From positions 246,894 to 310,893 of the forward strand of contig KQ965778.1 in the NCBI GenBank assembly GCA_001574975.1: a DNA stretch of 64,000 nucleotides, read 5' to 3'. Source of the DNA: Gonapodya prolifera JEL478 (lineage: Eukaryota; Monoblepharomycota; Monoblepharidomycetes; Monoblepharidales; Gonapodyaceae). The notes below the pieces were generated by a model. The model saw nothing but the letters and a program-made list of their open reading frames with translations, did not search any database and was not told where the DNA came from. Shown piece by piece: positions 1 to 64,000 of the stretch (the stretch's first letter is position 1; each line of letters starts with the position of its first letter). The translations under genes were made by a program, and so were the position numbers.

Positions 1-383
1 CATGAACCGTTGAGTGAGTACGGAGACTGCTGTAGTGCTCTGATGAAAAGTGGCGTCATGGGGCGCGAAAAAACCGTGAATCCAAACAAGCTTTCAGCTA
101 GGGGCCATCATCGAAATTCAGATAGACATTTATGTTTCGGCAGTACCCTGGTTTCTCAAAAACTTTGCGCTGTTTCGGATGTTATTTGAAAAGAATATTC
201 AAAATGGCTTTCCATTGTCTTCCTAATGCAAACTATCCAACATGACGGAAACGAGCGGGACAATTCCGCTTAGAGACAAGGCAGCTGGTATCAACAATAC
301 GAGGAAGAAAGCGTGTTGTGGCTCCTTTGAGATAGCGCGGAATATTGCGAAGCATCTGCTTGCGCATACGCTCCCTTGCCTCG
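1..383. other. no gene recognised
   Basis: I see no conserved coding segment here. Short open frames overlap the 3' end of the neighbouring dehydrogenase in antisense and have no recognisable motif. Confidence 0.5.
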
Positions 384-1590
384 TTAATTTTTTCCAATTC
401 CCACCATCTCGCACGTCTCCTCCCAAAGCTTCTTGGCCGCCTCCCCGTCATATGCGTGCGTCGCATACCCCGCCCCTGCCCCTGAGCCGGGCGTCGCCGG
501 CCCTGCCACTGCCTCGTCTTCCAAATACAACCCACCCATCCCCTCCAGATCCGGCGCGAGACACGCCCACACAGACGTCGCCGCGCCCTGAGCGTTGCTC
601 TTCACAATAGGGTTTCCGGATTCGGGCCCGATCGTGGCAAGAACCTCCGGCGGGAGGGCGTCGCAGAGAGGGGTGATGGTGGTGCCTGGGGAGACCGCGA
701 ATGCGCGCAGACCCCGCGCGCTGAAGCGGCGGTCGATTTCTGTGGCCATGTAGAGTGTGGCTTTGGAAGGTGGTAGGTGATTGTTGAGTGCTAACTTTCC
801 ACGGAGCACGTCTGCGAAACGAAATGGACGTACCAAGCTTCGACTGGTGATACGCATGCATATGGTCATGCTTTGCCTCGTCGTAATGACCGCCCTTGAT
901 CCAAGGCATGTCGAGGGGGCCGGCAAGATGCCCCAAGCTCGAGAGAGTCACCAAACGGCTCGATGGTGAATCAGGAGAGGGAGAGAGGGGCAGGAGGAGG
1001 TCTTTGATAAGATGGAAAAGGAGAAAATGGCCGAGGTAGTTCACGCCGAAAGTTATGTCGTGCCCTTGTGGCGTTTTGAGATAGGTTCTTGTCATGATCC
1101 CGGCGTTGAAGATGGCGAAGTTGATTCTGGGGAGGTGGAGGGACGGCGAAGTTCGCGACGTCATCAGAGTCAAGTTCCAAAAACAATGCTGACGTGTCCG
1201 TAAGCAAACGTCGCGCGATACCAACCTTTTGACCTTGCTTCTGATTTCCTCTGCCGCCTTCCTCACGCTTGCGAAGTCTGCCAAATCCATCTCCACCACA
1301 ATGGCTTCCTTCCCCCACATTGTTGAAATCTCCCTTGCCACTTTGGGGAAGGCCGCTGTATCCTTGCCAGCGAGGACCATCTGCGTGCCTGTCAGCGCCA
1401 TCGCTCGGGCAGTCTCCAAGCCGATTCCCGTCGTGAATCCCGAAACGAGGACCGTTCTGTCCGTCATGGTTCCTTCCAGTTCGAGATCCCTCACGATCTG
1501 TGCTGCAGTGGGTCGAGCGTCTCCGACACCCTTGGGAGAGTCGTGGAGGTGCTTGTACGGAGCGATGGGTGGGAGCGAATGAGCGTCCAT
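384..1590 (-). CDS. short-chain dehydrogenase/reductase (retinol-dehydrogenase/WWOX-like)
   Basis: Three exons (1590-1226, 1126-834, 760-384) give 344 aa. Both introns (99 and 73 bp) have GT-AG ends and restore frame exactly. The classical SDR signature is complete: nucleotide-binding GFTTGIG at about residues 51-57, a downstream D of the MDLAD segment, the structural NAG motif directly after intron 1, the SS-L segment, and the catalytic YHQSK just before intron 2. The family reduces or oxidises carbonyl/hydroxyl groups with NAD(P)H; the substrate cannot be read from sequence. The resemblance to the retinol dehydrogenase/WWOX branch rests on the GxxxGIG start and the NYLGHFLL segment. The start was chosen at the ATG at 1590 because the 16 upstream codons are not SDR-like. 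It is divergent from the F-box gene at 1882. Confidence 0.9.
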
Positions 1591-1881
1591 TGGATTCACG
1601 TCAGATCGGCGACACAGCGGAAAGGCAGGCAAATCCACAAGACGATCAATGCAGGTAAAGATCGGAGGCGAAACGCTGGAAACGGGTAGGTTTTTAGATG
1701 CGGCTTTAATATTTCACCGCGCCCGCAGCTCGGGAATTTGTGACTGGAGCTTTTTCAAAGCGTAGTTGGGAGAAAAGTACTACCAAAGCCGAGAAGCGGT
1801 CGTCAGCGGTAGAGATATCGCGCGAAAGCTGCTGGATGGATCCGCTAGTGCTCGTTCCCGAGTCACCCAAAACTACCAAAT

Positions 1882-3003
1882 ATGGCGACTCCAAACATCG
1901 ATCCGTTCCAGCTCACTCCTGCCTTCCCTCCCGGCACTGGTATGCTCTCTTCTTTCCCCTCTGACCGTCTCTTGACGCCTTTCGGAACCCCAGGAACAGT
2001 TCTCCTATCTCCCGCCCCCGCCCGTCACCTTCAACATCTTCCTCTTGAGCTCCTTCGCGTCGTATTCTCCTTCCTCGGCCCTGACTCGCTCTTGAATGTT
2101 CGGAAAACCTGTCGTATAGCCCGTCGAGCCATCGAAGACAGACTCTTGTGGTTTGAACACCAATTCCACCTCGATGGCCAGTACGGGAGCTCCGAGGACC
2201 TCGAACGCGTCGTCGGACAGGCCATCAATACACTTCATCGATCCATCTTTCGAGACGACATCTCGGGATATGCGAGCTGCGTGGTGTCAGTCAACTTGAA
2301 TGGATCAGAAGGGCCCATCTCAGCCTTCCTCATCTTGCGCATCCTGGACGAATTCACCGCACTACGGGAAGCGTCGTTTTGTGGCCGCCTTGACCGCGCG
2401 GGAGTGACCGAATTCCTCGCAGCGTGCAGTGAGTTCGAGGATGGTGTGGTCACGTGGTCGAGAGCCCTCCAGAGTTTGGACCTTTCAGACACAGAGGAAA
2501 TGGTGCGGAGAGCAAATATTGGACCGCGTAGTCGGAATGGTCATGTTCCTAGGCTTGCGTGGAGCATCAGGGACGTGCACGCTTTCCATCAAGACTGCAT
2601 CTTGATGGCGCAACTGCCCCACCTCTCCTCGTACGATGTGTACCCCCAACCGTGTTCGTCTTGCCGTGAAGGCACTGTGTACTCATGGAGCTCCTCAGAC
2701 GTCTGCACGTTCTGTCGCGATGTTCCTCTTTGCCTTGCGTGTGGCGTCGTCAGTTTAGACTCAGAGGCTACCATTGACCGGCCTTGGGTGGGCGACTTGC
2801 ATACGTGGTGCAGTGACGCAGCATGCCTGACGCGCACCCTCTCGACGTGCAAGCGATGTCGCGCGGAGTTCGGCTGGACGGTGTGCAGTGCGGAAGACTG
2901 TGACGCGGAGTGCTGTCCGCTTTGTTTAGTGCCGTGCAAAACATGCGGAGTGCTGGCGGCGTATTGCATGGACCGCACGCACAAGTGCAGGTGCAGTGAT
3001 TGA
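1882..3003 (+). CDS. F-box/cysteine-rich protein, type I (intact copy A)
   Basis: Intronless, 373 aa. Residues about 51-95 form an F-box-like helix bundle (LPLELL..VFSFLG..SLLNVRKTC), the part that in the family binds Skp1 of SCF ubiquitin ligases. A middle region has leucine-rich-repeat-like strands (ALREASFCG, then SLDLSD near residue 200). The last 117 residues hold 20 cysteines in CxxC pairs around a YSWSS motif, a GWTVC motif and ECCPLC, which suggests several zinc sites. The same three-part architecture recurs at 4.3, 21.4, 25.8, 27.3 and 43.8 kb. The function as a substrate receptor is inferred from the F-box only; the target is unknown. Compared with the copies at 21.4 and 25.8 kb it lacks the final LC..CL cysteine cluster, so it ends about 40 residues earlier. 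Confidence 0.85.
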   Translation: MATPNIDPFQLTPAFPPGTGMLSSFPSDRLLTPFGTPGTVLLSPAPARHLQHLPLELLRVVFSFLGPDSLLNVRKTCRIARRAIEDRLLWFEHQFHLDGQYGSSEDLERVVGQAINTLHRSIFRDDISGYASCVVSVNLNGSEGPISAFLILRILDEFTALREASFCGRLDRAGVTEFLAACSEFEDGVVTWSRALQSLDLSDTEEMVRRANIGPRSRNGHVPRLAWSIRDVHAFHQDCILMAQLPHLSSYDVYPQPCSSCREGTVYSWSSSDVCTFCRDVPLCLACGVVSLDSEATIDRPWVGDLHTWCSDAACLTRTLSTCKRCRAEFGWTVCSAEDCDAECCPLCLVPCKTCGVLAAYCMDRTHKCRCSD

Positions 3004-3544
3004 TGTGGCGCCGTGTACCTGCCAGTGGTGAATGTCGAGACCGGTCACACATGGGGGTGATAATTGTTGTCCCACGTAGAGCTGAACTTGGGGAGGTGAT
3101 ATTCCTGTATTTTTGGATGGGCTTGTTGCAAAGGAAGAGAATGTATACAATACGGAATCAAACGCATGCACGCCAAGGGCACACCCTTCAACCTCGGATT
3201 CGTCTTCCTCGCAATATACTCCGCCTTCCTCCTTGCGCGCTTGCCGGTCTTCTCGGGCTTCTCCGGTCGTCGTCATCTCATGGTGGTGATCACTATTCGG
3301 GACACTTCTGCCTCTGTAGCGAGGTGAAGTGCGAGGTCACGCTTGTGGGAAGAAAAAGCGCATATAAACTTCCACGTTCGGTGAACGAGACCCGTCCGTA
3401 CTTCTATATTCCTTTTGTAAGCCTCCATAATAGGCTACCTAACTGGTTGCGTGATCCAGGCACTGCTGAACTTTTCTCAGAGCATTCCTAGTTTAGTGGA
3501 GATAGTTCTTTTTCAATCAAGTCTTCACCGGCCAACTCCGACGT

Positions 3545-3840
3545 ACGCGTGCCAGGAGTAGTTCAGCTATCTTCCTCTTGCACTCAGGGTTCTTGGCCAC
3601 TGTCCAGCATAGACCACAGAGATTCCCGCACTTGCACGTGGCCTTGTGTTCCGCACAGAGTTATGCCCGCGCTCCGCACTCCCTGCACGTCATGGAACAC
3701 ACCGGGCAGCATTCCCAATGCAGTCCTCCCCTCTGCACGCCGTCCAGCCATTAGCCGTGTCGACACCATGAATACACGGGATCTCCGTCGCTCTTGTCGC
3801 ACATGCGTGGATAGGCAAGAATGTTGCTACCCCGCTTCCC
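3545..3840 (-). pseudogene. remnant of an F-box/cysteine-rich tail (type I)
   Basis: Translation of the minus strand shows a GWTACRGEDC segment and, after a frame change, ECCPVC, CRECG, CAEHK and CKCG pieces in the same order and spacing as the type I tails. There is an in-frame stop inside the CG.RA segment and a frameshift after GEDC. No F-box or middle region remains. It lies between intact copy A and broken copy B, in the opposite orientation to both. Confidence 0.7.
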
Positions 3841-4313
3841 CGGCCGGCCCGAGACTTGGCGTATGAAAGTCCCTGGTTCGTGGCTCGCTCAACCAAATCA
3901 CCAACCAACGAACTTCTACCGGATGTTCCTTCACCATGTAAACTTGCAGAACACTGTCCTCTCTGTTCCAAAAAAAAAAAAAAAACCCCTAAATTTTCTT
4001 GCACACGCCCCACGTCACAACCGACGACCGTCCACACAGCGTCCGTTGCATAAAACTCATCAAAGACATGTGAGTTACGCGTGATTTTTTATGTTCAAGT
4101 GGCGCAGCCCGTGGCCACCAGCGAACTTTCGACGGTGTTCAAATCCACCCGCTCAATCGTTCCTGAATCTTTTCAGAGCAAACACACGTCGTTCCATCGC
4201 AGGGCTCCACGCCGAGTGTCGAAGTGCGACCCAAAACCTGCGAATGGCAACTGGAAGCACCCATCCAAACCCGGATCTCCGCCACACGCCCCTGCTGTCT
4301 CCTGATATGCACC

Positions 4314-5503
4314 ATGATTTTCCACTCCGACTCGCCCTTGACGCCATTCACACCAGGAACAGTCTTCCAACCTCGGCATCACCTCCAGAACCTTCCTCTT
4401 GAGCTTCTTCACATCGTTATTTCCTTTCTTGGCACAGACTCCCTCTTGAACGTCCGGAAAACATGTCGTGTAGTTCGTCTTAACCATCGACGACAAACGG
4501 GCATGGTTTGAACACCGATTCCGCCTCGATGACGACTCTGGAAGCTCTGACGACCTCGAGCGTTCCATCAAACAGGCCATTCAATGCGCTCCAACGAAGC
4601 ATCTTTCGCAACGATGTCTCGGGATACGCGATCTTCGTGGCTTCGATCAACTTGAACGGTGGACGTCGACCCGAAAGCCGCATCGCTGCCAACCTCATCC
4701 TGCGCATCCTGGACGAAATCACCGCACTGAGGGAGGCGTCATTTTGCGGCCGGCTTGACGTGACGGGCGCCTACTGGTTCATCAAGTCGTACAATGATGG
4801 CCCGCCGCGGAGGTCAAGAGTTCTCCAGAGTTTGGACCTTTCAGACGCCGAGGAAGTGGTGCGGAGGTCAGCCATCGGTCCGCGATTCCTGAATGATGAT
4901 GATTATCACAGACATGCGTGGACGTGGGAGTACCTCTGGGACGTCAGAGAGTTGCACAAACTCGTCTTGGACGCAGGGTTGCCCAACCTTCGACCATCGC
5001 ACGTGTACCCGCAAGTGTGCCTTTCGTGTGGTGGCAACATTGTGTACTCGTGGAGCCCCCACGGTCACTGCTTTTCCTGCCAGGACCCGCCCGTCTGTAA
5101 TGTATATTGCGTTAATTTGGCAACGATCGAGTGGTCGGGCGTCGTGCGGTGCGGGAGTAATTGCTCATCCTGCAGCTATTGGAAGTGCAAGCCCTGCCGG
5201 GCCGATATCGGGTGGAGGGTGTGCGCTGAGCCGGGATGCGACGTGGAGTGCTGTCCCGGGTGTTTCAAGGTGTGCAGGACTTGCCAGGTACCGTTGCCCG
5301 AGTCGCATTGCGGCAACCATCTGAGGAGCTTGGACGAGTTCTACACGTGCTCGTTCTGCGGCCTGGCGGTGCAGAGGTGGACAAAAGCTGCGTCAAAGGT
5401 GATAGGGGTGGCAGAAAGAGTATGGGCCGTGAATACTGCCGTGCGCGATAGTAAGTATCCTTGGGATGGACTGATGGAAGTGCTATCGGAGATGGTTTTG
5501 TGA
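4314..5503 (+). pseudogene. F-box/cysteine-rich protein, type I (copy B, two frameshifts)
   Basis: The start at 4314 leads into an F-box (LPLELLHIVISFLG..SLLNVRKTC) closely matching copy A. Nucleotide comparison with A shows one extra base near 4473 (after the VVR codons) and another near 4582. Between them the reading must leave the frame, and after the second one it continues open to 5503. The middle has ALREASFCG and SLDLSD, and the tail has YSWSP, GWRVC and ECCPGC. Stretches over 20 bp are identical to copy A, so the duplication is fairly recent. The C-terminus differs from A: after CRTC it runs on for about 90 residues. Either a young pseudogene or two base-calling errors in a live gene. 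Confidence 0.75.
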
Positions 5504-5646
5504 CAACGGCTACTATCGTATCCCAATATCAAATGTATGTACAAAATCCAACGTATGCTCTAGAAAATAAAACACTATTCTGAGCCCGCCCAAACCATCC
5601 CCCTGCCGCACTCCCCGTGCCAACAACTCCCCACGTCCCACACAGC

Positions 5647-6656
5647 TCAAAACCTTCCACTCCGCTTCCGCCCCGTATACTTTGAATCCAAGGGCACGTC
5701 TTTACCCCTCCGTTTATTGAGCTCCTTTTTGCGCATGATGTAGTCCCTATCCTTGACCGACTTCCTCTTCTGCCCTTTCCCCCTCTTTTCGGGACGCGGT
5801 CGCCGCCCCGCCGAGGCGTTGACGATCTGCGACGGTTCAGTGCCCTGCGGTAGGTCTGTGCCCAGGGCTTGTGGGAGGGGTTGGGACGAGTTGTCGGGCG
5901 ACCCGGCGAACAGGACGAGAAAGTATTTCTTTGCGCGGGTCGAGTTTGGGTAGTCCACGACAAGTCCGCCCGTGAACCCAGCCACCATGGCCGAGGACAC
6001 GATGAGTTCGACTTGGTCTGGGTTCTCGGGGTAGAACTGGAACACTGCTCTTCCACCCCTCGTGAGTGACGAGTACAGCGTTGTGAAGAACCGCGCGAGG
6101 CGGCGTTTGGGGACGTGGGAGGACCGGTCGGCGTTGCAGAGCCATTGCAGGACCGACACGGAGATGCAGCCGTCGAATGTCCCGGGGCGGAACCCAAGGC
6201 CGTGACCGATGTCGTGGAGGAAGAGGTCGCCTTCCACTTCACGTTCGTTGGCGACGTCTGTGGGGTGGGCGTGAGCGACACATGAGCCAAAATGTATCGG
6301 GCAGGAGTAGGAATGGACCGACTCACCGAGCATGGCCTCGCTAATGTCGAGTCCGACCCAGACATGCCCCTCCACTTCCAAAACTTCCCCAGACAACCCT
6401 GACCCGCACCCAATATCCAAAAGGTAGCAAGGCTCGTCGGGGGGGAGGCTGAGCAGCTCGAGTGCACGCGTGGTCATGTCCGCCTGGATCTGCATGATGC
6501 GCGAGTTTTGAGTGTACTTTGTGGCCTCGGACTCATTGTAGAACTGGGGGAGAGAACGGGAGGGGGGAGGCGGTGTTGGCCAGCAGAAAAGAGTAGCGAT
6601 GGGCATAGACTCGAACCCACGATTTCTGGCGGTGCCGTGTGTTCCGGTCTCGACAT
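5647..6656 (-). CDS. BUD23: 18S rRNA (guanine-N7)-methyltransferase Bud23
   Basis: Three exons (6656-6621, 6543-6327, 6257-5647) encode 287 aa, near the usual Bud23 size. Exon 1 codes only MSRPEHTAPPEI and exon 2 starts FYNESEATKYTQNSR; this junction is a hallmark of the family. The SAM-binding motif I is LLDIGCGSGLSG, followed by the acidic GLDIS strand. The Bud23 C-terminal region has the FYPEN segment and a basic tail ending in KRSGRF. The family methylates a guanine of 18S rRNA with Trm112 as partner during small-subunit maturation in the nucleus. The start lies 57 bp from the oppositely oriented mitochondrial uS13 gene, so both probably share a promoter. Confidence 0.95.
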
Positions 6657-6712
6657 TGGGCAGCGTGTATTTCTTTCGTGTGCTGCGGTCACACCTCACA
6701 TCCCCCTCCACC
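6657..6712. promoter_or_regulatory. shared divergent promoter, BUD23 / mitochondrial uS13
   Basis: Only 56 bp separate the two start codons, so the 5' elements of each gene must overlap this segment or the first exon of the other. No TATA-like box is clear. Inferred from geometry only. Confidence 0.5.
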
Positions 6713-7087
6713 ATGTTCCTTCTGGGCGTCAACGTGCCCGACGGCAAACTCGCTCGCGTTGCACTCACGCACATCTACGGCATCGGCGCATCTCAAGCAG
6801 ACGCAATCTGCGCACGACTGGCAATCCACCGACACTGCTTACTCCGCGATGTTCCGGAGGACACACTCAATAGACTCTCCGCGGAACTCAACGCGAGACT
6901 GCTCGAGTCTGACTTGAAGAGAGAGGTCAGGAGGAGGATCGAAGCAGAGGTCGCCATTGGGTCACAGAGGGGCCATATGCACGAACGAGGGTTGCCCACA
7001 AAGGGTCAGAGGACACAGACCAATGCAAGGACGGCAAAGAGGAGGAATGCGGGGAGACTGCAGGGGAGATTGTATTCGACGAGGTGA
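6713..7087 (+). CDS. mitochondrial small-subunit ribosomal protein uS13m
   Basis: Intronless, 124 aa. It has the uS13 N-terminal helix-two-turn-helix with YGIGASQA, and the basic C-terminal rRNA-binding signature RGLPTKGQRTQTNARTAKR, which is diagnostic for S13. The bacterial-like length and the lack of eukaryotic cytosolic S18 features point to the mitochondrial protein, which sits in the head of the small subunit and contacts the large subunit and P-site tRNA. No long presequence is visible; yeast Sws2 has a similarly short N-terminus. The ATG at 6713 gives the family start (MFLLGVNVPDGK). Confidence 0.93.
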   Translation: MFLLGVNVPDGKLARVALTHIYGIGASQADAICARLAIHRHCLLRDVPEDTLNRLSAELNARLLESDLKREVRRRIEAEVAIGSQRGHMHERGLPTKGQRTQTNARTAKRRNAGRLQGRLYSTR

Positions 7088-7985
7088 GCGGCGATGGCGC
7101 TTGGTGTGTTGTTTCGGAGGAGTCCTCACCAACACACTGAAAAATGAAATACTTGCTGCTCGGCATTCGCTCCCTCTTCCAGCGCATACCATCCCTCCAC
7201 GCCATACCCAACTCTCACCGACGGTGTGACGGAACGATGGGCGTCCTCGCTCGAAGGCCTTGTTGGGTTTGGGAAGAGGCTCTTCTTGGGTCGATGAGAG
7301 GGACTGGGCGGGGTTCGGGGTACGGCGGGTGGCAGAACGAGGAGAATGGGTGGACCAGACTTTTCTGTACCCACGGACTATTTTGCGGCGACAGTTGATG
7401 GTTGTTGTGGACGTTTCTCTGTTGGTCAGAGTGTGAATGTGATTGCATGATGGGGTACCTTGAGACCGGCCAATGTCTTGCGCGAGTGTATTCAGAAGAA
7501 ATATTCACAAAGCACAGTGCATAGTGACCTCGACTGAAAGCGTCAAAAGGTGCTTTGGAGTCCCTGCGCAAATCCGCGCGAACCCTCAAGTCGTCACTAT
7601 TCCTCCTTCCTCCCCTGCACAAACACTTTTCGGACGGCGGACGGAGTCAGTAGCCACTCCGAAGTTCTCCTCCTCGCTCGGGCGGCGGGCGCTCCCGCTC
7701 CCGCTCCCTGGCAGAACCAAAGAAAACAGTGCACATTGCACGGAAGGTGCAGGAGGAAGGACGTAGCTCAGTCTCTACAGCCTGCTCTCATCCTTCGAAT
7801 TTCTAATATCGATTGCCGATTGCGGTACCGGTCAAACGGTCAAACGCGCGGAGATCTGGTCGGCAATGAACACAATCGAACCCCATCTGAAGGTGGTGCA
7901 GAAGTAGATCTCGCAAGGGCGATCCTTCATATTCAGGCTTCCTCGAAACAAGAGTTTTTACAAAGGTGCTGATAGAATTGTTTGT
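7088..7985. other. unassigned stretch
   Basis: Several overlapping open frames of 80-135 codons exist on both strands, but none shows a recognisable domain. A minus-strand frame around 7374-7126 with a possible acceptor near 7380 could be an exon of a small gene. I could not find a convincing upstream exon. Confidence 0.4.
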
Positions 7986-8640
7986 TCATGTCTCGAGACA
8001 TTCACACCCTTTACACGTGATTTCTGCACTCTCCTCACTCGTACTGCCAATACATTCATCGCATGTCATTTGCCCATACGTCGCACATCTCCTTTCACAC
8101 TGCACACAGCACGGCTGCTGACCACATATGCGGCATTTGAAGATGTAGCGTGTACAATTGCTGCATAGCTTCTCGTAGACATCACACGTTCTTCCTGGCA
8201 CCCTGAAAAGTATGATCCAGAGCACCTGGATTTCCTGCAGTAACTGCACTTTTCACTGCAGTCAACACAGTACATCTGTCTCTCAGGACCGTTGGTCGAT
8301 GTGCAGTGCTGGCAGTTGGCAACCGATAGATCGTGCTCACAGGGCTCCACGGGGTCGATGCAGAAGGGAGACTCTCGCCCACAGTCTGAGCAAGGTGGAA
8401 TGCAGCAGTGAGGACACGAATTGCTGTCATCGCAACCCTCCTCTGCGCATGCTCTCCAGCCAGCAGTTTCGCGGCAGGGATGGCAAGATTGTGTTGTCGT
8501 CTTGTAGCATCCGCGACAAGAAATAATTTGTGTGTTGGACTGAAGTTCCCCACACTGAAAGCAAAATGCTTCCGATGCTTCACATGACACACAGAGCGCT
8601 TGCGAACTCCATGAGTACACTCTCCCTTGGCGGCAAGATG
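7986..8640 (-). pseudogene. 5'-truncated F-box/cysteine-rich tail (copy C)
   Basis: Only the cysteine-rich tail is present: PSCRQGRVYSWSS near 8640, then CVSC, GWRAC and CPHC..CSDCG. A frameshift near 8215 is needed to reach the final cysteine pairs (CSNC, CRICG, CDEC). The F-box and middle regions that should lie upstream are missing; the frame closes at a TGA immediately before PSCRQG. It is joined head-to-head to the truncated type II copy D. The spacing from YSWS to GW matches type I members. Confidence 0.75.
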
Positions 8641-9282
8641 GTCATTCCAAGGGGTCTCACACGAGCAGCGTTTGAAGTGTTTCCAAACTTGCTCGCACTC
8701 ATTCCGGCGGTTTGTCTCACCTGTGGCCGCGCATTGTCTCGGCAATATCGCCCTAGACCGCTTGAATGGGTCTACTCGAGGCTACCGCCCCAGCAGGTCA
8801 GACCAAATACCCTTCCGCCGGGCATTGTAGAACCCCCCAGCTCCACGCGGATGTATTGCAGTGTTTGCGTGGTGGACGTGGTCTATTGGGTGTGTGGATG
8901 CGAGAACAGGACGACTGACTACCTGGGGACGTACATCCAGTGTGGTGGATGCGCGGGTTACGGAAACACGTGCGTCGGGTGCTTTCAATATTCCCAGAGC
9001 TGTAGCGCTACTGGATGTTCTCGGAGAGCAATGTGTCCACGATGCAGAACAATTAATGGATGGGCAGTGTTTCGACCGCTTTTCTGCCACATGTGCGGTA
9101 TCGGCCCGCTTTGCACCGATCACTTCCAGGACTGCCCAAATGGCGCTCTGGGGAACAGAGGTGGTTTGGTGTGGTGCGCTATTTGCTTGAGTCGTGTGCC
9201 GCAACGCACCAACTGTGGCAATCCCATTTGCTTAAGTTGCGATGGGGTTGGAGTGGAGAAGTGGAGCAGGTGTAGAGCTTGA
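8638..9282 (+). pseudogene. 5'-truncated F-box/cysteine-rich protein, type II (copy D)
   Basis: An open frame of 214 codons from the ATG at 8638. It matches the C-terminal half of the intact type II gene at 18.7-19.9 kb through RAAFEVFPNLL, CGRALS, SSTRMYCSVC, CPRCRTINGWA, CHMCGIGPLC and CDGVGV. The F-box and first half are absent, because homology starts at about 8654, within 10-15 bp of the point where copy C ends. The frame itself is undamaged, so a shortened protein with only the zinc-type domain is possible. I treat it as a truncated copy because the start codon appears to be captured by chance. Confidence 0.75.
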
Positions 9283-9819
9283 GGCGATGGTGTGAGTCCC
9301 TTCGTGTAATGGTGGTGGCCAAGTGAGACTAACTTAATATTAAGTCGTCATGAGTGGACTCACCACGGAGTTAACTGGTTGGAGTGAGGAGTCGTAGCTC
9401 TAGGCGTATTTCATTTTATTTTATTTGAAGAGAAGCATCGTTTCAAGCACCTCCTCTCGAATATGTCCGCTTTGGGGGATCGTCTGTTTCGAAGTTGGAC
9501 CTCTGCAATCATAATGTGTCGCCCACAAGCGATCACACGCGCGAACAGGCGCATCCATCATGTCGTATCCCTCGACTACCCCTCGCAACGTACGCGCTTT
9601 CCTACAAAAACTTTCCCCAGACTGTGTTCACCCATGAGTTCGAGTTTTGCGTGTCACCTTCTCAGTCCTGACGTTGAGTGCGGGTGTCGCACCCCTCCAA
9701 CGTCCAATCACCGTTCAGCGCCCACTCCCATTGCATTCTCACGATCGATCCCCGCCAAACCCCGCAGTGCAGATCCTTGCACACCGTCCCCTCGCTTCCC
9801 GCTTACCGATGTCCTCTAG

Positions 9820-10164
9820 ATGCCGGGAATCAAGACGTTCATCTACCCAATACACGAACGTCCACCCATGCCACAAGGAGCTGCGCTCGACCTCAGGACA
9901 AGTCGCTTCCCGACTGAGCCTTCGGACGGGTGGAGATGTGAAAACTTTGAGTCATTTCTTGTTTCTTCCACAGGTGACTTCCCTGGATGCGACCGCGCGT
10001 CCTTCAACACTTCCGGACACCTCTCTCGACATCGTCGTGGGCATATGGGCATTCGGCCATATGTTTGCCCAATACCTGAATGTGGAGCGACGTTTACGAG
10101 AAGAGATAACAGGGAGAGGTATGAGCCCTTCACCAAGCACCAAGCGCAATGGATTCCAGACTGA
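9820..10164 (+). CDS. small C2H2-type zinc-finger protein, degenerate
   Basis: 114 aa if read straight through. The first finger is of C2H2 type (C-F-GC...FNTSGHLSRHRRGH), with the linker MGIRPY leading to a second finger (CPIPECGATFTRRDN). In the second finger the first zinc-ligand His is replaced by Tyr (RERYEPFTKH). A 36-bp in-frame segment at 9938-9973 has GT-AG ends; splicing it would bring a Cys directly before the DFPGC motif and complete finger one. The two-finger STSGHL/RRDN pattern resembles fungal transcription factors. Upstream exons (a possible ATG near 9565) and the continuation after 10164 remain unresolved, so this may be one segment of a larger or decaying gene. Confidence 0.55.
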   Translation: MPGIKTFIYPIHERPPMPQGAALDLRTSRFPTEPSDGWRCENFESFLVSSTGDFPGCDRASFNTSGHLSRHRRGHMGIRPYVCPIPECGATFTRRDNRERYEPFTKHQAQWIPD

Positions 10165-11029
10165 TCGAACCTCGCCCAAAGCCACGCCATAACTCACGCT
10201 CGACGCCTTGGTATTCCTCTACCCCCAGACCTTCCGAGGAACTTGAACCCTGGCGTCTCATCACCACAGATGGGTTTGCGCCGGTCCAGCATGTAAGAGG
10301 AGGTGAGGTGTGCCTGGCGAAAAGAGGGGTGAACCAGTGTATTATAGCAGATCATTCCGTACAACATCGACACCATTTATTTATGTGACCCTCGACTCCC
10401 TGTCCTGGCCCCGCCTGCGCATGCGCTCACACCGCTGCATGCTTCCCGAGTACGTTCCCAGAGGGCCTCTTACGCTACCCGGGCCGCATCGTCCTCAGCG
10501 GTTCATGTCTCTCTCCTCCCTGGATCCGGAGTCAACGCCGATCATCCGCGGCACAGCCGCGTACTCACCTTTGACCTCAACGAACCGTCAGCCGAGCCGG
10601 AGGAGCACGTGTAGGACTTCGGGGAGAGTTGGGAGGACAGCGACTCAGGACGAAGAAGGAACCGAGTCGGAGGAGGGTGCCAGAGGAAGGCTCGAGAATT
10701 TGGAGATGAATGCCCTCGCTAGGGAGATGCGCTCGGAGATTCAGAATGACGGTTTCGATCTTGTATTTCGAATGACTCAACACTACAATATTGGATTGAA
10801 TCAATGAGTAGCACTTTCCGCAATAACCCAACAGCAAAGTCTGCTCCACTTCCCGAGACTACAAATATTACTACTTGCTTAATTGCTCGAAGGAGGGGAA
10901 AGAAAGGCGGACCAAGTACAATGAAGTGGAGCTCAACACCAGTCCTGGTCGGCCGACAGTACAACCGTACAACCCAACCATGAAGTAAGTGGATGCGATG
11001 GGAATCACAGAAACGGCGAACTGCACGAC
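10165..11029. other. open frames without recognisable domain
   Basis: A plus frame at 10310-10807 has a Glu-rich stretch and could be a C-terminal continuation of the zinc-finger gene. I see no splice signals that join them convincingly. Confidence 0.3.
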
Positions 11030-12990
11030 GTGGAATCAAACCTGGGACCGCGACTGGTCTATTGGAGTCACTTCTACTCACCCGATCCCGTCTTTCACCC
11101 ACCCTCCATCAGCGACGAATCCGTCCGCGTACTCATCCGTCCACGCCCACTTCTCCCCTCCGAAACGAGATCTCAATCCTTCACAATCACTGGAAACACG
11201 ATCGCCTTCGCTGCGGAGGAGTCGACGGGTCGAAAAGCTCCTGATCTGCAAAAATTCAAGTTCGACCACATTGGTGGCGAAAGTTCGTCGCAGGAAGAGG
11301 TCTGGGACACTGTGGGAAAGGACGCATGCGAGCGTTTGCTTGACGGATTCAATGCGAGTGTTCTATATTATGGGCAGGTGAGGATAATTACTCTCATTAT
11401 CATCGCAAGGCTGTCAACAGCAAGGTGTGCTCTTACCCGTTTTCGTACCTTTATATGCGCTAAATCAGACCGGTACCGGAAAAACTTACACGATGGTGCG
11501 TGAATGGGTGTGAACAGAGGGTCGGGTGATTCACTCCTTTTCAGTACTTCGTCGGACACCTTTCCCGGTTGAGGCACTTTCCGGCCGGATCTTGGGATGT
11601 TCTTCGTGCTAAGGATGGGACTGGAATTGCGAGAGCGAATCTCATTGACTTTGCCTTTGTGGAATTCGGGGGAAGTGTACTTCCAATGAACGAGACCTGG
11701 GACGCTACACTCGTCACGAGCGGACGAGAGAGAACCTGCTAGAGGCGCTTGCGTGTAGACGACATGCACATTCTTGGTCTGACCTTGTTCTATCCCACAG
11801 ATGGGCACCCCCACCCATAAAGGCATCCTCCCCCGCGCGTAAGAACTTTTCAGTCATCACTTGCCCCACCTGCCACCTTAAAGGTCCCTCCCCCTCCCAC
11901 TCCCGCCTCTCCACATAGCATTGACCACATCTTTGCCCGCCTCACCGACCTTTGGGCCATCTCACCGACTTCCGACGCCGTTGTCTGGGTGTCGTACATC
12001 GACTTGCGCAAAGATAACATTCACGACCTCCTCAGACCTGTATCGCGTTCTGGATCTGCCGTAAGCTTGTGCTCGGTCAGGGAAGACATCAAATCTGGGG
12101 TCTGGGTTGAAGGTACGGGCGCCACTAGTTTATACTCGGTCTTTCAACTCACTCCTCAAACGCCTGCTTTACCCAGGCTGCCTTGAGGAACCCTGTCTGA
12201 CTGCCGCTACTGCTCACAGACTACTACGGCGGGGCACATCTGCGCGCACAACTGCGACCACCACGGCCGCCACCATGCAGTCAACGGGCTCTCATGCAAT
12301 TTTCACGCTGACACTTCGTAGGACGATGCCGAACACTGTCGGTGGGTATTCGAGGGAGGCGTTCGAGAGTAAGATACAGTTCGTGGATTTGGCGGTGAGT
12401 TTGGTGGGGAATACGAGGTTAAAATGGTCGGGGCTGCGTTTGAGACGTTCGGGTGAAAGGCGGATGAACCACAATTTCAACTCGCTAGTGTCGTTTTAAT
12501 GCGGGTCAGTACTGCTGACGATGTGTCCCGCGGGGAATACGGAGTGCATGGCTAAGGGACTGCCCTTTGGTGGAGGAAGCCAGTCCGTGAAACCGTCTTT
12601 TTTTGACGGTGGGGAAGAGCAAAGCATGCCGTCAATGGTCTGAGACCTGTAATGCAGGAGGTCAAAATCTCTTTCTTTCTGCCGGGATGCATAAACTCAA
12701 ACTTCCGAAACCATCAGGGCTCTGGCTGCGAAACATCTGTCGTTACGCAAGGCAACAAATCTCCCATGACTGGTGGCCTGCGTGGCGGCAGCGGAGACGA
12801 CAATAGAAGAGAGTGAGTGTTTTGGTATTAAGGGCAGACACAGGGAATAGTGGTTTTGTATGTTTGACGAGGGTAACATTTTGCTGTCTGCACAGCAATG
12901 TCCACGCTTAAATTTGCCCACAATGCAAAACAGATCAAAAGTCGCACAACCAGAAAAGTGGACATCGAAGGTGAAGAATGTCTTTTGCGT
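11030..12990 (+). pseudogene. kinesin motor domain, decayed
   Basis: The motor reads in order through short GT-AG introns: VRVLIRPRP strand, FKFDHI, SSQEEVW, FNASVLYYGQ, P-loop TGTGKTYTM (split by an intron after GQ), KGILPRAIDHIF, a VSYIDL...DLL segment, REDIKSGVWVEG, then LLRRGTSARTTATT and SHAIFTL, KIQFVDLA. Switch I is altered (STGSH instead of SSRSH) and the GSER of switch II is missing. From 12410 to 12890 the frame is broken by stops, though GGGSQS and, at 12898, STLKFAHNAKQIK are still visible. The STLKFA-AK-IK end and the neck that follows suggest a kinesin with a coiled-coil stalk, such as the KIF15 group; the class is uncertain. ATPase activity is not expected. Confidence 0.75.
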
Positions 12991-14864
12991 TGATAGTCCC
13001 ACTACAGTCAATCAACACACATTGGTGTCGCTTAATCAAAGACACGTCCCCCCAAGCCTTGCAATCCGAGATCTTTCGTCTGCGTGCGGAAGTCCCTCAT
13101 TTACGACACTCGACGGCGTTGTCTGCCGACCGGCCTACTGGCGCCTCCAGCTCTGTACCAAAACTGTCACAGCCTGTCACTGTTTTGGACTCTGAGCAGG
13201 TCAGGGGTAAGGACGAAGAAGCGCTGCGGCAGGCACTTGATGATAACGCAAGTCTGCGATCTCAAGGAAAGAGGCCGGAGTCCGAGCTTGTGGCGGAGCG
13301 TGGTCACGTGCAAGAGCCGGACAGGCAGCACAACAAGCCCAAGACCCAGCTTCCTCACATTGACACCACCCAGAGCGCTGGTGCTGCTGCAGCGGAATTG
13401 GCAGAGTTGCCTGTGGGCCGTTTCGCAGTTGCAAGAACGTCGCCACTTACTGAAATACAACACCCCTATAAGGAGCCGCCGCAAGATCTGGTTGTTGAAT
13501 CAGAAGGCGAGGAGGAAGATGGCAACGCCGCAGTTGTCAACGCCGATACCAGAGCCATTGATGGTGCCTCTTCTGATCAGTGCAAGGATGGGGTATCAGA
13601 CCACATTGATAACAGCTCCGAGGCTTCTGATGCCAAGTTAAAAGAGGATGACGAGGATACAAACGACCCCGAATCAGATGAATCTAATATCACCACCTGG
13701 CATACCAGGAAGCGGCGAAGGACTGATGATAGCGAACTTGGTTCAAGGATCCATTTTGATATTTGGACAGCAAAAGATCGAGTCCGCAAATCGGCTAACT
13801 TAGCGGAGGCAACAAGCATAGTTCTGGAGTATCTGAGTCAAGAGGTGAGCGCCGAGTTACATGAAATTGGTTGTTGGGCGATCTTAGAGAATGAATCAAA
13901 ATCATCATCAGACCCTTCCCACCCCAAGTTTACCCTTTAAAACGGGAACCATTTTAGCAAAACAGGAACCAAATGACGAAGATTTTCTTATCTTTTTGTT
14001 GACGTCCCCGAGGAATGGTATTACCGCCTATGGACGACTGAGAAGTTCAGAACTGTCAAAACGAGCATTGTTTCATTGGTACCCCTGGTGTTGGAGGACC
14101 AGAAGACATTGCGTGAGGCCCCAGCTCAGTTCACATATACGCTTCAATAGATCGACAACAAGAGGAGAGGTATTGCTTTCATGGTTAATAGGGGGTGAGC
14201 AAGCTACTATTGTTTCATCTTCTGAGTATGTGGGACTGTTTGACACTACTCAGCTTGTGGATTATGGTGGCGAGCCTGAGGAAGATGAGAAGGAGGCCAA
14301 CAATTCTGACAAAGAGGTGGCTAATTGTGGTGACCAGCTGTATACCATGATGCGTCACAGGACGGACGACAGTGGAGCTGGGAAGAATCATTTTGATATT
14401 GGGGCTGCAAAAGATCGTATCAAGAAATCAAGTACTTCGGCTGAGGCTTCACAAATCGTACGGGAATTTTTGGAACAAGTGGTATGTCATAATCAGGGTG
14501 ACTCGCAGAGTATGTACGTCTTATGCAATGCATTTCACAGACTCTACACCCACCAAAGCTGCCTTTTCAAGTGGGAAACGTCTCTGTCAAAGAAGATCCC
14601 GACAACAAAGATTCCATTATCTTCTCTCTCACATCTCAGAGGCATGGTACCATTACACGTGGGAGAGTGAGGAATTCGGAAATGTCAAAACGAGCCTTAT
14701 TCCACTGGTACCCGTGGGCGTGGACATGTGACAAGGGGAAATATTGGAAGGTCCACTCAATGATCGATGTCCCAAAATCGACGAAAGCGCCAAATGGTCA
14801 ATTGCGCCGCATAACACTTTCCAGGTTGTTAGGGGGTGAGCAGGTTCAAGTCATTCTGGACTAA
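12978..14864 (+). CDS. two-module protein of unknown function, possible former kinesin tail
   Basis: Exons 12978-13844, 13912-14481 and 14541-14864 join in frame (867, 570 and 324 nt) to give 586 aa. The N-terminal part starts with a kinesin-neck-like DTSPQALQSEIFRLRAEV and a charged, probably coiled-coil stretch, then an acidic linker. Two repeats follow. Each has a RTDDS...HFDI..AKDR.KKS start, an intron at the same position, an IIF.LTS.R.G segment, the strongly conserved SKRALFHWYPW motif and an LLGGEQ end. I do not recognise the module. An alternative splice (intron 12971-13040) would connect it in frame to the kinesin motor remnant upstream (VDIE/DTSPQ). Both modules stay open although the motor is dead, which suggests the tail may now be an independent gene. 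Confidence 0.65.
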
Positions 14865-15109
14865 GTGGTCTTCTTGATTCTTATATCATTTTGTACCAAT
14901 GTTTGACAACAGTACAATACATGTATAAGTGATCCCAGTGGCCGCCATACTCTGACATCAGCTGCTCGAAGCTCGAAGGTGGCATATTTCGAGCTGCTGC
15001 ACACATTCAAGTCCCTCGGTTCTCGCACACCCTCAGCGTCACTGACAGTCGTCGCTGTTTCTTGTTCTTGGTCGTGGTTGTGCTCCCCTTATGTTACTTG
15101 CACAATGCT

Positions 15110-15186
15110 CGCTGCCGCCCACCGCCCACCGCCCACCGCCCGTCGCCCGCCGCCCGCCGCCCGCCTCCTGCCACCTGCCACCTCTG
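15110..15186. repeat. CCGCCCA/CCGCCCG short tandem repeat
   Basis: About eight imperfect 7-bp units (CCGCCCA, then CCGCCCG variants) followed by CTGCCAC units. A simple-sequence GC repeat with no spacers. Confidence 0.8.
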
Positions 15187-15263
15187 TGATAGTCTCGTGA
15201 AGCGCTCATACGGTACGTGATAGCAAGACGTATTTTTTATCGGACCTGGAGACTACATTATAT

Positions 15264-15364
15264 GGCGCAAGTCACAATGCATTGCGCCGAGTACCCCGAG
15301 GTTCAACCTCGTGGGCAGTGTGCACTGCCCGCTGTTCCAGTTATACGCAAAGAGACCGGTCTCT
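15264..15364. repeat. four consecutive perfect inverted repeats
   Basis: Within 101 bp lie a 7-bp stem with an 11-nt loop (15264-15288, GGCGCAA/TTGCGCC), a 7-bp stem with a 1-nt centre (15297-15311), an 8-bp stem with a 2-nt loop (15313-15330, GGGCAGTG/CACTGCCC) and a 14-bp perfect palindrome (15351-15364, AGAGACCGGTCTCT). No coding frame covers them. They lie about 525 bp upstream of the expansin-like gene. Confidence 0.8.
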
Positions 15365-15888
15365 GGAGCTCTGATCCCGGCGTGGGCTGTCGCGAGAGTT
15401 TGCTCCTTCAAAGAGAGGCGACACATATTTAGTTCGGCGACGAGGCGACGTGTGCTTGCGGCAGAAGATGCTGCAAGTGCACTGGCGACCGCGTCACGAG
15501 GCGCCACGTGAGAGGCGGGTGTGGCGAGGTGGTTTCAACCGCTCTCAGTGTCACGTGGGAGCAGACGGACCGACCTGAAGGGGATGGATGGGGCACACAA
15601 CGACAAAGGATACGATCCAGCAATATACACCCACACCCACACCCACCACCTCCACAATCCCGGCTGTATCACTACACCACTCTCTCCCCTCTCTCTTCCC
15701 TCCTCGTGCCCCTTCCTTCCAAATCGGACCCTTTCCGCATATGGAATTAGGGTCCTGCCTCCTTCCCCTTCGGGAAATCCGCAGAAGAGAAGCCCACACC
15801 GGACCTGACGCAAGCCTTTTTCTTCGTCTGTCAAACCGTCAGACCCACCTCACTCACCCACTCACCCACTCGCACCGCCATCCCACCG

Positions 15889-17521
15889 ATGGCGTCTCCC
15901 GCGTCCCACGGCGGAATGCACCTCGAATCCGCGCTGGACGTGCCACAGGCCCACGCCAGTCTCCCCGCGCTTCCCGCCTCTTCCTCCGCCGACTCCGCCA
16001 CCGACGCTCCACGCCCACNCCGCCGCCGCCGAGCTGCAATCCTCGCATCGCTCGCAGCACTCGTCGTCATCGTCGTCGCCATATCCGCAGGCGTCGCGGT
16101 CTCCAAGCGGAACGCTGCCTCTTCTTCTGCTTCTGCGTCCGGGGCTGATGCCGCAGTCGGCGCAGCTCCCGTAGCGGTTGCGCAGGACGCCCAAGTCACC
16201 GTCGCCGCCCCGCCTTCCTCCTACTCCCCCTCGCCTGCCGCGGCACCGGTGACCCGCACTGCCGCCACACCGACCGCATCTCCCGTCAACGGCATTAACG
16301 CGACCACAAACGGAACCAACGCGAATGCAACTCCGTCACCCGTGAGAGACTACGGTGCGCGTATCCCAGTCGCGTCGCCCGCTGCGGCGTCGGTCACTGC
16401 GGGTGCACGGGCTCAGGCTGCCGCGACTCCGGTTGCTGGTGCGTTCATGGGACAGTCACGTGATGTGGTGTGGACTGGATTCTGATGTCTCGTTTTGTTC
16501 TTCATCTGTGTCACTTGCTCAGCTCCTCCGCCTCCTCCTCCTCCTCCTCCTCCGCCTCCTCCGCCTCCTCCACCGCCGCCGCCTCCTCCTCCACCTCCAC
16601 CTCCCCCGTAAGTACCATCTTCCCTCCTTCCCCCTTTTCATCTCAAACCCAATGCTCGATTCCCGCCCCCTCAGCCCGCCTCCTCCACCCCCTCCTCCAA
16701 GCGGGGGATCGGGCCAATTCTCGGGCCAACTGACCTACTACTACCCCGGGGTACGTTCCCTCCTTCCCGCCGGGCATCAACCCCGTGCATCGGTCTGATC
16801 TGACGTCGCTCCGTTTCATTTTTGAAAATTAGGGCGGCCTCGGCTCATGCGGCACCCCCCTGTACGACGGCGACGCCGTCGTGGCCGTGGTAAGTCCTCG
16901 TCCTCCCACTCTCACTCCCCCTTTCCCTTTCCCTTCCCCTTCTCCCTTTCCAAAGCGGGGCTTCCCTTTTCTGACACTTCCTTCCTTCCCCTTCCTTCCC
17001 CTTCCTTCCCCTTCCCCTCGTCCTCTTCCCCTACCCCTCTTCACAAACACAGAACTCTGCGCAGTATCAAGCAAGCAACTGCGGCCGCTGCATCCGCCTC
17101 TTCTACCAAGGCCGCTCGACCACGGCCGTGCAGAGGGACATGTGTCCAGGTTGCGCGTATGGGGATTTGGATGCCACGGTGGGGGTGTGGAGTGCGTTGG
17201 GGGGTGAGTTGACGAGCACGAGGCCAAAGTGCGAGGCAGGGCCAGGATCTGGGAAAAAAGGCAGGGTGAATCAACGTCCGATGAGACGTGGTTTCAGGAA
17301 ACGTCGACGGACAGGACTGCCACTGTTGCCGTGAATTTTCCATATAAACAGTTGATCTGACCGCTCGTCGTTTCCCCCCTCCTTCCCTTTCCGATCCGCA
17401 GTTGGCCTCGGCGTGGGCCGCGCCAACGGCATGACTGTGAGTACCTTTGCCTCGCTCCTCCTTGCTCTCCGTGCTCCGTAATCTTACCGCGAATCTCACT
17501 CTTTAGTGGTCCTGGTGCTGA
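15889..17521 (+). CDS. expansin-like double-psi beta-barrel protein with membrane anchor
   Basis: Seven exons (15889-16438, 16523-16607, 16675-16750, 16833-16889, 17053-17203, 17402-17436, 17507-17521) join in frame to 322 aa. Residues 1-43 are cytosolic, RRRR precedes a transmembrane signal-anchor (ILASLAALVVIVVAISAG), then an Ala/Thr/Pro/Asn linker. Exon 2 plus the start of exon 3 encodes about 35 almost uninterrupted prolines. The C-terminal domain is a barwin/RlpA/expansin barrel: GQLTYYYPG, LGSCGTP, the CGRCI and CPGC cysteines, GDLDATVGVW, and a final WSWC. Such domains bind or loosen cell-wall polysaccharides. The anchor implies surface tethering of the domain. One ambiguous base at 16019 lies just before the arginines. 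The catalytic residues of endoglucanase relatives are not evident. Confidence 0.85.
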
Positions 17522-18714
17522 ACGACCTGACCGCTATGATCCGAACTCTGCACGCAACCGCCGTCCGCCACAAGCAGCCTCGACCCCTCGGCCCTGGATC
17601 TTTTTATTTGGATTATTTTGGTCGGGCTCCCTGGCGGAGCTTATTGCATCTTTCCCCTTTGCTCCTTCCTTTTCCTACCCACCCCACCCCTTCCCTCCCC
17701 GCTCCCGTTTTTATTTCAAGTTCTTAAGATCTCGCAGTCTCAAGCCTATAGACCACATTCGTATCCTGTTTTCCCCAACATGCACCACTTTTTTATTTTC
17801 CTCGCTCGTTTGTTTTCTTATTGTTGCACTGTGCAGTTTGCATAGACTGGCGGCTTAGGGAGTCGCTTTCAGATGGTAGACTTAAAACCTTTAAAAAGCT
17901 AGTTCCGTTGTAGACGACGCGAACTGCGAACTGAATGATTTGAAAAAGATTGTATTGTTTTAGTATTTGGCGTATGTCCCGCTTTGCTCTGGCGGGCGGC
18001 TTTGACTGGACTTTAGGTCGTCGAATTTGGCTTGGGCATCCTCGTGCGCGATTTATTTCCGACGTTGCTGTTGTCGAGAAAAGCTATGGTGATATCGTAA
18101 CCACGATGTTACTGTTTGTCACGAAATAAAATTTGATCAGTCCCTGATCTGATCCATGCGTGTTCGTTTGTACACGAACGAATTAAGGAAGCAGAGGACA
18201 TAAGCCCACTTTCTGCTCCCTTTTACCGGGCAGTCCGTTTCAACCGTGCTTATCAGAAGAGCAAACTTCTCAGACTGATTATAAGTGAACTTGTTCCGAC
18301 GTGTTTTCAGCGACCTGCCGCTGCCAGGCTCTCCTGTTATGCACAAAAAAAAAAAACTCACCATCACTTCTGTGATCTCGCTCGGATCTCTGAGGAGGAA
18401 CCGGTTCATGATTACCTGATGCTGAAAATATGCCCTTCCCACCACCGTATCATCAGCTACCAACGTTTGCGCAAGCCATATTTCTACCAAGCGCCTTGAA
18501 GCAGGTCAATTTTGCCAGTTTACTCATCGAAAATCGCACGTCTGCCTCCTACGGGTGCAATTATCTCAATGATATGAGTACTAATACTACAGTGACAAAC
18601 GTGACTATGAGGACTTGTATCGTCTCGTCTCGTCTGCGCTTGAACTTTCCCCAAAGTTCTTTTACCACCACTCGCAGAAATCTCGCCAATGCACATGCAC
18701 CCGGCAAAGTCCAA
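17522..18714. other. intergenic, no gene recognised
   Basis: AT-richer sequence without a conserved reading frame on either strand. It should contain the 3' ends of the expansin-like gene and of the convergent F-box gene at 18715. Confidence 0.6.
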
Positions 18715-19911
18715 CTACACCGACGCGCGCCCCATAGAGTCCACACCTTTGTCTGGTGCTGATGTACACTCCTTGCACTTGTCTACTCCGACCCCATCGC
18801 AACGTGGACACGTTGGACTGCGACAGTCGGCGCAGTTGTGTCTGGTGCTCGAACACGTGGAGCACCACACCAACTGGCATCCAGATCCTGTCAACGTATC
18901 GGCTACATAATACGAGCACACCTCAAAATGATCGTCACAAAAAGGACCACCGTTGCAAACGTGACAAAACAGCGGCGGCAATATTGCCCATCCGTCTACT
19001 GTTGCACAACGGGGACATATTGCCTTCTCAAAGCACCCAAAATGGCTACAGCTTAGAGATCTATCAATGCATTGGGGACACATGATGCTGTAGCCATAGC
19101 ATCCACGGCACGACACAGACAATGTGAACGTGTTTGTCCTGTCAACACAACCACATCCCCAGCAGACAGATAATTCCACACAGCCAGAACAAAATGTCCG
19201 CGTGGAGCTTGGTAGATTTGTGATGTCAAGTGGAAGGGCATATCCGCCCGCGGCGCTAGTCGGGAGAAAGGAGCGAACCCAGCTGAGAGGTGTATAGCCA
19301 CTTGATTCAGGCAAGCTGTAGCCGCAATCGTGGCAGACTTTTGGGTAAAGTTCCAACAAGTTCGGAAATGTATCAAAGGCTGCTCGGGAGAGGTGCTGCG
19401 TTGTGTCAACTGGGGGTCCATTTTCGAGACCAGCTTTCAATATACGAAGCTGAGATTCCTCGTGTTCTAACGATGGTAGACGATCCCTAACGTTTGCTGC
19501 CTGGGTGCGAGCTGACAGATTCTGAACGATTTGACTCAAAGACATGTTACGGCATGGGCTGATGGAGAGGAAGACAAGCTTCCGTTGGTAAATGAGCTTC
19601 ATCACTGTCCAAGTCGTGATTGCTGTATCATCCAAGACAATCTTCCTGAATTCTGCCATCACTTTTGTCCTCGAATCGCCATTCGATGTCCCCGAGGTCC
19701 ATTTCGCGAATAGTCCGACGCATTTCTCAAACTCGACGTCGCCGAGAATCAGACCATACTCAGAAAAGTCGACGTCCTGCCAAAAAGCTCCAACACGAAG
19801 GATCCCGTGAAGGGCTCGCGATGAGCTTCCCAGCCGAATACGGGAACGAACGGGAAGGTACGCGAAAATGGAGATGGCGGTTTTGTAAGGGAGGGAAGAA
19901 AAAGAAGCCAT
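18715..19911 (-). CDS. F-box/cysteine-rich protein, type II (intact copy E)
   Basis: Intronless, 398 aa from the ATG at 19911; the upstream in-frame codons look like 5' UTR. The F-box at residues 5-50 (LPYKTAISIFAYLPVRSRIRLG) differs in sequence from the type I boxes. The middle region is poorly conserved. From about residue 195 comes the type II tail: RAAFDTFPNLL, CHDCG, SSTRTFCSGC, CWGCGC, CRGC..CPQC, CPRCATVDGWA, CHVCNGGPFCDDH, CSTC and CPRCDGVGV. The GWA and CPRC motifs occupy the place of GW-C and ECCP in type I, so the two tails are probably distant relatives. Truncated copies of this subtype are at 8.6 and 22.6 kb. A role as a ubiquitin-ligase receptor is inferred from the F-box. Confidence 0.82.
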   Translation of the reverse strand: MASFSSLPYKTAISIFAYLPVRSRIRLGSSSRALHGILRVGAFWQDVDFSEYGLILGDVEFEKCVGLFAKWTSGTSNGDSRTKVMAEFRKIVLDDTAITTWTVMKLIYQRKLVFLSISPCRNMSLSQIVQNLSARTQAANVRDRLPSLEHEESQLRILKAGLENGPPVDTTQHLSRAAFDTFPNLLELYPKVCHDCGYSLPESSGYTPLSWVRSFLPTSAAGGYALPLDITNLPSSTRTFCSGCVELSVCWGCGCVDRTNTFTLSVSCRGCYGYSIMCPQCIDRSLSCSHFGCFEKAICPRCATVDGWAILPPLFCHVCNGGPFCDDHFEVCSYYVADTLTGSGCQLVWCSTCSSTRHNCADCRSPTCPRCDGVGVDKCKECTSAPDKGVDSMGRASV

Positions 19912-20867
19912 CGAGTCTTTGAAGGTTCTGTCAGTGTGGTTTCGTTCGGCTAAACTTTTCCTTACCGTGAAACGGGCGTGAAACAACAGGAGAGCGAATG
20001 CGAATTCAATGGAGTGCGAATGTATCGTGTTTAGGCATTTGCTGTGCAAAATACACCCATAATCTGTGTCGATAACATGAATTCTTCGCATTCCCTTCCA
20101 CATCCCGCATCATCGGTACTCCACCAGCCCTCCCAAACAACACGTGACCTGCCAGAAAAAGGTTTCGAGAAGCCTCTCGCGCATTGAGTTTCTGTTGGAA
20201 TGCGCGTCACCGTTACGAGACAACAGAAAGATTTGAGGGAACGGCTGTCTCACCTTCATAGTTGGGACCAGACGCAGGCGCCTCACTCGAATGCGAGCAT
20301 AGTTGTGGAATATGCGAATCTATCGTTCGGGCAGAGTGCAAATTGGCGGGTGAGTGACAAATTCTCGCCAAATCAAATTTTGGACCTTAAAAACTGAAGT
20401 GTGGCGAAACCATGTGAAGTCGAAGAGTACACTCACCATGTCGGAGACACATAGAGGCATGCCACTCGCAATCGGCGGACGTAAGTGGCTTGCCACATAT
20501 CAGATTGTGCATTTTCCTGGATATGAGACGTGAGGGAGGAGAAGAGACGCTAAATCAACAACCGTTTCCGCACCCATCCCTTCTACCATTCCGACCTCCA
20601 TGACCCTCCCTCGGGGAACGAGACCGAACAAGGAGTGAGCAGTATCACACCAGCTCCCCCGTTCGGCTGCACTTCGCGGCACGCCTGGCTTGAATCACCG
20701 GTGCAATCAGTCTCAGAAACCACACTGAAACCCTCCAACCAAATCACACGCTTCAAACCATCTTTCGCTATGATTCGCGACGTCACTCCATTGCCGTGAC
20801 CCATGCGCCGTCATCCTCTCTCGGAAATCAATGCTCGCAAGAGAGGAGGCAGAACGCGATGTGTAGG
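19912..20867. other. intergenic, no gene recognised
   Basis: Only short frames without motifs. The segment lies between the start of copy E and a solo LTR. Confidence 0.5.
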
Positions 20868-21223
20868 TGTGGAGGGGGCCGGGCGAGGGTGCTTGAGTGG
20901 GTGCAAGGGCGAGTGGAGGGCGAGCGAGATATAGGCAGAGCAAGGGCAGAGCAGAGCAAGAGAGCCGAGAGGTCAAACCAAATGTCCTGGAAAGCGAGCG
21001 AGACGAGCGGAGCGAGACGAGCGGAGCGAGGCGAGCGGAGCAAGAGCAGAGCAGAGCGAGAGACGAGTGTACGTAGACTAGCTTGTTGATGAAGAACTAC
21101 AGCGTTTATAAATCGGTTAAATCTAGTTTTACGCTAGGCCACAAATGGATTCGGAGTGTGGCCTGTTCGTCGGTGGCCATGCCCACAGGTCACGTGACCA
21201 GTCCATGCCCGAGCCCCCTCACA
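20868..21223 (-). mobile_element. solo LTR of a Ty3-type element (old copy)
   Basis: On the minus strand it starts TGTGAGGGGGCTCGGGC, matching the LTR start at 33110 (TGTGAGGGGCTTGGGC). It shares an internal AAACTAGAT...ATAAA block and the CT/CG-rich second half ending near CTCCACA. Length is about 356 bp. Flanking pentamers are GTAGG and GTACG, a target-site duplication with one mismatch. The GAGCGGAGC-like repetition at 20.93-21.06 kb is part of the LTR. No internal region adjoins it. Confidence 0.65.
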
Positions 21224-21368
21224 GTACGTAACGGCGTTCTCCACTCCTCTGACGCTGATTGTAGTGGCACTGTCTGAGATGGTTCTGATAATTGACATTT
21301 TGGTGAATTGTAAGTCCACTGAGAGGTCATGAGTCCTTCTGCAGGATTCCCATAGCTCTAGCATCTAT

Positions 21369-22514
21369 TCACCCATACAGCCGTACGTGTAAGCAGCAGC
21401 AGGAGCAGATATGCATCTCGCATCCTTTCCCGTCCCTGGACGCACCAACACCATTCATCATTGACACTCCACACACCTCACACTTGGCCCGTTCCAGGCA
21501 GCCCAAGCACAGATGGCTGCATCCACACTTAAAGACATGCGAGTCGCACATCGCAGAAAGGGTTCCGCATACGTCGCAAGGTTTGACGCAGTTGGGGCAG
21601 CATTCACCCACACAGTTCTCAATACCGCATTTCCCCCAACCTGCCTCCAAGAGGCAATCACCACACAGCTTTGCCATTACGATGCAGTCACCGTCGCCTT
21701 CGCAAAACATCCCACGTGCAGTCAGCTGGTGCACCAGGTGATTCCCACACAGCAGACATTGCTCCAAGTTATGACAATACACACACTGCTCGCCGGGACT
21801 CCAAGAGTAGAAGGGGTCCCCTTGACAGTGCGTGCAGACGCCAGGGTACACCTTCAGATTCGGTTCCGCGGCCGCTTTCACGAGAGACTGGAACTTCCCT
21901 ACCCACGAGCCGAGTCCCAACATGGAGAACGCGCTGCATTCCCAGGCGGTGAAGCCTGGGTCATCCCCACGAAACAGAGGTCCCTTCGCGACCATTTTTG
22001 CCTTGCGTTCACTATCGGATAAGTCTAATCGTCGCAACCCTCGAGATGCCCATCGCGAGATGCGGTTGTCCTGAGACGCCAATGTGACGAAATCCCTGGC
22101 AGATTGTAGGCACCCGACGAAGGATGCCTCGCGAAGGGCGGTAAAAGTGTCCAGGATCCGGACGATAAGGGAGGCATTGACGGGAGCCAAGCATTCTTGG
22201 TCCAACGTGATCGAAACAACGCTCGACGTGAATGCCGAGGCATCACCGCCAAAAAATAGTCGCTGAGGTACAGTCACGATACGATTGATGGCCGATTCGA
22301 ACACATCCGAAGTGCGGTAGTGGCCGGGTTCAAGGCGAAGGTTGTGGTGAGACCAGGTGGGTAGTTTCGCGACGATGCTCCGTGCTCTTTGGCAAGTAAG
22401 ACTGATGTTGATGAGGGATTCGGTGGCAAGGAAGGATAAGGCGGCGTGAAGGAGTTCCAAGGGAAGATCGAGATGAGTGGGGAGTTGCTTGAGTCTGCCA
22501 TACCGAAGCTCCAA
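21369..22514 (-). CDS. F-box/cysteine-rich protein, type I (intact copy F)
   Basis: Intronless, 381 aa. The F-box is at residues 14-60 (LDLPLELLHAALSFLATESLINISLTC). Middle strands follow (LIVRILDTFTALREASFVG, GLRRLDLSDSE). The tail is complete: CTHC, FYSWSPGEQCVYC, CLLCG, CGDC, GWGKC, GECCPNC, CDVCG, CGCSHLCLGCLERAKCEVCG. It is most similar to copy H at 25.8 kb, with the same order and nearly the same spacing, so these two are probably a recent pair. Its start lies about 120 bp from the oppositely oriented truncated copy G. Function is inferred as a substrate adaptor of a cullin-RING ligase; the zinc role of the tail is inferred from the CxxC pairs. Confidence 0.87.
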   Translation of the reverse strand: MELRYGRLKQLPTHLDLPLELLHAALSFLATESLINISLTCQRARSIVAKLPTWSHHNLRLEPGHYRTSDVFESAINRIVTVPQRLFFGGDASAFTSSVVSITLDQECLAPVNASLIVRILDTFTALREASFVGCLQSARDFVTLASQDNRISRWASRGLRRLDLSDSERKAKMVAKGPLFRGDDPGFTAWECSAFSMLGLGSWVGKFQSLVKAAAEPNLKVYPGVCTHCQGDPFYSWSPGEQCVYCHNLEQCLLCGNHLVHQLTARGMFCEGDGDCIVMAKLCGDCLLEAGWGKCGIENCVGECCPNCVKPCDVCGTLSAMCDSHVFKCGCSHLCLGCLERAKCEVCGVSMMNGVGASRDGKGCEMHICSCCCLHVRLYG

Positions 22515-22630
22515 GGTAGAGTAGTGACAGTGATGGAGGAATCAGACGAGCGAATGGACAGAAAAGACTATTGTCAAGGCTCGTCGGGAAAATTGTTGAA
22601 GAAGAGAGTGAAAAATTCAACCAATCGAGC

Positions 22631-23436
22631 ATGGCGGAGTTGGGCACCCTGACGGACCTGCTCGCCTCGACTGACTCTTCTTTCCCACTCGAAGGCGGAG
22701 AATATCAGCTCAGAACTTTGCGAACTAATACGGAACACCACGGACCCCAACGATACAACCTCGTTGGTGATTTCGATCACGACCTACAGTTCACCAATCC
22801 CGCTTGGAAAGCATTTCCAAACCTTGCGAAAATCAACCCAGCGGTATGCATCCAGTGTGGCATTATGGAGAACGAAATGTAGAGGGAGATTTTCGAGACA
22901 CCTCTTACATATGCCACAAAACTCCGCCCTGATCGTGCAGCAGCGCTCAAGTTAGAGAAATCTCTGAGCTCGAGGTGCCTATTGTTTCCGAGCTGCATCA
23001 AAGATGTGGCTTATTCTGGCTGCGGACTTTGCCCCATGACGTCTCGAGGGACTTTGTCTGCACCTTGTGCGTTTTCATGCTGTTCAATGGGAAAGTTGTC
23101 CTGCGTGTTCGCGGTCAGATCGGTATCAGTGCCAAACATGTTGCTCAATCTGGGAAACCCGTCATTTTTTCTGGTTGCACCAAAAGAGCAGCGTGCGGGA
23201 GATGTAACATCTGCCCAGAGTACCCCAACCAAAAGTTCAGGTGTCCCACGTGCAATTGTAGCTTTTGCGGACAACATAGCAGGTTGACTTACTACTGTAC
23301 AGGAGTTCCAATCAGCTTTGGAGCTGGATTTTGCAAAGTCAAAATTCACGATTGCCCGGAATGTCTGACAGTTGATCGCGGTAGTTTACCCAAGTGTTCA
23401 AATTGTCAGAGGCCACGTCTCCCAGCGCTCGCGTAA
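22631..23436 (+). pseudogene. 5'-truncated, frameshifted F-box/cysteine-rich type II (copy G)
   Basis: The first frame (22631-22882) has QLRTLRTN and KAFPNLAKINPAVCIQCG, matching the middle of copy E. After at least two frame changes the tail is seen as FPSC..GCGLC and then CTKRAACGRCNICPEY, CPTCNCSFCGQH, CPEC and CSNC. No F-box is found upstream, where the promoter of copy F lies instead. The spacing of cysteines follows type II, but the GWA motif is lost. Confidence 0.7.
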
Positions 23437-23869
23437 GGCGTAAGGACTTGATGCTTCTGCGTGGCCTTCAGTCTCGTTGTGGAGCTGCCACTTTTATACC
23501 CGCATCCCGATTCACATTTAAAAATTTTCATATAATCTGGTCAGCCAATTCAATGTCGCGCAATCATCCAAAGGTTTTCGACGACCTGGGGACACGCCCT
23601 GCAAGTACCTGCCACGACCTTCCGGCTTTCGTGGCCACCATGCAAAATCGTTTCAGTGGGATGAAAAAATCATCGACTCAATTTTCCAGAGATAAAACGC
23701 CGCGGCCGTCTGTGCTCTGCTCCTGCTCGTGAGCTTTTGGGATTGTACGTGAATCGCCAGAGGAGAGCGTTGGCAGCTGGTTCCAGATGTTGCCGAGCTG
23801 AGCTCCAACTTTGTAACTTATTTCATCCGCAGTACTCCTCTTTCGCACGGACACTCACACTCACATCAA

Positions 23870-25256
23870 TCCCCACAGATCCGCTCTCTGCGATTATCGC
23901 CCTCGTCCTGCTCTTGCTCATACTGATCCTCCCGTCCCGAATCGACGCACAAAGTGTGTCGCCTCGCCCTTAGCCCAGCCACTCATCTCCGTTGCATTGA
24001 TCCCACACGCTCTCGCGCTGGACGACAGACAGCGCATGCTTCTTTAAAAATGAATGCCCCGATCGTGCAGGCTTCACGTAACGAATTTTTCCAGTGCGAC
24101 TGGACCGCAATCCAGGGAACGCGTGAGTCCGCAAAGCCCTCACGTGGCGTGTCAATGAAGGTCATGTGCCAAACTCGGGCGCACTTGCCGGTTCTCAGCG
24201 CCTCCGAGTCGGCTATCCCCTTCTCCCACCCCTTCACCTCCTCCTTCGCCCCCTCCACCTAATCCCGCCCCTCCTCCACTGTCAGTTTCTTTTTGTTGTT
24301 TCAACTGCCAACATCTGCATTCCACATTTCGATCCACCACCATTGCACTCTCATCTTTCAAACCCGCTCCCCAGACCGCCACCTATCGCACCGCCCCCGC
24401 CTCCTGCTCCTGTCGGCCTTCTTGCACCAGCAAGTGCACCTCCCCCTCCGGAAGCGCCACCCCCTGCACCCAACACTGCCCCCGCGCCACCTCCCACAGG
24501 AGATAAGGGATCGTCTCCTGCAGCAGCACCCAGTCCCTCCCCATCACCAGCCGGCGCGGGGACTAAGCCAACAACACCAGGCGCCGCTTCAAACAGCTCG
24601 ATCGCACCATCCCAAAACAACCGCCCTTGACCGTTCTGTCTCCGCCTACAAAACCACCGAGCCCTCTCCTACGCCCTCTGCGACGCCCTCCGTCTTCCCA
24701 CCGTCAGGCCGTTACCCGTGCCTGAGGGATCCACCGACCAAACACCCTGATCATCTGCACCCACCGCTGGGCTGTTGATCTCTGCTATAGCGGGTACCTT
24801 CGCCGCCGTGCTTCTCATCGGAGCTGGGATCGTCAGTATCTGTGCACACCGGCTCCACAATCCCACCCTCATGCCAGCTCTCCCACTCGTCATATCTGTT
24901 GCCTCAGCCCTGGTGCCCAACCGTTTCTGCTCATTTATCCCCAGCGTTCGCCCACGTCGACGGCACACCCACCCTGCCCTTTTCAAAGCATAACCCTTTC
25001 CAACACCGTCACATCACCTTCCACAATCCGGTCTGTCGACCTGGGCCCGTCTGCACTGGGCGCATCTGCGCGTTTGTCGCAGGTCGGGTCGCTCGAGTCT
25101 GCCGAGTCTGGGAGGGAAATTTACTCCGTGTATGATCCGCGATCGCCAGGGGAGGAATATGAGAGCGATGAGCATTGTGGCCAAGGGAATTCTTCGGACG
25201 AGGAGTTGCTTCTGTTGCCCGGGTGGGCGGAGGCTGAGGACCCGGAATCGCTTTAG
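23870..25256 (+). CDS. proline-rich single-pass membrane protein (approximate model)
   Basis: Pieces in order: a hydrophobic signal-like segment ending SRIDAQ near 23.95 kb, a short exon NEFFQCDWTAIQGTR (about 24069-24122), polyproline exons (24.2-24.28 and 24.38-24.6 kb, PPPIAPPPPPAP and similar), a transmembrane helix AGTFAAVLLIGAGIVSIC (24.79-24.84 kb) and a final exon from about 24.99 kb coding an acidic tail that ends EDPESL at 25256. GT-AG sites fit several joints, but the joint before the transmembrane helix and the start codon are unclear; no ATG precedes the signal in frame. The layout suggests a secreted-side Pro-rich stalk and cytosolic tail, as in surface sensors, with no recognised enzyme domain. 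The Pro-rich linker recalls the expansin-like gene at 15.9 kb. Confidence 0.5.
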
Positions 25257-25844
25257 AATTCGAAGTGCATTTTCACAAACGCTGTAAATTGCTTTTGGTT
25301 TGCATATTTGTGTGCAGTTGTTGGTTGATGTGTTTTGTTTGTCAGAGGCTATATGATTTCTTTATGAGCGTTTCATTCTTTTCAAAGACACCAATCTTTT
25401 ATGTCATCACACCAACTTTGAACTATCTCGCACGAGACCTGTATCTCACCACTATCCTACTCACAAAACCCGAGTACCCTCGTTTACTTTTCGGAGCGGG
25501 CTGCGTCCGTGAATAATGGTCCACGGTCAATCCAGATATCTCCAAAGTCGTGAGCCCATAGCGAAGCTTCGAGACAGTGTGGTGACGTCGCGTAGAGATG
25601 GGCGAGTGGAGGGGAAGAAAATCCAGTCCTCAAGAGTCGTCGGAAGACGAAGAGTTGGTAGCCGCGCGGTGGGCGCATTTCCATGTCAAGTCTTTTCTTC
25701 CTTCTTCCATTTCAGGGCCAAATACAATCAGCTACAAATAGTTGGAATGCCCACACGTATGGAAGGTCTAATTTCACCAAAATGTCCGGCAGGCACCCAA
25801 TACTTTATCGAGCCCTTCAGTTACGATTGCACCCCCCCAGATAT
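25257..25844. other. intergenic, no gene recognised
   Basis: AT-rich 3' flanks of two convergent genes. Open frames carry no motif. Confidence 0.55.
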
Positions 25845-26969
25845 TCACTCGCTCAGTACTTCCCCCAAGTGACAGTATGGGCAAGTGTGGGTCTGGCATC
25901 CATTCCCGTCACTGGAATGCCCATCAACGTTCATCAACTCTCCGCACAACTCGCACCTGGCCCGCTCCAAGCAAGTCAAGCACAGATGACTGCACTCGCA
26001 TTTGGCACCGTGCTCAAAGCACATTGCAGAGACATCTCCGCAGACGTTACAAGGTTTCACGCAGTTGGGGCAGCATTCGCCCCAGCATTGATCAAATTTG
26101 CAATTCCCCCAACCTACTTCCGGACGACACTCATAGCACAGCTTGGCAAAAACACCACAGTTGGCTTCGCACCACGTCCCCCGTGAATCGTCCCCGTTCC
26201 AGTACTGCCATAGGCAATTCCCGCACTTCAAACATTGTTCCCAGTCATTGCAATAGACACACTGGTTGGCAGGACTCCATGAGTAGGATGGCTCATCCTT
26301 GCACTTTCTACAGACACTGGGGTAAGCCTTGAGGCTTGATTTTGCGTCCACAAGCAACTGGAATTTCCGGACCAATGTTGCTTCTCCATAGAAGACTTCA
26401 CTTTCCCAGGCAGGGTCACCCGGAAAATCCCCACGAAAGAGAGGCCCCTTCGCAGCCCGTTTTGCGTGGAATTCACTGTCTGACAAGTCCAGTCTCCGCA
26501 GCCCTCGCGATGCCCATAGGGAGCCCCGCCGATCCTGAGACGCCAATGCGAAGAACTCCTTGCCCGATTGAAGGCATCCAACAAAAGAGGCTTCACGGAG
26601 AGAGGTGAAATTGTCCAGGATTCGAACTACAAGGGCCGCACTGACTGGTAGCAAGGATTCGTGGTTGAGGGTGATTGACACTACCCCAGATATGTACGCC
26701 GAGGCATCACCTCCAAACACCAGCCGTGGCGGTACGGCGACGGCACGTCTAATGACTGATTGGTACACCTCCGGTGTGCTGAACAACTTTTGATCAAGGT
26801 GCAGGTCGTGGTGAGACCAAAGGTGGAGTTTCGCGACGATTTGGCGAGCAGCATGACACGTAAGACCAAAATCTATGAGGGAATCAGTGGCAAGGAAGGA
26901 AAGTGCGGCGTGCAGGAGTTCAATGGGGAAGTCAAGGAGCGCGATTGGCGAATTGTTTGGGGAGGTCAT
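25845..26969 (-). CDS. F-box/cysteine-rich protein, type I (intact copy H)
   Basis: Intronless, 374 aa from the ATG at 26969; 60 further in-frame upstream codons are Pro/Ser/Arg-rich and resemble neither neighbour, so I start at MTSPNNSP. The F-box is DFPIELLHAALSFLATDSLIDFGLTC. The middle has LVVRILDNFTSLREASFVG and GLRRLDLSDSE. The tail has CRKC, YSWSPANQCVYC, CLKCG, CYEC, GWGNC, GECCPNC, CNVCG, CECSHLCLTCLERARCELCG and a last CPYC. It pairs with copy F (21.4 kb) in sequence and length. It is separated from pseudogene I by about 310 bp with the same orientation, consistent with tandem duplication. Confidence 0.87.
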   Translation of the reverse strand: MTSPNNSPIALLDFPIELLHAALSFLATDSLIDFGLTCHAARQIVAKLHLWSHHDLHLDQKLFSTPEVYQSVIRRAVAVPPRLVFGGDASAYISGVVSITLNHESLLPVSAALVVRILDNFTSLREASFVGCLQSGKEFFALASQDRRGSLWASRGLRRLDLSDSEFHAKRAAKGPLFRGDFPGDPAWESEVFYGEATLVRKFQLLVDAKSSLKAYPSVCRKCKDEPSYSWSPANQCVYCNDWEQCLKCGNCLWQYWNGDDSRGTWCEANCGVFAKLCYECRPEVGWGNCKFDQCWGECCPNCVKPCNVCGDVSAMCFEHGAKCECSHLCLTCLERARCELCGELMNVDGHSSDGNGCQTHTCPYCHLGEVLSE

Positions 26970-27271
26970 CGCGAAGTACCGAGCGAGTGTAGATGAAGAG
27001 GTGGAGAAAGGAGAGAGAAGAGGGAGACGCGATCGTCGGAAAGCGGCCTCTGGCGGTGGACAGGGAGGGTGGCGAGTGGCTGTGGTCGGAGGATCATACC
27101 GTCGCCAAGAATGGAAACCGGTTGAGCCGTGTATTGATGAAGAAATCACCGATTGCTACACAGAAAAGGCACTTGTGGGACACGGTCCAAGCCCCGCGGG
27201 GTGCTGGAAATTGACCTACTGACATCTCTACTTAAATATGCTGGAAATAGTCCGACTGAAATCTACATACG

Positions 27272-28402
27272 CTATCTTAAATTGTCAGTGTCTGCTGACT
27301 CGTAGCAAAACGGGCAATATCGGTGATCCGGGTGCTCTGACAGCTCCCCTTCACCACAATTTCTGCAGATCAGGCTCGACCCACGGGACTTGCACTCTGT
27401 CCGATCCAAACAGGTTGTGCACAGCAGCTCGCACCCGCAGAAGGAATGGTGCGCCGCGCAAAAGGAGCACAAGCTCCCGCACACCACACAGGGCCCACTG
27501 CACATGGGACAGCTTTCAGCATTGCAGTAGCTAATGGAGCATTTCACCCAGCCTCCGAACACGCGGCATGGGCGGCATAGCTTGACACGGGATCGACACT
27601 GGTTTTTGTTCCGGCAGTGAAAGTCCAAGGACCACCTGCGGTCCGGGTTTCCACCACATTCAAGACACTCGTCACGGGTGCTGCAATACACGCATAAAGC
27701 TTCAGGGCTCCAAGAGTGCACGGACTTAAATGGCATGACATGCATTCGACGGGTAGCACATGTATGCTCATTGAAGGGTTGCAAAGATTCTGGTAGGAGG
27801 CCACGCAAGGAACCTCAAGGTCAACGCTCACACCATATTCCCAGCCGACACAGTCCACTCCATTCTCAGACACCAAACGTCCTTTCAGCCTTTGCATAAC
27901 TCCTTTCGCGCTGTCTGACAAGTCAAGGAATCTCAGACCACGCGATTGCCACATCGCGACTCGACCGTCTCTGGACGCTTCCCTGTCAAAGTCCACAGCC
28001 GAATCAAGACATCCAACAAATGACGCATCCCGAAGCGCGATGAAGTGTCGAGAATGTACAGAATGAGATGGATGTCGAGTGTCACGTTATCGAGCTGATC
28101 CAGAGTGATGGAAACCACACGAGCGGCGAAGTCGCCCCCATTACAAGCACTACGCGCTGTGGCACTACGAGCGCAGGTTTAACCGCATCCTCGAGCTTCG
28201 GCGACGAGTCGTAGTGGTTTTCGAAACGAAGATCGTCTTCCGACCATGTGGGGAGCTGTGCAACAATCATGCGAGCATTGTGACACGTCAGGCTCATGTT
28301 CACGAGAGTGTCCGTTGTGAGGAATGAAAAAATGCCGTTGAGGACTTCGGTAGGAAGTGAGAGGAGGAGAGATTGGTGGTGGCGGTCGGTTCGCGAGGCC
28401 AT
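27272..28402 (-). pseudogene. F-box/cysteine-rich protein, type I (copy I, at least three frameshifts)
   Basis: The F-box (LPTEVLNGIFSFLTTDTLVNMSLTC) starts at 28402. The frame then changes near 28135 (to reach VVSITLDQ), near 28040 (to reach ASFVGCLDS) and near 27730 (to reach VHSWSPEALCVYC). The last frame is open to 27272 with CLECG, GWVKC, ESCPMC, CVVCG, CGCELLCTTCL and CPFC. All family blocks are present and in order, so the damage is by indels and not by truncation. Confidence 0.8.
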
Positions 28403-28784
28403 CGCGATTCGCGAAGAGAGGCAGAGTCACGCAGGTCCGAAACAAAGTATTGCTCCAGGAAAATTGGTAGAGGCCTTCCGGTCGCGAAATTGGACGATTG
28501 TCAGGTGAAGTGCAGGTATCTGTGGTTCATTTGTTTTGCCCACAATATATTAGCTTGCAAAGTGAGAGACTTAATATCGGAGACGAACTACGAATCAGAC
28601 TTCAAGCTCCTTCATGATATCTTGATTTCGATCGAAAATTCATTCCTGATTTGCAAAAGGATTTTCGATATCTCCCCGAATCATGCTGTACAGCTTGACA
28701 GGAGTGAGTCTGTCACAACATCACCGATGTTGTATGTCGGAGTTCACGTCCCGACGTTGTGTCTAGCAACGGTACTGCCCCCTT

Positions 28785-31700
28785 TCCATGGGTGCTGGTG
28801 TATTATTCTCAATATACACAACTCTGATTGGTCAAGCCAAAAGCCCCAAAAGAGACCCGAGACACGTTTTGGGACAGATTGTGGAATGGTGTGGTGAGTC
28901 GATGTGATTGTCCACCTGGGGTTCGAATCATTGAGAATATTCTGTATTCAGGCGGGTCGTCATTTGAAGGACTCCTAATTTTCGATGAATCGCACAAGGG
29001 AAAGAATCTCGTCCCGCCTGGCAAGAAAAAGGGAGAGGTCTTCGGCTCAGACGAGGAGGGTTACACTGGCAAGGCAAGGCGATCCTCAGCATACAGGTGA
29101 GAGACAAATTGGGCGAGATACAACATTAAGCGACAACTTTGATGTTGAAACGTTAGGAGTGACTCCCGAATGCGAGAGTTCTGTATGTGATTGCAACAGG
29201 GGCGTCCAAACCCCGAAACATGGTGTACATGGTCTGTTTAAGACTTTGGGGAGCGAAGAGTAAGTGCCGTCGCATTGAGGAGACCACAAGGCTCCATCGC
29301 TCACCTTCGAATGTGAAAGCTGCCTTTCCGCATTTTTTGGAGCGTTCTTGTCGGCTGTCAGTCAAAGAGGTGCTGGCGCCATGGAATGCGTCGCATGTGA
29401 TATGAAGGTGAGGCCTGCTGCGTTTGCATAACCAACGACGATTCGCATGAACGCAAACATTCTTTTAATACGAATAGTTAATGGGCATGCACCCATTGCG
29501 GACTGTCGTACACCGATGCTACTTTCGAGATTGCCCAGTTCTCCCTTGACCAAACTGAGATTTCGTATGACAAGGCTGCTCGACTTTGGGGCGAGATCAA
29601 AACCACTTTGGGGCACAGAGACTCTTGAAGGGAAGAAGGTTGCTGCTCTGTGGCGATACTATTAGGGTAGTTTTGTGAGTTCCTTTCGTCTATTCATGGT
29701 ATGGATATACATCCCCGATACCAATCACGCGTGCAGCAACGTTTTTTCAAATATTTGTGTATATCGGCCAAGGTCCTTAAGACAATCGAGCTCGCCCGAG
29801 AGGCTCTAAGGAACGGGAAAGTAAGTCTGTGCAATGCTTACCCGTTTCTCACACTATCGCTTGACACTGCCTTTACTTCCAGTCCTTTGTTATTGGATTG
29901 CAAGAAACAGGGGAGGCACGAACTGCTGATAGACTTGAGGATGCGGGTGATGATTTAGACGATCTGGTGAGCCTTCTTCAGCATAATGACATGGAGCTAG
30001 AGAGAGCGTCTTTAATGTATACTCCTTTTCTGAAAGGTTTCCGCACCCTGCGAAGTCGCCAAAGGGATGATTGATCATTTTGCGATAAAAGGCTTTGGCA
30101 TCAAATTGGCTGACCTTGAGCAGCCTCGCAGAGGGAATGAAGACAGCAATAGCGAGTCAGGGAGCGGCTTTGAAATGGAAATCGCATTGGAGGATGAAAG
30201 GGGAAATATCAGACTGAAGAAGAAGGGACGAAAGGGTGGAGGAAGAGGGGCGCCAAAGGTTTGTTCATTGTGTGATTTGAAGTCCCAGATCACTCATCGA
30301 CAAGTGTTGCATTCTTGCAGCTCACTTATGATCCCAAAATTGGACGCAGTCGTCGAACGAACGCAACTACCAATCTACGTTGATGACTCCGACTCTGATG
30401 CGGAAATAAGGATCCCACATCAACGGCTGCGCGACTGAAGTGAAAGGAGAGCAAGTGCCAACTATGCAATTCAGATGATGATTTCACCGAGTCTGGGTTT
30501 TTTGGAGATGCTCAGCCAGCGCAAGCATGTAAGAAAGTGAGGCTTGGTCACGTTGTTGCTCTATCGGGCTCAGAGACAGATGATGGAGAAATATGGAGAA
30601 ACTGCAGTCCTTGGATTGCACACAAAGGCAAGTTTCATTTTCTGTTCCTGTTCATGGACTAAGATCCATAACTGGACGCAATTGTAGATCTTGAAGCACA
30701 CTGTTATCTCTGCAACTGACCAAGAAAGGTGTCTTGACGTTCAGATGGAGGTGAAAACTATTGCGTGGGTACTACAGCGTCATTTCTTTGTCCTTTCACA
30801 AGCTTTAATCTTTAAAGCAATGCTAGATCTGTCCAAATATCAAGCTCGACTACGCAACATAATTCTGGCCCTGCGAACTCACCATACAATGGTTTCTGGA
30901 TGGGAATGACGTTGATGGGAATTCAGAACGCATCGTCTTCATTTATGGTCTCGTCTGTATCATCAGTCGGACAGAACATGCTCTGAGTGATCCGATATCA
31001 CAGAATAAATGTTGACCTCCATCCACATGCTTAGCGAATCGACCAGCTGCGACTTCCAAACAATCGGCTGGACAAATTGATTACTGCTCTCAGTGTCCCG
31101 GAAAAGTTGCAGAGGTGCGTTATTCATCTCCACCCTGCATCCATAACTCGGTTAGCTCTAAAATTTTTTGAATCACGCCTCTTGCAGCTCACTGGTCAAA
31201 AGTTAAGAGCTGTTGTGACCCAAACCATCCAGCAAGATTTGTTTGCGAAAATCGGAATGTGGATGGTACAGCCCAGAAAGCGTGAATCTCGTGGATCAAG
31301 ATGCATTCCAGAGCAGTCGTAACCTTGTCGCTATCATCAGTGAAGCTGCGAGTGCGGGTATCTCTCTTCAAGGTAAGTAAGGCTAAGCTTAAGATGTTTG
31401 TAGTTTGGGCTCACCCTCAGTCTGCAACAGCGGATTGACAAGTTTGAAACCAGCATCGAAGAGTTCACATTACCATAGAGCTGGCGTGGAGTGCCAACAA
31501 GGCTATCCAACAGCTGGGAAGGAGTCATTGTTCAAATCAGAGTTCCGCCTCAGGAGTAAATTTTGGTCATTTTGGACATCAGTGGAGAGATTAGATTTGC
31601 GAGTGCAGTGAGTTCAAGATTCGCATTATTGCATTTAGTTTGGACCCAGATTCTCAACGTTTACAGGTAGCGAAACACTTGGAATTGCTTGGCGCATTAA

Positions 31701-31970
31701 CAAAGGGCGATAGTCGCGCCACCGATGGGATATCGTTGTCGAATTTCAACTTTGAGACTAAGAGGGGAAACTCGCCTTAGAAGCCGTGAGTAGCTGTGTT
31801 GCGAATATACTTTGCTTGATGTCAGCATGAACTTGTGAACGTTCGTTTTCTCCCAGTTGCACTCCAACATTGATGGTCGCACAATATTCCCTGTCATGCC
31901 CGAGGGTCTTGAGGAAGGCTAGAACGCTGATTCCTTCTTTGGAGCCACACACAATGCCTTTGAGGCTCTG
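28785..31970 (+). pseudogene. strawberry-notch (SBNO) helicase-like protein, first part
   Basis: Exons read in SBNO order: VLFSIYTTLIGQAKSP, VEWCG, LLIFDESHKGKN (the DExH-type motif), [156 protein letters not shown] introns separate them. Stops interrupt the frame: two TGA at 31436 and 31445 where the family has Arg, TAA in the PQE-ILVI segment, and TAG before NADSFF. The N-terminal ATP-binding part is absent. The homology ends abruptly at 31970, where Ty3 integrase begins. The missing C-terminal part is on the other strand at 49.1-50.5 kb. Confidence 0.85.
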
Positions 31971-33109
31971 CACCACTCATGTCTGCACCACCACCTACCA
32001 CCCCCAAACCAACACCCTCACAGAATGTTTCAACGCCACCCTCACAACACTCCTTGCTTCCTACATGGACAAGGAACAATGCAACTGGGATCTCCTCCTT
32101 GATGCCCTCACCTTCAGTTACAGCGCCTCCTTCACGCAACCACTTTTGACACCCCCTTCTTCCTTTGTTTTGGATGGGACGCTCATTTCCCCCTGGATCT
32201 TTCACTCACACCTCCTACCTCCAACTCACCCTCACCACTCCCCCCTCTCCACGACTTCACCAAATCCACCAACCTCCACACTCAGATTGTCACCACCCTT
32301 GATTCTGCCTACCAATGTATTTGCTGCAACGTCATTTGCCAACAACTCTACCAGATGACTCTGCATGACCTTTGCCACTGACATGTTTCCTACTCTTTTG
32401 GTCAACATGTATTTGTCTACATTCCCCGCATTGAGCCCAACTCCAACAAAGTCATCAAATTCCTCTGACCTTGGCACTGCCCATTCACCTGCCCCCACCC
32501 ACCACTCCAGCGCCTCTCGTTCACAACGCTCTTATGATGCCCTGGAACCTGCTGGACGCACTCAACCACCTCCCTCACCTCCCCCTTCTGTTAACGCACC
32601 ATTCCCCACCACCATCTTCGCTGTCGCTTGCAACGTGGACTCTATCTTAGGACAGCAGTTTTGTTATGGTAAGCCCTTCTTCAAGGTGTGACACTTTCGC
32701 TGCACCTGCACCTCCTGGCTTCCCCTCAGCAACACAAAATCATGCGACCACTGCTGTTCCCTCCTCACCAAATTTTACACACACAAGCTCTGCCCTCTTT
32801 CAAAGGCCTTTGTGGGCATGCTCCCCACCTTGTCTCATTGCCCATGACCCCCCTTGTGATCACCTTTTGCAACCTCCTCCCACCACCTTCACACTCCGCT
32901 CCCCTTTCCCTTTCTCAGTTGGATCTTTGGACTTTTTGCTCTTTGTTGGACTCTTCTTTGGCCCCCTACTTCATTGGACACTTTGGGAACTTTGGATAGA
33001 ATGGATTTTGTGATGACTCTCTGGGAACTTGGAATCTTTGGAAACTAAAGATGGACTTTTCTGTTTGGGTCCCCCAGTACGTTTTACTCTCCTTCTCACC
33101 TGGGGGTAA
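31971..33109 (+). mobile_element. Ty3-type integrase C-terminal fragment and 3' internal end
   Basis: It opens with THVCTTTYHPQTNTLTECFNA, the end of the DDE integrase core, then WDLLLDALTFSYSAS, and (in another frame near 32430) PRIEPNSNKVIKFL, the small post-integrase barrel. The remainder is Pro/Ser-rich with frame changes. A polypurine tract TGGGGGTAA at 33101-33109 directly precedes the LTR, as expected at a 3' end. Nothing upstream of the integrase core end is present here; the complementary integrase half is at 50485 on the minus strand. Confidence 0.8.
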
Positions 33110-33427
33110 TGTGAGGGGCTTGGGCAAGCTTCATCAACATCGGAAGCATTTGGACTTCACCTGGCATTCGGACTTCCCCCTTGTAAAGAAAAGTGTAAAC
33201 TAGAATCTTGCAATTTATAAACAAATGTAAACTGCCACCAAATAAGTTCTGACATCGATCCTCAAACTTGTCCCGTCTTGCAAATCTCCACATCTCATCT
33301 CTCCGGTCACTTGGCGTGACCTCTCAGCTCTCTTGTCTCTCTCTCATACTCGTCTCTAGCACCCCCCCCCCCCCCCCCCCCGCGTGCCCTTGGTGTCTCC
33401 TAGCAACCCTTGCTGGCCTCCACCACA
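33110..33427 (+). mobile_element. 3' LTR of the Ty3-type element
   Basis: It starts TGTGAGGGGC after the polypurine tract and ends near CCACCACA. It aligns with the LTRs at 51236-51581 and 20868-21223, e.g. the block GTAAACTAGAATC...ATAA..AAATGTAAACTGC and AAATAAGTTCTGAC. The end is less certain because a C20 homopolymer interrupts it. Confidence 0.75.
33362..33381. repeat. C20 homopolymer inside the LTR
   Basis: Twenty consecutive cytosines. The related LTRs have only GCACGCCCC at this position, so it is an expansion or an assembly artefact. Confidence 0.85.
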
Positions 33428-33479
33428 CTTTGGCCACTCAAGGTACTTCCCTGCGTCGTCACGCCATCTGGACTGATAA

Positions 33480-34230
33480 TTAGTCAAAAGCATATACCGC
33501 CACAAAGCCGGGGAGCAGGAAAGCCTCCAGCTCCACAGCCTGCTCGTAGACATTCATGCCGACGAACATGCGGCCAGTCGACCTGATATTGGGTCCCGCC
33601 ACTGACCACAGGTTGATCAAAAGTAGCACCTGGGAGCTGACTGTGTGCTTGAGCACTGGCTCCAGGGAGCTGAAGTGGTCTGACAAGCCGTTTTGAATGC
33701 AAACACAAGTTCCCGGCCAACAGGACGTGGACTGGCCTCCCGCGTGGCATGAGGCGCTCTGTATTGTGAGCGTCGACATGCTTGTTCTCTGCCAAGAGCC
33801 ATGTGGTGGATGCAAAGGAGACCGCAAAGTCTGGGATGTTGTTCGGGGTGTGCTCCAGAAGAAGACTCCAGTATGCCTGCGTGATGGCACCATCTTGCAG
33901 GGCATTGAAGGCAGCCTGCTTGAAGTTCCTGTTAGCGGCATGCTGCTTCTTGATCTGGGTGAGACGCACACCAGTCTCCCAGCAAATGTATTTACGCCCT
34001 TGTGCGCACTCATTCGTCCTCTTCCCTACAGTCAATCATGCTGAGTAGCTTGGCAGACATCAACAAATACTCGTCCACTGACATTAGTTTTCCTTCAATC
34101 CGGTATAGTGTGTGTGCAGTCAAAGTGCAATCCTTAGTTGCAGGTATGTGTGAAGTGGAGTAGGTCCATTCCAAAGCATACCAGCATGTTGTTAAACCAA
34201 GACTTAAGAAAAAGCCAAGCAGCACCATAG
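33480..34230 (-). pseudogene. PIF1-like helicase fragment
   Basis: Minus-strand frames show the order expected for the PIF1 family: a Walker-B-like segment corrupted to SVDEYLLMSAKLLSMID near 34100, then ITQAYWSLLLEHTP, FASTTWLLAENKHVDAHNTERL, and (after a frameshift near 33700) VLLLINLWSVAGPN, STGR and PGFVAVYAFD. Walker A is missing. Such helicases occur as cellular genes and as the helicase half of Helitrons. No Rep domain or Helitron end is visible. It begins about 50 bp beyond the LTR. Confidence 0.7.
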
Positions 34231-34688
34231 TGCTATATGTAGAGTGATTGTGAGGGAAGACTTTGGTGCCTTCAAGCTCTTTATTTGTGAAGAAAGCAGC
34301 AAATCAGCACGTGCATTTGGCAGCACAGCACACCTTGAAAACCCAGAGTTTAGAAAAAGCCAACCAGTCGTGCTTTCTCTCATACAAAGTGAAACCATGT
34401 GCAAATTTTGAACCGTGAAAACCTTTTCTATGTGTTGAAATGATTTGAAGAATGGATGCAGTGGACCTGTGGTGAAGGAGCCGTTACGTAATCATAACCC
34501 AAGCACGTCCTTCCGAGTTCGCAGGGAAAATTGCGACGCAACGTGTATTACGTTACGCAAAGCCGACTGCGTGTTGCAAACTGGTGAAAAAAGGTGCTCA
34601 AATGTGAATTGTGATGGCGAATGTGATGATGAACATAGATCCAAAATTGCAAATTCTACACCCCCGGTAAAACACTGCTTGCTAGATA
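34231..34688. other. intergenic, no gene recognised
   Basis: No motif-bearing frame on either strand between the helicase remnant and the 3' end of the reductase gene. Confidence 0.55.
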
Positions 34689-36218
34689 TTAGACCTTAAT
34701 GCTGTAGGACGGGTATCCAAGGGAGTGCCGGCAAGAGGAACGAGACAAAGTCTGTTTCAGCTTCAGAACGCGGCGCCCCACATCCTCACATCAACCACTC
34801 ACGTTGCCTTCCCAAAGTTCTCTCCCTTAAGCATTCCGCAGAAGTACGCCGCGGCATTGTCGAGCCCTTCGCGCACGTCGTCCTTGACCTTGAGCGACCC
34901 GTCGAGGATCCAGGCCTCAGTCTTTTCGCGGTGCTCCTTGGGGGTGTCCCCCTTGGCGAACTCGACTTGGATAAAGAAGCGCAGGACGGAAAGGTTGTGT
35001 TTGACGCCTGGAGTACGTGGTGCGGATGAGGTTTTATGAATGGGTGATGGGGGGTTGTAGCCAACGACCATTGCAAGATCGGGACGTCTACTCACGGTCG
35101 GCTTCGAATTTCTCGGGTGGGGGGAATGCATTGCTGCTGTTGTACCCAGAGATCCAACCGCACACGGGGATCCGGCCTTGGGGGTTCATCAAAGAGAGCG
35201 CCGCGTCGTAGGTTTCGCCACCAACCTTACAAGAGAAAGGAGTAATTAGGGTTTCAAAAAGACAGATGATATCACAAACAGCGCCACTCACGTTTTCGAA
35301 GTTGATGTCGATGCCCTTGGGGCACGCTTGTTGAAGAGCGGCCTTGATGGAGCCACCAGGAGGCTTCTTGTACTAAACAAGGGAAGGGATAACATCATTC
35401 GTCAGTCGTCACTTCAAGAGTAGGAACACCCCACGCCACCACAACTCACGTTAAATGCTTCATCGAAGCCCAGTTCGTTCTTGAGGAACGCAACCTTATC
35501 GTCACTTCCCGCCGACCCCACAACTCGCAGACCGAGCTTCTTTCCGTATTGACCGACAACCTGTCCGACGGCACCGGACGCCGCCGACACGAAGAGCGTC
35601 TCGCCGGCCTTGGGCTGAGCGAGGATGATGAGCCCACCGTATGCTGTGAATCCGGGCATGCCCAAGACGCTAATGTAGTGGCTGAGCGGGATACCGGGGG
35701 TGGGCGTGAAAACCTTGAGCTGGATGAGGTCTGGGTTGGGAACGACAGAGTATGTTTCCCAGCTGAGGAAGCCCTTGACGGTGTCCCCGACGGCAAAGGC
35801 CGGGTTCGAGGATTTGATGACTGTGCCGATGGCGTAGCCGTTGAATGGCTCGCCGAGCTTGAAGGGAGGAATGTAGCTCTTGGCTTCTTGCCTCATCCGT
35901 CCACGCATATATGGGTCTAAAATAATGATTTCGATTCAATTTCGTAAAGCGGCCCCATCCGAGACTGTCTCTCACCGAGGGAGAGGAAGGTGTTCTGGGT
36001 GACAACGTTTCCCGCGTCGTTTCCGACGGACGCGAGGTCGAAGGGCACATTGACGACCTCGAAGTCGTCTTGAGTTGGCGCGCGCTCCTTGGGCTCTGTC
36101 TTAAAACTAACGATGGCGGTGCGGGAGACGGAGAAGGGAGACGGATTCAGGGACGTTCGGCGACGTTCGGTGGAGTCAAAGTGAACGCTCACATGACGCG
36201 TTTGTTGACGGTGGCCAT
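34689..36218 (-). CDS. NADPH-dependent 2-alkenal/prostaglandin reductase-like MDR protein
   Basis: Seven exons: 36218-36193, 36106-35976, 35916-35451 (boundary within 1-2 nt), about 35372-35292, 35226-35096, 35007-34803, and a last exon of 13 nt coding the end of KATIKV. All junctions have GT-AG and restore frame. The product, about 345 aa, is a zinc-independent medium-chain reductase: LSLDPYMRGRM near residue 70, the Rossmann AASGAVGQVVGQ, the NADP-phosphate-binding GSAGSDDKV, a YKKPPGG segment, FENVGG, GRIPVCGWISGYN, and a C-terminal FGKATIKV. The family reduces the double bond of alpha,beta-unsaturated carbonyls, detoxifying lipid-peroxidation products in the cytosol. It is divergent from the TPR gene (213 bp apart). 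Confidence 0.92.
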
Positions 36219-36430
36219 GTGGATTGGGATGATGGATGGCAGGAAAGTGAGTTTTTTTTAATGATGGTTCGGTGATTACGAAATATTCCAGTGTTCTTTT
36301 GTCGGTTGATCGGGCAGAGTTGCCCGACTGCATCTTAGACTTCATTTGATATGTAATTGGGTACCAATACCTTATATTTTGTACCGCTCCCTCACTAGAT
36401 ACAGGGACACTCTGCATTCAACAGCGAGCG
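36219..36430. promoter_or_regulatory. divergent intergenic region, MDR reductase / TPR gene
   Basis: 212 bp between two start codons on opposite strands must hold the 5' elements of both genes. No specific site is assigned. Confidence 0.4.
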
Positions 36431-39400
36431 ATGGGCAGCAAGAAGAAGCGATGGTGAGAACTCGACACGCAGCTGGCGGGAACGGTCGGTCACGTGCTCA
36501 CGAGAACCGTCCGTTGCGTAACATCAACGCAGGGAGATGGAAAGTCTGTCGCAGCGGGTGCACTCCGTCATCGGCGTGGGGCTGGGACAACTCGGAAATG
36601 TGGAACTTGGCGGCGAGGGGGGCAGGTGAGTCGTGAATGTTTGCCAAATGTGCGTTGAAACGTCGGTGATCACCATTGAATCCTCGACTGCTCGACCCGG
36701 CCGATGCTGACGAAACCAGTGCAAAAGCAGCCCCCTCAGCAGGCGTGAACGTGACAGCAGCGTCGCCATTGAGAACCATGACGCAATCCGGGCTCCGAAC
36801 CACAACGGCGCCATCGCATCTTCACCAACACCCCGACAGTCGCCCGCTTCCCGCACCTCCACGAGTCACAGCCATCCCACACACACCACATACCCCGCAC
36901 TCCCACGCACACCGCGCCCGGTCTCTGCTGTCATCGGCGGAGTCGCACAACAAACACCGCGCGCTGCCGCCACTCTCCCCCTTCTCACCCAACTCCGGTT
37001 CCATCCCGCAGTCTCCTCCCACGCCGGACACGCGTCTTCTAGCGCGCTCTACCACCGTCCTCGGTCCTCTTTCCGTCACGGGCTCCGCGCTTCCTCTCCC
37101 ACATACCTCCCCGCCGTCAGTCCTCGAGCCTCCAAACTCTCCCGCATCTTCAAGAGCACTTTCCCCTCTCCTCTCGCTCGCCCACCTGCCCTCATCTCTC
37201 TGCTCGCCGTCGCCATCAATCATCGACATCTCCATCCCGAGTATACCGGTCGGTTCACTCCCTTTCCCCCTCCCACGCAATGCTCTCGCCCCTGGCCCAA
37301 CCGCCGCCGCCCTTCCCTATACCTCCCCCGGCGCAGCTCCCGACCCCACACTCCCATCGATCACGGGCCCCATCCTCGCAGCCACTGCTCCGCCCATCCG
37401 CCGACAATCACTTGCCGCATCGCTGTCTTTGTCCTCACGCCGGGCATCCTTCTCAGCCTCCATACCGCAGCCCCCACCTCCGCTTCCGGTGCCCTCACCT
37501 GCACTTCCACTGTCGCCACTTGCGGAAATGGCGGCGCGTTTGGGTATGAAGATGCTGTCGGAGTACCTTGAGAACCCCGACCTGGTTCTTTCCTCCTCGA
37601 GTGGGGGCTCGGGCAATCTCACCGACGGGGAGGGCTCCAGCTTTGCCACTGGTGACTCCGACGCCACGTCCCTGTGCGAAAGAGGTACTATGCCAGCCCT
37701 CGACGAGTCCAACCCCGACTCCTCGCTCGACTTCACATCCCCCTCAGACGTGGACGCTTTGATTCAAAAGTACGCGGCGGCGCTGCGGGAAAGGGAGGAG
37801 CAACAGCGCAAGCAGGAAGAAGACGATAGGATTCGGGAGACCGAGGCGGCTGCCGCTATTCACGAGCCTCGTAAAGGCCAGGTCGATGAAGTCGAGGCGA
37901 GCAGAAGCGGGGCAGAAGGGGGGAGCGACGGAAAAGTCCCCAATACAGAGGTGGCGGATGGCTTCGTAGAGCCATTACTTGCGATAGACACACACCTGGA
38001 CCCCGACCCTTCCGAAAAGGGCGATGGACACGTTGTGCAGGACGCTGCGGGAAATGACGTGCCGCCGCCATCCCCGCTTACGGCTGTTGCTGTTGCCCCG
38101 GCTGACGATGTGAATGGGACCGCTGGGGAGAAATCCCACCGTGTCTTGGAAAACCCGTTGCCACTGGTGTGGGTCGCAGCATCACCACCACCTGTTACCG
38201 CTCCTTCACCACCTCTACCCGAGCCCGCCCCCACGTGCATCCAACCATCACCCGCCGCCTCAACCCGCTCGCCCACACACCACCCACCCCGCCCTGCACC
38301 GCCTAAACCTCGCCCTCCGCCGCCGGAACGACCACGCGCGTGGCCGGGTCTTGTGGATGGCGGGGCGCCTGCTGTGCCTGAAAGAGCAGGCGCAGGACAA
38401 GGACAGGGAGTGGCGAAAGGCGTCGGAGTGGATTTGCGCCCTAGGCGGGAGGTCGGTGGTCCGAGGAAGGGTGGACGTATGAAGACGGGAGGAGACGACA
38501 AGAGTGCCGATGCGTTTGTCCCATCCGAGCGGGGCAATGGGAGGAGCGCTGCGCCCCCAGACCCGCCAGTAAGATCTTGGATGGACCTTGCGACTCAAGC
38601 ACCTTCAGACGTGCCGTCGAGCTTGACCGGATTGACTGAAGACGTCACAAAAACTGTCAGCGGGTTTGTTGCTGCCGTGAGTGCCCATTAAATTTCCTCT
38701 CTTTATCCACACCGTTCTTACACCGTCCACGCCACATCCCTGCTTGTCAGCTCACAGCACGCCAACTAGACCCAGTCGCGCCCTTGCCTGCCGATTGGGG
38801 CTCGCCCGTGGCATTGAAGGCGCTCGCGAGGGAGTTGGGTAAATCGCACGATCAGGCGGACCGGAAGACGTTGGGAGTCTATGCGGGCCGAGAAAAGGGG
38901 AAAGGGAAGGCGGTGGTGGTGCTGAAAGTGGCGGAGGAGGACGAGGACGAGGACGAGGATGAGGATGGGTGGGAAAGTGACAATGGGAGTGGTAGTGAGA
39001 GTGAGGAAGATATCGAGGATGTGGGAGGGAAGACGGATGTACCGAAGGCGTCGGATCACGTAACTTCAACGCAAGCCACCCCTGCGACGTCACAAATCAA
39101 TGAAACTGCTCCGGTACAAAACACGACTGCGGCACAAGAAGTCCCCGCGCAAACGTCGGAGCACACACGAGACGTCGAACCAACACACCCAGTGACATTG
39201 CTGGAAAAGGTTCATGATGTACAAGAGCGAGCGCGATGGTTTAGTCAGGAAGAGAAAGAAAAGTACCCCACGGTACGTGCGACATTCGAACAGTTGTACC
39301 TGTGTTTCTTCAAAGCTCAATGAAGCGATGACCCATGCCCAGCTGAACGATCCAACACCCGCACCTGTCGACGAAGTGTCCCTCGGCACCTTAGAATCCC

Positions 39401-42400
39401 GCCTTACTGTGCTGAACGCAATCGTAGAGGAGCAGTCTTGGGGGAAGCTCGACGTGGGAGTGGTGAGGGAGCGTGGGCAGTTACTGATTCGAAAGCGGGG
39501 TGAAGGGGATCTTGAGCGCGCCGTGGGAGATTTGGATGGTGCAGTGGGGAAAGGTGGGTCAAACGGGGTTGAGGGGAAGTTTGATACTCGAGCTTTTCAA
39601 TTGGGGACTTCTTGAACGGTAGATCCATCCCACATTCCGACATACTGGCTACTGCACCAACTGCATCTACTGCTGAACGACGCCCGCACAGCGCTCAGCA
39701 TTCTCGAAGCCATCATGGAACGGACTAAGACGCACTTGGGGGCCGCGTGGGCCAAGGCTCGGCTGGCGGGGCACATCGGGGATCGAAAGAAGGCTTTGCA
39801 AGGATGGTCTGCTGTTGTACGGATGCGCCCCGAAACGGTGGATGGGTACCTCGAACGGGCCAAAGTTTTGGAAGCTGACGGAGACGTCGTGCGAGCTCAC
39901 GAGGATTGGCTCATGGTCTACACGCTCGATCCGGGCAATGTTGCTGCTGTGGAGCATCTCGCCATGTGGAATTTCGAGAGGGAAATGTGGCAGGACGCGG
40001 CAGTGATGTTGGGGAGAGTCGCCAAGTTGAAGCCAGGGGACAGCGAAGTATGGGCGCGGAGGAGTTGGGCTTACTCGATGGTGGAAAGATGGGAAGATGC
40101 CGTCGAGGTGTGTTCGTACTACTCGAGCGCGATGCGAGGGTTTGCGTTCACATTCTTTCCTGTTGAAAGGACATCACCACTGCCATAAAGCTTGCTCCCA
40201 ACACAGCCTCTCACTGGTTTCACCGAGGGTGTCTTCTTCGCCGCACAGACCCTCGCCGCGCTTGCGATGACCTCAGCATATCTATCCTTCTGGACGATGG
40301 GGCCGAGAACGCGATGGCGTGGTTTTACAGAGGGTGGTGCTATGCGGCGAGAGGCGCAGAGTGGGTGGAGGTAGCATTGAGGGATTTCGAGGAAGGTGGG
40401 TGACTTTAGCGTGGTGTTTGCGGATCACTGTGTTGTTTAATGGAGACATTCTGTAGTCATAAGACTCGTTCCCGAACGTCCCGCTGCTTACATCAATCTG
40501 GCGATACTTCACTCGCATCCTTCGCTTCAAAATCACGAAAGAGCGTTGGGCTACCTGGACCGCGCGATCACTCTGGATCCAACAGATACGAGGAGCTATG
40601 TGTTGCGAGCCGAAACGTACTATGCAATGCACGAGTCGGAGCTGGACGAGGAGAGAGGAAAAAGGAAAGATAGGAAGGACGGTGTAAAAGCCAAAATGGG
40701 AAGGAAGGCGGGAGATGTGGGAACGATATTGGTGGAGAGGGCGGTTCGAGATTATACAAGGGCGATTCATCTGGATCCCAAGAACTACATGCTGTATTTG
40801 TATCGGGGTAGAGTTCTGTTGACTCGTATTAGGTGAGTGGGGATTCGTTTTGGATGTTTTCTACGCCGAAGCATACACTATTCGCGGCCGTGCGCAGCTC
40901 GCAGAGATTGGCTACAAATGACTTTGAAACGGCGTTTCACCTGAATGCCGGATTTGAATCTCAAACTCCCATGCAGGTAAGTCGCGCTTTTCTTTTCGTA
41001 CACAAGGGTTCAAATGGACTTCATGATATGGAAACGATGTCCATGGCAACTGCCGACGTTTTCTAGCGCGGGCTCATACTCGCTTTTCAACGCAAATGGT
41101 GGGAGCTTGTGCAAGATTTTGATCTCAGGGATGCCGCTAGGCCTACAAAGGATGTTGATTTGTTGTTGTTGTTGTCGAGGGCTAAGCAGAAGTTGGGAGA
41201 CTATCAGGGTGAGGGCGAATCGACGATAATCGTCTAGCTTCATTTAGATTTATGTTCTGTTTCCCCAGGATCTCTCACATTGCTGGAGAGGGCGGTGCAG
41301 CTTCGTAATGAGATATCAATTGAGCTGGAGCGGGGACGTTGCTTGATGAAGGTCAACCGGATCAACGATGCAGACGTGGCACTTTCAAAATGCTTAGTAA
41401 AAGGGCCACTGCTAGCACGAGTGAGAATTAAAACAGCCTTTGGTGAATCTGGTGCTCTCAGCTAACATTATTCAAAGGCACACTTCGATCGTTATACCTG
41501 CAGAATGGCAGGTGGCAGAAAGGCAGAAGCATTTCGAGATCTCGCAATTGCACTACAACTTGAGCCTTCCTTCTTTGATGCACTGCTTGCGAGGGCCAAG
41601 TTGTATTTGGAGCAAGGTGCGAATATTCTCCCTCTTAAACACAAAGAAAAGCGCGAGCATGTAATGTTCGTGCCTGCTTCTTAATGAATTCTGGCTGGAT
41701 CTGCGTGTGAAGGGGTGTTTTGGAAAGGAATTGAGGACTGCGACGAAGCGGTCAAGGTTGAACCTCGCAGTGGATCTGCGTAAGTAGATCTGCGGAGGAT
41801 GGCAATATGGCGATTTCAAGCTCATCTTAACATTTACCCATACCGCAGATACTTTCTTCGAGGTGATACTTTATCATTCTCCCGATTTTGCTACCTTGAC
41901 CTAACCTACGTGAACCGTCACAGGCGTCCTCAAGTTCATGTCAAAGCAATGGCAAGCAGCGGCTTTTGATTTCACCAAAGTAATCCACTTAAGTCCAGAG
42001 GTGAGAATGGTGCCATTGTTTTGATTAAAAGATTGAAAGTGTCTAATCGGTATCGCCGGGTACCAGAGTCCAACTATGGCGATTCTCAATCGAGCTGTTT
42101 GCTACACGAGAATGAAGGACACGAAGAAGGCGATTGAGGACTTTTCTGCCGCTCTGTTAAACAGAGACGATGCTGTGAGTCTGCTTGGTTTGTGCATGCA
42201 ATGGGAGACACCTTGCACATTCAATTGACACACTTATCGCGATTCCAGATCGCATATCGACAGCGAGGATTGCTTTACTGGAAAATTGGTGACGCCGCCA
42301 ACGCAGTACTGGATCTGACTGCAGCGCGCGACAATTTCCCAGAGGATGGAGAAATGCGAGGCCTCTTGGGGCTCTGCTTTCAGCGTCAAGGTCGTCTCGA

Positions 42401-43505
42401 AGAAGCTTTGCAGGAGTTCAGTGCCGTAAGTCGTTGCGGTGCATTCAAAAGAAGTTAACCTGTGACCATAGTTGTTTCCTTCCATAGGCTGTACAGCTAG
42501 AAACCTTGCGTCCAAAGGCTGTCCTATTCTGTAGTCGGGGGAATGCTTTTAGGGCTAGAAATACGCCTGGCGATAGAGAACAGGCGAAGTGAGTCCGCCT
42601 TTGTCGAAATGCAAGCTGATCAGTGTGTGATAACTCCGAAACACTCAAGGCGTGACTACGCACGGGCCCTTCATGTTCGTCCGTTGGATCCATTGACATA
42701 CGTCTGTCTTGGACAACTTTTTCAGCAAGAAGGAAGCGTAGACAAGGTATTGTCATCGGCAGTGGTGGTCGTATCCGTTGTAATGCGATATTTATTGGGA
42801 TGCCTTTTCACTTCTGTGTTGACAGGCGAGGAGAATGTTCACAATCGCGATCGGGCTTGACCCAAATTGCTCTGCAGCATTTGAAGGCCGAGCAGCAATT
42901 AGCTTTGAGTCGAAGAACTACCACGCGGCGTTTCTGGATGTGGGCAAAGCACTGGTTAGTTGCTGTCACGTCGAATTGGGTTTTGCGCTTTCCCAGCAGG
43001 CCGACCGATGCGATTTTAGGAGGTGAACCCACACTCTGCCGACCTCCACAATACAAATGGGATTCTTTGCCAGGCTTTGGGAGATCTGTCATCTGCGCTG
43101 AAGGAGTTCAAGGTTTGTCGCTCAGTTTTGAACCCTCATCTCATTCTCAATCAACTTAATTAACGTTCCAGGTCGCGATAAAAAAAGACCCCTCGTACCA
43201 CCTAGGGTACTTCAATGTGGGTATAGTCTATTTGAAGCAACGGTTCTTCGACAAAGCGTTAGAGAACTTTGACAAGGTGAATGCCACATCTTGGACACAA
43301 TTCCCGTTCTAATTTCTTGCACCTAATGCAGGCTGTTGTGCTGAAACCGGACGACGTCAAGCTTTATGGTAACAGGGGACTCACAAAGCTGTTCCTGGGT
43401 GACAAGGAAGGCGCCAACGACGATTTTCGTCGGGTTCTCCAGTCAATCCCCACCCATAACTTATCCAAGGCGGGCATAAAAATGATCAGTCGATTGGAAA
43501 ACTAG
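36431..43505 (+). CDS. large TPR-repeat protein, about 23 exons
   Basis: Reading GT-AG junctions from MGSKKKRWEMESLSQRV (exons 36431-36453, 36533-36625) into the 2-kb exon 36720-38676 and on gives about 1,850 aa with an unbroken frame. The first third is Pro/Ser/Ala-rich and disordered, with a Lys/Glu-rich segment near 37.8 kb and an acidic EDEDED stretch at 38.94 kb. From about 39.6 kb to the end there are many tetratricopeptide repeats, for example YLERAKVLEADGD, WFYRGWCYAARG, LDRAITLDPTD, YTRAIHLDPKN, RAVCYTRMKDTKKAIEDF, ALENFDKAVVLKPDD. Introns are 43-100 bp; one exon (41849-41862) is only 14 nt. TPR arrays bind protein partners; length and layout resemble TTC6-type ciliary proteins, which is only a guess. 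It is intact although it lies inside the inferred inversion. Confidence 0.87.
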
Positions 43506-43803
43506 CACGCGATGCAGGGATTTTGTAAATACTTTTCCCAGACGGTCTTCGACGACAATTAGCGCTATTATGTGACGCATTCCTACTAGTAACTCCGTCA
43601 CCGCTAGTTACAATTGTCAGAGCCCCCGATTGCGTTCGTGTGGACAGTAATGTTTAGGCTAAGATCCAAAGGACATTGGTCTCGTGGATTCTTGTACAGC
43701 AACAATTTTCCTTGAACATGTATGACTTTTTGTTTGTGTTTGACAGAACAAGACTGCATTCAGAATACATTCGGTTCACTATGTGTATACTCCTTGTATT
43801 TAT

Positions 43804-45189
43804 CTACTTGTCCCGACACGTACTCGTCCCTTTGCCTGTCTGCGCGCATATCCCGTTTTTTTCATGCATACCGTCGACGCCACGTCCCCGTGGCCCCAAA
43901 CCGTACGCCTTCCCCCTTTCACAGTCATGATGGTCAATGCACATTGAGCAGAGGAGCCGCCCACAAGTCCCGATCTCGCCCTCACAGGTCGCAACACAGG
44001 ATTCACAGACTTTCCGCCCACAGTTGGGGCCGGGGTCGAAGCTTGATCCACACCGCTTACAACCCCAACTATCACCGCAAGATTGGCACATACCCTCCTG
44101 AAAGAAATCTGCGCACAAATGCTACAGGAGCATTCAGATGGATGATCTGCACAAAAAACGCCAATCCCGCCACATCCTCCACACTTTTCATGATCGCTGC
44201 AGGCAGGGCAAAGCTCAATAGCACAGTTGGGCCTGGAGCATACTGTCCACCCAGCAGACCGACGACACGATTCGCAAGATTGGGTGCGCACGTGTTCGAG
44301 AATGCCGCACGTCAGATAGAAGGTCGGCTCTTCCTCGTCTCTTTTCACCCCGCACCGAACACAGGTGTCCCACTGACTGCAAAACACACATAGCCCGTTT
44401 GCGCTCCATGAGTGAGCTGGATCCTCGCCGCACGCAGAGCAGATGGCAGGGTAGAATGCCACCGGAAGGTCTTTGAACAGGGTATGGTAACTTGCGAGTT
44501 CATTTGAAAAGCCCATGTGGTCCACTCTGCCCCACGCAAGACGGTCCAAAAAACTGCTTGGCCTCAGTGGCCCCGCGGCGGATGCCCGGACGATCTCTTC
44601 TTTTTCCAAAAAGTCCAATAGTCTTAACTTTCCTCCAGTGGTCCATTGTTGGGATTGCTCAAACTTGAGAGCTTCAGTGATATCCATTCCCGACTCCAAG
44701 CACCCCACAAAACGAGCTTCGCGTATGGAAGTGAAGGTGTTTAAGATGTGAAGAATGATTTGGTGCATCCACGAAGAGGTCGCGACTCGCATCACCGTTC
44801 AGGGTGACTGTTGTCACGCTGGAAACAAATGCTGCTGCATCACCGGAAAATACCGTCCACCGAGGTAGTACCGTTGTGCGTTTGATGGCTGCTTTATATT
44901 CAGTCGATGATTTGCACGCGTTTTCGAGGCAAAGGTGATGTTCGGTCCATGTTTGAAGCTGGCCAACAGTGGCACGGGCACTGTGGCATGTCAGGCTCAC
45001 ATTAAGGAGCGAATCTGTCGCAAGAAAGGAGAAAACGACGTGGATGATTTCGTTGGGAAGGTCGAGGAGGTGAAGAGCGCCGCTCCCAGCAACGGAAGTT
45101 GATTCCAAAGTCATGGAAAGTTGGTCGTGGATGCGAGTGGAGCCAAGGGGAAAAGGAGGAGGGGAAAATCGGAATCGGGGGGATGCCAT
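43804..45189 (-). pseudogene. F-box/cysteine-rich protein, type I (copy J, two frameshifts)
   Basis: A start at 45189 or 45114 leads to LDLPNEIIHVVFSFLATDSLLNVSLTC. A single-base shift near 44775 (after GDASRDLF) is needed to reach IILHILNTFTSIREARFVG. The tail follows: CSAC, HSWSANGLCVFC, CVRCG, CESC, GWTVC, ELCPAC, CGGCG, CADH, CSCS. A second one-base shift near 44115 leads to CADFF..CQSCG, CKRCG, CESC and CSMC, ending at 43804. The SDL-type middle LRR is weak (LRLLDF). It may be a live gene with two sequencing errors, or a young pseudogene. Confidence 0.77.
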
Positions 45190-45322
45190 CCGTCAACGTC
45201 CGCAGCACGTCAGAACCTTTTCATTTTCGATTTACTCAGCTTCGATTGAAGACGTCTTGGAATCTCCTCTGGCTCCACCTTAACCGCAACCTTGCTCTGT
45301 GATTCCTGTGATTTTTCCAACC

Positions 45323-46481
45323 ATGCAGCGACGTTGCGGACCTTGCGGCGCTGCTTTCTCCACACCGGAATTGATTCAACTGGTATTCCGCTTTCTACCA
45401 CCAAAAGACATCACTTCGTGTGCGCGTGTTTGGGACGTTCTCTTTTCTTCCGGTTCGGCAACTGTCGCCTCCCGTGGTGCAACGTTGTGAATATTCTCTC
45501 ACTTCAAACTCCAGCAAATCGTGGTATCCAATCGCTCTCGGCTCTTTGTGGAAAACGTGGACGATTAGCGGTGAAGCGCGCAGCAATCTACGGCTATACG
45601 CCTTCCGCTCGTTCGACCCTGGCAAGGTGGACCAGCTGATACATCCAAAACAAAATATATAGGATGGATGGGCTCGAGGAAGAACCACCAGATGAAAAAG
45701 GCCCCGCCGTTATTGAGGCCTTGTTTTTGGTGAAGCGGCACGTTCGTCAGATGGACATTAGAGTCACTATCCGATTCTTTCTTCTCTGCGTGGGCATCAA
45801 TGGCATTTGACCAAGCTAAGAACATCACCATATCGAAAATGAACAATTTCACACCACTGCATCTCCTTGGCTAACACAGCTTCTAAAAAGAAGCACATCT
45901 TTGAGTCTACTATGGGTGAAACTTTTGGGCTATACCAAATGGTCGCTCCCTTTGGAGTGCAAGCGCACTTTGAAGCAACTGACATTGAAGCCGTCAAGTT
46001 GTATCAAGCTGACAACTTTTCCAAACTTTCGGAGATCCAAAATCTTCGCTTCCTCTGTTGCCAGGGCGAACTTGAGGAGGTTGAATGCATCCAGAATCTT
46101 CCTCATAAGCTGAAGGTTCCATACATGACCACCCCTCAGAAGCTACAAACATTGCTGAGGAATGTTGGAACGGACTTGGTGTCACAAGATATGACAATGA
46201 CTTTATGCACTTCCAAATTCAGCCAGATTTTGCTCGAGCAATAGCCGAGAACTGTCCACAGTTGAAGCACTTGAGGCTCGATGAGATTGACGCAGTGGAT
46301 TTAAGGGTTGCGATTTACCTGGCCGCAACTCTTCCCGATCTCGCAATACTTGAATTTTGGAGCCATCCTTGCGTGTGGGGAACAGAAGTTTATCCAAACA
46401 TGTTAGGCAAACTTAAATTCGACGCACTTGTGAAGAGTCGCAGCGAGCCGCTACGTGTCTGTTTTGAGTGGTCAGCGCAGG
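45323..46481 (+). pseudogene. F-box/LRR-type protein, first tandem copy (dead)
   Basis: The F-box starts MQRRCGPCG..FSTPELIQLVFRFLPPKDITSCARV and should continue after an intron as CKSWYPIALGSLWKTW, as in the second copy. The donor GT is GG here (45433), so the intron cannot be spliced normally. Further stops and shifts occur after PKQNI (45662) and near 45860. Leucine-rich segments remain readable (LSEIQNLRFL, NCPQLKHLRLDEID, LAATLPDLAILEFW). The type is the common fungal F-box followed by irregular LRRs and is not related to the cysteine-rich family. Confidence 0.75.
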
Positions 46482-46570
46482 TTCGATTGAAGACGCAGTC
46501 GAAGCGTCTCTGCCTTCGCTCTGAGGAGTGCGACATTTGCCTCTGCTCTTCCACGGATATTTCTCAAACC

Positions 46571-47794
46571 ATGCAGCGGCAATCGAGACCCTGGGATGAG
46601 ACGTTTTCTGTTCCTAAGCAGCTGCAACTCGTAATCGGCTCTCTACCGCCACCAGATATCGCTTCGTGCGCGCTCGTTTGGTAAGATTTCGGGTTCACTT
46701 TGAGTAGCTACAGCGGCCCAGGTTCTATTGACGCAACGAGCTTATTTTCGACTTTCGTTATGACTCCAGCAAAGCTTGGTATCCTGTTGCTCTCAGTTCT
46801 TTGTGGAAAACGTGGAGGATAAGCAGTTTTGGTCGCAGCAATCAACAACTTGATATCTTTCGCTCATTCAACCCATTGAAGGTTGAACAGCTCATACATC
46901 CAAAGCACATTACGTTGGCATATCTCGAGGATGATTCATCAGAAGACAAATTTCTCATCATCATGGAAGCGCTGCTTTCAGTGAAACGTCCTGTTTGCAG
47001 TTGGACATTGTATTCGGTGTCAAACGGAATCTTCATGCTGTGGGCGTCGGTGGTACTTGTGTTTACCTCTGTCTCACCTTGGCTCACGCAGTTTCTAAAA
47101 AGGTGCATATCGCTGAACCGGCTTACGTACTACTTGGTTACGAAGAAGATAACGAGTCGTACAAGTGGGCACTCCCTCTCGAGCGCAAGAAGATTTTGAA
47201 GCGACCAGCGCTCGAGCCTAACGTGGCTGTGAACTTTTCAAAGCTTTTCGAATTTCAAAATCTCGTCGCCATAAGTTTTCATTGAGATTTCGACAGGTGC
47301 AACACATCCAGACTCTAGTGAACCTTCGTGAGCTCGAGGTCCCCCGTTCAATGTACTCTCAGCGCCTTTACATAATGCTCAACAATGTTGGGACGCAGCT
47401 TCTCTCGTTTGGCGTATTAAGTGATGCAAGTGATGAATTCAGACTTCCTCCTGCAGAAATTGGATCAGCTGAGAACTGTCCAAACTTGAGGAGCTTGAGC
47501 CTTGCTGGGTTTGCAATGTCGGTGGAACTGAACGTTTTGATTTACTTTGCAGCAGCTCTTCCTCATCTTGCAATATTTCAATTATGGAAGGAAAGCAGCC
47601 TGTGGGGAACCGACATTTACCCAGACATGGTGGGGAAGCTTGCATTTGATGCCATTGTGAGGGGACGCAAGGAACGATTACGTATATATTTCAAGTGGTC
47701 TTCCGATGGACCTTATGGACAAGCTACCGATTTGGACACGTTGACTGTTAAGACACATGCTGGATGCACTCCAATTGGTTTTTTTTGGGAGTGA
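46571..47794 (+). pseudogene. F-box/LRR-type protein, second tandem copy (two frameshifts)
   Basis: Exon 1 (46571-46680) plus exon 2 from 46770 gives a typical F-box: LQLVIGSLPPPDIASCALVCKAWYPVALSSLWKTW; the intron has GT-AG ends. Comparison with the first copy indicates one missing base near 46996 and another frame change near 47283. Between and after them the LRR-like region is open (SKLFEFQNLV, NCPNLRSLSLAGF, AAALPHLAIFQLW) until 47794. Better preserved than the first copy; it could be functional if the two shifts are base-calling errors. Confidence 0.7.
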
Positions 47795-47992
47795 TCGCGT
47801 AGCGGTCAATGAAGGAGAGCTATGTGACTTTTGTAACTCTGAAAAATGCACGTTTAACATTTGAAGCGACGTCATAATTGCATCTGCGTGATTTCACATC
47901 GAACTTGTGAAGAAAAACAAAATGAAATTTTCTTTCTTCCCCCTTACAATATGGAGAGTTCACTTTGGTACATTTCTACCAGCCTGGACTAC

Positions 47993-48601
47993 CTATTCTG
48001 ATACGTAGTGGGAGGAAAGCCTTGATGAGTGTTCGATCATCTGGCGAAAACAACCAATAAAGTACGAACCGCTTCTCCGCCTTCTCCAGTGACTCATGCT
48101 CATCGAATCAGTCAGCTTCTCCGCCGACACAAGCTCAAACTCAAGCGTCTTAATGACCTCCCCAAACAGCCGCCTTCCTGCCCCGAGCAATCGGCCAACC
48201 ACATTGATGTACATCTCGTCGACCAGGTCCGCCCGTAAAAAGTCTTGAATGAGCACGCCTCCGTCCAAATAAATGGACTCAAATCCCTTCTTCTCCAGGT
48301 TGTCCAAAATTGAATTCGGGGAGCCCTTCACTATTTCAATTCCAATGGTCTTGTAGTTCAAGTTTTCAGGAGGACCCGTAATCGACCTGCTCGCGACAAA
48401 CACAGGTTTGTCGTACGGCCATTTGTCAAATTCTGAAACGGTATTAAATGTTTCTCGTCCCATTAAGAGACAGTCCACTTTCGACCAGAACTCCTTGTAG
48501 GGAGTTTCTGGGCAAGGAAGTGATGTCAGCCAGTCGATTGAGCCATCACGGGTAGCAATGAAGCCATCAAGTGATGTTGCGATGAATACGTGCACCTTCA
48601 T
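47993..48601 (-). CDS. dihydrofolate-reductase-like / RibD C-terminal domain protein
   Basis: Intronless, 202 aa. It has the RibD-C/DHFR fold signature of the bacterial YyaP/YwjB type: MKVHVFIATSLDGFIA at the start, SIDWL, LLMGRETF near residue 48, SRSI, IYLDGGVLIQDFL, YINVVGRLLGAGRRLF. Such proteins bind NADPH and resemble DHFR, but most have no proven substrate. The last 40 residues, Arg/Ser-rich, do not match the family end, so a late frameshift or altered 3' end is possible. It has no introns while most neighbours do, and relatives are mainly bacterial, so lateral acquisition is possible. Confidence 0.85.
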   Translation of the reverse strand: MKVHVFIATSLDGFIATRDGSIDWLTSLPCPETPYKEFWSKVDCLLMGRETFNTVSEFDKWPYDKPVFVASRSITGPPENLNYKTIGIEIVKGSPNSILDNLEKKGFESIYLDGGVLIQDFLRADLVDEMYINVVGRLLGAGRRLFGEVIKTLEFELVSAEKLTDSMSMSHWRRRRSGSYFIGCFRQMIEHSSRLSSHYVSE

Positions 48602-48661
48602 CGGTGTGCGAGAGAGAGACAGAGAGTTTGTGTGGAAGATCCTCAGTTTCGCCGGAGGCTA

Positions 48662-48964
48662 CTATTTTTGGAAACATGGCATGGCCCCATCCCACCAGTC
48701 TTGAAGCCACATCAAACCAAGGTTGCGAGACTCGATTGACTGCAAGCCAATTAATGCACCTCGTTCACCGTCACCGATAATCGTACGTAAGATACAGATC
48801 TCCAAAAAAAGATTCTCTTTTACCACTCTGCCGTGCAATGCCCTCATAAAAATGCCTCTCGGTGTGTCAAAAGGGGTGAATTCTATCTCGCACCGTCGAT
48901 CTAGATCTCTGAAAGCATGGTCGTGTGCATCTAAAATTTGAAATGGGTGAATTAAGACGCACAT
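48662..48964 (-). CDS. hypothetical 100-aa protein
   Basis: An open frame with an even, soluble composition (IEFTPFDTPRGIFMRALHG, GERGALIGLQSIESRNLG). The pattern faintly resembles beta-trefoil/AbfB repeats, which is too weak to name. It may be an exon of a longer gene. It lies upstream of the DHFR-like gene on the same strand. Confidence 0.35.
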   Translation of the reverse strand: MCVLIHPFQILDAHDHAFRDLDRRCEIEFTPFDTPRGIFMRALHGRVVKENLFLEICILRTIIGDGERGALIGLQSIESRNLGLMWLQDWWDGAMPCFQK

Positions 48965-49113
48965 GACACCAAGTCGCTACAGTAGAACAGTCGAAGGGGT
49001 ATCAGTCAATTGTAATTTTATTCATTCATTAATTTTATGTTCGTATCTAAATCACAAAGTGTTTGAATGTATACGTGCGGGCAAACTTCAGACAGTGTGC
49101 AGATGAATATTCT

Positions 49114-50484
49114 TCAGTCGCTACCACCGGTCATTTGCGCCTTCGCCAACGCCGCGAGAACGTGGCTGTCAAATTTCACTGGGATCAGAATACCTCAATT
49201 CCGGGATGTGCACCATCAAGATCTCGACGGTAAGTCGGTTTGACGCAGAGGAATCACATACCGATAATGCGTCGGTCCATCACCGTAACTGTAGCTCGGA
49301 CAATCTTAATCCGCTCGGTGCATCCCGCTTGTAGGAGAGCGTCCTCCACCTTCGTCCACACTATCAGAAGGGTCATGTTCAGAGACAGATCCCGGAGTAG
49401 ATGTTAATTGAACTGAATTCACCTGGAACGACTGCGCCGGCAAGGATATGGTACTCTCGAACCCGCTTACCGACCGTGCAGCCAAGCCTGGCGGCAGCGT
49501 TCTTGCATCGTCCGTTGAGGGACATCATCGCGTGGGTGCACAGTGTAACGCTAGAAAGACATCATCATGACGTTAATAAGAGTATCAAGCGGTATGCACG
49601 TTCAATGCGTCCTCACCGAGATTCGTACTGTCGATCCCTGTTCAAAAGAGTGGATGCGTCTTATGGTTCAGAAAGTCTTATATCATGATGAGCCATAGGT
49701 GCAGGTCGTACCCACCAGAGCTTCTTCACGTTTGTTGCTACCTGAGCGTCTGGGACCCTCGCGTGGCCTCGCAACAAGTCGCTCCAATAGTTCAAGGACA
49801 AAACCTCGCCCAAATGGGGCCTACAGTGATGCGAGATAACATCAGATATATCATTCTGCGAGGGATGAGGTTTACCACGTACTAAAAGACCCGGGCGCAG
49901 ACCCCAGTCTTCCCTGAGTCACGCGCCAGCAGCACTGATTCCCCACTCTTTGAAATGTACCACCCATTCCGTGGATGGTCGTTCTTCCACTCCTCGTGAA
50001 AATTGGTGGCATCCTCGGAGGTCAATCCTCGATCAACTTTGAGTGCCCAGTGTTGTGTTTTGATCTTGGAGAAAGCATCTTAGAATACGAGGGCGGGTTC
50101 TTTCTCAAGCTTGACGGTACAAAGAGAGCCACCGACGTCCGCTGTAGGCAAAACTGTGAATACAATGGCCGGGGTGGTAAGAAGTGGAACCGCAACTCAC
50201 CGATACCAGAATCGAAGTGACCGTCATGGCGAGCTTCATCCAGAACGATCTGAAGAAATAGGAGCCAAGAATACACGACGGAAATAGCACTATTCAAGAA
50301 TAAAGCTACCTTTAAATGGCGAAGGAAGTAATCAAAAATCTTGTTTTGAAGCGTCACAGGTGGATTCCAAGCAAGCTGTTGATAAACAAGTTAGGCCTTC
50401 TCGCAAGAGCTTGGAGGCGTTGAGACAAGGGACGTACCGATTGAGGAACTTCTTGACTTTCGTATCATGGGTTCCAATGTCGGC
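49114..50484 (-). pseudogene. strawberry-notch (SBNO) helicase-like protein, C-terminal part
   Basis: Reading down the minus strand from 50484: ADIGTHDTKVKKFLNR, then (intron) LLGI, TLQNKIFDYFLRHLK, (intron) VLDEARHDGHFDSGI, LALKVDRGLTSEDATNF, GWYISKSG, CTHAMMSLNGRCKNAA, GCTVGKRVREYHILAGAV, VWTKVEDALLQAGC, RIIG and the end GGSD. This is the helicase-C/C-terminal order of SBNO proteins. A one-base shift in LLGI/HP and a TAA in the FSKI exon show it is not intact. It abuts Ty3 integrase at 50485. Joined in thought to 28785-31970 it continues the same protein (NAFEAL + ADIGTHDTK). Confidence 0.85.
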
Positions 50485-52540
50485 CAAGTGTTGAAGGCGG
50501 AGGCAATATGTGAGGTAAGTCAATGCAGAAGGTTGGCACCTTGGTTGCTGGGGTGCACCAGACTGGAAGATGACGTGGTGGAGGAGCCAGCGTGCAATAG
50601 AGGTAGAGCAAGCATTGGGAAGAGCTCTGGTCCACGCCCACTTGTCGCCATCGTCCATAACAACAACAATATACTTGTTGCCCTGGCAAGAGTGCCAAAA
50701 AGGTCCCAGGATATCAGTTCCAAGAGTGTGGCTGGGAGATGCTATGTCCTTTGGCATGAGAAGTCCAGGTGGCTGATGTGGAGGCAACTTGTGAGAATGG
50801 CAGGTGTGGCAGTTGGGAACCCAAGTACGAACATCACTAGCCATGTGCAGCCACCAGAAGCAGTGCCGCGCGGCTTCAAAAGTACAGTTGCGTCCAAAGT
50901 GAGTGCTACCAGTGAGTTTGTTCTGGAGAGCACATAGGATATCTGGAGAAATGGATCATGGAACGGCAAGGCACTCAATCTTGGTGGTGGAGTAACATTG
51001 CTTGGTTCAATTGAGACATTGAGAGATGCAAATGACTGGTTTGAGCTTGGAGTTGTCAGGGTGTTTCTGGAGGAGGATATTAGCAATACCAGTGAAGGAA
51101 GCATCAGTCTCAACAATGGTGGGGAGAGCAGGATCAAACTAAGTCTGTTCCACAGCATTGATGAGGGCCTGTTTGATGTTTTTGTAGGCTTTTTGGTGCT
51201 CAGAAGTCCAGGAGTCGGGGTTCCATTTGCCGGGTGTGTCAGGGGGAATGGGCGAGGGTGGCTGAGTGAGGCCGTGAGCACGCCGGGGCGTGCGAGAGAC
51301 GAGTACGAGAGTGAACCAAGAGAGGGAGAGCCAAGAGGTTGCGCCAAGTGACCAGAGAGACAAGCGAGACGAGGGGGAAAAGATGAGCAAGCGAGAGTGA
51401 GGATCGAAGTCAGAACTTATTTTGTAGCAGTTTACATTCATTTATGAATCGCCAGATTCTAGTTTATGCTAAGAGGATGAAGTCCAACTGCTGGGTGAAG
51501 TCCAAAAGCTTCCGGATTTGATGAATGGTGCCAAAGGTTGGCCACAGCAACTTGTGAGGGAGCTCGCCCAAGCCCCTTGCAGGTGCGTGCTTGAGGTCTT
51601 TGAGTGAGGCAATGATAGTGGAGAAGCCAGGGATAAACAACAAGTGGAATGAAATAACGCCAATGAAGATGGAGAGGTTGTCACATGTGGTTGGAGGAGG
51701 GGCGTTCAAGATTGCCTTGATCTTTGCTGGGTCGGGTTGGGTACCAGTTGGGGTGACGAGACGGCCAAGGTAAGGTAGAGATGGTGCACAGAAGGTGCAT
51801 TTCAAAGGCTTGAGAGCAAGGTTATAGTTGCAGATTTGTTGGTGAGCAAGGGCAAGGTGATTGAGGTGGTCATCAAAGGTGCAGGAGAAAATGATGATGT
51901 CGTCCAGATAGACCAGTGCACACCACCGCTTGAGTCCAGACAAAAGAAGGTCCATATTGCACTGGAAGGTGGAGGGTGTGTTGGTGAAACCGAAGGGAAG
52001 GAACAACCACTCAAAGTGGCCGTGGGCAGTGGTGAAAACAAGTCAGTGGCACTCGGCAGGGTCCAGACAGATGTTCCAGAATCCCCACATGAGATTGAGG
52101 GAGGTGATCCACAAGTATCCGCAAAGAGTGTCCAATGTGTCGGCGATGCGGGGCAGTGGTCCAGAATGGCACACTTGTTGAGTTTGCGATAGTCAACTGC
52201 AAAATGCTAACTTCCAACCTTCTTTGGAGCCATGAGGACCAGCGCCGAGTACAGAGAAAAGGACGGAGCAAGTGGGTTGTTGCTTGTGTACTTGTCCATG
52301 TGCTCTTTCATGAGGTCATTCTCAGCAGCGGAGTGGTGGTAGCGGCGACCAACAATTGGGTCAGTGGTGTCAAAGGGGGACGCGTGCAGGGGGGAAGCGA
52401 GACTGGCCAAGATCCACTGTGGTAGCAGTGAAACAGTCGCAGTGGTGGAGGAGGAGAGCGGTGAGACAGTGGAATTGGTCTCGTCCCAGATCAGAGAAAC
52501 GTTCAGCAGGGCAATGCAAAGTCGGAACAACATGCTGATC
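50485..52540 (-). mobile_element. Ty3-type pol fragment: RT, RNase H, N-terminal half of integrase
   Basis: On the minus strand: RYHH..ENDLMKEHMDKY and LMAPKK (start of RT, about 52.3 kb), FGFTNTPSTFQ, LVYLDDIIIFS (the YxDD catalytic box), YLGRLVTPTG, the tether DSWTSEHQKAYKNIKQAL, RNase H ETDASF, the integrase zinc finger (HFGRN..HCFWW..CHTC), GTDILGPFW, and a NQGAN where the catalytic second Asp is Asn. Frame changes occur in RNase H and integrase. A solo LTR interrupts the tether (51236-51581). Gag, protease and LTR ends are absent. It stops at 50485 precisely where the SBNO remnant starts. Confidence 0.85.
51236..51581 (-). mobile_element. solo LTR nested in the Ty3 pol
   Basis: 346 bp, starting TGCAAGGGGCTTGGGC and ending CCTGACA on the minus strand, with CACC on both sides. 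Removing it restores the pol frame KHAP/GKWNPDSW, so it inserted into an already resident element and then lost its interior by LTR recombination. Confidence 0.8.
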
Positions 52541-53138
52541 TGGAAGAAAAACCCCAGGAAGAGTCAAATGCCAAACTTACAGTCACTGAGTCCGTTGACC
52601 AAGCCCAAACCTTTTGACAAAAGCACTCCCACTGGAAATTGCAAACGCCTTGTGAACAGTTAACAGAGAGTTCTTTGGGGAACATACAGACGCCTCCAAA
52701 AGAGGTTGCAAAACCTCCCTTGAGCGATTTACTGACGTCTGGAAAAGAAGTTCCAAAGGCCGGTGTCTCTACTATGGTCAGTGATGGTCGCTTATTGTTT
52801 GTACTTCGAAACTCACAACTGGCCGGAGTTCGATATTTTGTTATTTACTTGGCGCTCTGCATGAACAACCACTGCGTCCGTCAGATCAATAGTCTTTACA
52901 TTGGTTCGCGCCGCCTTTTTAAGGGTAGATGGCAGGATCACTGCCTGAGAGTATTTTGAGCGAGATCGAATCCCAGCGAACCAAGTGTCTGCAAATCACA
53001 AGTGGGTGACTTGTTTGAACCAAGGCAGAAAGCAAAGTTGAACGGTGGTCATTTTGTTGAAAGTTGCCAAACTTTGGGCAACGGTAGTGATTAAATTGGT
53101 CCTCTTCAAGGCTATCAAAATATTTCAACATCAAAAGA
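52541..53138. other. unassigned stretch between Ty3 pol and kinase remnant
   Basis: Plus frames contain a Ser/Pro-rich stretch (52639-52800) that might be the lost N-terminus of the kinase. No motif is recognised and no splice joint is convincing. Confidence 0.35.
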
Positions 53139-54225
53139 ATGCTCGGATATGGTGGGAACGGGGTAGTCTTGGGTTGCAAGAGAAATGTCAACGGCGTATC
53201 GGTCGCTGTAAAGTTTCTGGTTTCGTCAAGGAGCGCGAACTCGGAACAATCGATTATGCAGCAAATCTCACACCCATCAATCTGCCATCTTCTTGACTCA
53301 TGGGAAGAATTCGGTTTCATATGAATTTTGGTCATGGAGGCAGTCGGAAAAGTTTGGATTTCTGGGACGAAGGGGATGACTGCCAGAAACAATAACGGAC
53401 AAATAGATTATTGCTAGTTGGAGGGTGCAAACAAAATCTCGCTGTTCGAATGTAAGGATCGTTGGTGTTGCAGTAACTGCATGTGAATTTCAACTGTCAT
53501 TTCCGACTCTAGTTTGCAAGGCAAAGATCGAACGAAACGAGTTACTTAGTGATGACACTATCGCAGCGATATTTCATCGAGTCGCGTCCGCAGTTGGGTA
53601 CCTTCATCCGCGCGAATCTTTCACCTGGATTTAAAGGCAGAGAACGGTGAGTCATGAAAGGCCCCATCCCATTGATTACATTACAATTGAACATACAATT
53701 ACCACTACAATCAGTCCTTATTGACAAAAATATGATTGCAAAGGTCATCGACTTTGGCCATGCACGACAAACAGACCCTCACAAACCAACGTCGCGCAAC
53801 GCTTCGACGTATGGAACCACTTACCTGAGCCCGCCGAGGATGACTACTGCCTTCTTTCGCACTCCTGATGGCGTCCCTGTTCTGCGGCAATCAGGATTTT
53901 GGGCGGATGTGTGGGCGCTTGGTTTGATCCTACGCCAGTTGATCCGTGGACAGCTCCCACCAAGCCACGACAACGATATGGAGCGCATATGGCTCGCCCC
54001 TCCTTGAACCCCGGGTACATGGAGCGCTGACACGTCCAAAGGCAAAAGAGGTGAGCGAACTTCGTCAATGGCATGAAGTTTTTCATTATTAAAGCCCCCC
54101 TTCATGCCAGGCCGTCTCATAGACTTTACGAAAAAAATTCTTACTGTTGATGCAAACAAGCGCATCACCACGACAGAAGTTTTTGCCCACGACGCCCTCA
54201 AAATCCCTAATTATTTAACTTATCT
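53139..54225 (+). pseudogene. serine/threonine protein kinase, broken
   Basis: Kinase subdomains in order: glycine loop GYGGNGVV, VAVKFL (catalytic Lys), SEQSIMQQISHPSI, ILVMEA hinge, DDTIAAIFHRVASAVGYLH, HLDLKAEN catalytic loop, VLIDKNMIAKVIDFGHA (DFG), GTTYLSPP, WADVWALGLILRQLIRG and TVDANKRITTTEVFAHDALK. The frame shifts by one base between GYLHPRE and FHLDLKAEN (about 53610), and the hinge exon runs into a stop at 53385. The APE motif is replaced by SPP. Introns flank the catalytic loop. Substrate and family branch are unknown. Confidence 0.7.
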
Positions 54226-54496
54226 GCAAATCAAATCATCTCTTTGTTGCAAATATAAACCTTTTTGTGCTTAAACGATATTCGAATGGGTGTTGGTTTC
54301 GTTGATTCGTCTCGGAAACGTGATCCGATGACGTCACCAAACTACAAAGGGTGCAGATTCCAAGATCAAAATTGCACGTTCCTCATTTGTTTGTATCAAA
54401 ATATAAGAGTGCATGGGCCCAATGTACCTCAAACATAGTATGTATTATGATAATCACAACTTGTACATTGTCGTTACCCAATAGTGGGAGTGGTCA

Positions 54497-57330
54497 TCAC
54501 GATTGCGTTTTCACCAACTTATGCGCAGTCAGCCGTGACTTGGTGGGCAAGATTTCGCCCGCTGTAAGAGAATGGAAGTCAAGACACCGCAAGAAGTTCT
54601 GCACTTTCTTTCCCAACTCACACTTCAACCCCTCTCTCAACTTCTGCACCACATCAGCGCTTGTTCCACCCTCGGTATCATCCACCCCGCCGACTGCCAA
54701 GTTCACTTCGCTGGTGATGAACCCGCCCCTGAGTTTGCTGGGAAGAATGGGGACTTTCAGCAAAGCGAGGAGATCCCGCTTCGCAGCAGCTGATGCTGGG
54801 TTTTTTGTCTTTGATTTTGTTGCTTTGTGATGGGTCCTGGTGGGAAAGCCAATGTTAGGGTCGAAGGCTCATATTGATACGCGTGCAAAAGCACCCACTC
54901 ATCATCCGAGCTGTCGTCTGAGTCGAGAGCAATGTCTGCCTCGCGAGCCATTTTCTTCATCCACAATTTTTCCGTCTTCTCCTAAGGATCCGACACAGGT
55001 GGTCATTCTTGGGTACCAAGCGTCTACCACAAACAACTTTTACCCACCTTGCTTTCGCCGTGCTCCACGCCGTCAATAGATCTCGCCAATTCGACACGCT
55101 TTGAGAATGCAGGAAGAAGCGACGCGTCGACTGGGAAAGGTTCTATGCCGCTCTCTGATATCATCGCGTGAGGCGGGTGATATGCATAAAACAGCTTAAA
55201 CATCTAAAGATTCAGCAACGCAAGGAAGGACTATGCTCACTCTTTTTAAGTGAGTCGCAAATCCCTCTATACGCCTTGTTGTCTTCGGGACACACGAACA
55301 CGATCGCGGCTCCCTTCTCTCCTGCTCGAGCTGTTCGTCCCGACCTGTGGACGTATACCTATACAACGTAAACCAACATTAAAAATTAATATCCGTCACG
55401 CGTCACATGACATGTATCACAAACAAACAACCCACCGCAGGATCTTTGGGTACTCCGTACTGCACCACCATCTCCACCCCAGGCACATCGAGCCCTCTGG
55501 CTGCCACATCCGTTGCCACCATCACAGCACCTTCCACCCGTGCAAACTTCTCCACATGCTTCAGGCGCTCGCGCTGCTGCATGTGTCCGTGTAGAGTGAT
55601 GAGCGTGCGAGGGGTGGGTAAGTTTGGCAGGATGTGTTGCAGGAGCGAGGCGACGCGTTTCAAGGAGGGCAGGGAGGAGAAGAAGACTAGCGTGCGCGAA
55701 GGGTGGCGGAGGAGGAGGTAAAGGAGGTAGGTATCCTGTGGTGTGGGAATAGGTTTCAGATTAAGAGGGGAGAATACCGGGGCGAGCAAGTAAGAACCTT
55801 TTGACTGGCTTCGCACTCAATCCGTCCTTCTGACAGACCCGAACTGACAAAGTTGTCCCGCGTGAGGTCCACACGGAGTGGGCCGAGGGGATCTTGGAAA
55901 CTAAGCTTGGCGAGGACCGAATCTGGTAGCAGTCATGTAGCGTGTGAGGGGGTGTCAAACTGTGAGCTCCACGTGATGCCAGATGAGGCACTCACCCCAA
56001 TCACCCTTCCCCTTCTTCCTCTTCTTGGCAAGCTCCCTATGCATCGTCGCCGAAAACACAAAAGTCTTCCTCTGTCTCACTTCCTTCTCGCCCGCGCCAT
56101 CGGGCGTCTTCCCGTTGATGGCCCTCAGTATCAAGTCCAGCTCCTTATAGTGCCCGACCTCCACCATCCGATCCCCTTCGTCCACCACCAAGAACGCCAC
56201 CTTCCGCAACGCCCCAGCGACGGCGGGGTCGTCCTCCATGACCTCCCACAGACGCCCCACGGTAGCCACTACGACGTCTGCACCTCGTTGGAGTAGGCGG
56301 CGCTGTTTGTGTACGCTCATACCCCCGATGACGCACGCTACACGAACGAGCAGGTTGGACCCGGCGGAACGGAGGTGGTCGGCGATTTGGGTCGCTAGTT
56401 CGCGTGTGGGTGTGAGGATGAGCGCGGTGGGTGGGCGTGGGGTTGAGGACGAAGAGGGTTTCGCTCCAGCGCCTGGATTGTGTTTGTTGGCCATGCGGGT
56501 CCGGTAGACGTGCGCCAGGATGGGCAGAGCGAAGGCCAGCGTCTTTCCCGATCCCGTTTCAGCGGCGCCAATGATGTCGCGGCCTTTCAGGGCGTGCGGG
56601 AGGACCGAGGATTGGATTGGTGTTGGCGAGGTGAACTTGAGTGTCTGCAGGTCGGCGAGGATCGGGGCAGGGAGGGAGAATGGTGTCCAGGCGGACATGT
56701 CCGCATCTGTTATAGCGAGAAGTACGTGATGAAATGCGAAGGAGTGACGGGGTCGGCTTGAAAGAACGTACCGTTGGGGTCTGGGGATGTTTCAAGGAGC
56801 TCATCTTGGTTTAGTGCGTCCGGAGCATCATCCACCTCTTCGTTCTCCGAGTCTTTCTCCTTGACGTCTTCGTCTTCGCCATCGACAGAGTTTTTGTCGT
56901 CCTCGTCGTCCTCCTTGGTCTCGTCCTTTTCTACATTACTGGCGTCGGCAGCTTCACTCTCATCAAAGTCATCCACGGCTATGAACTTCTTGGTCAGTTT
57001 CTCCGGTAGCGGGCTGTACGGGCTCGCCTTCCCAGGGCGATCTTTGCCCCCGTTCTTGTTCTTCTTTGCTTTCGCCGGTCGAAATGAAAAAGCGCCCCCT
57101 TCCTCAACAACGTCCACGCCATCTATTTCCTCCAGGGAAAGAAATCCACCCATGTCCTGCAGCATCTCGCCGGGTGCGATTTCGGACCACTGCCATTCGT
57201 CGATGGATGCAGGTAGCGTATCGTCTGCATTCGAGACGGGTCCGGCCTTCGATTCCTTCTGCTTCCTGCTCTTTTTCTTCGGGTTGATCGGTTTTTGTCT
57301 GTCCGCGTCCACAGAGTGCGATCGTTTCAT
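54497..57330 (-). CDS. MAK5: ATP-dependent RNA helicase Mak5/DDX24-like
   Basis: A multi-exon gene starting at MKRSHSVDADRQKP. An acidic/basic N-terminal extension is followed by WTPFSLPAPILADLQTLKF and the Q motif TPIQ, Walker A AETGSGKT, PTRELATQI, GG, motif II, SATM, then (after introns) HGHMQQRERL, ATDVAARGLD, VHRSGRTAR. The C-terminal region with WMKKMAREADIALDSDDSSDDE and, after an intron, KRDLLALLK...GGFITSE matches the Mak5/DDX24 tail. Family role: 60S ribosomal subunit assembly in the nucleolus. Motif II reads VDEGDRM; the usual form is DEAD. The ATG at 57330 was preferred because the 28 preceding codons are not conserved. Confidence 0.9.
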
Positions 57331-57845
57331 TGCAGAGTTTGTTCGGTTCGGTGATGACAGTAGAAAATTGCGTCTGCTGCGGCCACGTTTGGGGAGTGGC
57401 GAGCACCCTTTCACCTTTCGAGGAAGTTTGACGTTCTCTTGCCGCTTCGCGAAGGCCGCACTTAGCCGGAAAGGGAACCCCGCTCTTGTTGCTCAATCAA
57501 GACTAGCGAGGCTCTCTGCGCTTGCCTTTATGAAGAATTGGCTCCTGACAAGTGACAGGCTGGAGACACAAGATAATTTGGTTTGGTCTCTAACTGGGGA
57601 AAGGAGGAATCATGTTTCACCTTGAACCAACAATAATCAGTGAAAACAAGTGGCTGCATGCCAAATGGTGAAGTAGTGCAGGGATGGACAGAGCAGACCA
57701 TTGCTTGTGGTGCCTTTTCATTTTTTCTCTTCGGTCTTTGCTACTGCATGATATGAAATTGATCCACCCATCCGATTTTATATCAGGCCAAACGTCATAG
57801 TTACACAGCTGAATTTGTTGTTTCACTTTAACGACCTCAGCACGG

Positions 57846-60800
57846 ATGGCATTCTACTGCGGGCCGACCCTTTTCTCGCCGCCTCTTCTTCTGCTCAATT
57901 CGCATACTCTGCCCGTGTTTGTTTCCTTCCAAACCAGAAAATTCGCAATGTCTACTCTCGCTAAGGCGGCAGCAAACAGCCTCGCAAACACAATTCGCCG
58001 TCTCAACATCAAAGAGACCGGACTGCTGCGATCATCGGCCTACATCGGTGGACAATGGGTGGACGCGGCTGATGGAAGGACATTCCCCGTCAATGGTGAG
58101 TCCTCGTTGCGATAGGAGTGTCGGTGTTTGGTCCCGAGTAGCAATCATCTAACCCTGCCATCAATAGAGCCGGCAACGGGCCAACACATTGCCGATGTGC
58201 CCAACATGACCGAAAATGAGGTGCGGCGGCGATCATTTTCGTAATTCACAATACAAATCTGAACGACGTAATTAGGTCAAGGAAGCCGTCAAGGCCGCCA
58301 AGGCCGCCCAAAAAAGCTGGGCAGGACGTACCGCCAAGGTCTGCTCGCAATTATTGCAATGTCAGCGCCTTGGGAAATTGCTCACCATCAGTCTATCGAG
58401 TCTACAGGAGCGTCACGACATCCTCAACAAGTGGTTCGCTCTCCAAATCGCCCACACCGAGGACATTGCGTCCATTCTCGCCGCTGAAAGCGGTAGGTTT
58501 CACCTTGCGTAATTCCCTGACATGCTCATATAATCACATTACCTTATCTTATCGTCTTTCCCGTGATGATTGGGCTGACGTTACAGGGAAACCGCTCCCC
58601 GAAGCCAAGGGCGAAGTCGCCTACGGTGCCTCCTTCATCCAATGGTTTGCCGAGGAGGCCACCCGCGCCTACGGAGACGTTATTCCCCAGAACGTGAGCA
58701 ACCGAAGGCTCGTCGGTGAGTTCATGCCTTTCCTGCGTGCTTACATCACCCACATTTAGCTCGAGAGTTAATACATCACCTCTGCCGCTGATTATCAGCC
58801 ATCAAGCAGCCTGTTGGTGTCTGCTCGGTCCTCACTCCTTGGAACTTCCCCTCCGCCATGTTGACACGGTAAGCACCGTCCCAGCTCCCAGGTCATATCG
58901 AGCATCGCACTAACATATCCAAACCCCGTGATGTCACCAGAAAAGCTGGTGCTGCGCTCGCCGCTGGATGCACTGTCGTCGCCAAACCAGGTCCGCGCTT
59001 CCCTGTTTCGATGTCCACTTTCCACCTTCTAACCATCCCACCCCCGACCCACACAGCCGCCGAAACCCCCCTCACCACCCTCGCGCTGATCCACCTTGCC
59101 AACCTCGCCGGTGTCCCCGCCGGTGTCCTCAACGCCGTGACCTGCGACAACGTCAACGTCACCACCGTCGGTAAGGAGATGGCCACTAACCCGGACGTCG
59201 CCAAGGTGTCTTTCACGGGGTCGACTGCTGTTGGTGGGTGATGGTTGATGAATTGAACCGAGCGCCCGGGGGTTATATTCGAGACTGATCCTTGTGCGTC
59301 GGATGCGTGTAGGTAAATTGCTCATGTCGCAGGCGTCCGGAACCATTAAGAAGATCTCGTTGGAGCTTGTGAGTGACATCATAAGCAGCAAGCGCGTTGC
59401 TCTCTTAATCTCACTCAATTCTACAACCGTCAGGGTGGAAACGCAGCCTTTATTGTGTTCGGTGAGTCTCGGAAGATGCACTCCAGAATTCACCCTTAAT
59501 GACGTGTTTGACTATCGCTGTCCAGACGACGCCGACGTTGACGCTGCCGTCGCCGGATGCATCGCGTCCAAGTTCCGTAACACTGGGCAGACCTGTACGT
59601 ACTAGGAGTGAACATGTCTGGAAGCGAGGGTGGGAATGTTCATGCTTTGCTTTCATAGGTGTGTCGGTAAACAGGATCTACGCTCAGGTGTGTGGAGAGT
59701 AGGGAGAAGGCGAAGACGCAAATGCCTCCGGACACGAACGTAAAACTCGTCGATCGCGCTCTCAGGCTGGCATCCACGACCAGTTCGTCCAGAAACTCGC
59801 CGAGAAGCTCAAAGGTCTTAAAGTCGGCATCCCCACCGACCCTGGTGAGACAATATGCCCCTGGATCTACTCGGCCAGAGTGACCCCCTGATCATGTTAA
59901 TTCGAATCAAAGGTGTGAACGTCGGACCCCTCATCAGCGAAAGGGGTTTGGCGAAGGTAGAGAGCCACGTCGAGGACGCGAAGAAGAAGGGAGCCAAGGT
60001 TGTTTTGGGAGGCAAGCGGTGGGTTGCGTCCGTCATCGAGTAAGCGTTCTATTTCTGAATGAGTTGACCATGTTTTTTTGTTTCTTGGAATCCAGTCACG
60101 AATTGCAGCGAACGTTCTACGAACCGACATTGTTGGCGGACATGTAAGTGTGACGTTCGGTGAATTGGCCGAGTCCTGGTCGCTCATTCTGTCAACTTGG
60201 TGTTCAGGACAAACGACATGGCGTACGTTCCTTCTGGCACTTCTAATATCTAGAAGGTTTGGTTCAAATGTCTCACTTTCATTTCACTTCAGAATTGCGA
60301 AGGAGGAAACCTTTGGCCCCGTAGCTTCCGTTTTCAAGTTCTCCACGGAGGAAGAAGTGATTGCCCTTGCCAATGATGTTGACTTTGGTCTCGCGAGGTC
60401 AGCCACGTTTTACGAAAAAGATTTGCGAAGAAAGATGTTCACTATGCTCCCTCTGCCACAGCTACTTCTACAGCAGGGATATCGGTCGGTGCTGGCGAGT
60501 CGCCGAGGCGCTCGAAGTGGGCATGGGTAAGTGATTGATATGTGGGGTTGGGGGAGATTAACGGTGGATTTCTGATACTGGCACTGTGCAGTGGGAATCA
60601 ACGAGGGCATCATCTCCACCGCGGAGGCGCCGTTCGGGTAAGTTCATGGTGGAGCGTTACGGGAGTAATGAGTTGGTTTAACATTCTGGAGAACTCTTTC
60701 TATGTGGCACTTTTTACAGTGGAGTGAAGCAAGTGAGTACACACGTCTGATTTTGAATCGCTGAACTAGTTGCTGAGCAGTGCATAATTGTTTACTCTGT

Positions 60801-60886
60801 AACAGTCCGGACTCGGTCGCGAAGGGTCGAAGTATGGAATTGACGAGTACATGCACGTGAAGTATTTGTGCTTTGGAGGAATCTGA
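57846..60886 (+). CDS. succinate-semialdehyde dehydrogenase (aldehyde dehydrogenase family)
   Basis: About 15 short-intron exons read through to a stop at 60886. Landmarks: [37 protein letters not shown] (NADP-pocket), [23 protein letters not shown], the catalytic Glu in [16 protein letters not shown] with the catalytic Cys (an intron follows directly), [13 protein letters not shown], and the C-terminal end [25 protein letters not shown] typical of SSADH. It oxidises succinate semialdehyde to succinate, the last step of the GABA shunt. Two starts are possible: 57846 adds a 35-residue hydrophobic/Arg leader that could target mitochondria; 57951 gives [11 protein letters not shown]. Confidence 0.92.
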
Positions 60887-61016
60887 TGATTGAATTGTTC
60901 GAAAAATAAACGTCTCCGTTTGAGATTTGCGGTGTTCACCCGTCGGGCCGATTTGCCATCCGACAATCCTTGCTTCCCAGTCAGCCAATTGCACTCTGAC
61001 GCACTCCTCACAAAGT

Positions 61017-62480
61017 ATGGCCGACATTCTGCCACTCGAGTCGCTGTTCGGTGTCAAGGGGAAGGTCGCGGTGGTGACCGGCGGAGGTGAACGGATCTGC
61101 CTGCCGCGTTGACGACCCATCCATGAACAACGACCCGCCTCGTCTCCAGGCACCGGAATTGGGAAAATGATCACCGCCGCTCTTGCCCGCAACGGTGCCA
61201 AGGTGTACATCGCGTCGCGGAAGCTGCAAGTCTTGAAGCAAACCGCCGACGAAATCAACGCGATGGACGCGACCAAAAGCAGCGGGGGCAAGGTCATCGC
61301 CATCCAAGCCGATTTGCGAGGGCGGGCTCAGGTATTCACGGTTGCCCGAGTCGGGCCTGGAAAGATTTTAACTGGTTCTCATTGCGGTAGTGTGACGCCC
61401 TCGCGGCACAGGTCGTGCAGTCGGAATCCAAAGTGCACATTCTCGTTAACAATGCGGGTATTGCGTGGGGGGACAAGCTCGCGGACTTCAACGAGGAAAG
61501 CGGTTGGATAAATACCATGAAAGTGAACGTTGTCGCTTACTTCTATCTCACCGTGGGTGAGTACCTTGCCCGGTAAGGGAGGGGCGATGGAGGGGGGGGA
61601 ATGTTGAGACGGAACGAATGAGTCGAAGCCGAGTGAAGTGGAGTCGAGCCTCGTGAGTGCAGCGAGCCCGAGGCCGAGGCACCAACGGACGCGAATCAAC
61701 CAGTGGAGCGGAATACTCTCGCGGAGCAAGCACGAGGCCCGTTGCGGGGGAGGAAACAGAGCCTCAAATTATAGTGAAACTTTGGTGCGGATTTGACGGA
61801 GTTCCTTTCAGCCTTCCTCCCTCTTCTTTCGGCTGCGTCGCAAGCAACGGACCCGGCAAGAGTCATCCAAATCAGCTCAATCGCTTCCCTCAACCCGTCA
61901 ACTGCACACGATCCTGTAGCCGCAGCTGGCACCGGAACCTATTCGTATGGTGTCAGTAAAGCCGCAGTGAACCAGCTCACCAAGAGTATGGCATTCACTC
62001 TTTCTGGGTGGGTGCCCCTTTGAAGCTGGCGGACCTCACGTCCTTAAATAATCGCTCATACTTTCTGACGAAAAAGAAAGGGCATTAATGTCAACGCCCT
62101 TGCGCCGGGACGATACCTTTCTCGGATGACACAGATCTCGGGTTTGGATCCGGGCCTGAAAAAGGCGACCAAGAACGAGCAACCAAGTAAATATAATTGC
62201 TTCCTGGCTAGACAAACACACGTGTCTGACATTTTTTTATCGAGCAAAGTGGGGAGAATAGGGGATAACAACGACATGGCCGGCTTGGCTCTTTTCCTTT
62301 GCTCTCGTGCCGGTGCTCACATCACAGGCTCAATTATTGAAACCGCAGGAGGAGCGCACTTGTTGTGAGTGACACTTTATCAAATAGCCGTCAGTCGCTG
62401 TAAAAATTTAACTAATTCGGCGCGTTTGCAGTCCACAGGGAGCTGCGCCGGAAGGCTTTGTTGGCGTTCCAAAGCTGTGA
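61017..62480 (+). CDS. short-chain dehydrogenase/reductase (classical)
   Basis: The product begins MADILPLESLFGVKGKVAVVTGG; an intron splits GG/GTGIGK in the cofactor-binding loop. Then NGAKVYIASRK, VHILVNNAGIA, catalytic ISSIAS, YSYGVSKAAV (Tyr and Lys), NALAPG, FLCSRAGAHITGSIIETAGG. After a last intron the end is FPQGAAPEGFVGVPKL. The intron at about 61556-61808 is 250 bp and purine/CG-rich, much longer than the others (about 50-80 bp). A glucose/3-oxoacyl-reductase-like fold with NAD(P); the substrate is unknown. It follows the SSADH gene by about 130 bp in the same direction. Confidence 0.9.
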
Positions 62481-62577
62481 TTGTACCATTTCGAATTTAT
62501 GTGGATAATACAGATCGAAGATGGTTCATAGCATGTCATGTGACTGTGTAACAAATTCAACCGAACTCAACCAAACA

Positions 62578-64000
62578 ATGCAGCACGAAAACATCCTTGG
62601 CCCGGAGCTCACTTCAGCGGACTCGAATTGGCGTGAAATTGAGAAGCTTCAACGCATATCACCCCTTGCTGCACTCCAGCTAGCTTTCCTGGTGGGCAGT
62701 ATTGCTTTGCCCGACTTCACCACACCTCTCCTTCCGGGCGTCGCTCATCCGCTTTATGGATCGCTTCATATTCTGGAAGAATCTTCACGCACTCCTGCGT
62801 TTTCGGTATCCACATCGTCAGACAGCGTGATATTAGCTCCATCACCATCACCACGAGCATCGGCCGCAGCTATTGAGGAAGAGCAAACCGAGCCACCCAC
62901 CATACTTTCTTCTTCGCTTAATACTGCTGCGTCTGATGGGGATCTGGAGAAGTTGAAAGCTCTGCTCCGGGACGATGAGGATTCTGGCCGTCGATGGCTC
63001 AATGTTCCCACTTCTCCGTCAAAGCAGCTTCCATTACACTATGCGGCAGCGAAAGGCGTAGGTTTCAGCTCTTTGCCTCTTGAAAGAATTCCTTCCAGTC
63101 GACTGACAGTGATTCTTTCTGTTTAGCTATTGCACATCGTCGAATTTTTAAAACAGGAAGGGGCGATTCTAGATCTTCCTGATGGAGAACAAGAGACTGC
63201 GCTTTTGAAAGCGTCTTTAAATGGTCATCACGTCGTTGTGGCTTTTCTGCTTCGAAATCATGCCAATGTTCACCACCAGGACCGTGACGGTTGGACAGCC
63301 TTGCACAATGCGTGCTCGCAGTACGTTTATCTAGTAATTTAAAGCTAGAATGAATTTTGGGATTGTCGACCTCGATTTTCCAGGGGTCATCTCAAGGTCG
63401 CTGAGACTCTGTTGCAAAACGGGGCTGATGTGAACACGCAGAATCGTGTCGGCATTACGCCCATGAGTGAGTTTCGTGCTTGTCGTCATTACAACAGTAC
63501 ACAGTGAATTCTAACTTTTCCTACCCTATGGAAATAGTGACGGCTGCATCGAAGGGCCATCACCACATCATTCAAACACTGATTCAATTTGAAGCGAATC
63601 CGTTTCTTGCCACAAATGCACATGATACAGCTTATGATCTTGCAGCACAGAATGAAGAATCTTCTGTGTGTCAGGTGCTTGAGAGCTATGAACGGGACTA
63701 TTGGGATCGTCAAAATCGTTTAGGTCTCTTAACAACCTCTCTGCCTTCTCAGCTGGCCAGCATTTTACTGGAGCAATCGAATTTGTCTGCATCTTCTGTA
63801 AAAGCGAAGCACATTTCTGGGAAACGAATACATTCAGGTTCTTCGGTATCCACTTCATATCGGTCGATTACAAATCTTGCCGAAATTGTGAAAGAACTGC
63901 ACTATGATCCAGAAGTACTCCACACGACAGTGGTGGAGGTCATATATGAGAATCAGCGGTCCTCGTATCTTTCGCCAAGAGCTTTTGCTGCCGAGAATCT
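62578..64000 (+). CDS. ankyrin-repeat protein (runs off the window)
   Basis: From MQHENILGPEL the first about 130 residues are unique and Ser/Pro-rich. Ankyrin repeats then follow: LNTAASDGDLEKLKALLRDD, QLPLHYAAAKG, (intron) TALLKASLNGHHVVVAFLLRNHANV, GWTALHNACSQ, (intron) GHLKVAETLLQNGADVN, (intron) TAASKGHHHIIQTLIQFEANP. After the repeats a Ser-rich linker leads to a segment IVKELHYDPEVLHTTVVEVIYENQ that continues past the end. Ankyrin repeats bind proteins; whether a further domain such as an enzyme or a cytoskeletal module follows cannot be seen. Confidence 0.85.

Follow-up and report, generated by a model that had tools for sequence, protein, structure and literature searches.

A segment of about 18.5 kb, positions 31971-50484 of the window, lies inverted in one of two related copies of a region of this genome, and this well-supported inversion is a real and neatly recorded event of a common kind. 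The window, as the term is used here, is the whole stretch of 64,000 nucleotides that was analysed; it is the terminal part of contig C48 (C48:246894-310893) in a 47.6-Mb draft assembly that comprises 207 contigs and contains N runs, and the comparison was made inside that one assembly. The other arrangement is carried by contig C85, of which position 29001 to the end was used for the window-wide alignment. The left block, window 27501-31970, aligns with C85:189617-196853 in the same orientation, and window 16.7k-31970 as a whole is collinear, with gaps, with C85:180089-196853. The inverted block aligns in reverse and with gaps, from window 50488 down to 34234 against C85:196856-207020, and the right flank, window 52478-64000, returns to the plus orientation and is collinear with C85:209629-219515. 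Since the C85 gene at the inversion point is unbroken, the interior is opposite and the outer flanks are collinear, window 31971-50484 is best regarded as a derived inversion, much as a sequence-only reading of this DNA had proposed.

That reading placed the joints at 31970/31971, where a gene for an SBNO-type helicase passes into a Ty3 integrase, and at 50484/50485, where the reverse occurs, and both were found at those bases. At the first joint, window 31800-31970 corresponds to C85:196681-196853 (plus strand, 92%) and the C85 matches end at 31970, with matches to other Ty3 copies starting at 31977 (L008) and 31981 (L009) by BLAST and, for L016 in a local alignment, at 31971. At the second joint, window 50300-50488 corresponds to C85:196856-197045 (minus strand, 93%), where the match stops, and a short run of bases, up to 50488, is compatible with either side. 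The host half-sites of the two joints adjoin in C85, window 31970 falling at 196853 and window 50488 at 196856. Here C85 has 2, 4 or 6 additional bases, the number varying with the assignment of the shared joint bases. The bases shared at each joint are few, and no long repeat is present at both. It is not plausible that unique matches approaching from either side would end at one place by chance.

When the segment is turned back, the SBNO sequence becomes continuous, its two pieces being neighbours in C85, and the integrase becomes nearly so, the pieces ranging from an overlap of 3 bases to a gap of 7 in all four of the other copies (L008, L009, L015 and L016) against which the Ty3 pieces were separately aligned. 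The earlier proposal that four half-genes make two wholes stands as far as the fit of the pieces is concerned, but the Ty3 element is truncated and the SBNO gene is decayed and without its 5' part. Ty3 is missing at the matching place in C85, and its pieces are neighbours in other genomic copies; this absence leaves the second joint without a direct uninverted equivalent at its own locus, so that it rests on those other copies. The same arrangement accompanied by whole genes elsewhere was looked for and not seen, the sole other SBNO gene found being the uninverted one of C85.

The SBNO (strawberry notch) helicase family is defined by the combination of AAA_34 and Helicase_C_4 domains. Both are present in the C85 copy (Pfam; AAA_34 E 2.5e-23, Helicase_C_4 E 7.4e-29), which can be assigned to the family on that basis, whereas the window copy yields fragments only. 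Helicase_C_4 was found on C48 and C85 and on no other contig, and the SBNO sequence searched against its own genome had no match except the C85 copy. The left (5') piece of the window gene, at 28685-31970 on the plus strand, matches C85:193515-196853 at 88.6% and is decayed: its AAA_34 signal at 28828-29097 is weak (E 0.0016, below the cut-off), Helicase_C_4 appears in pieces at C48:278163-278670, one of them with two TGA codons, and over seven exon stretches picked by eye on C85 the window sequence has five stops in 327 codons and eight indels, none of them a multiple of three. Between window 28493 and 28685 about 2.7 kb are absent, comprising most of C85:190589-193515 and including a 631-aa open frame that had no Pfam match and is taken for the putative front of the helicase gene. 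One of the helicase matches of C85 (196544-197035) reads through seven stop codons, taken for putative introns; the C85 gene thus continues without a break over the inversion point but is at most putatively intact. In the 8 papers listed of the 427 that a literature search gave, 'strawberry notch' did not occur, which is no proof of absence.

The order of reverse transcriptase, RNase H and integrase separates Ty3 from Ty1/copia elements. In L009, a related copy, Pfam places reverse transcriptase, RNase H, Integrase_H2C2 and rve in the Ty3-type order, with the break falling immediately after the rve match. In the window's own Ty3 sequence RVT_1 alone reached a Pfam match (51464-52006, E 1.8e-13), and neither of the window's two joint-crossing ORFs had one. 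The 3' piece, running from the integrase end to LTR-like sequence, occupies 31971-33366 on the plus strand (83% and 74% to the C78 copy L008), and the 5' piece, from reverse transcriptase to integrase, occupies 50485-52478 on the minus strand, in blocks of 75-95% to L008 and L009. Within the latter lies an LTR-like insert (51237-51581, minus strand; 85% to L008 6061-6391) that is out of order with its neighbours. The element is cut at 52478, and it seems to be without its front, because in L009 an LTR-like match (2419-2578) precedes by about 3.3 kb the point, 5905, that matches the cut.

At window 52478, corresponding to C85:209629, the Ty3 fragment abuts the middle of a C85 open frame, and C85-like sequence begins there. 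That frame (209121-209876), which had no Pfam match, spans the place where the window enters Ty3, so that the front of the frame was apparently lost from the window. In place of the Ty3 pieces and window 33367-34233, C85 carries 2.6 kb (207020-209629) that matches the window to no substantial extent and the Ty3 loci L008 and L009 not at all; window 33367-34233 is likewise without a match in C85:207000-209700 and has only weak matches elsewhere in the genome. In L009 (C86:170000-179900) a Ty3-type stretch occurs twice, 7,390 bases apart; the 2,511 bases compared are 100% identical, and the pair represents either a recent duplicate or an assembly repeat.

The inverted host segment proper (34234-50484, minus strand) stands in opposite order in C85:196856-207020, with main blocks of 77-89% and an aligned share of 0.57. 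A Pfam scan of 18 of its 29 listed ORFs (130 aa or more) identified an MDR-type reductase sequence at 35417-35935 (ADH_N_2 E 9.1e-21, ADH_zinc_N E 3.9e-05), an F-box protein ORF at 44677-45192 (PF00646, E 1.1e-07) and a RibD_C-type reductase ORF at 47996-48658 (PF01872, E 7.6e-17), all on the minus strand, and no match in the 671-aa ORF at 36676-38691. Two intact genes, for an MDR reductase and a TPR protein, had been described as carried along with the inversion; the MDR-type domains are indeed there, but an intact pair was not confirmed, and the 18 ORFs scanned, of 29 in the interior, yielded no TPR domain. A TPR_27 match to an 89-aa C85 ORF (E 0.0039, under the cut-off) is taken as chance, since this ORF is simply the frame of the helicase. 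In the window the RibD_C frame is open; at C85:198600-199300 it is broken into two overlapping frames with one stop and indels, possibly an opposite loss or an intron.

The account that very probably covers these observations is that two breaks occurred on the C48 haplotype about 18.5 kb apart, one hitting the SBNO helicase gene, the other a truncated Ty3-type element within its integrase, and that the broken ends were rejoined crosswise by end joining, which would have turned the intervening segment round; C85 would represent the other, uninverted haplotype or copy. The direction of change would be from the C85 to the C48 arrangement, because the C85 gene runs on across the break. End joining is likelier than recombination between repeats, because few bases are shared and one joint lies in a gene whose only other copy is that of C85.

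A separate question is whether C48 and C85 are alleles. The evidence leans towards alternative haplotypes: the two contigs end at the same point, with the last 142 bases identical and no third contig matching the last 2 kb, SBNO was found on these two contigs only, and C48 resembles C85, at sampled places, from about 85k to its end. It is possible, though less likely, that C85 is instead a diverged duplicate (a segmental duplication, an extra chromosome or a hybrid copy), in which case the inversion would be real but would have occurred on one paralogue. This would agree with a silent-site difference between the contigs of 0.05-0.52 by ORF, which is high for alleles, and with the MCM matches, which fall on nine contigs with one evident pair (C134/C149) and leave seven of the nine without an evident partner. 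From the latter it would follow that most of the genome was probably assembled once, with some part seemingly assembled twice. M3 peptidase occurs on five contigs (C39, C55, C86, C103 and C107), again with one evident pair, C55/C107, whose matches at C107:135690-137159 and C55:237759-239607 have a near-identical layout and are perhaps allelic. The MCM and M3 pairs look doubled much as C48 and C85 do, which speaks for haplotypes.

Divergence between the contigs was compared inside and outside the inversion. Mean identity in 250-base bins is 83.4% inside the inversion (37 bins) and 90.1% and 90.7% in the near flanks (27.2-31.97k, 17 bins; 52.5-64k, 38 bins), the rank test of the interior against the two flanks giving a p of 5e-9, a value limited, like the one below, by the mutual dependence of neighbouring bins. 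Bins with fewer than 150 aligned bases and other-orientation matches were excluded, as were, by hand, three secondary matches (starting at 44899, 45310 and 47467). Pooled silent-site difference is 0.43 inside (three ORFs) versus 0.18 outside (five ORFs), several of these ORFs being unproven as genes. The inversion as a recombination block is suggestive only, as the stretch at 16.5-27k, outside the inversion, is equally diverged (83.7%, 14 bins; p 0.92 against the interior). Moreover, the divergence step is not exactly at the joint, because the first 500 bases inside the break, which belong to the remaining SBNO sequence, are still 91-92%. It is a doubtful proposition that C48 and C85 are long-separated haplotypes of a low-recombination region in a mostly once-assembled genome, with the inversion as one of several rearrangements and holding its interior apart.

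The scaffold order of C85 itself is not beyond doubt, since this contig contains an N run of 10,106 bases (169853-179958) and is reversed relative to C48 to the left of that run. The reversal was seen at all three sampled places, with identities of 77-83% (C48:85042-86238 with C85 at about 164.0-165.2k, C48:136034-140329 with about 99.7-104k, and C48:242894-244928 with about 31.0-29.0k), and it reflects either another inversion, of far greater size, or the wrong orientation of a scaffold piece at the gap. A small block, C85:99069-99605, matches C48:159009-159549 in opposite orientation at 90% identity, some 19 kb off its neighbour's match, and is a further rearrangement. Window 9000-16000 has no C85 match; its counterpart may be hidden in the N run of C85, or the stretch may be peculiar to C48. 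Conversely, C85:1-5000, which includes 480 N, matches neither the window nor C48:242894-246893.

In a draft of 207 contigs with N runs one might suspect that the joints are assembly chimeras. This is quite unlikely, as the window contains just one N (at 16019) and the two joints are reciprocal, lie at matching bases and share few of them, unlike a repeat-driven misjoin. Neither such a misjoin nor homologous recombination would have a substrate here, because there is no long repeat at the joints. Recombination between inverted Ty3 or LTR repeats is less likely still: an inverted LTR-like pair, 72% alike, does exist at 33119-33367 and 51285-51536, but one joint lies in SBNO, which has no other copy but that of C85, the other lies in the integrase, and few bases are shared. 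As a recombination site this particular pair is ruled out, the joints being elsewhere. That C85 is the derived form, turned back from an ancestral C48, is scarcely credible, for although the arrangement by itself gives no direction, this would need a chance restoration of SBNO over the break, and the stronger helicase matches are on C85.

A connection of the region with mating type was also considered. The M3 peptidase family includes MIP, a neighbour of HD genes, and no M3 peptidase was found on C48 or C85. The STE3 profile had no match in the genome and none in the controls either, so that this negative carries no weight, and no mating gene was found among 20 chosen C85 ORFs (from 52 hydrophobic and 64 large ones listed).

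Crosswise end joining has counterparts elsewhere. A paper on Drosophila (PMC6861252) sets out two classes of inversion origin, including an end-joining or cut-and-paste class in which, as proposed here, two non-homologous breaks are rejoined crosswise; the present case differs in concerning a fungus and in that breaks in a retrotransposon and a gene record the event in the sequence. Among mushrooms, two reports describe 36 inversions over 1,655,412 bp between the two nuclei of Agrocybe chaxingu (PMC11433599) and inversions of 493 and 446 kb between two compatible strains of Phlebopus portentosus (PMC12411881). These are alike in being inversions between homologous regions of two haplotypes, seen there in whole-chromosome assemblies and here at one locus of a draft genome, base by base. 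The matA inversions of Flammulina velutipes, as PMC3140503 presents them, are similar in that the order seen in relatives reappears when the modelled segments are turned back, but they involve two 70-kb segments at a mating locus, whereas no mating gene was found here, in what is a weak test.

As such papers report many inversions between mushroom nuclei, the event is an ordinary one. With both arrangements in one assembly, no outside reference is needed to read its direction, its joints and its cost, a broken helicase copy. Should the two contigs be alleles, a single helicase copy would be left to serve the strain, and it could be tested whether the inversion acts as a local recombination block.
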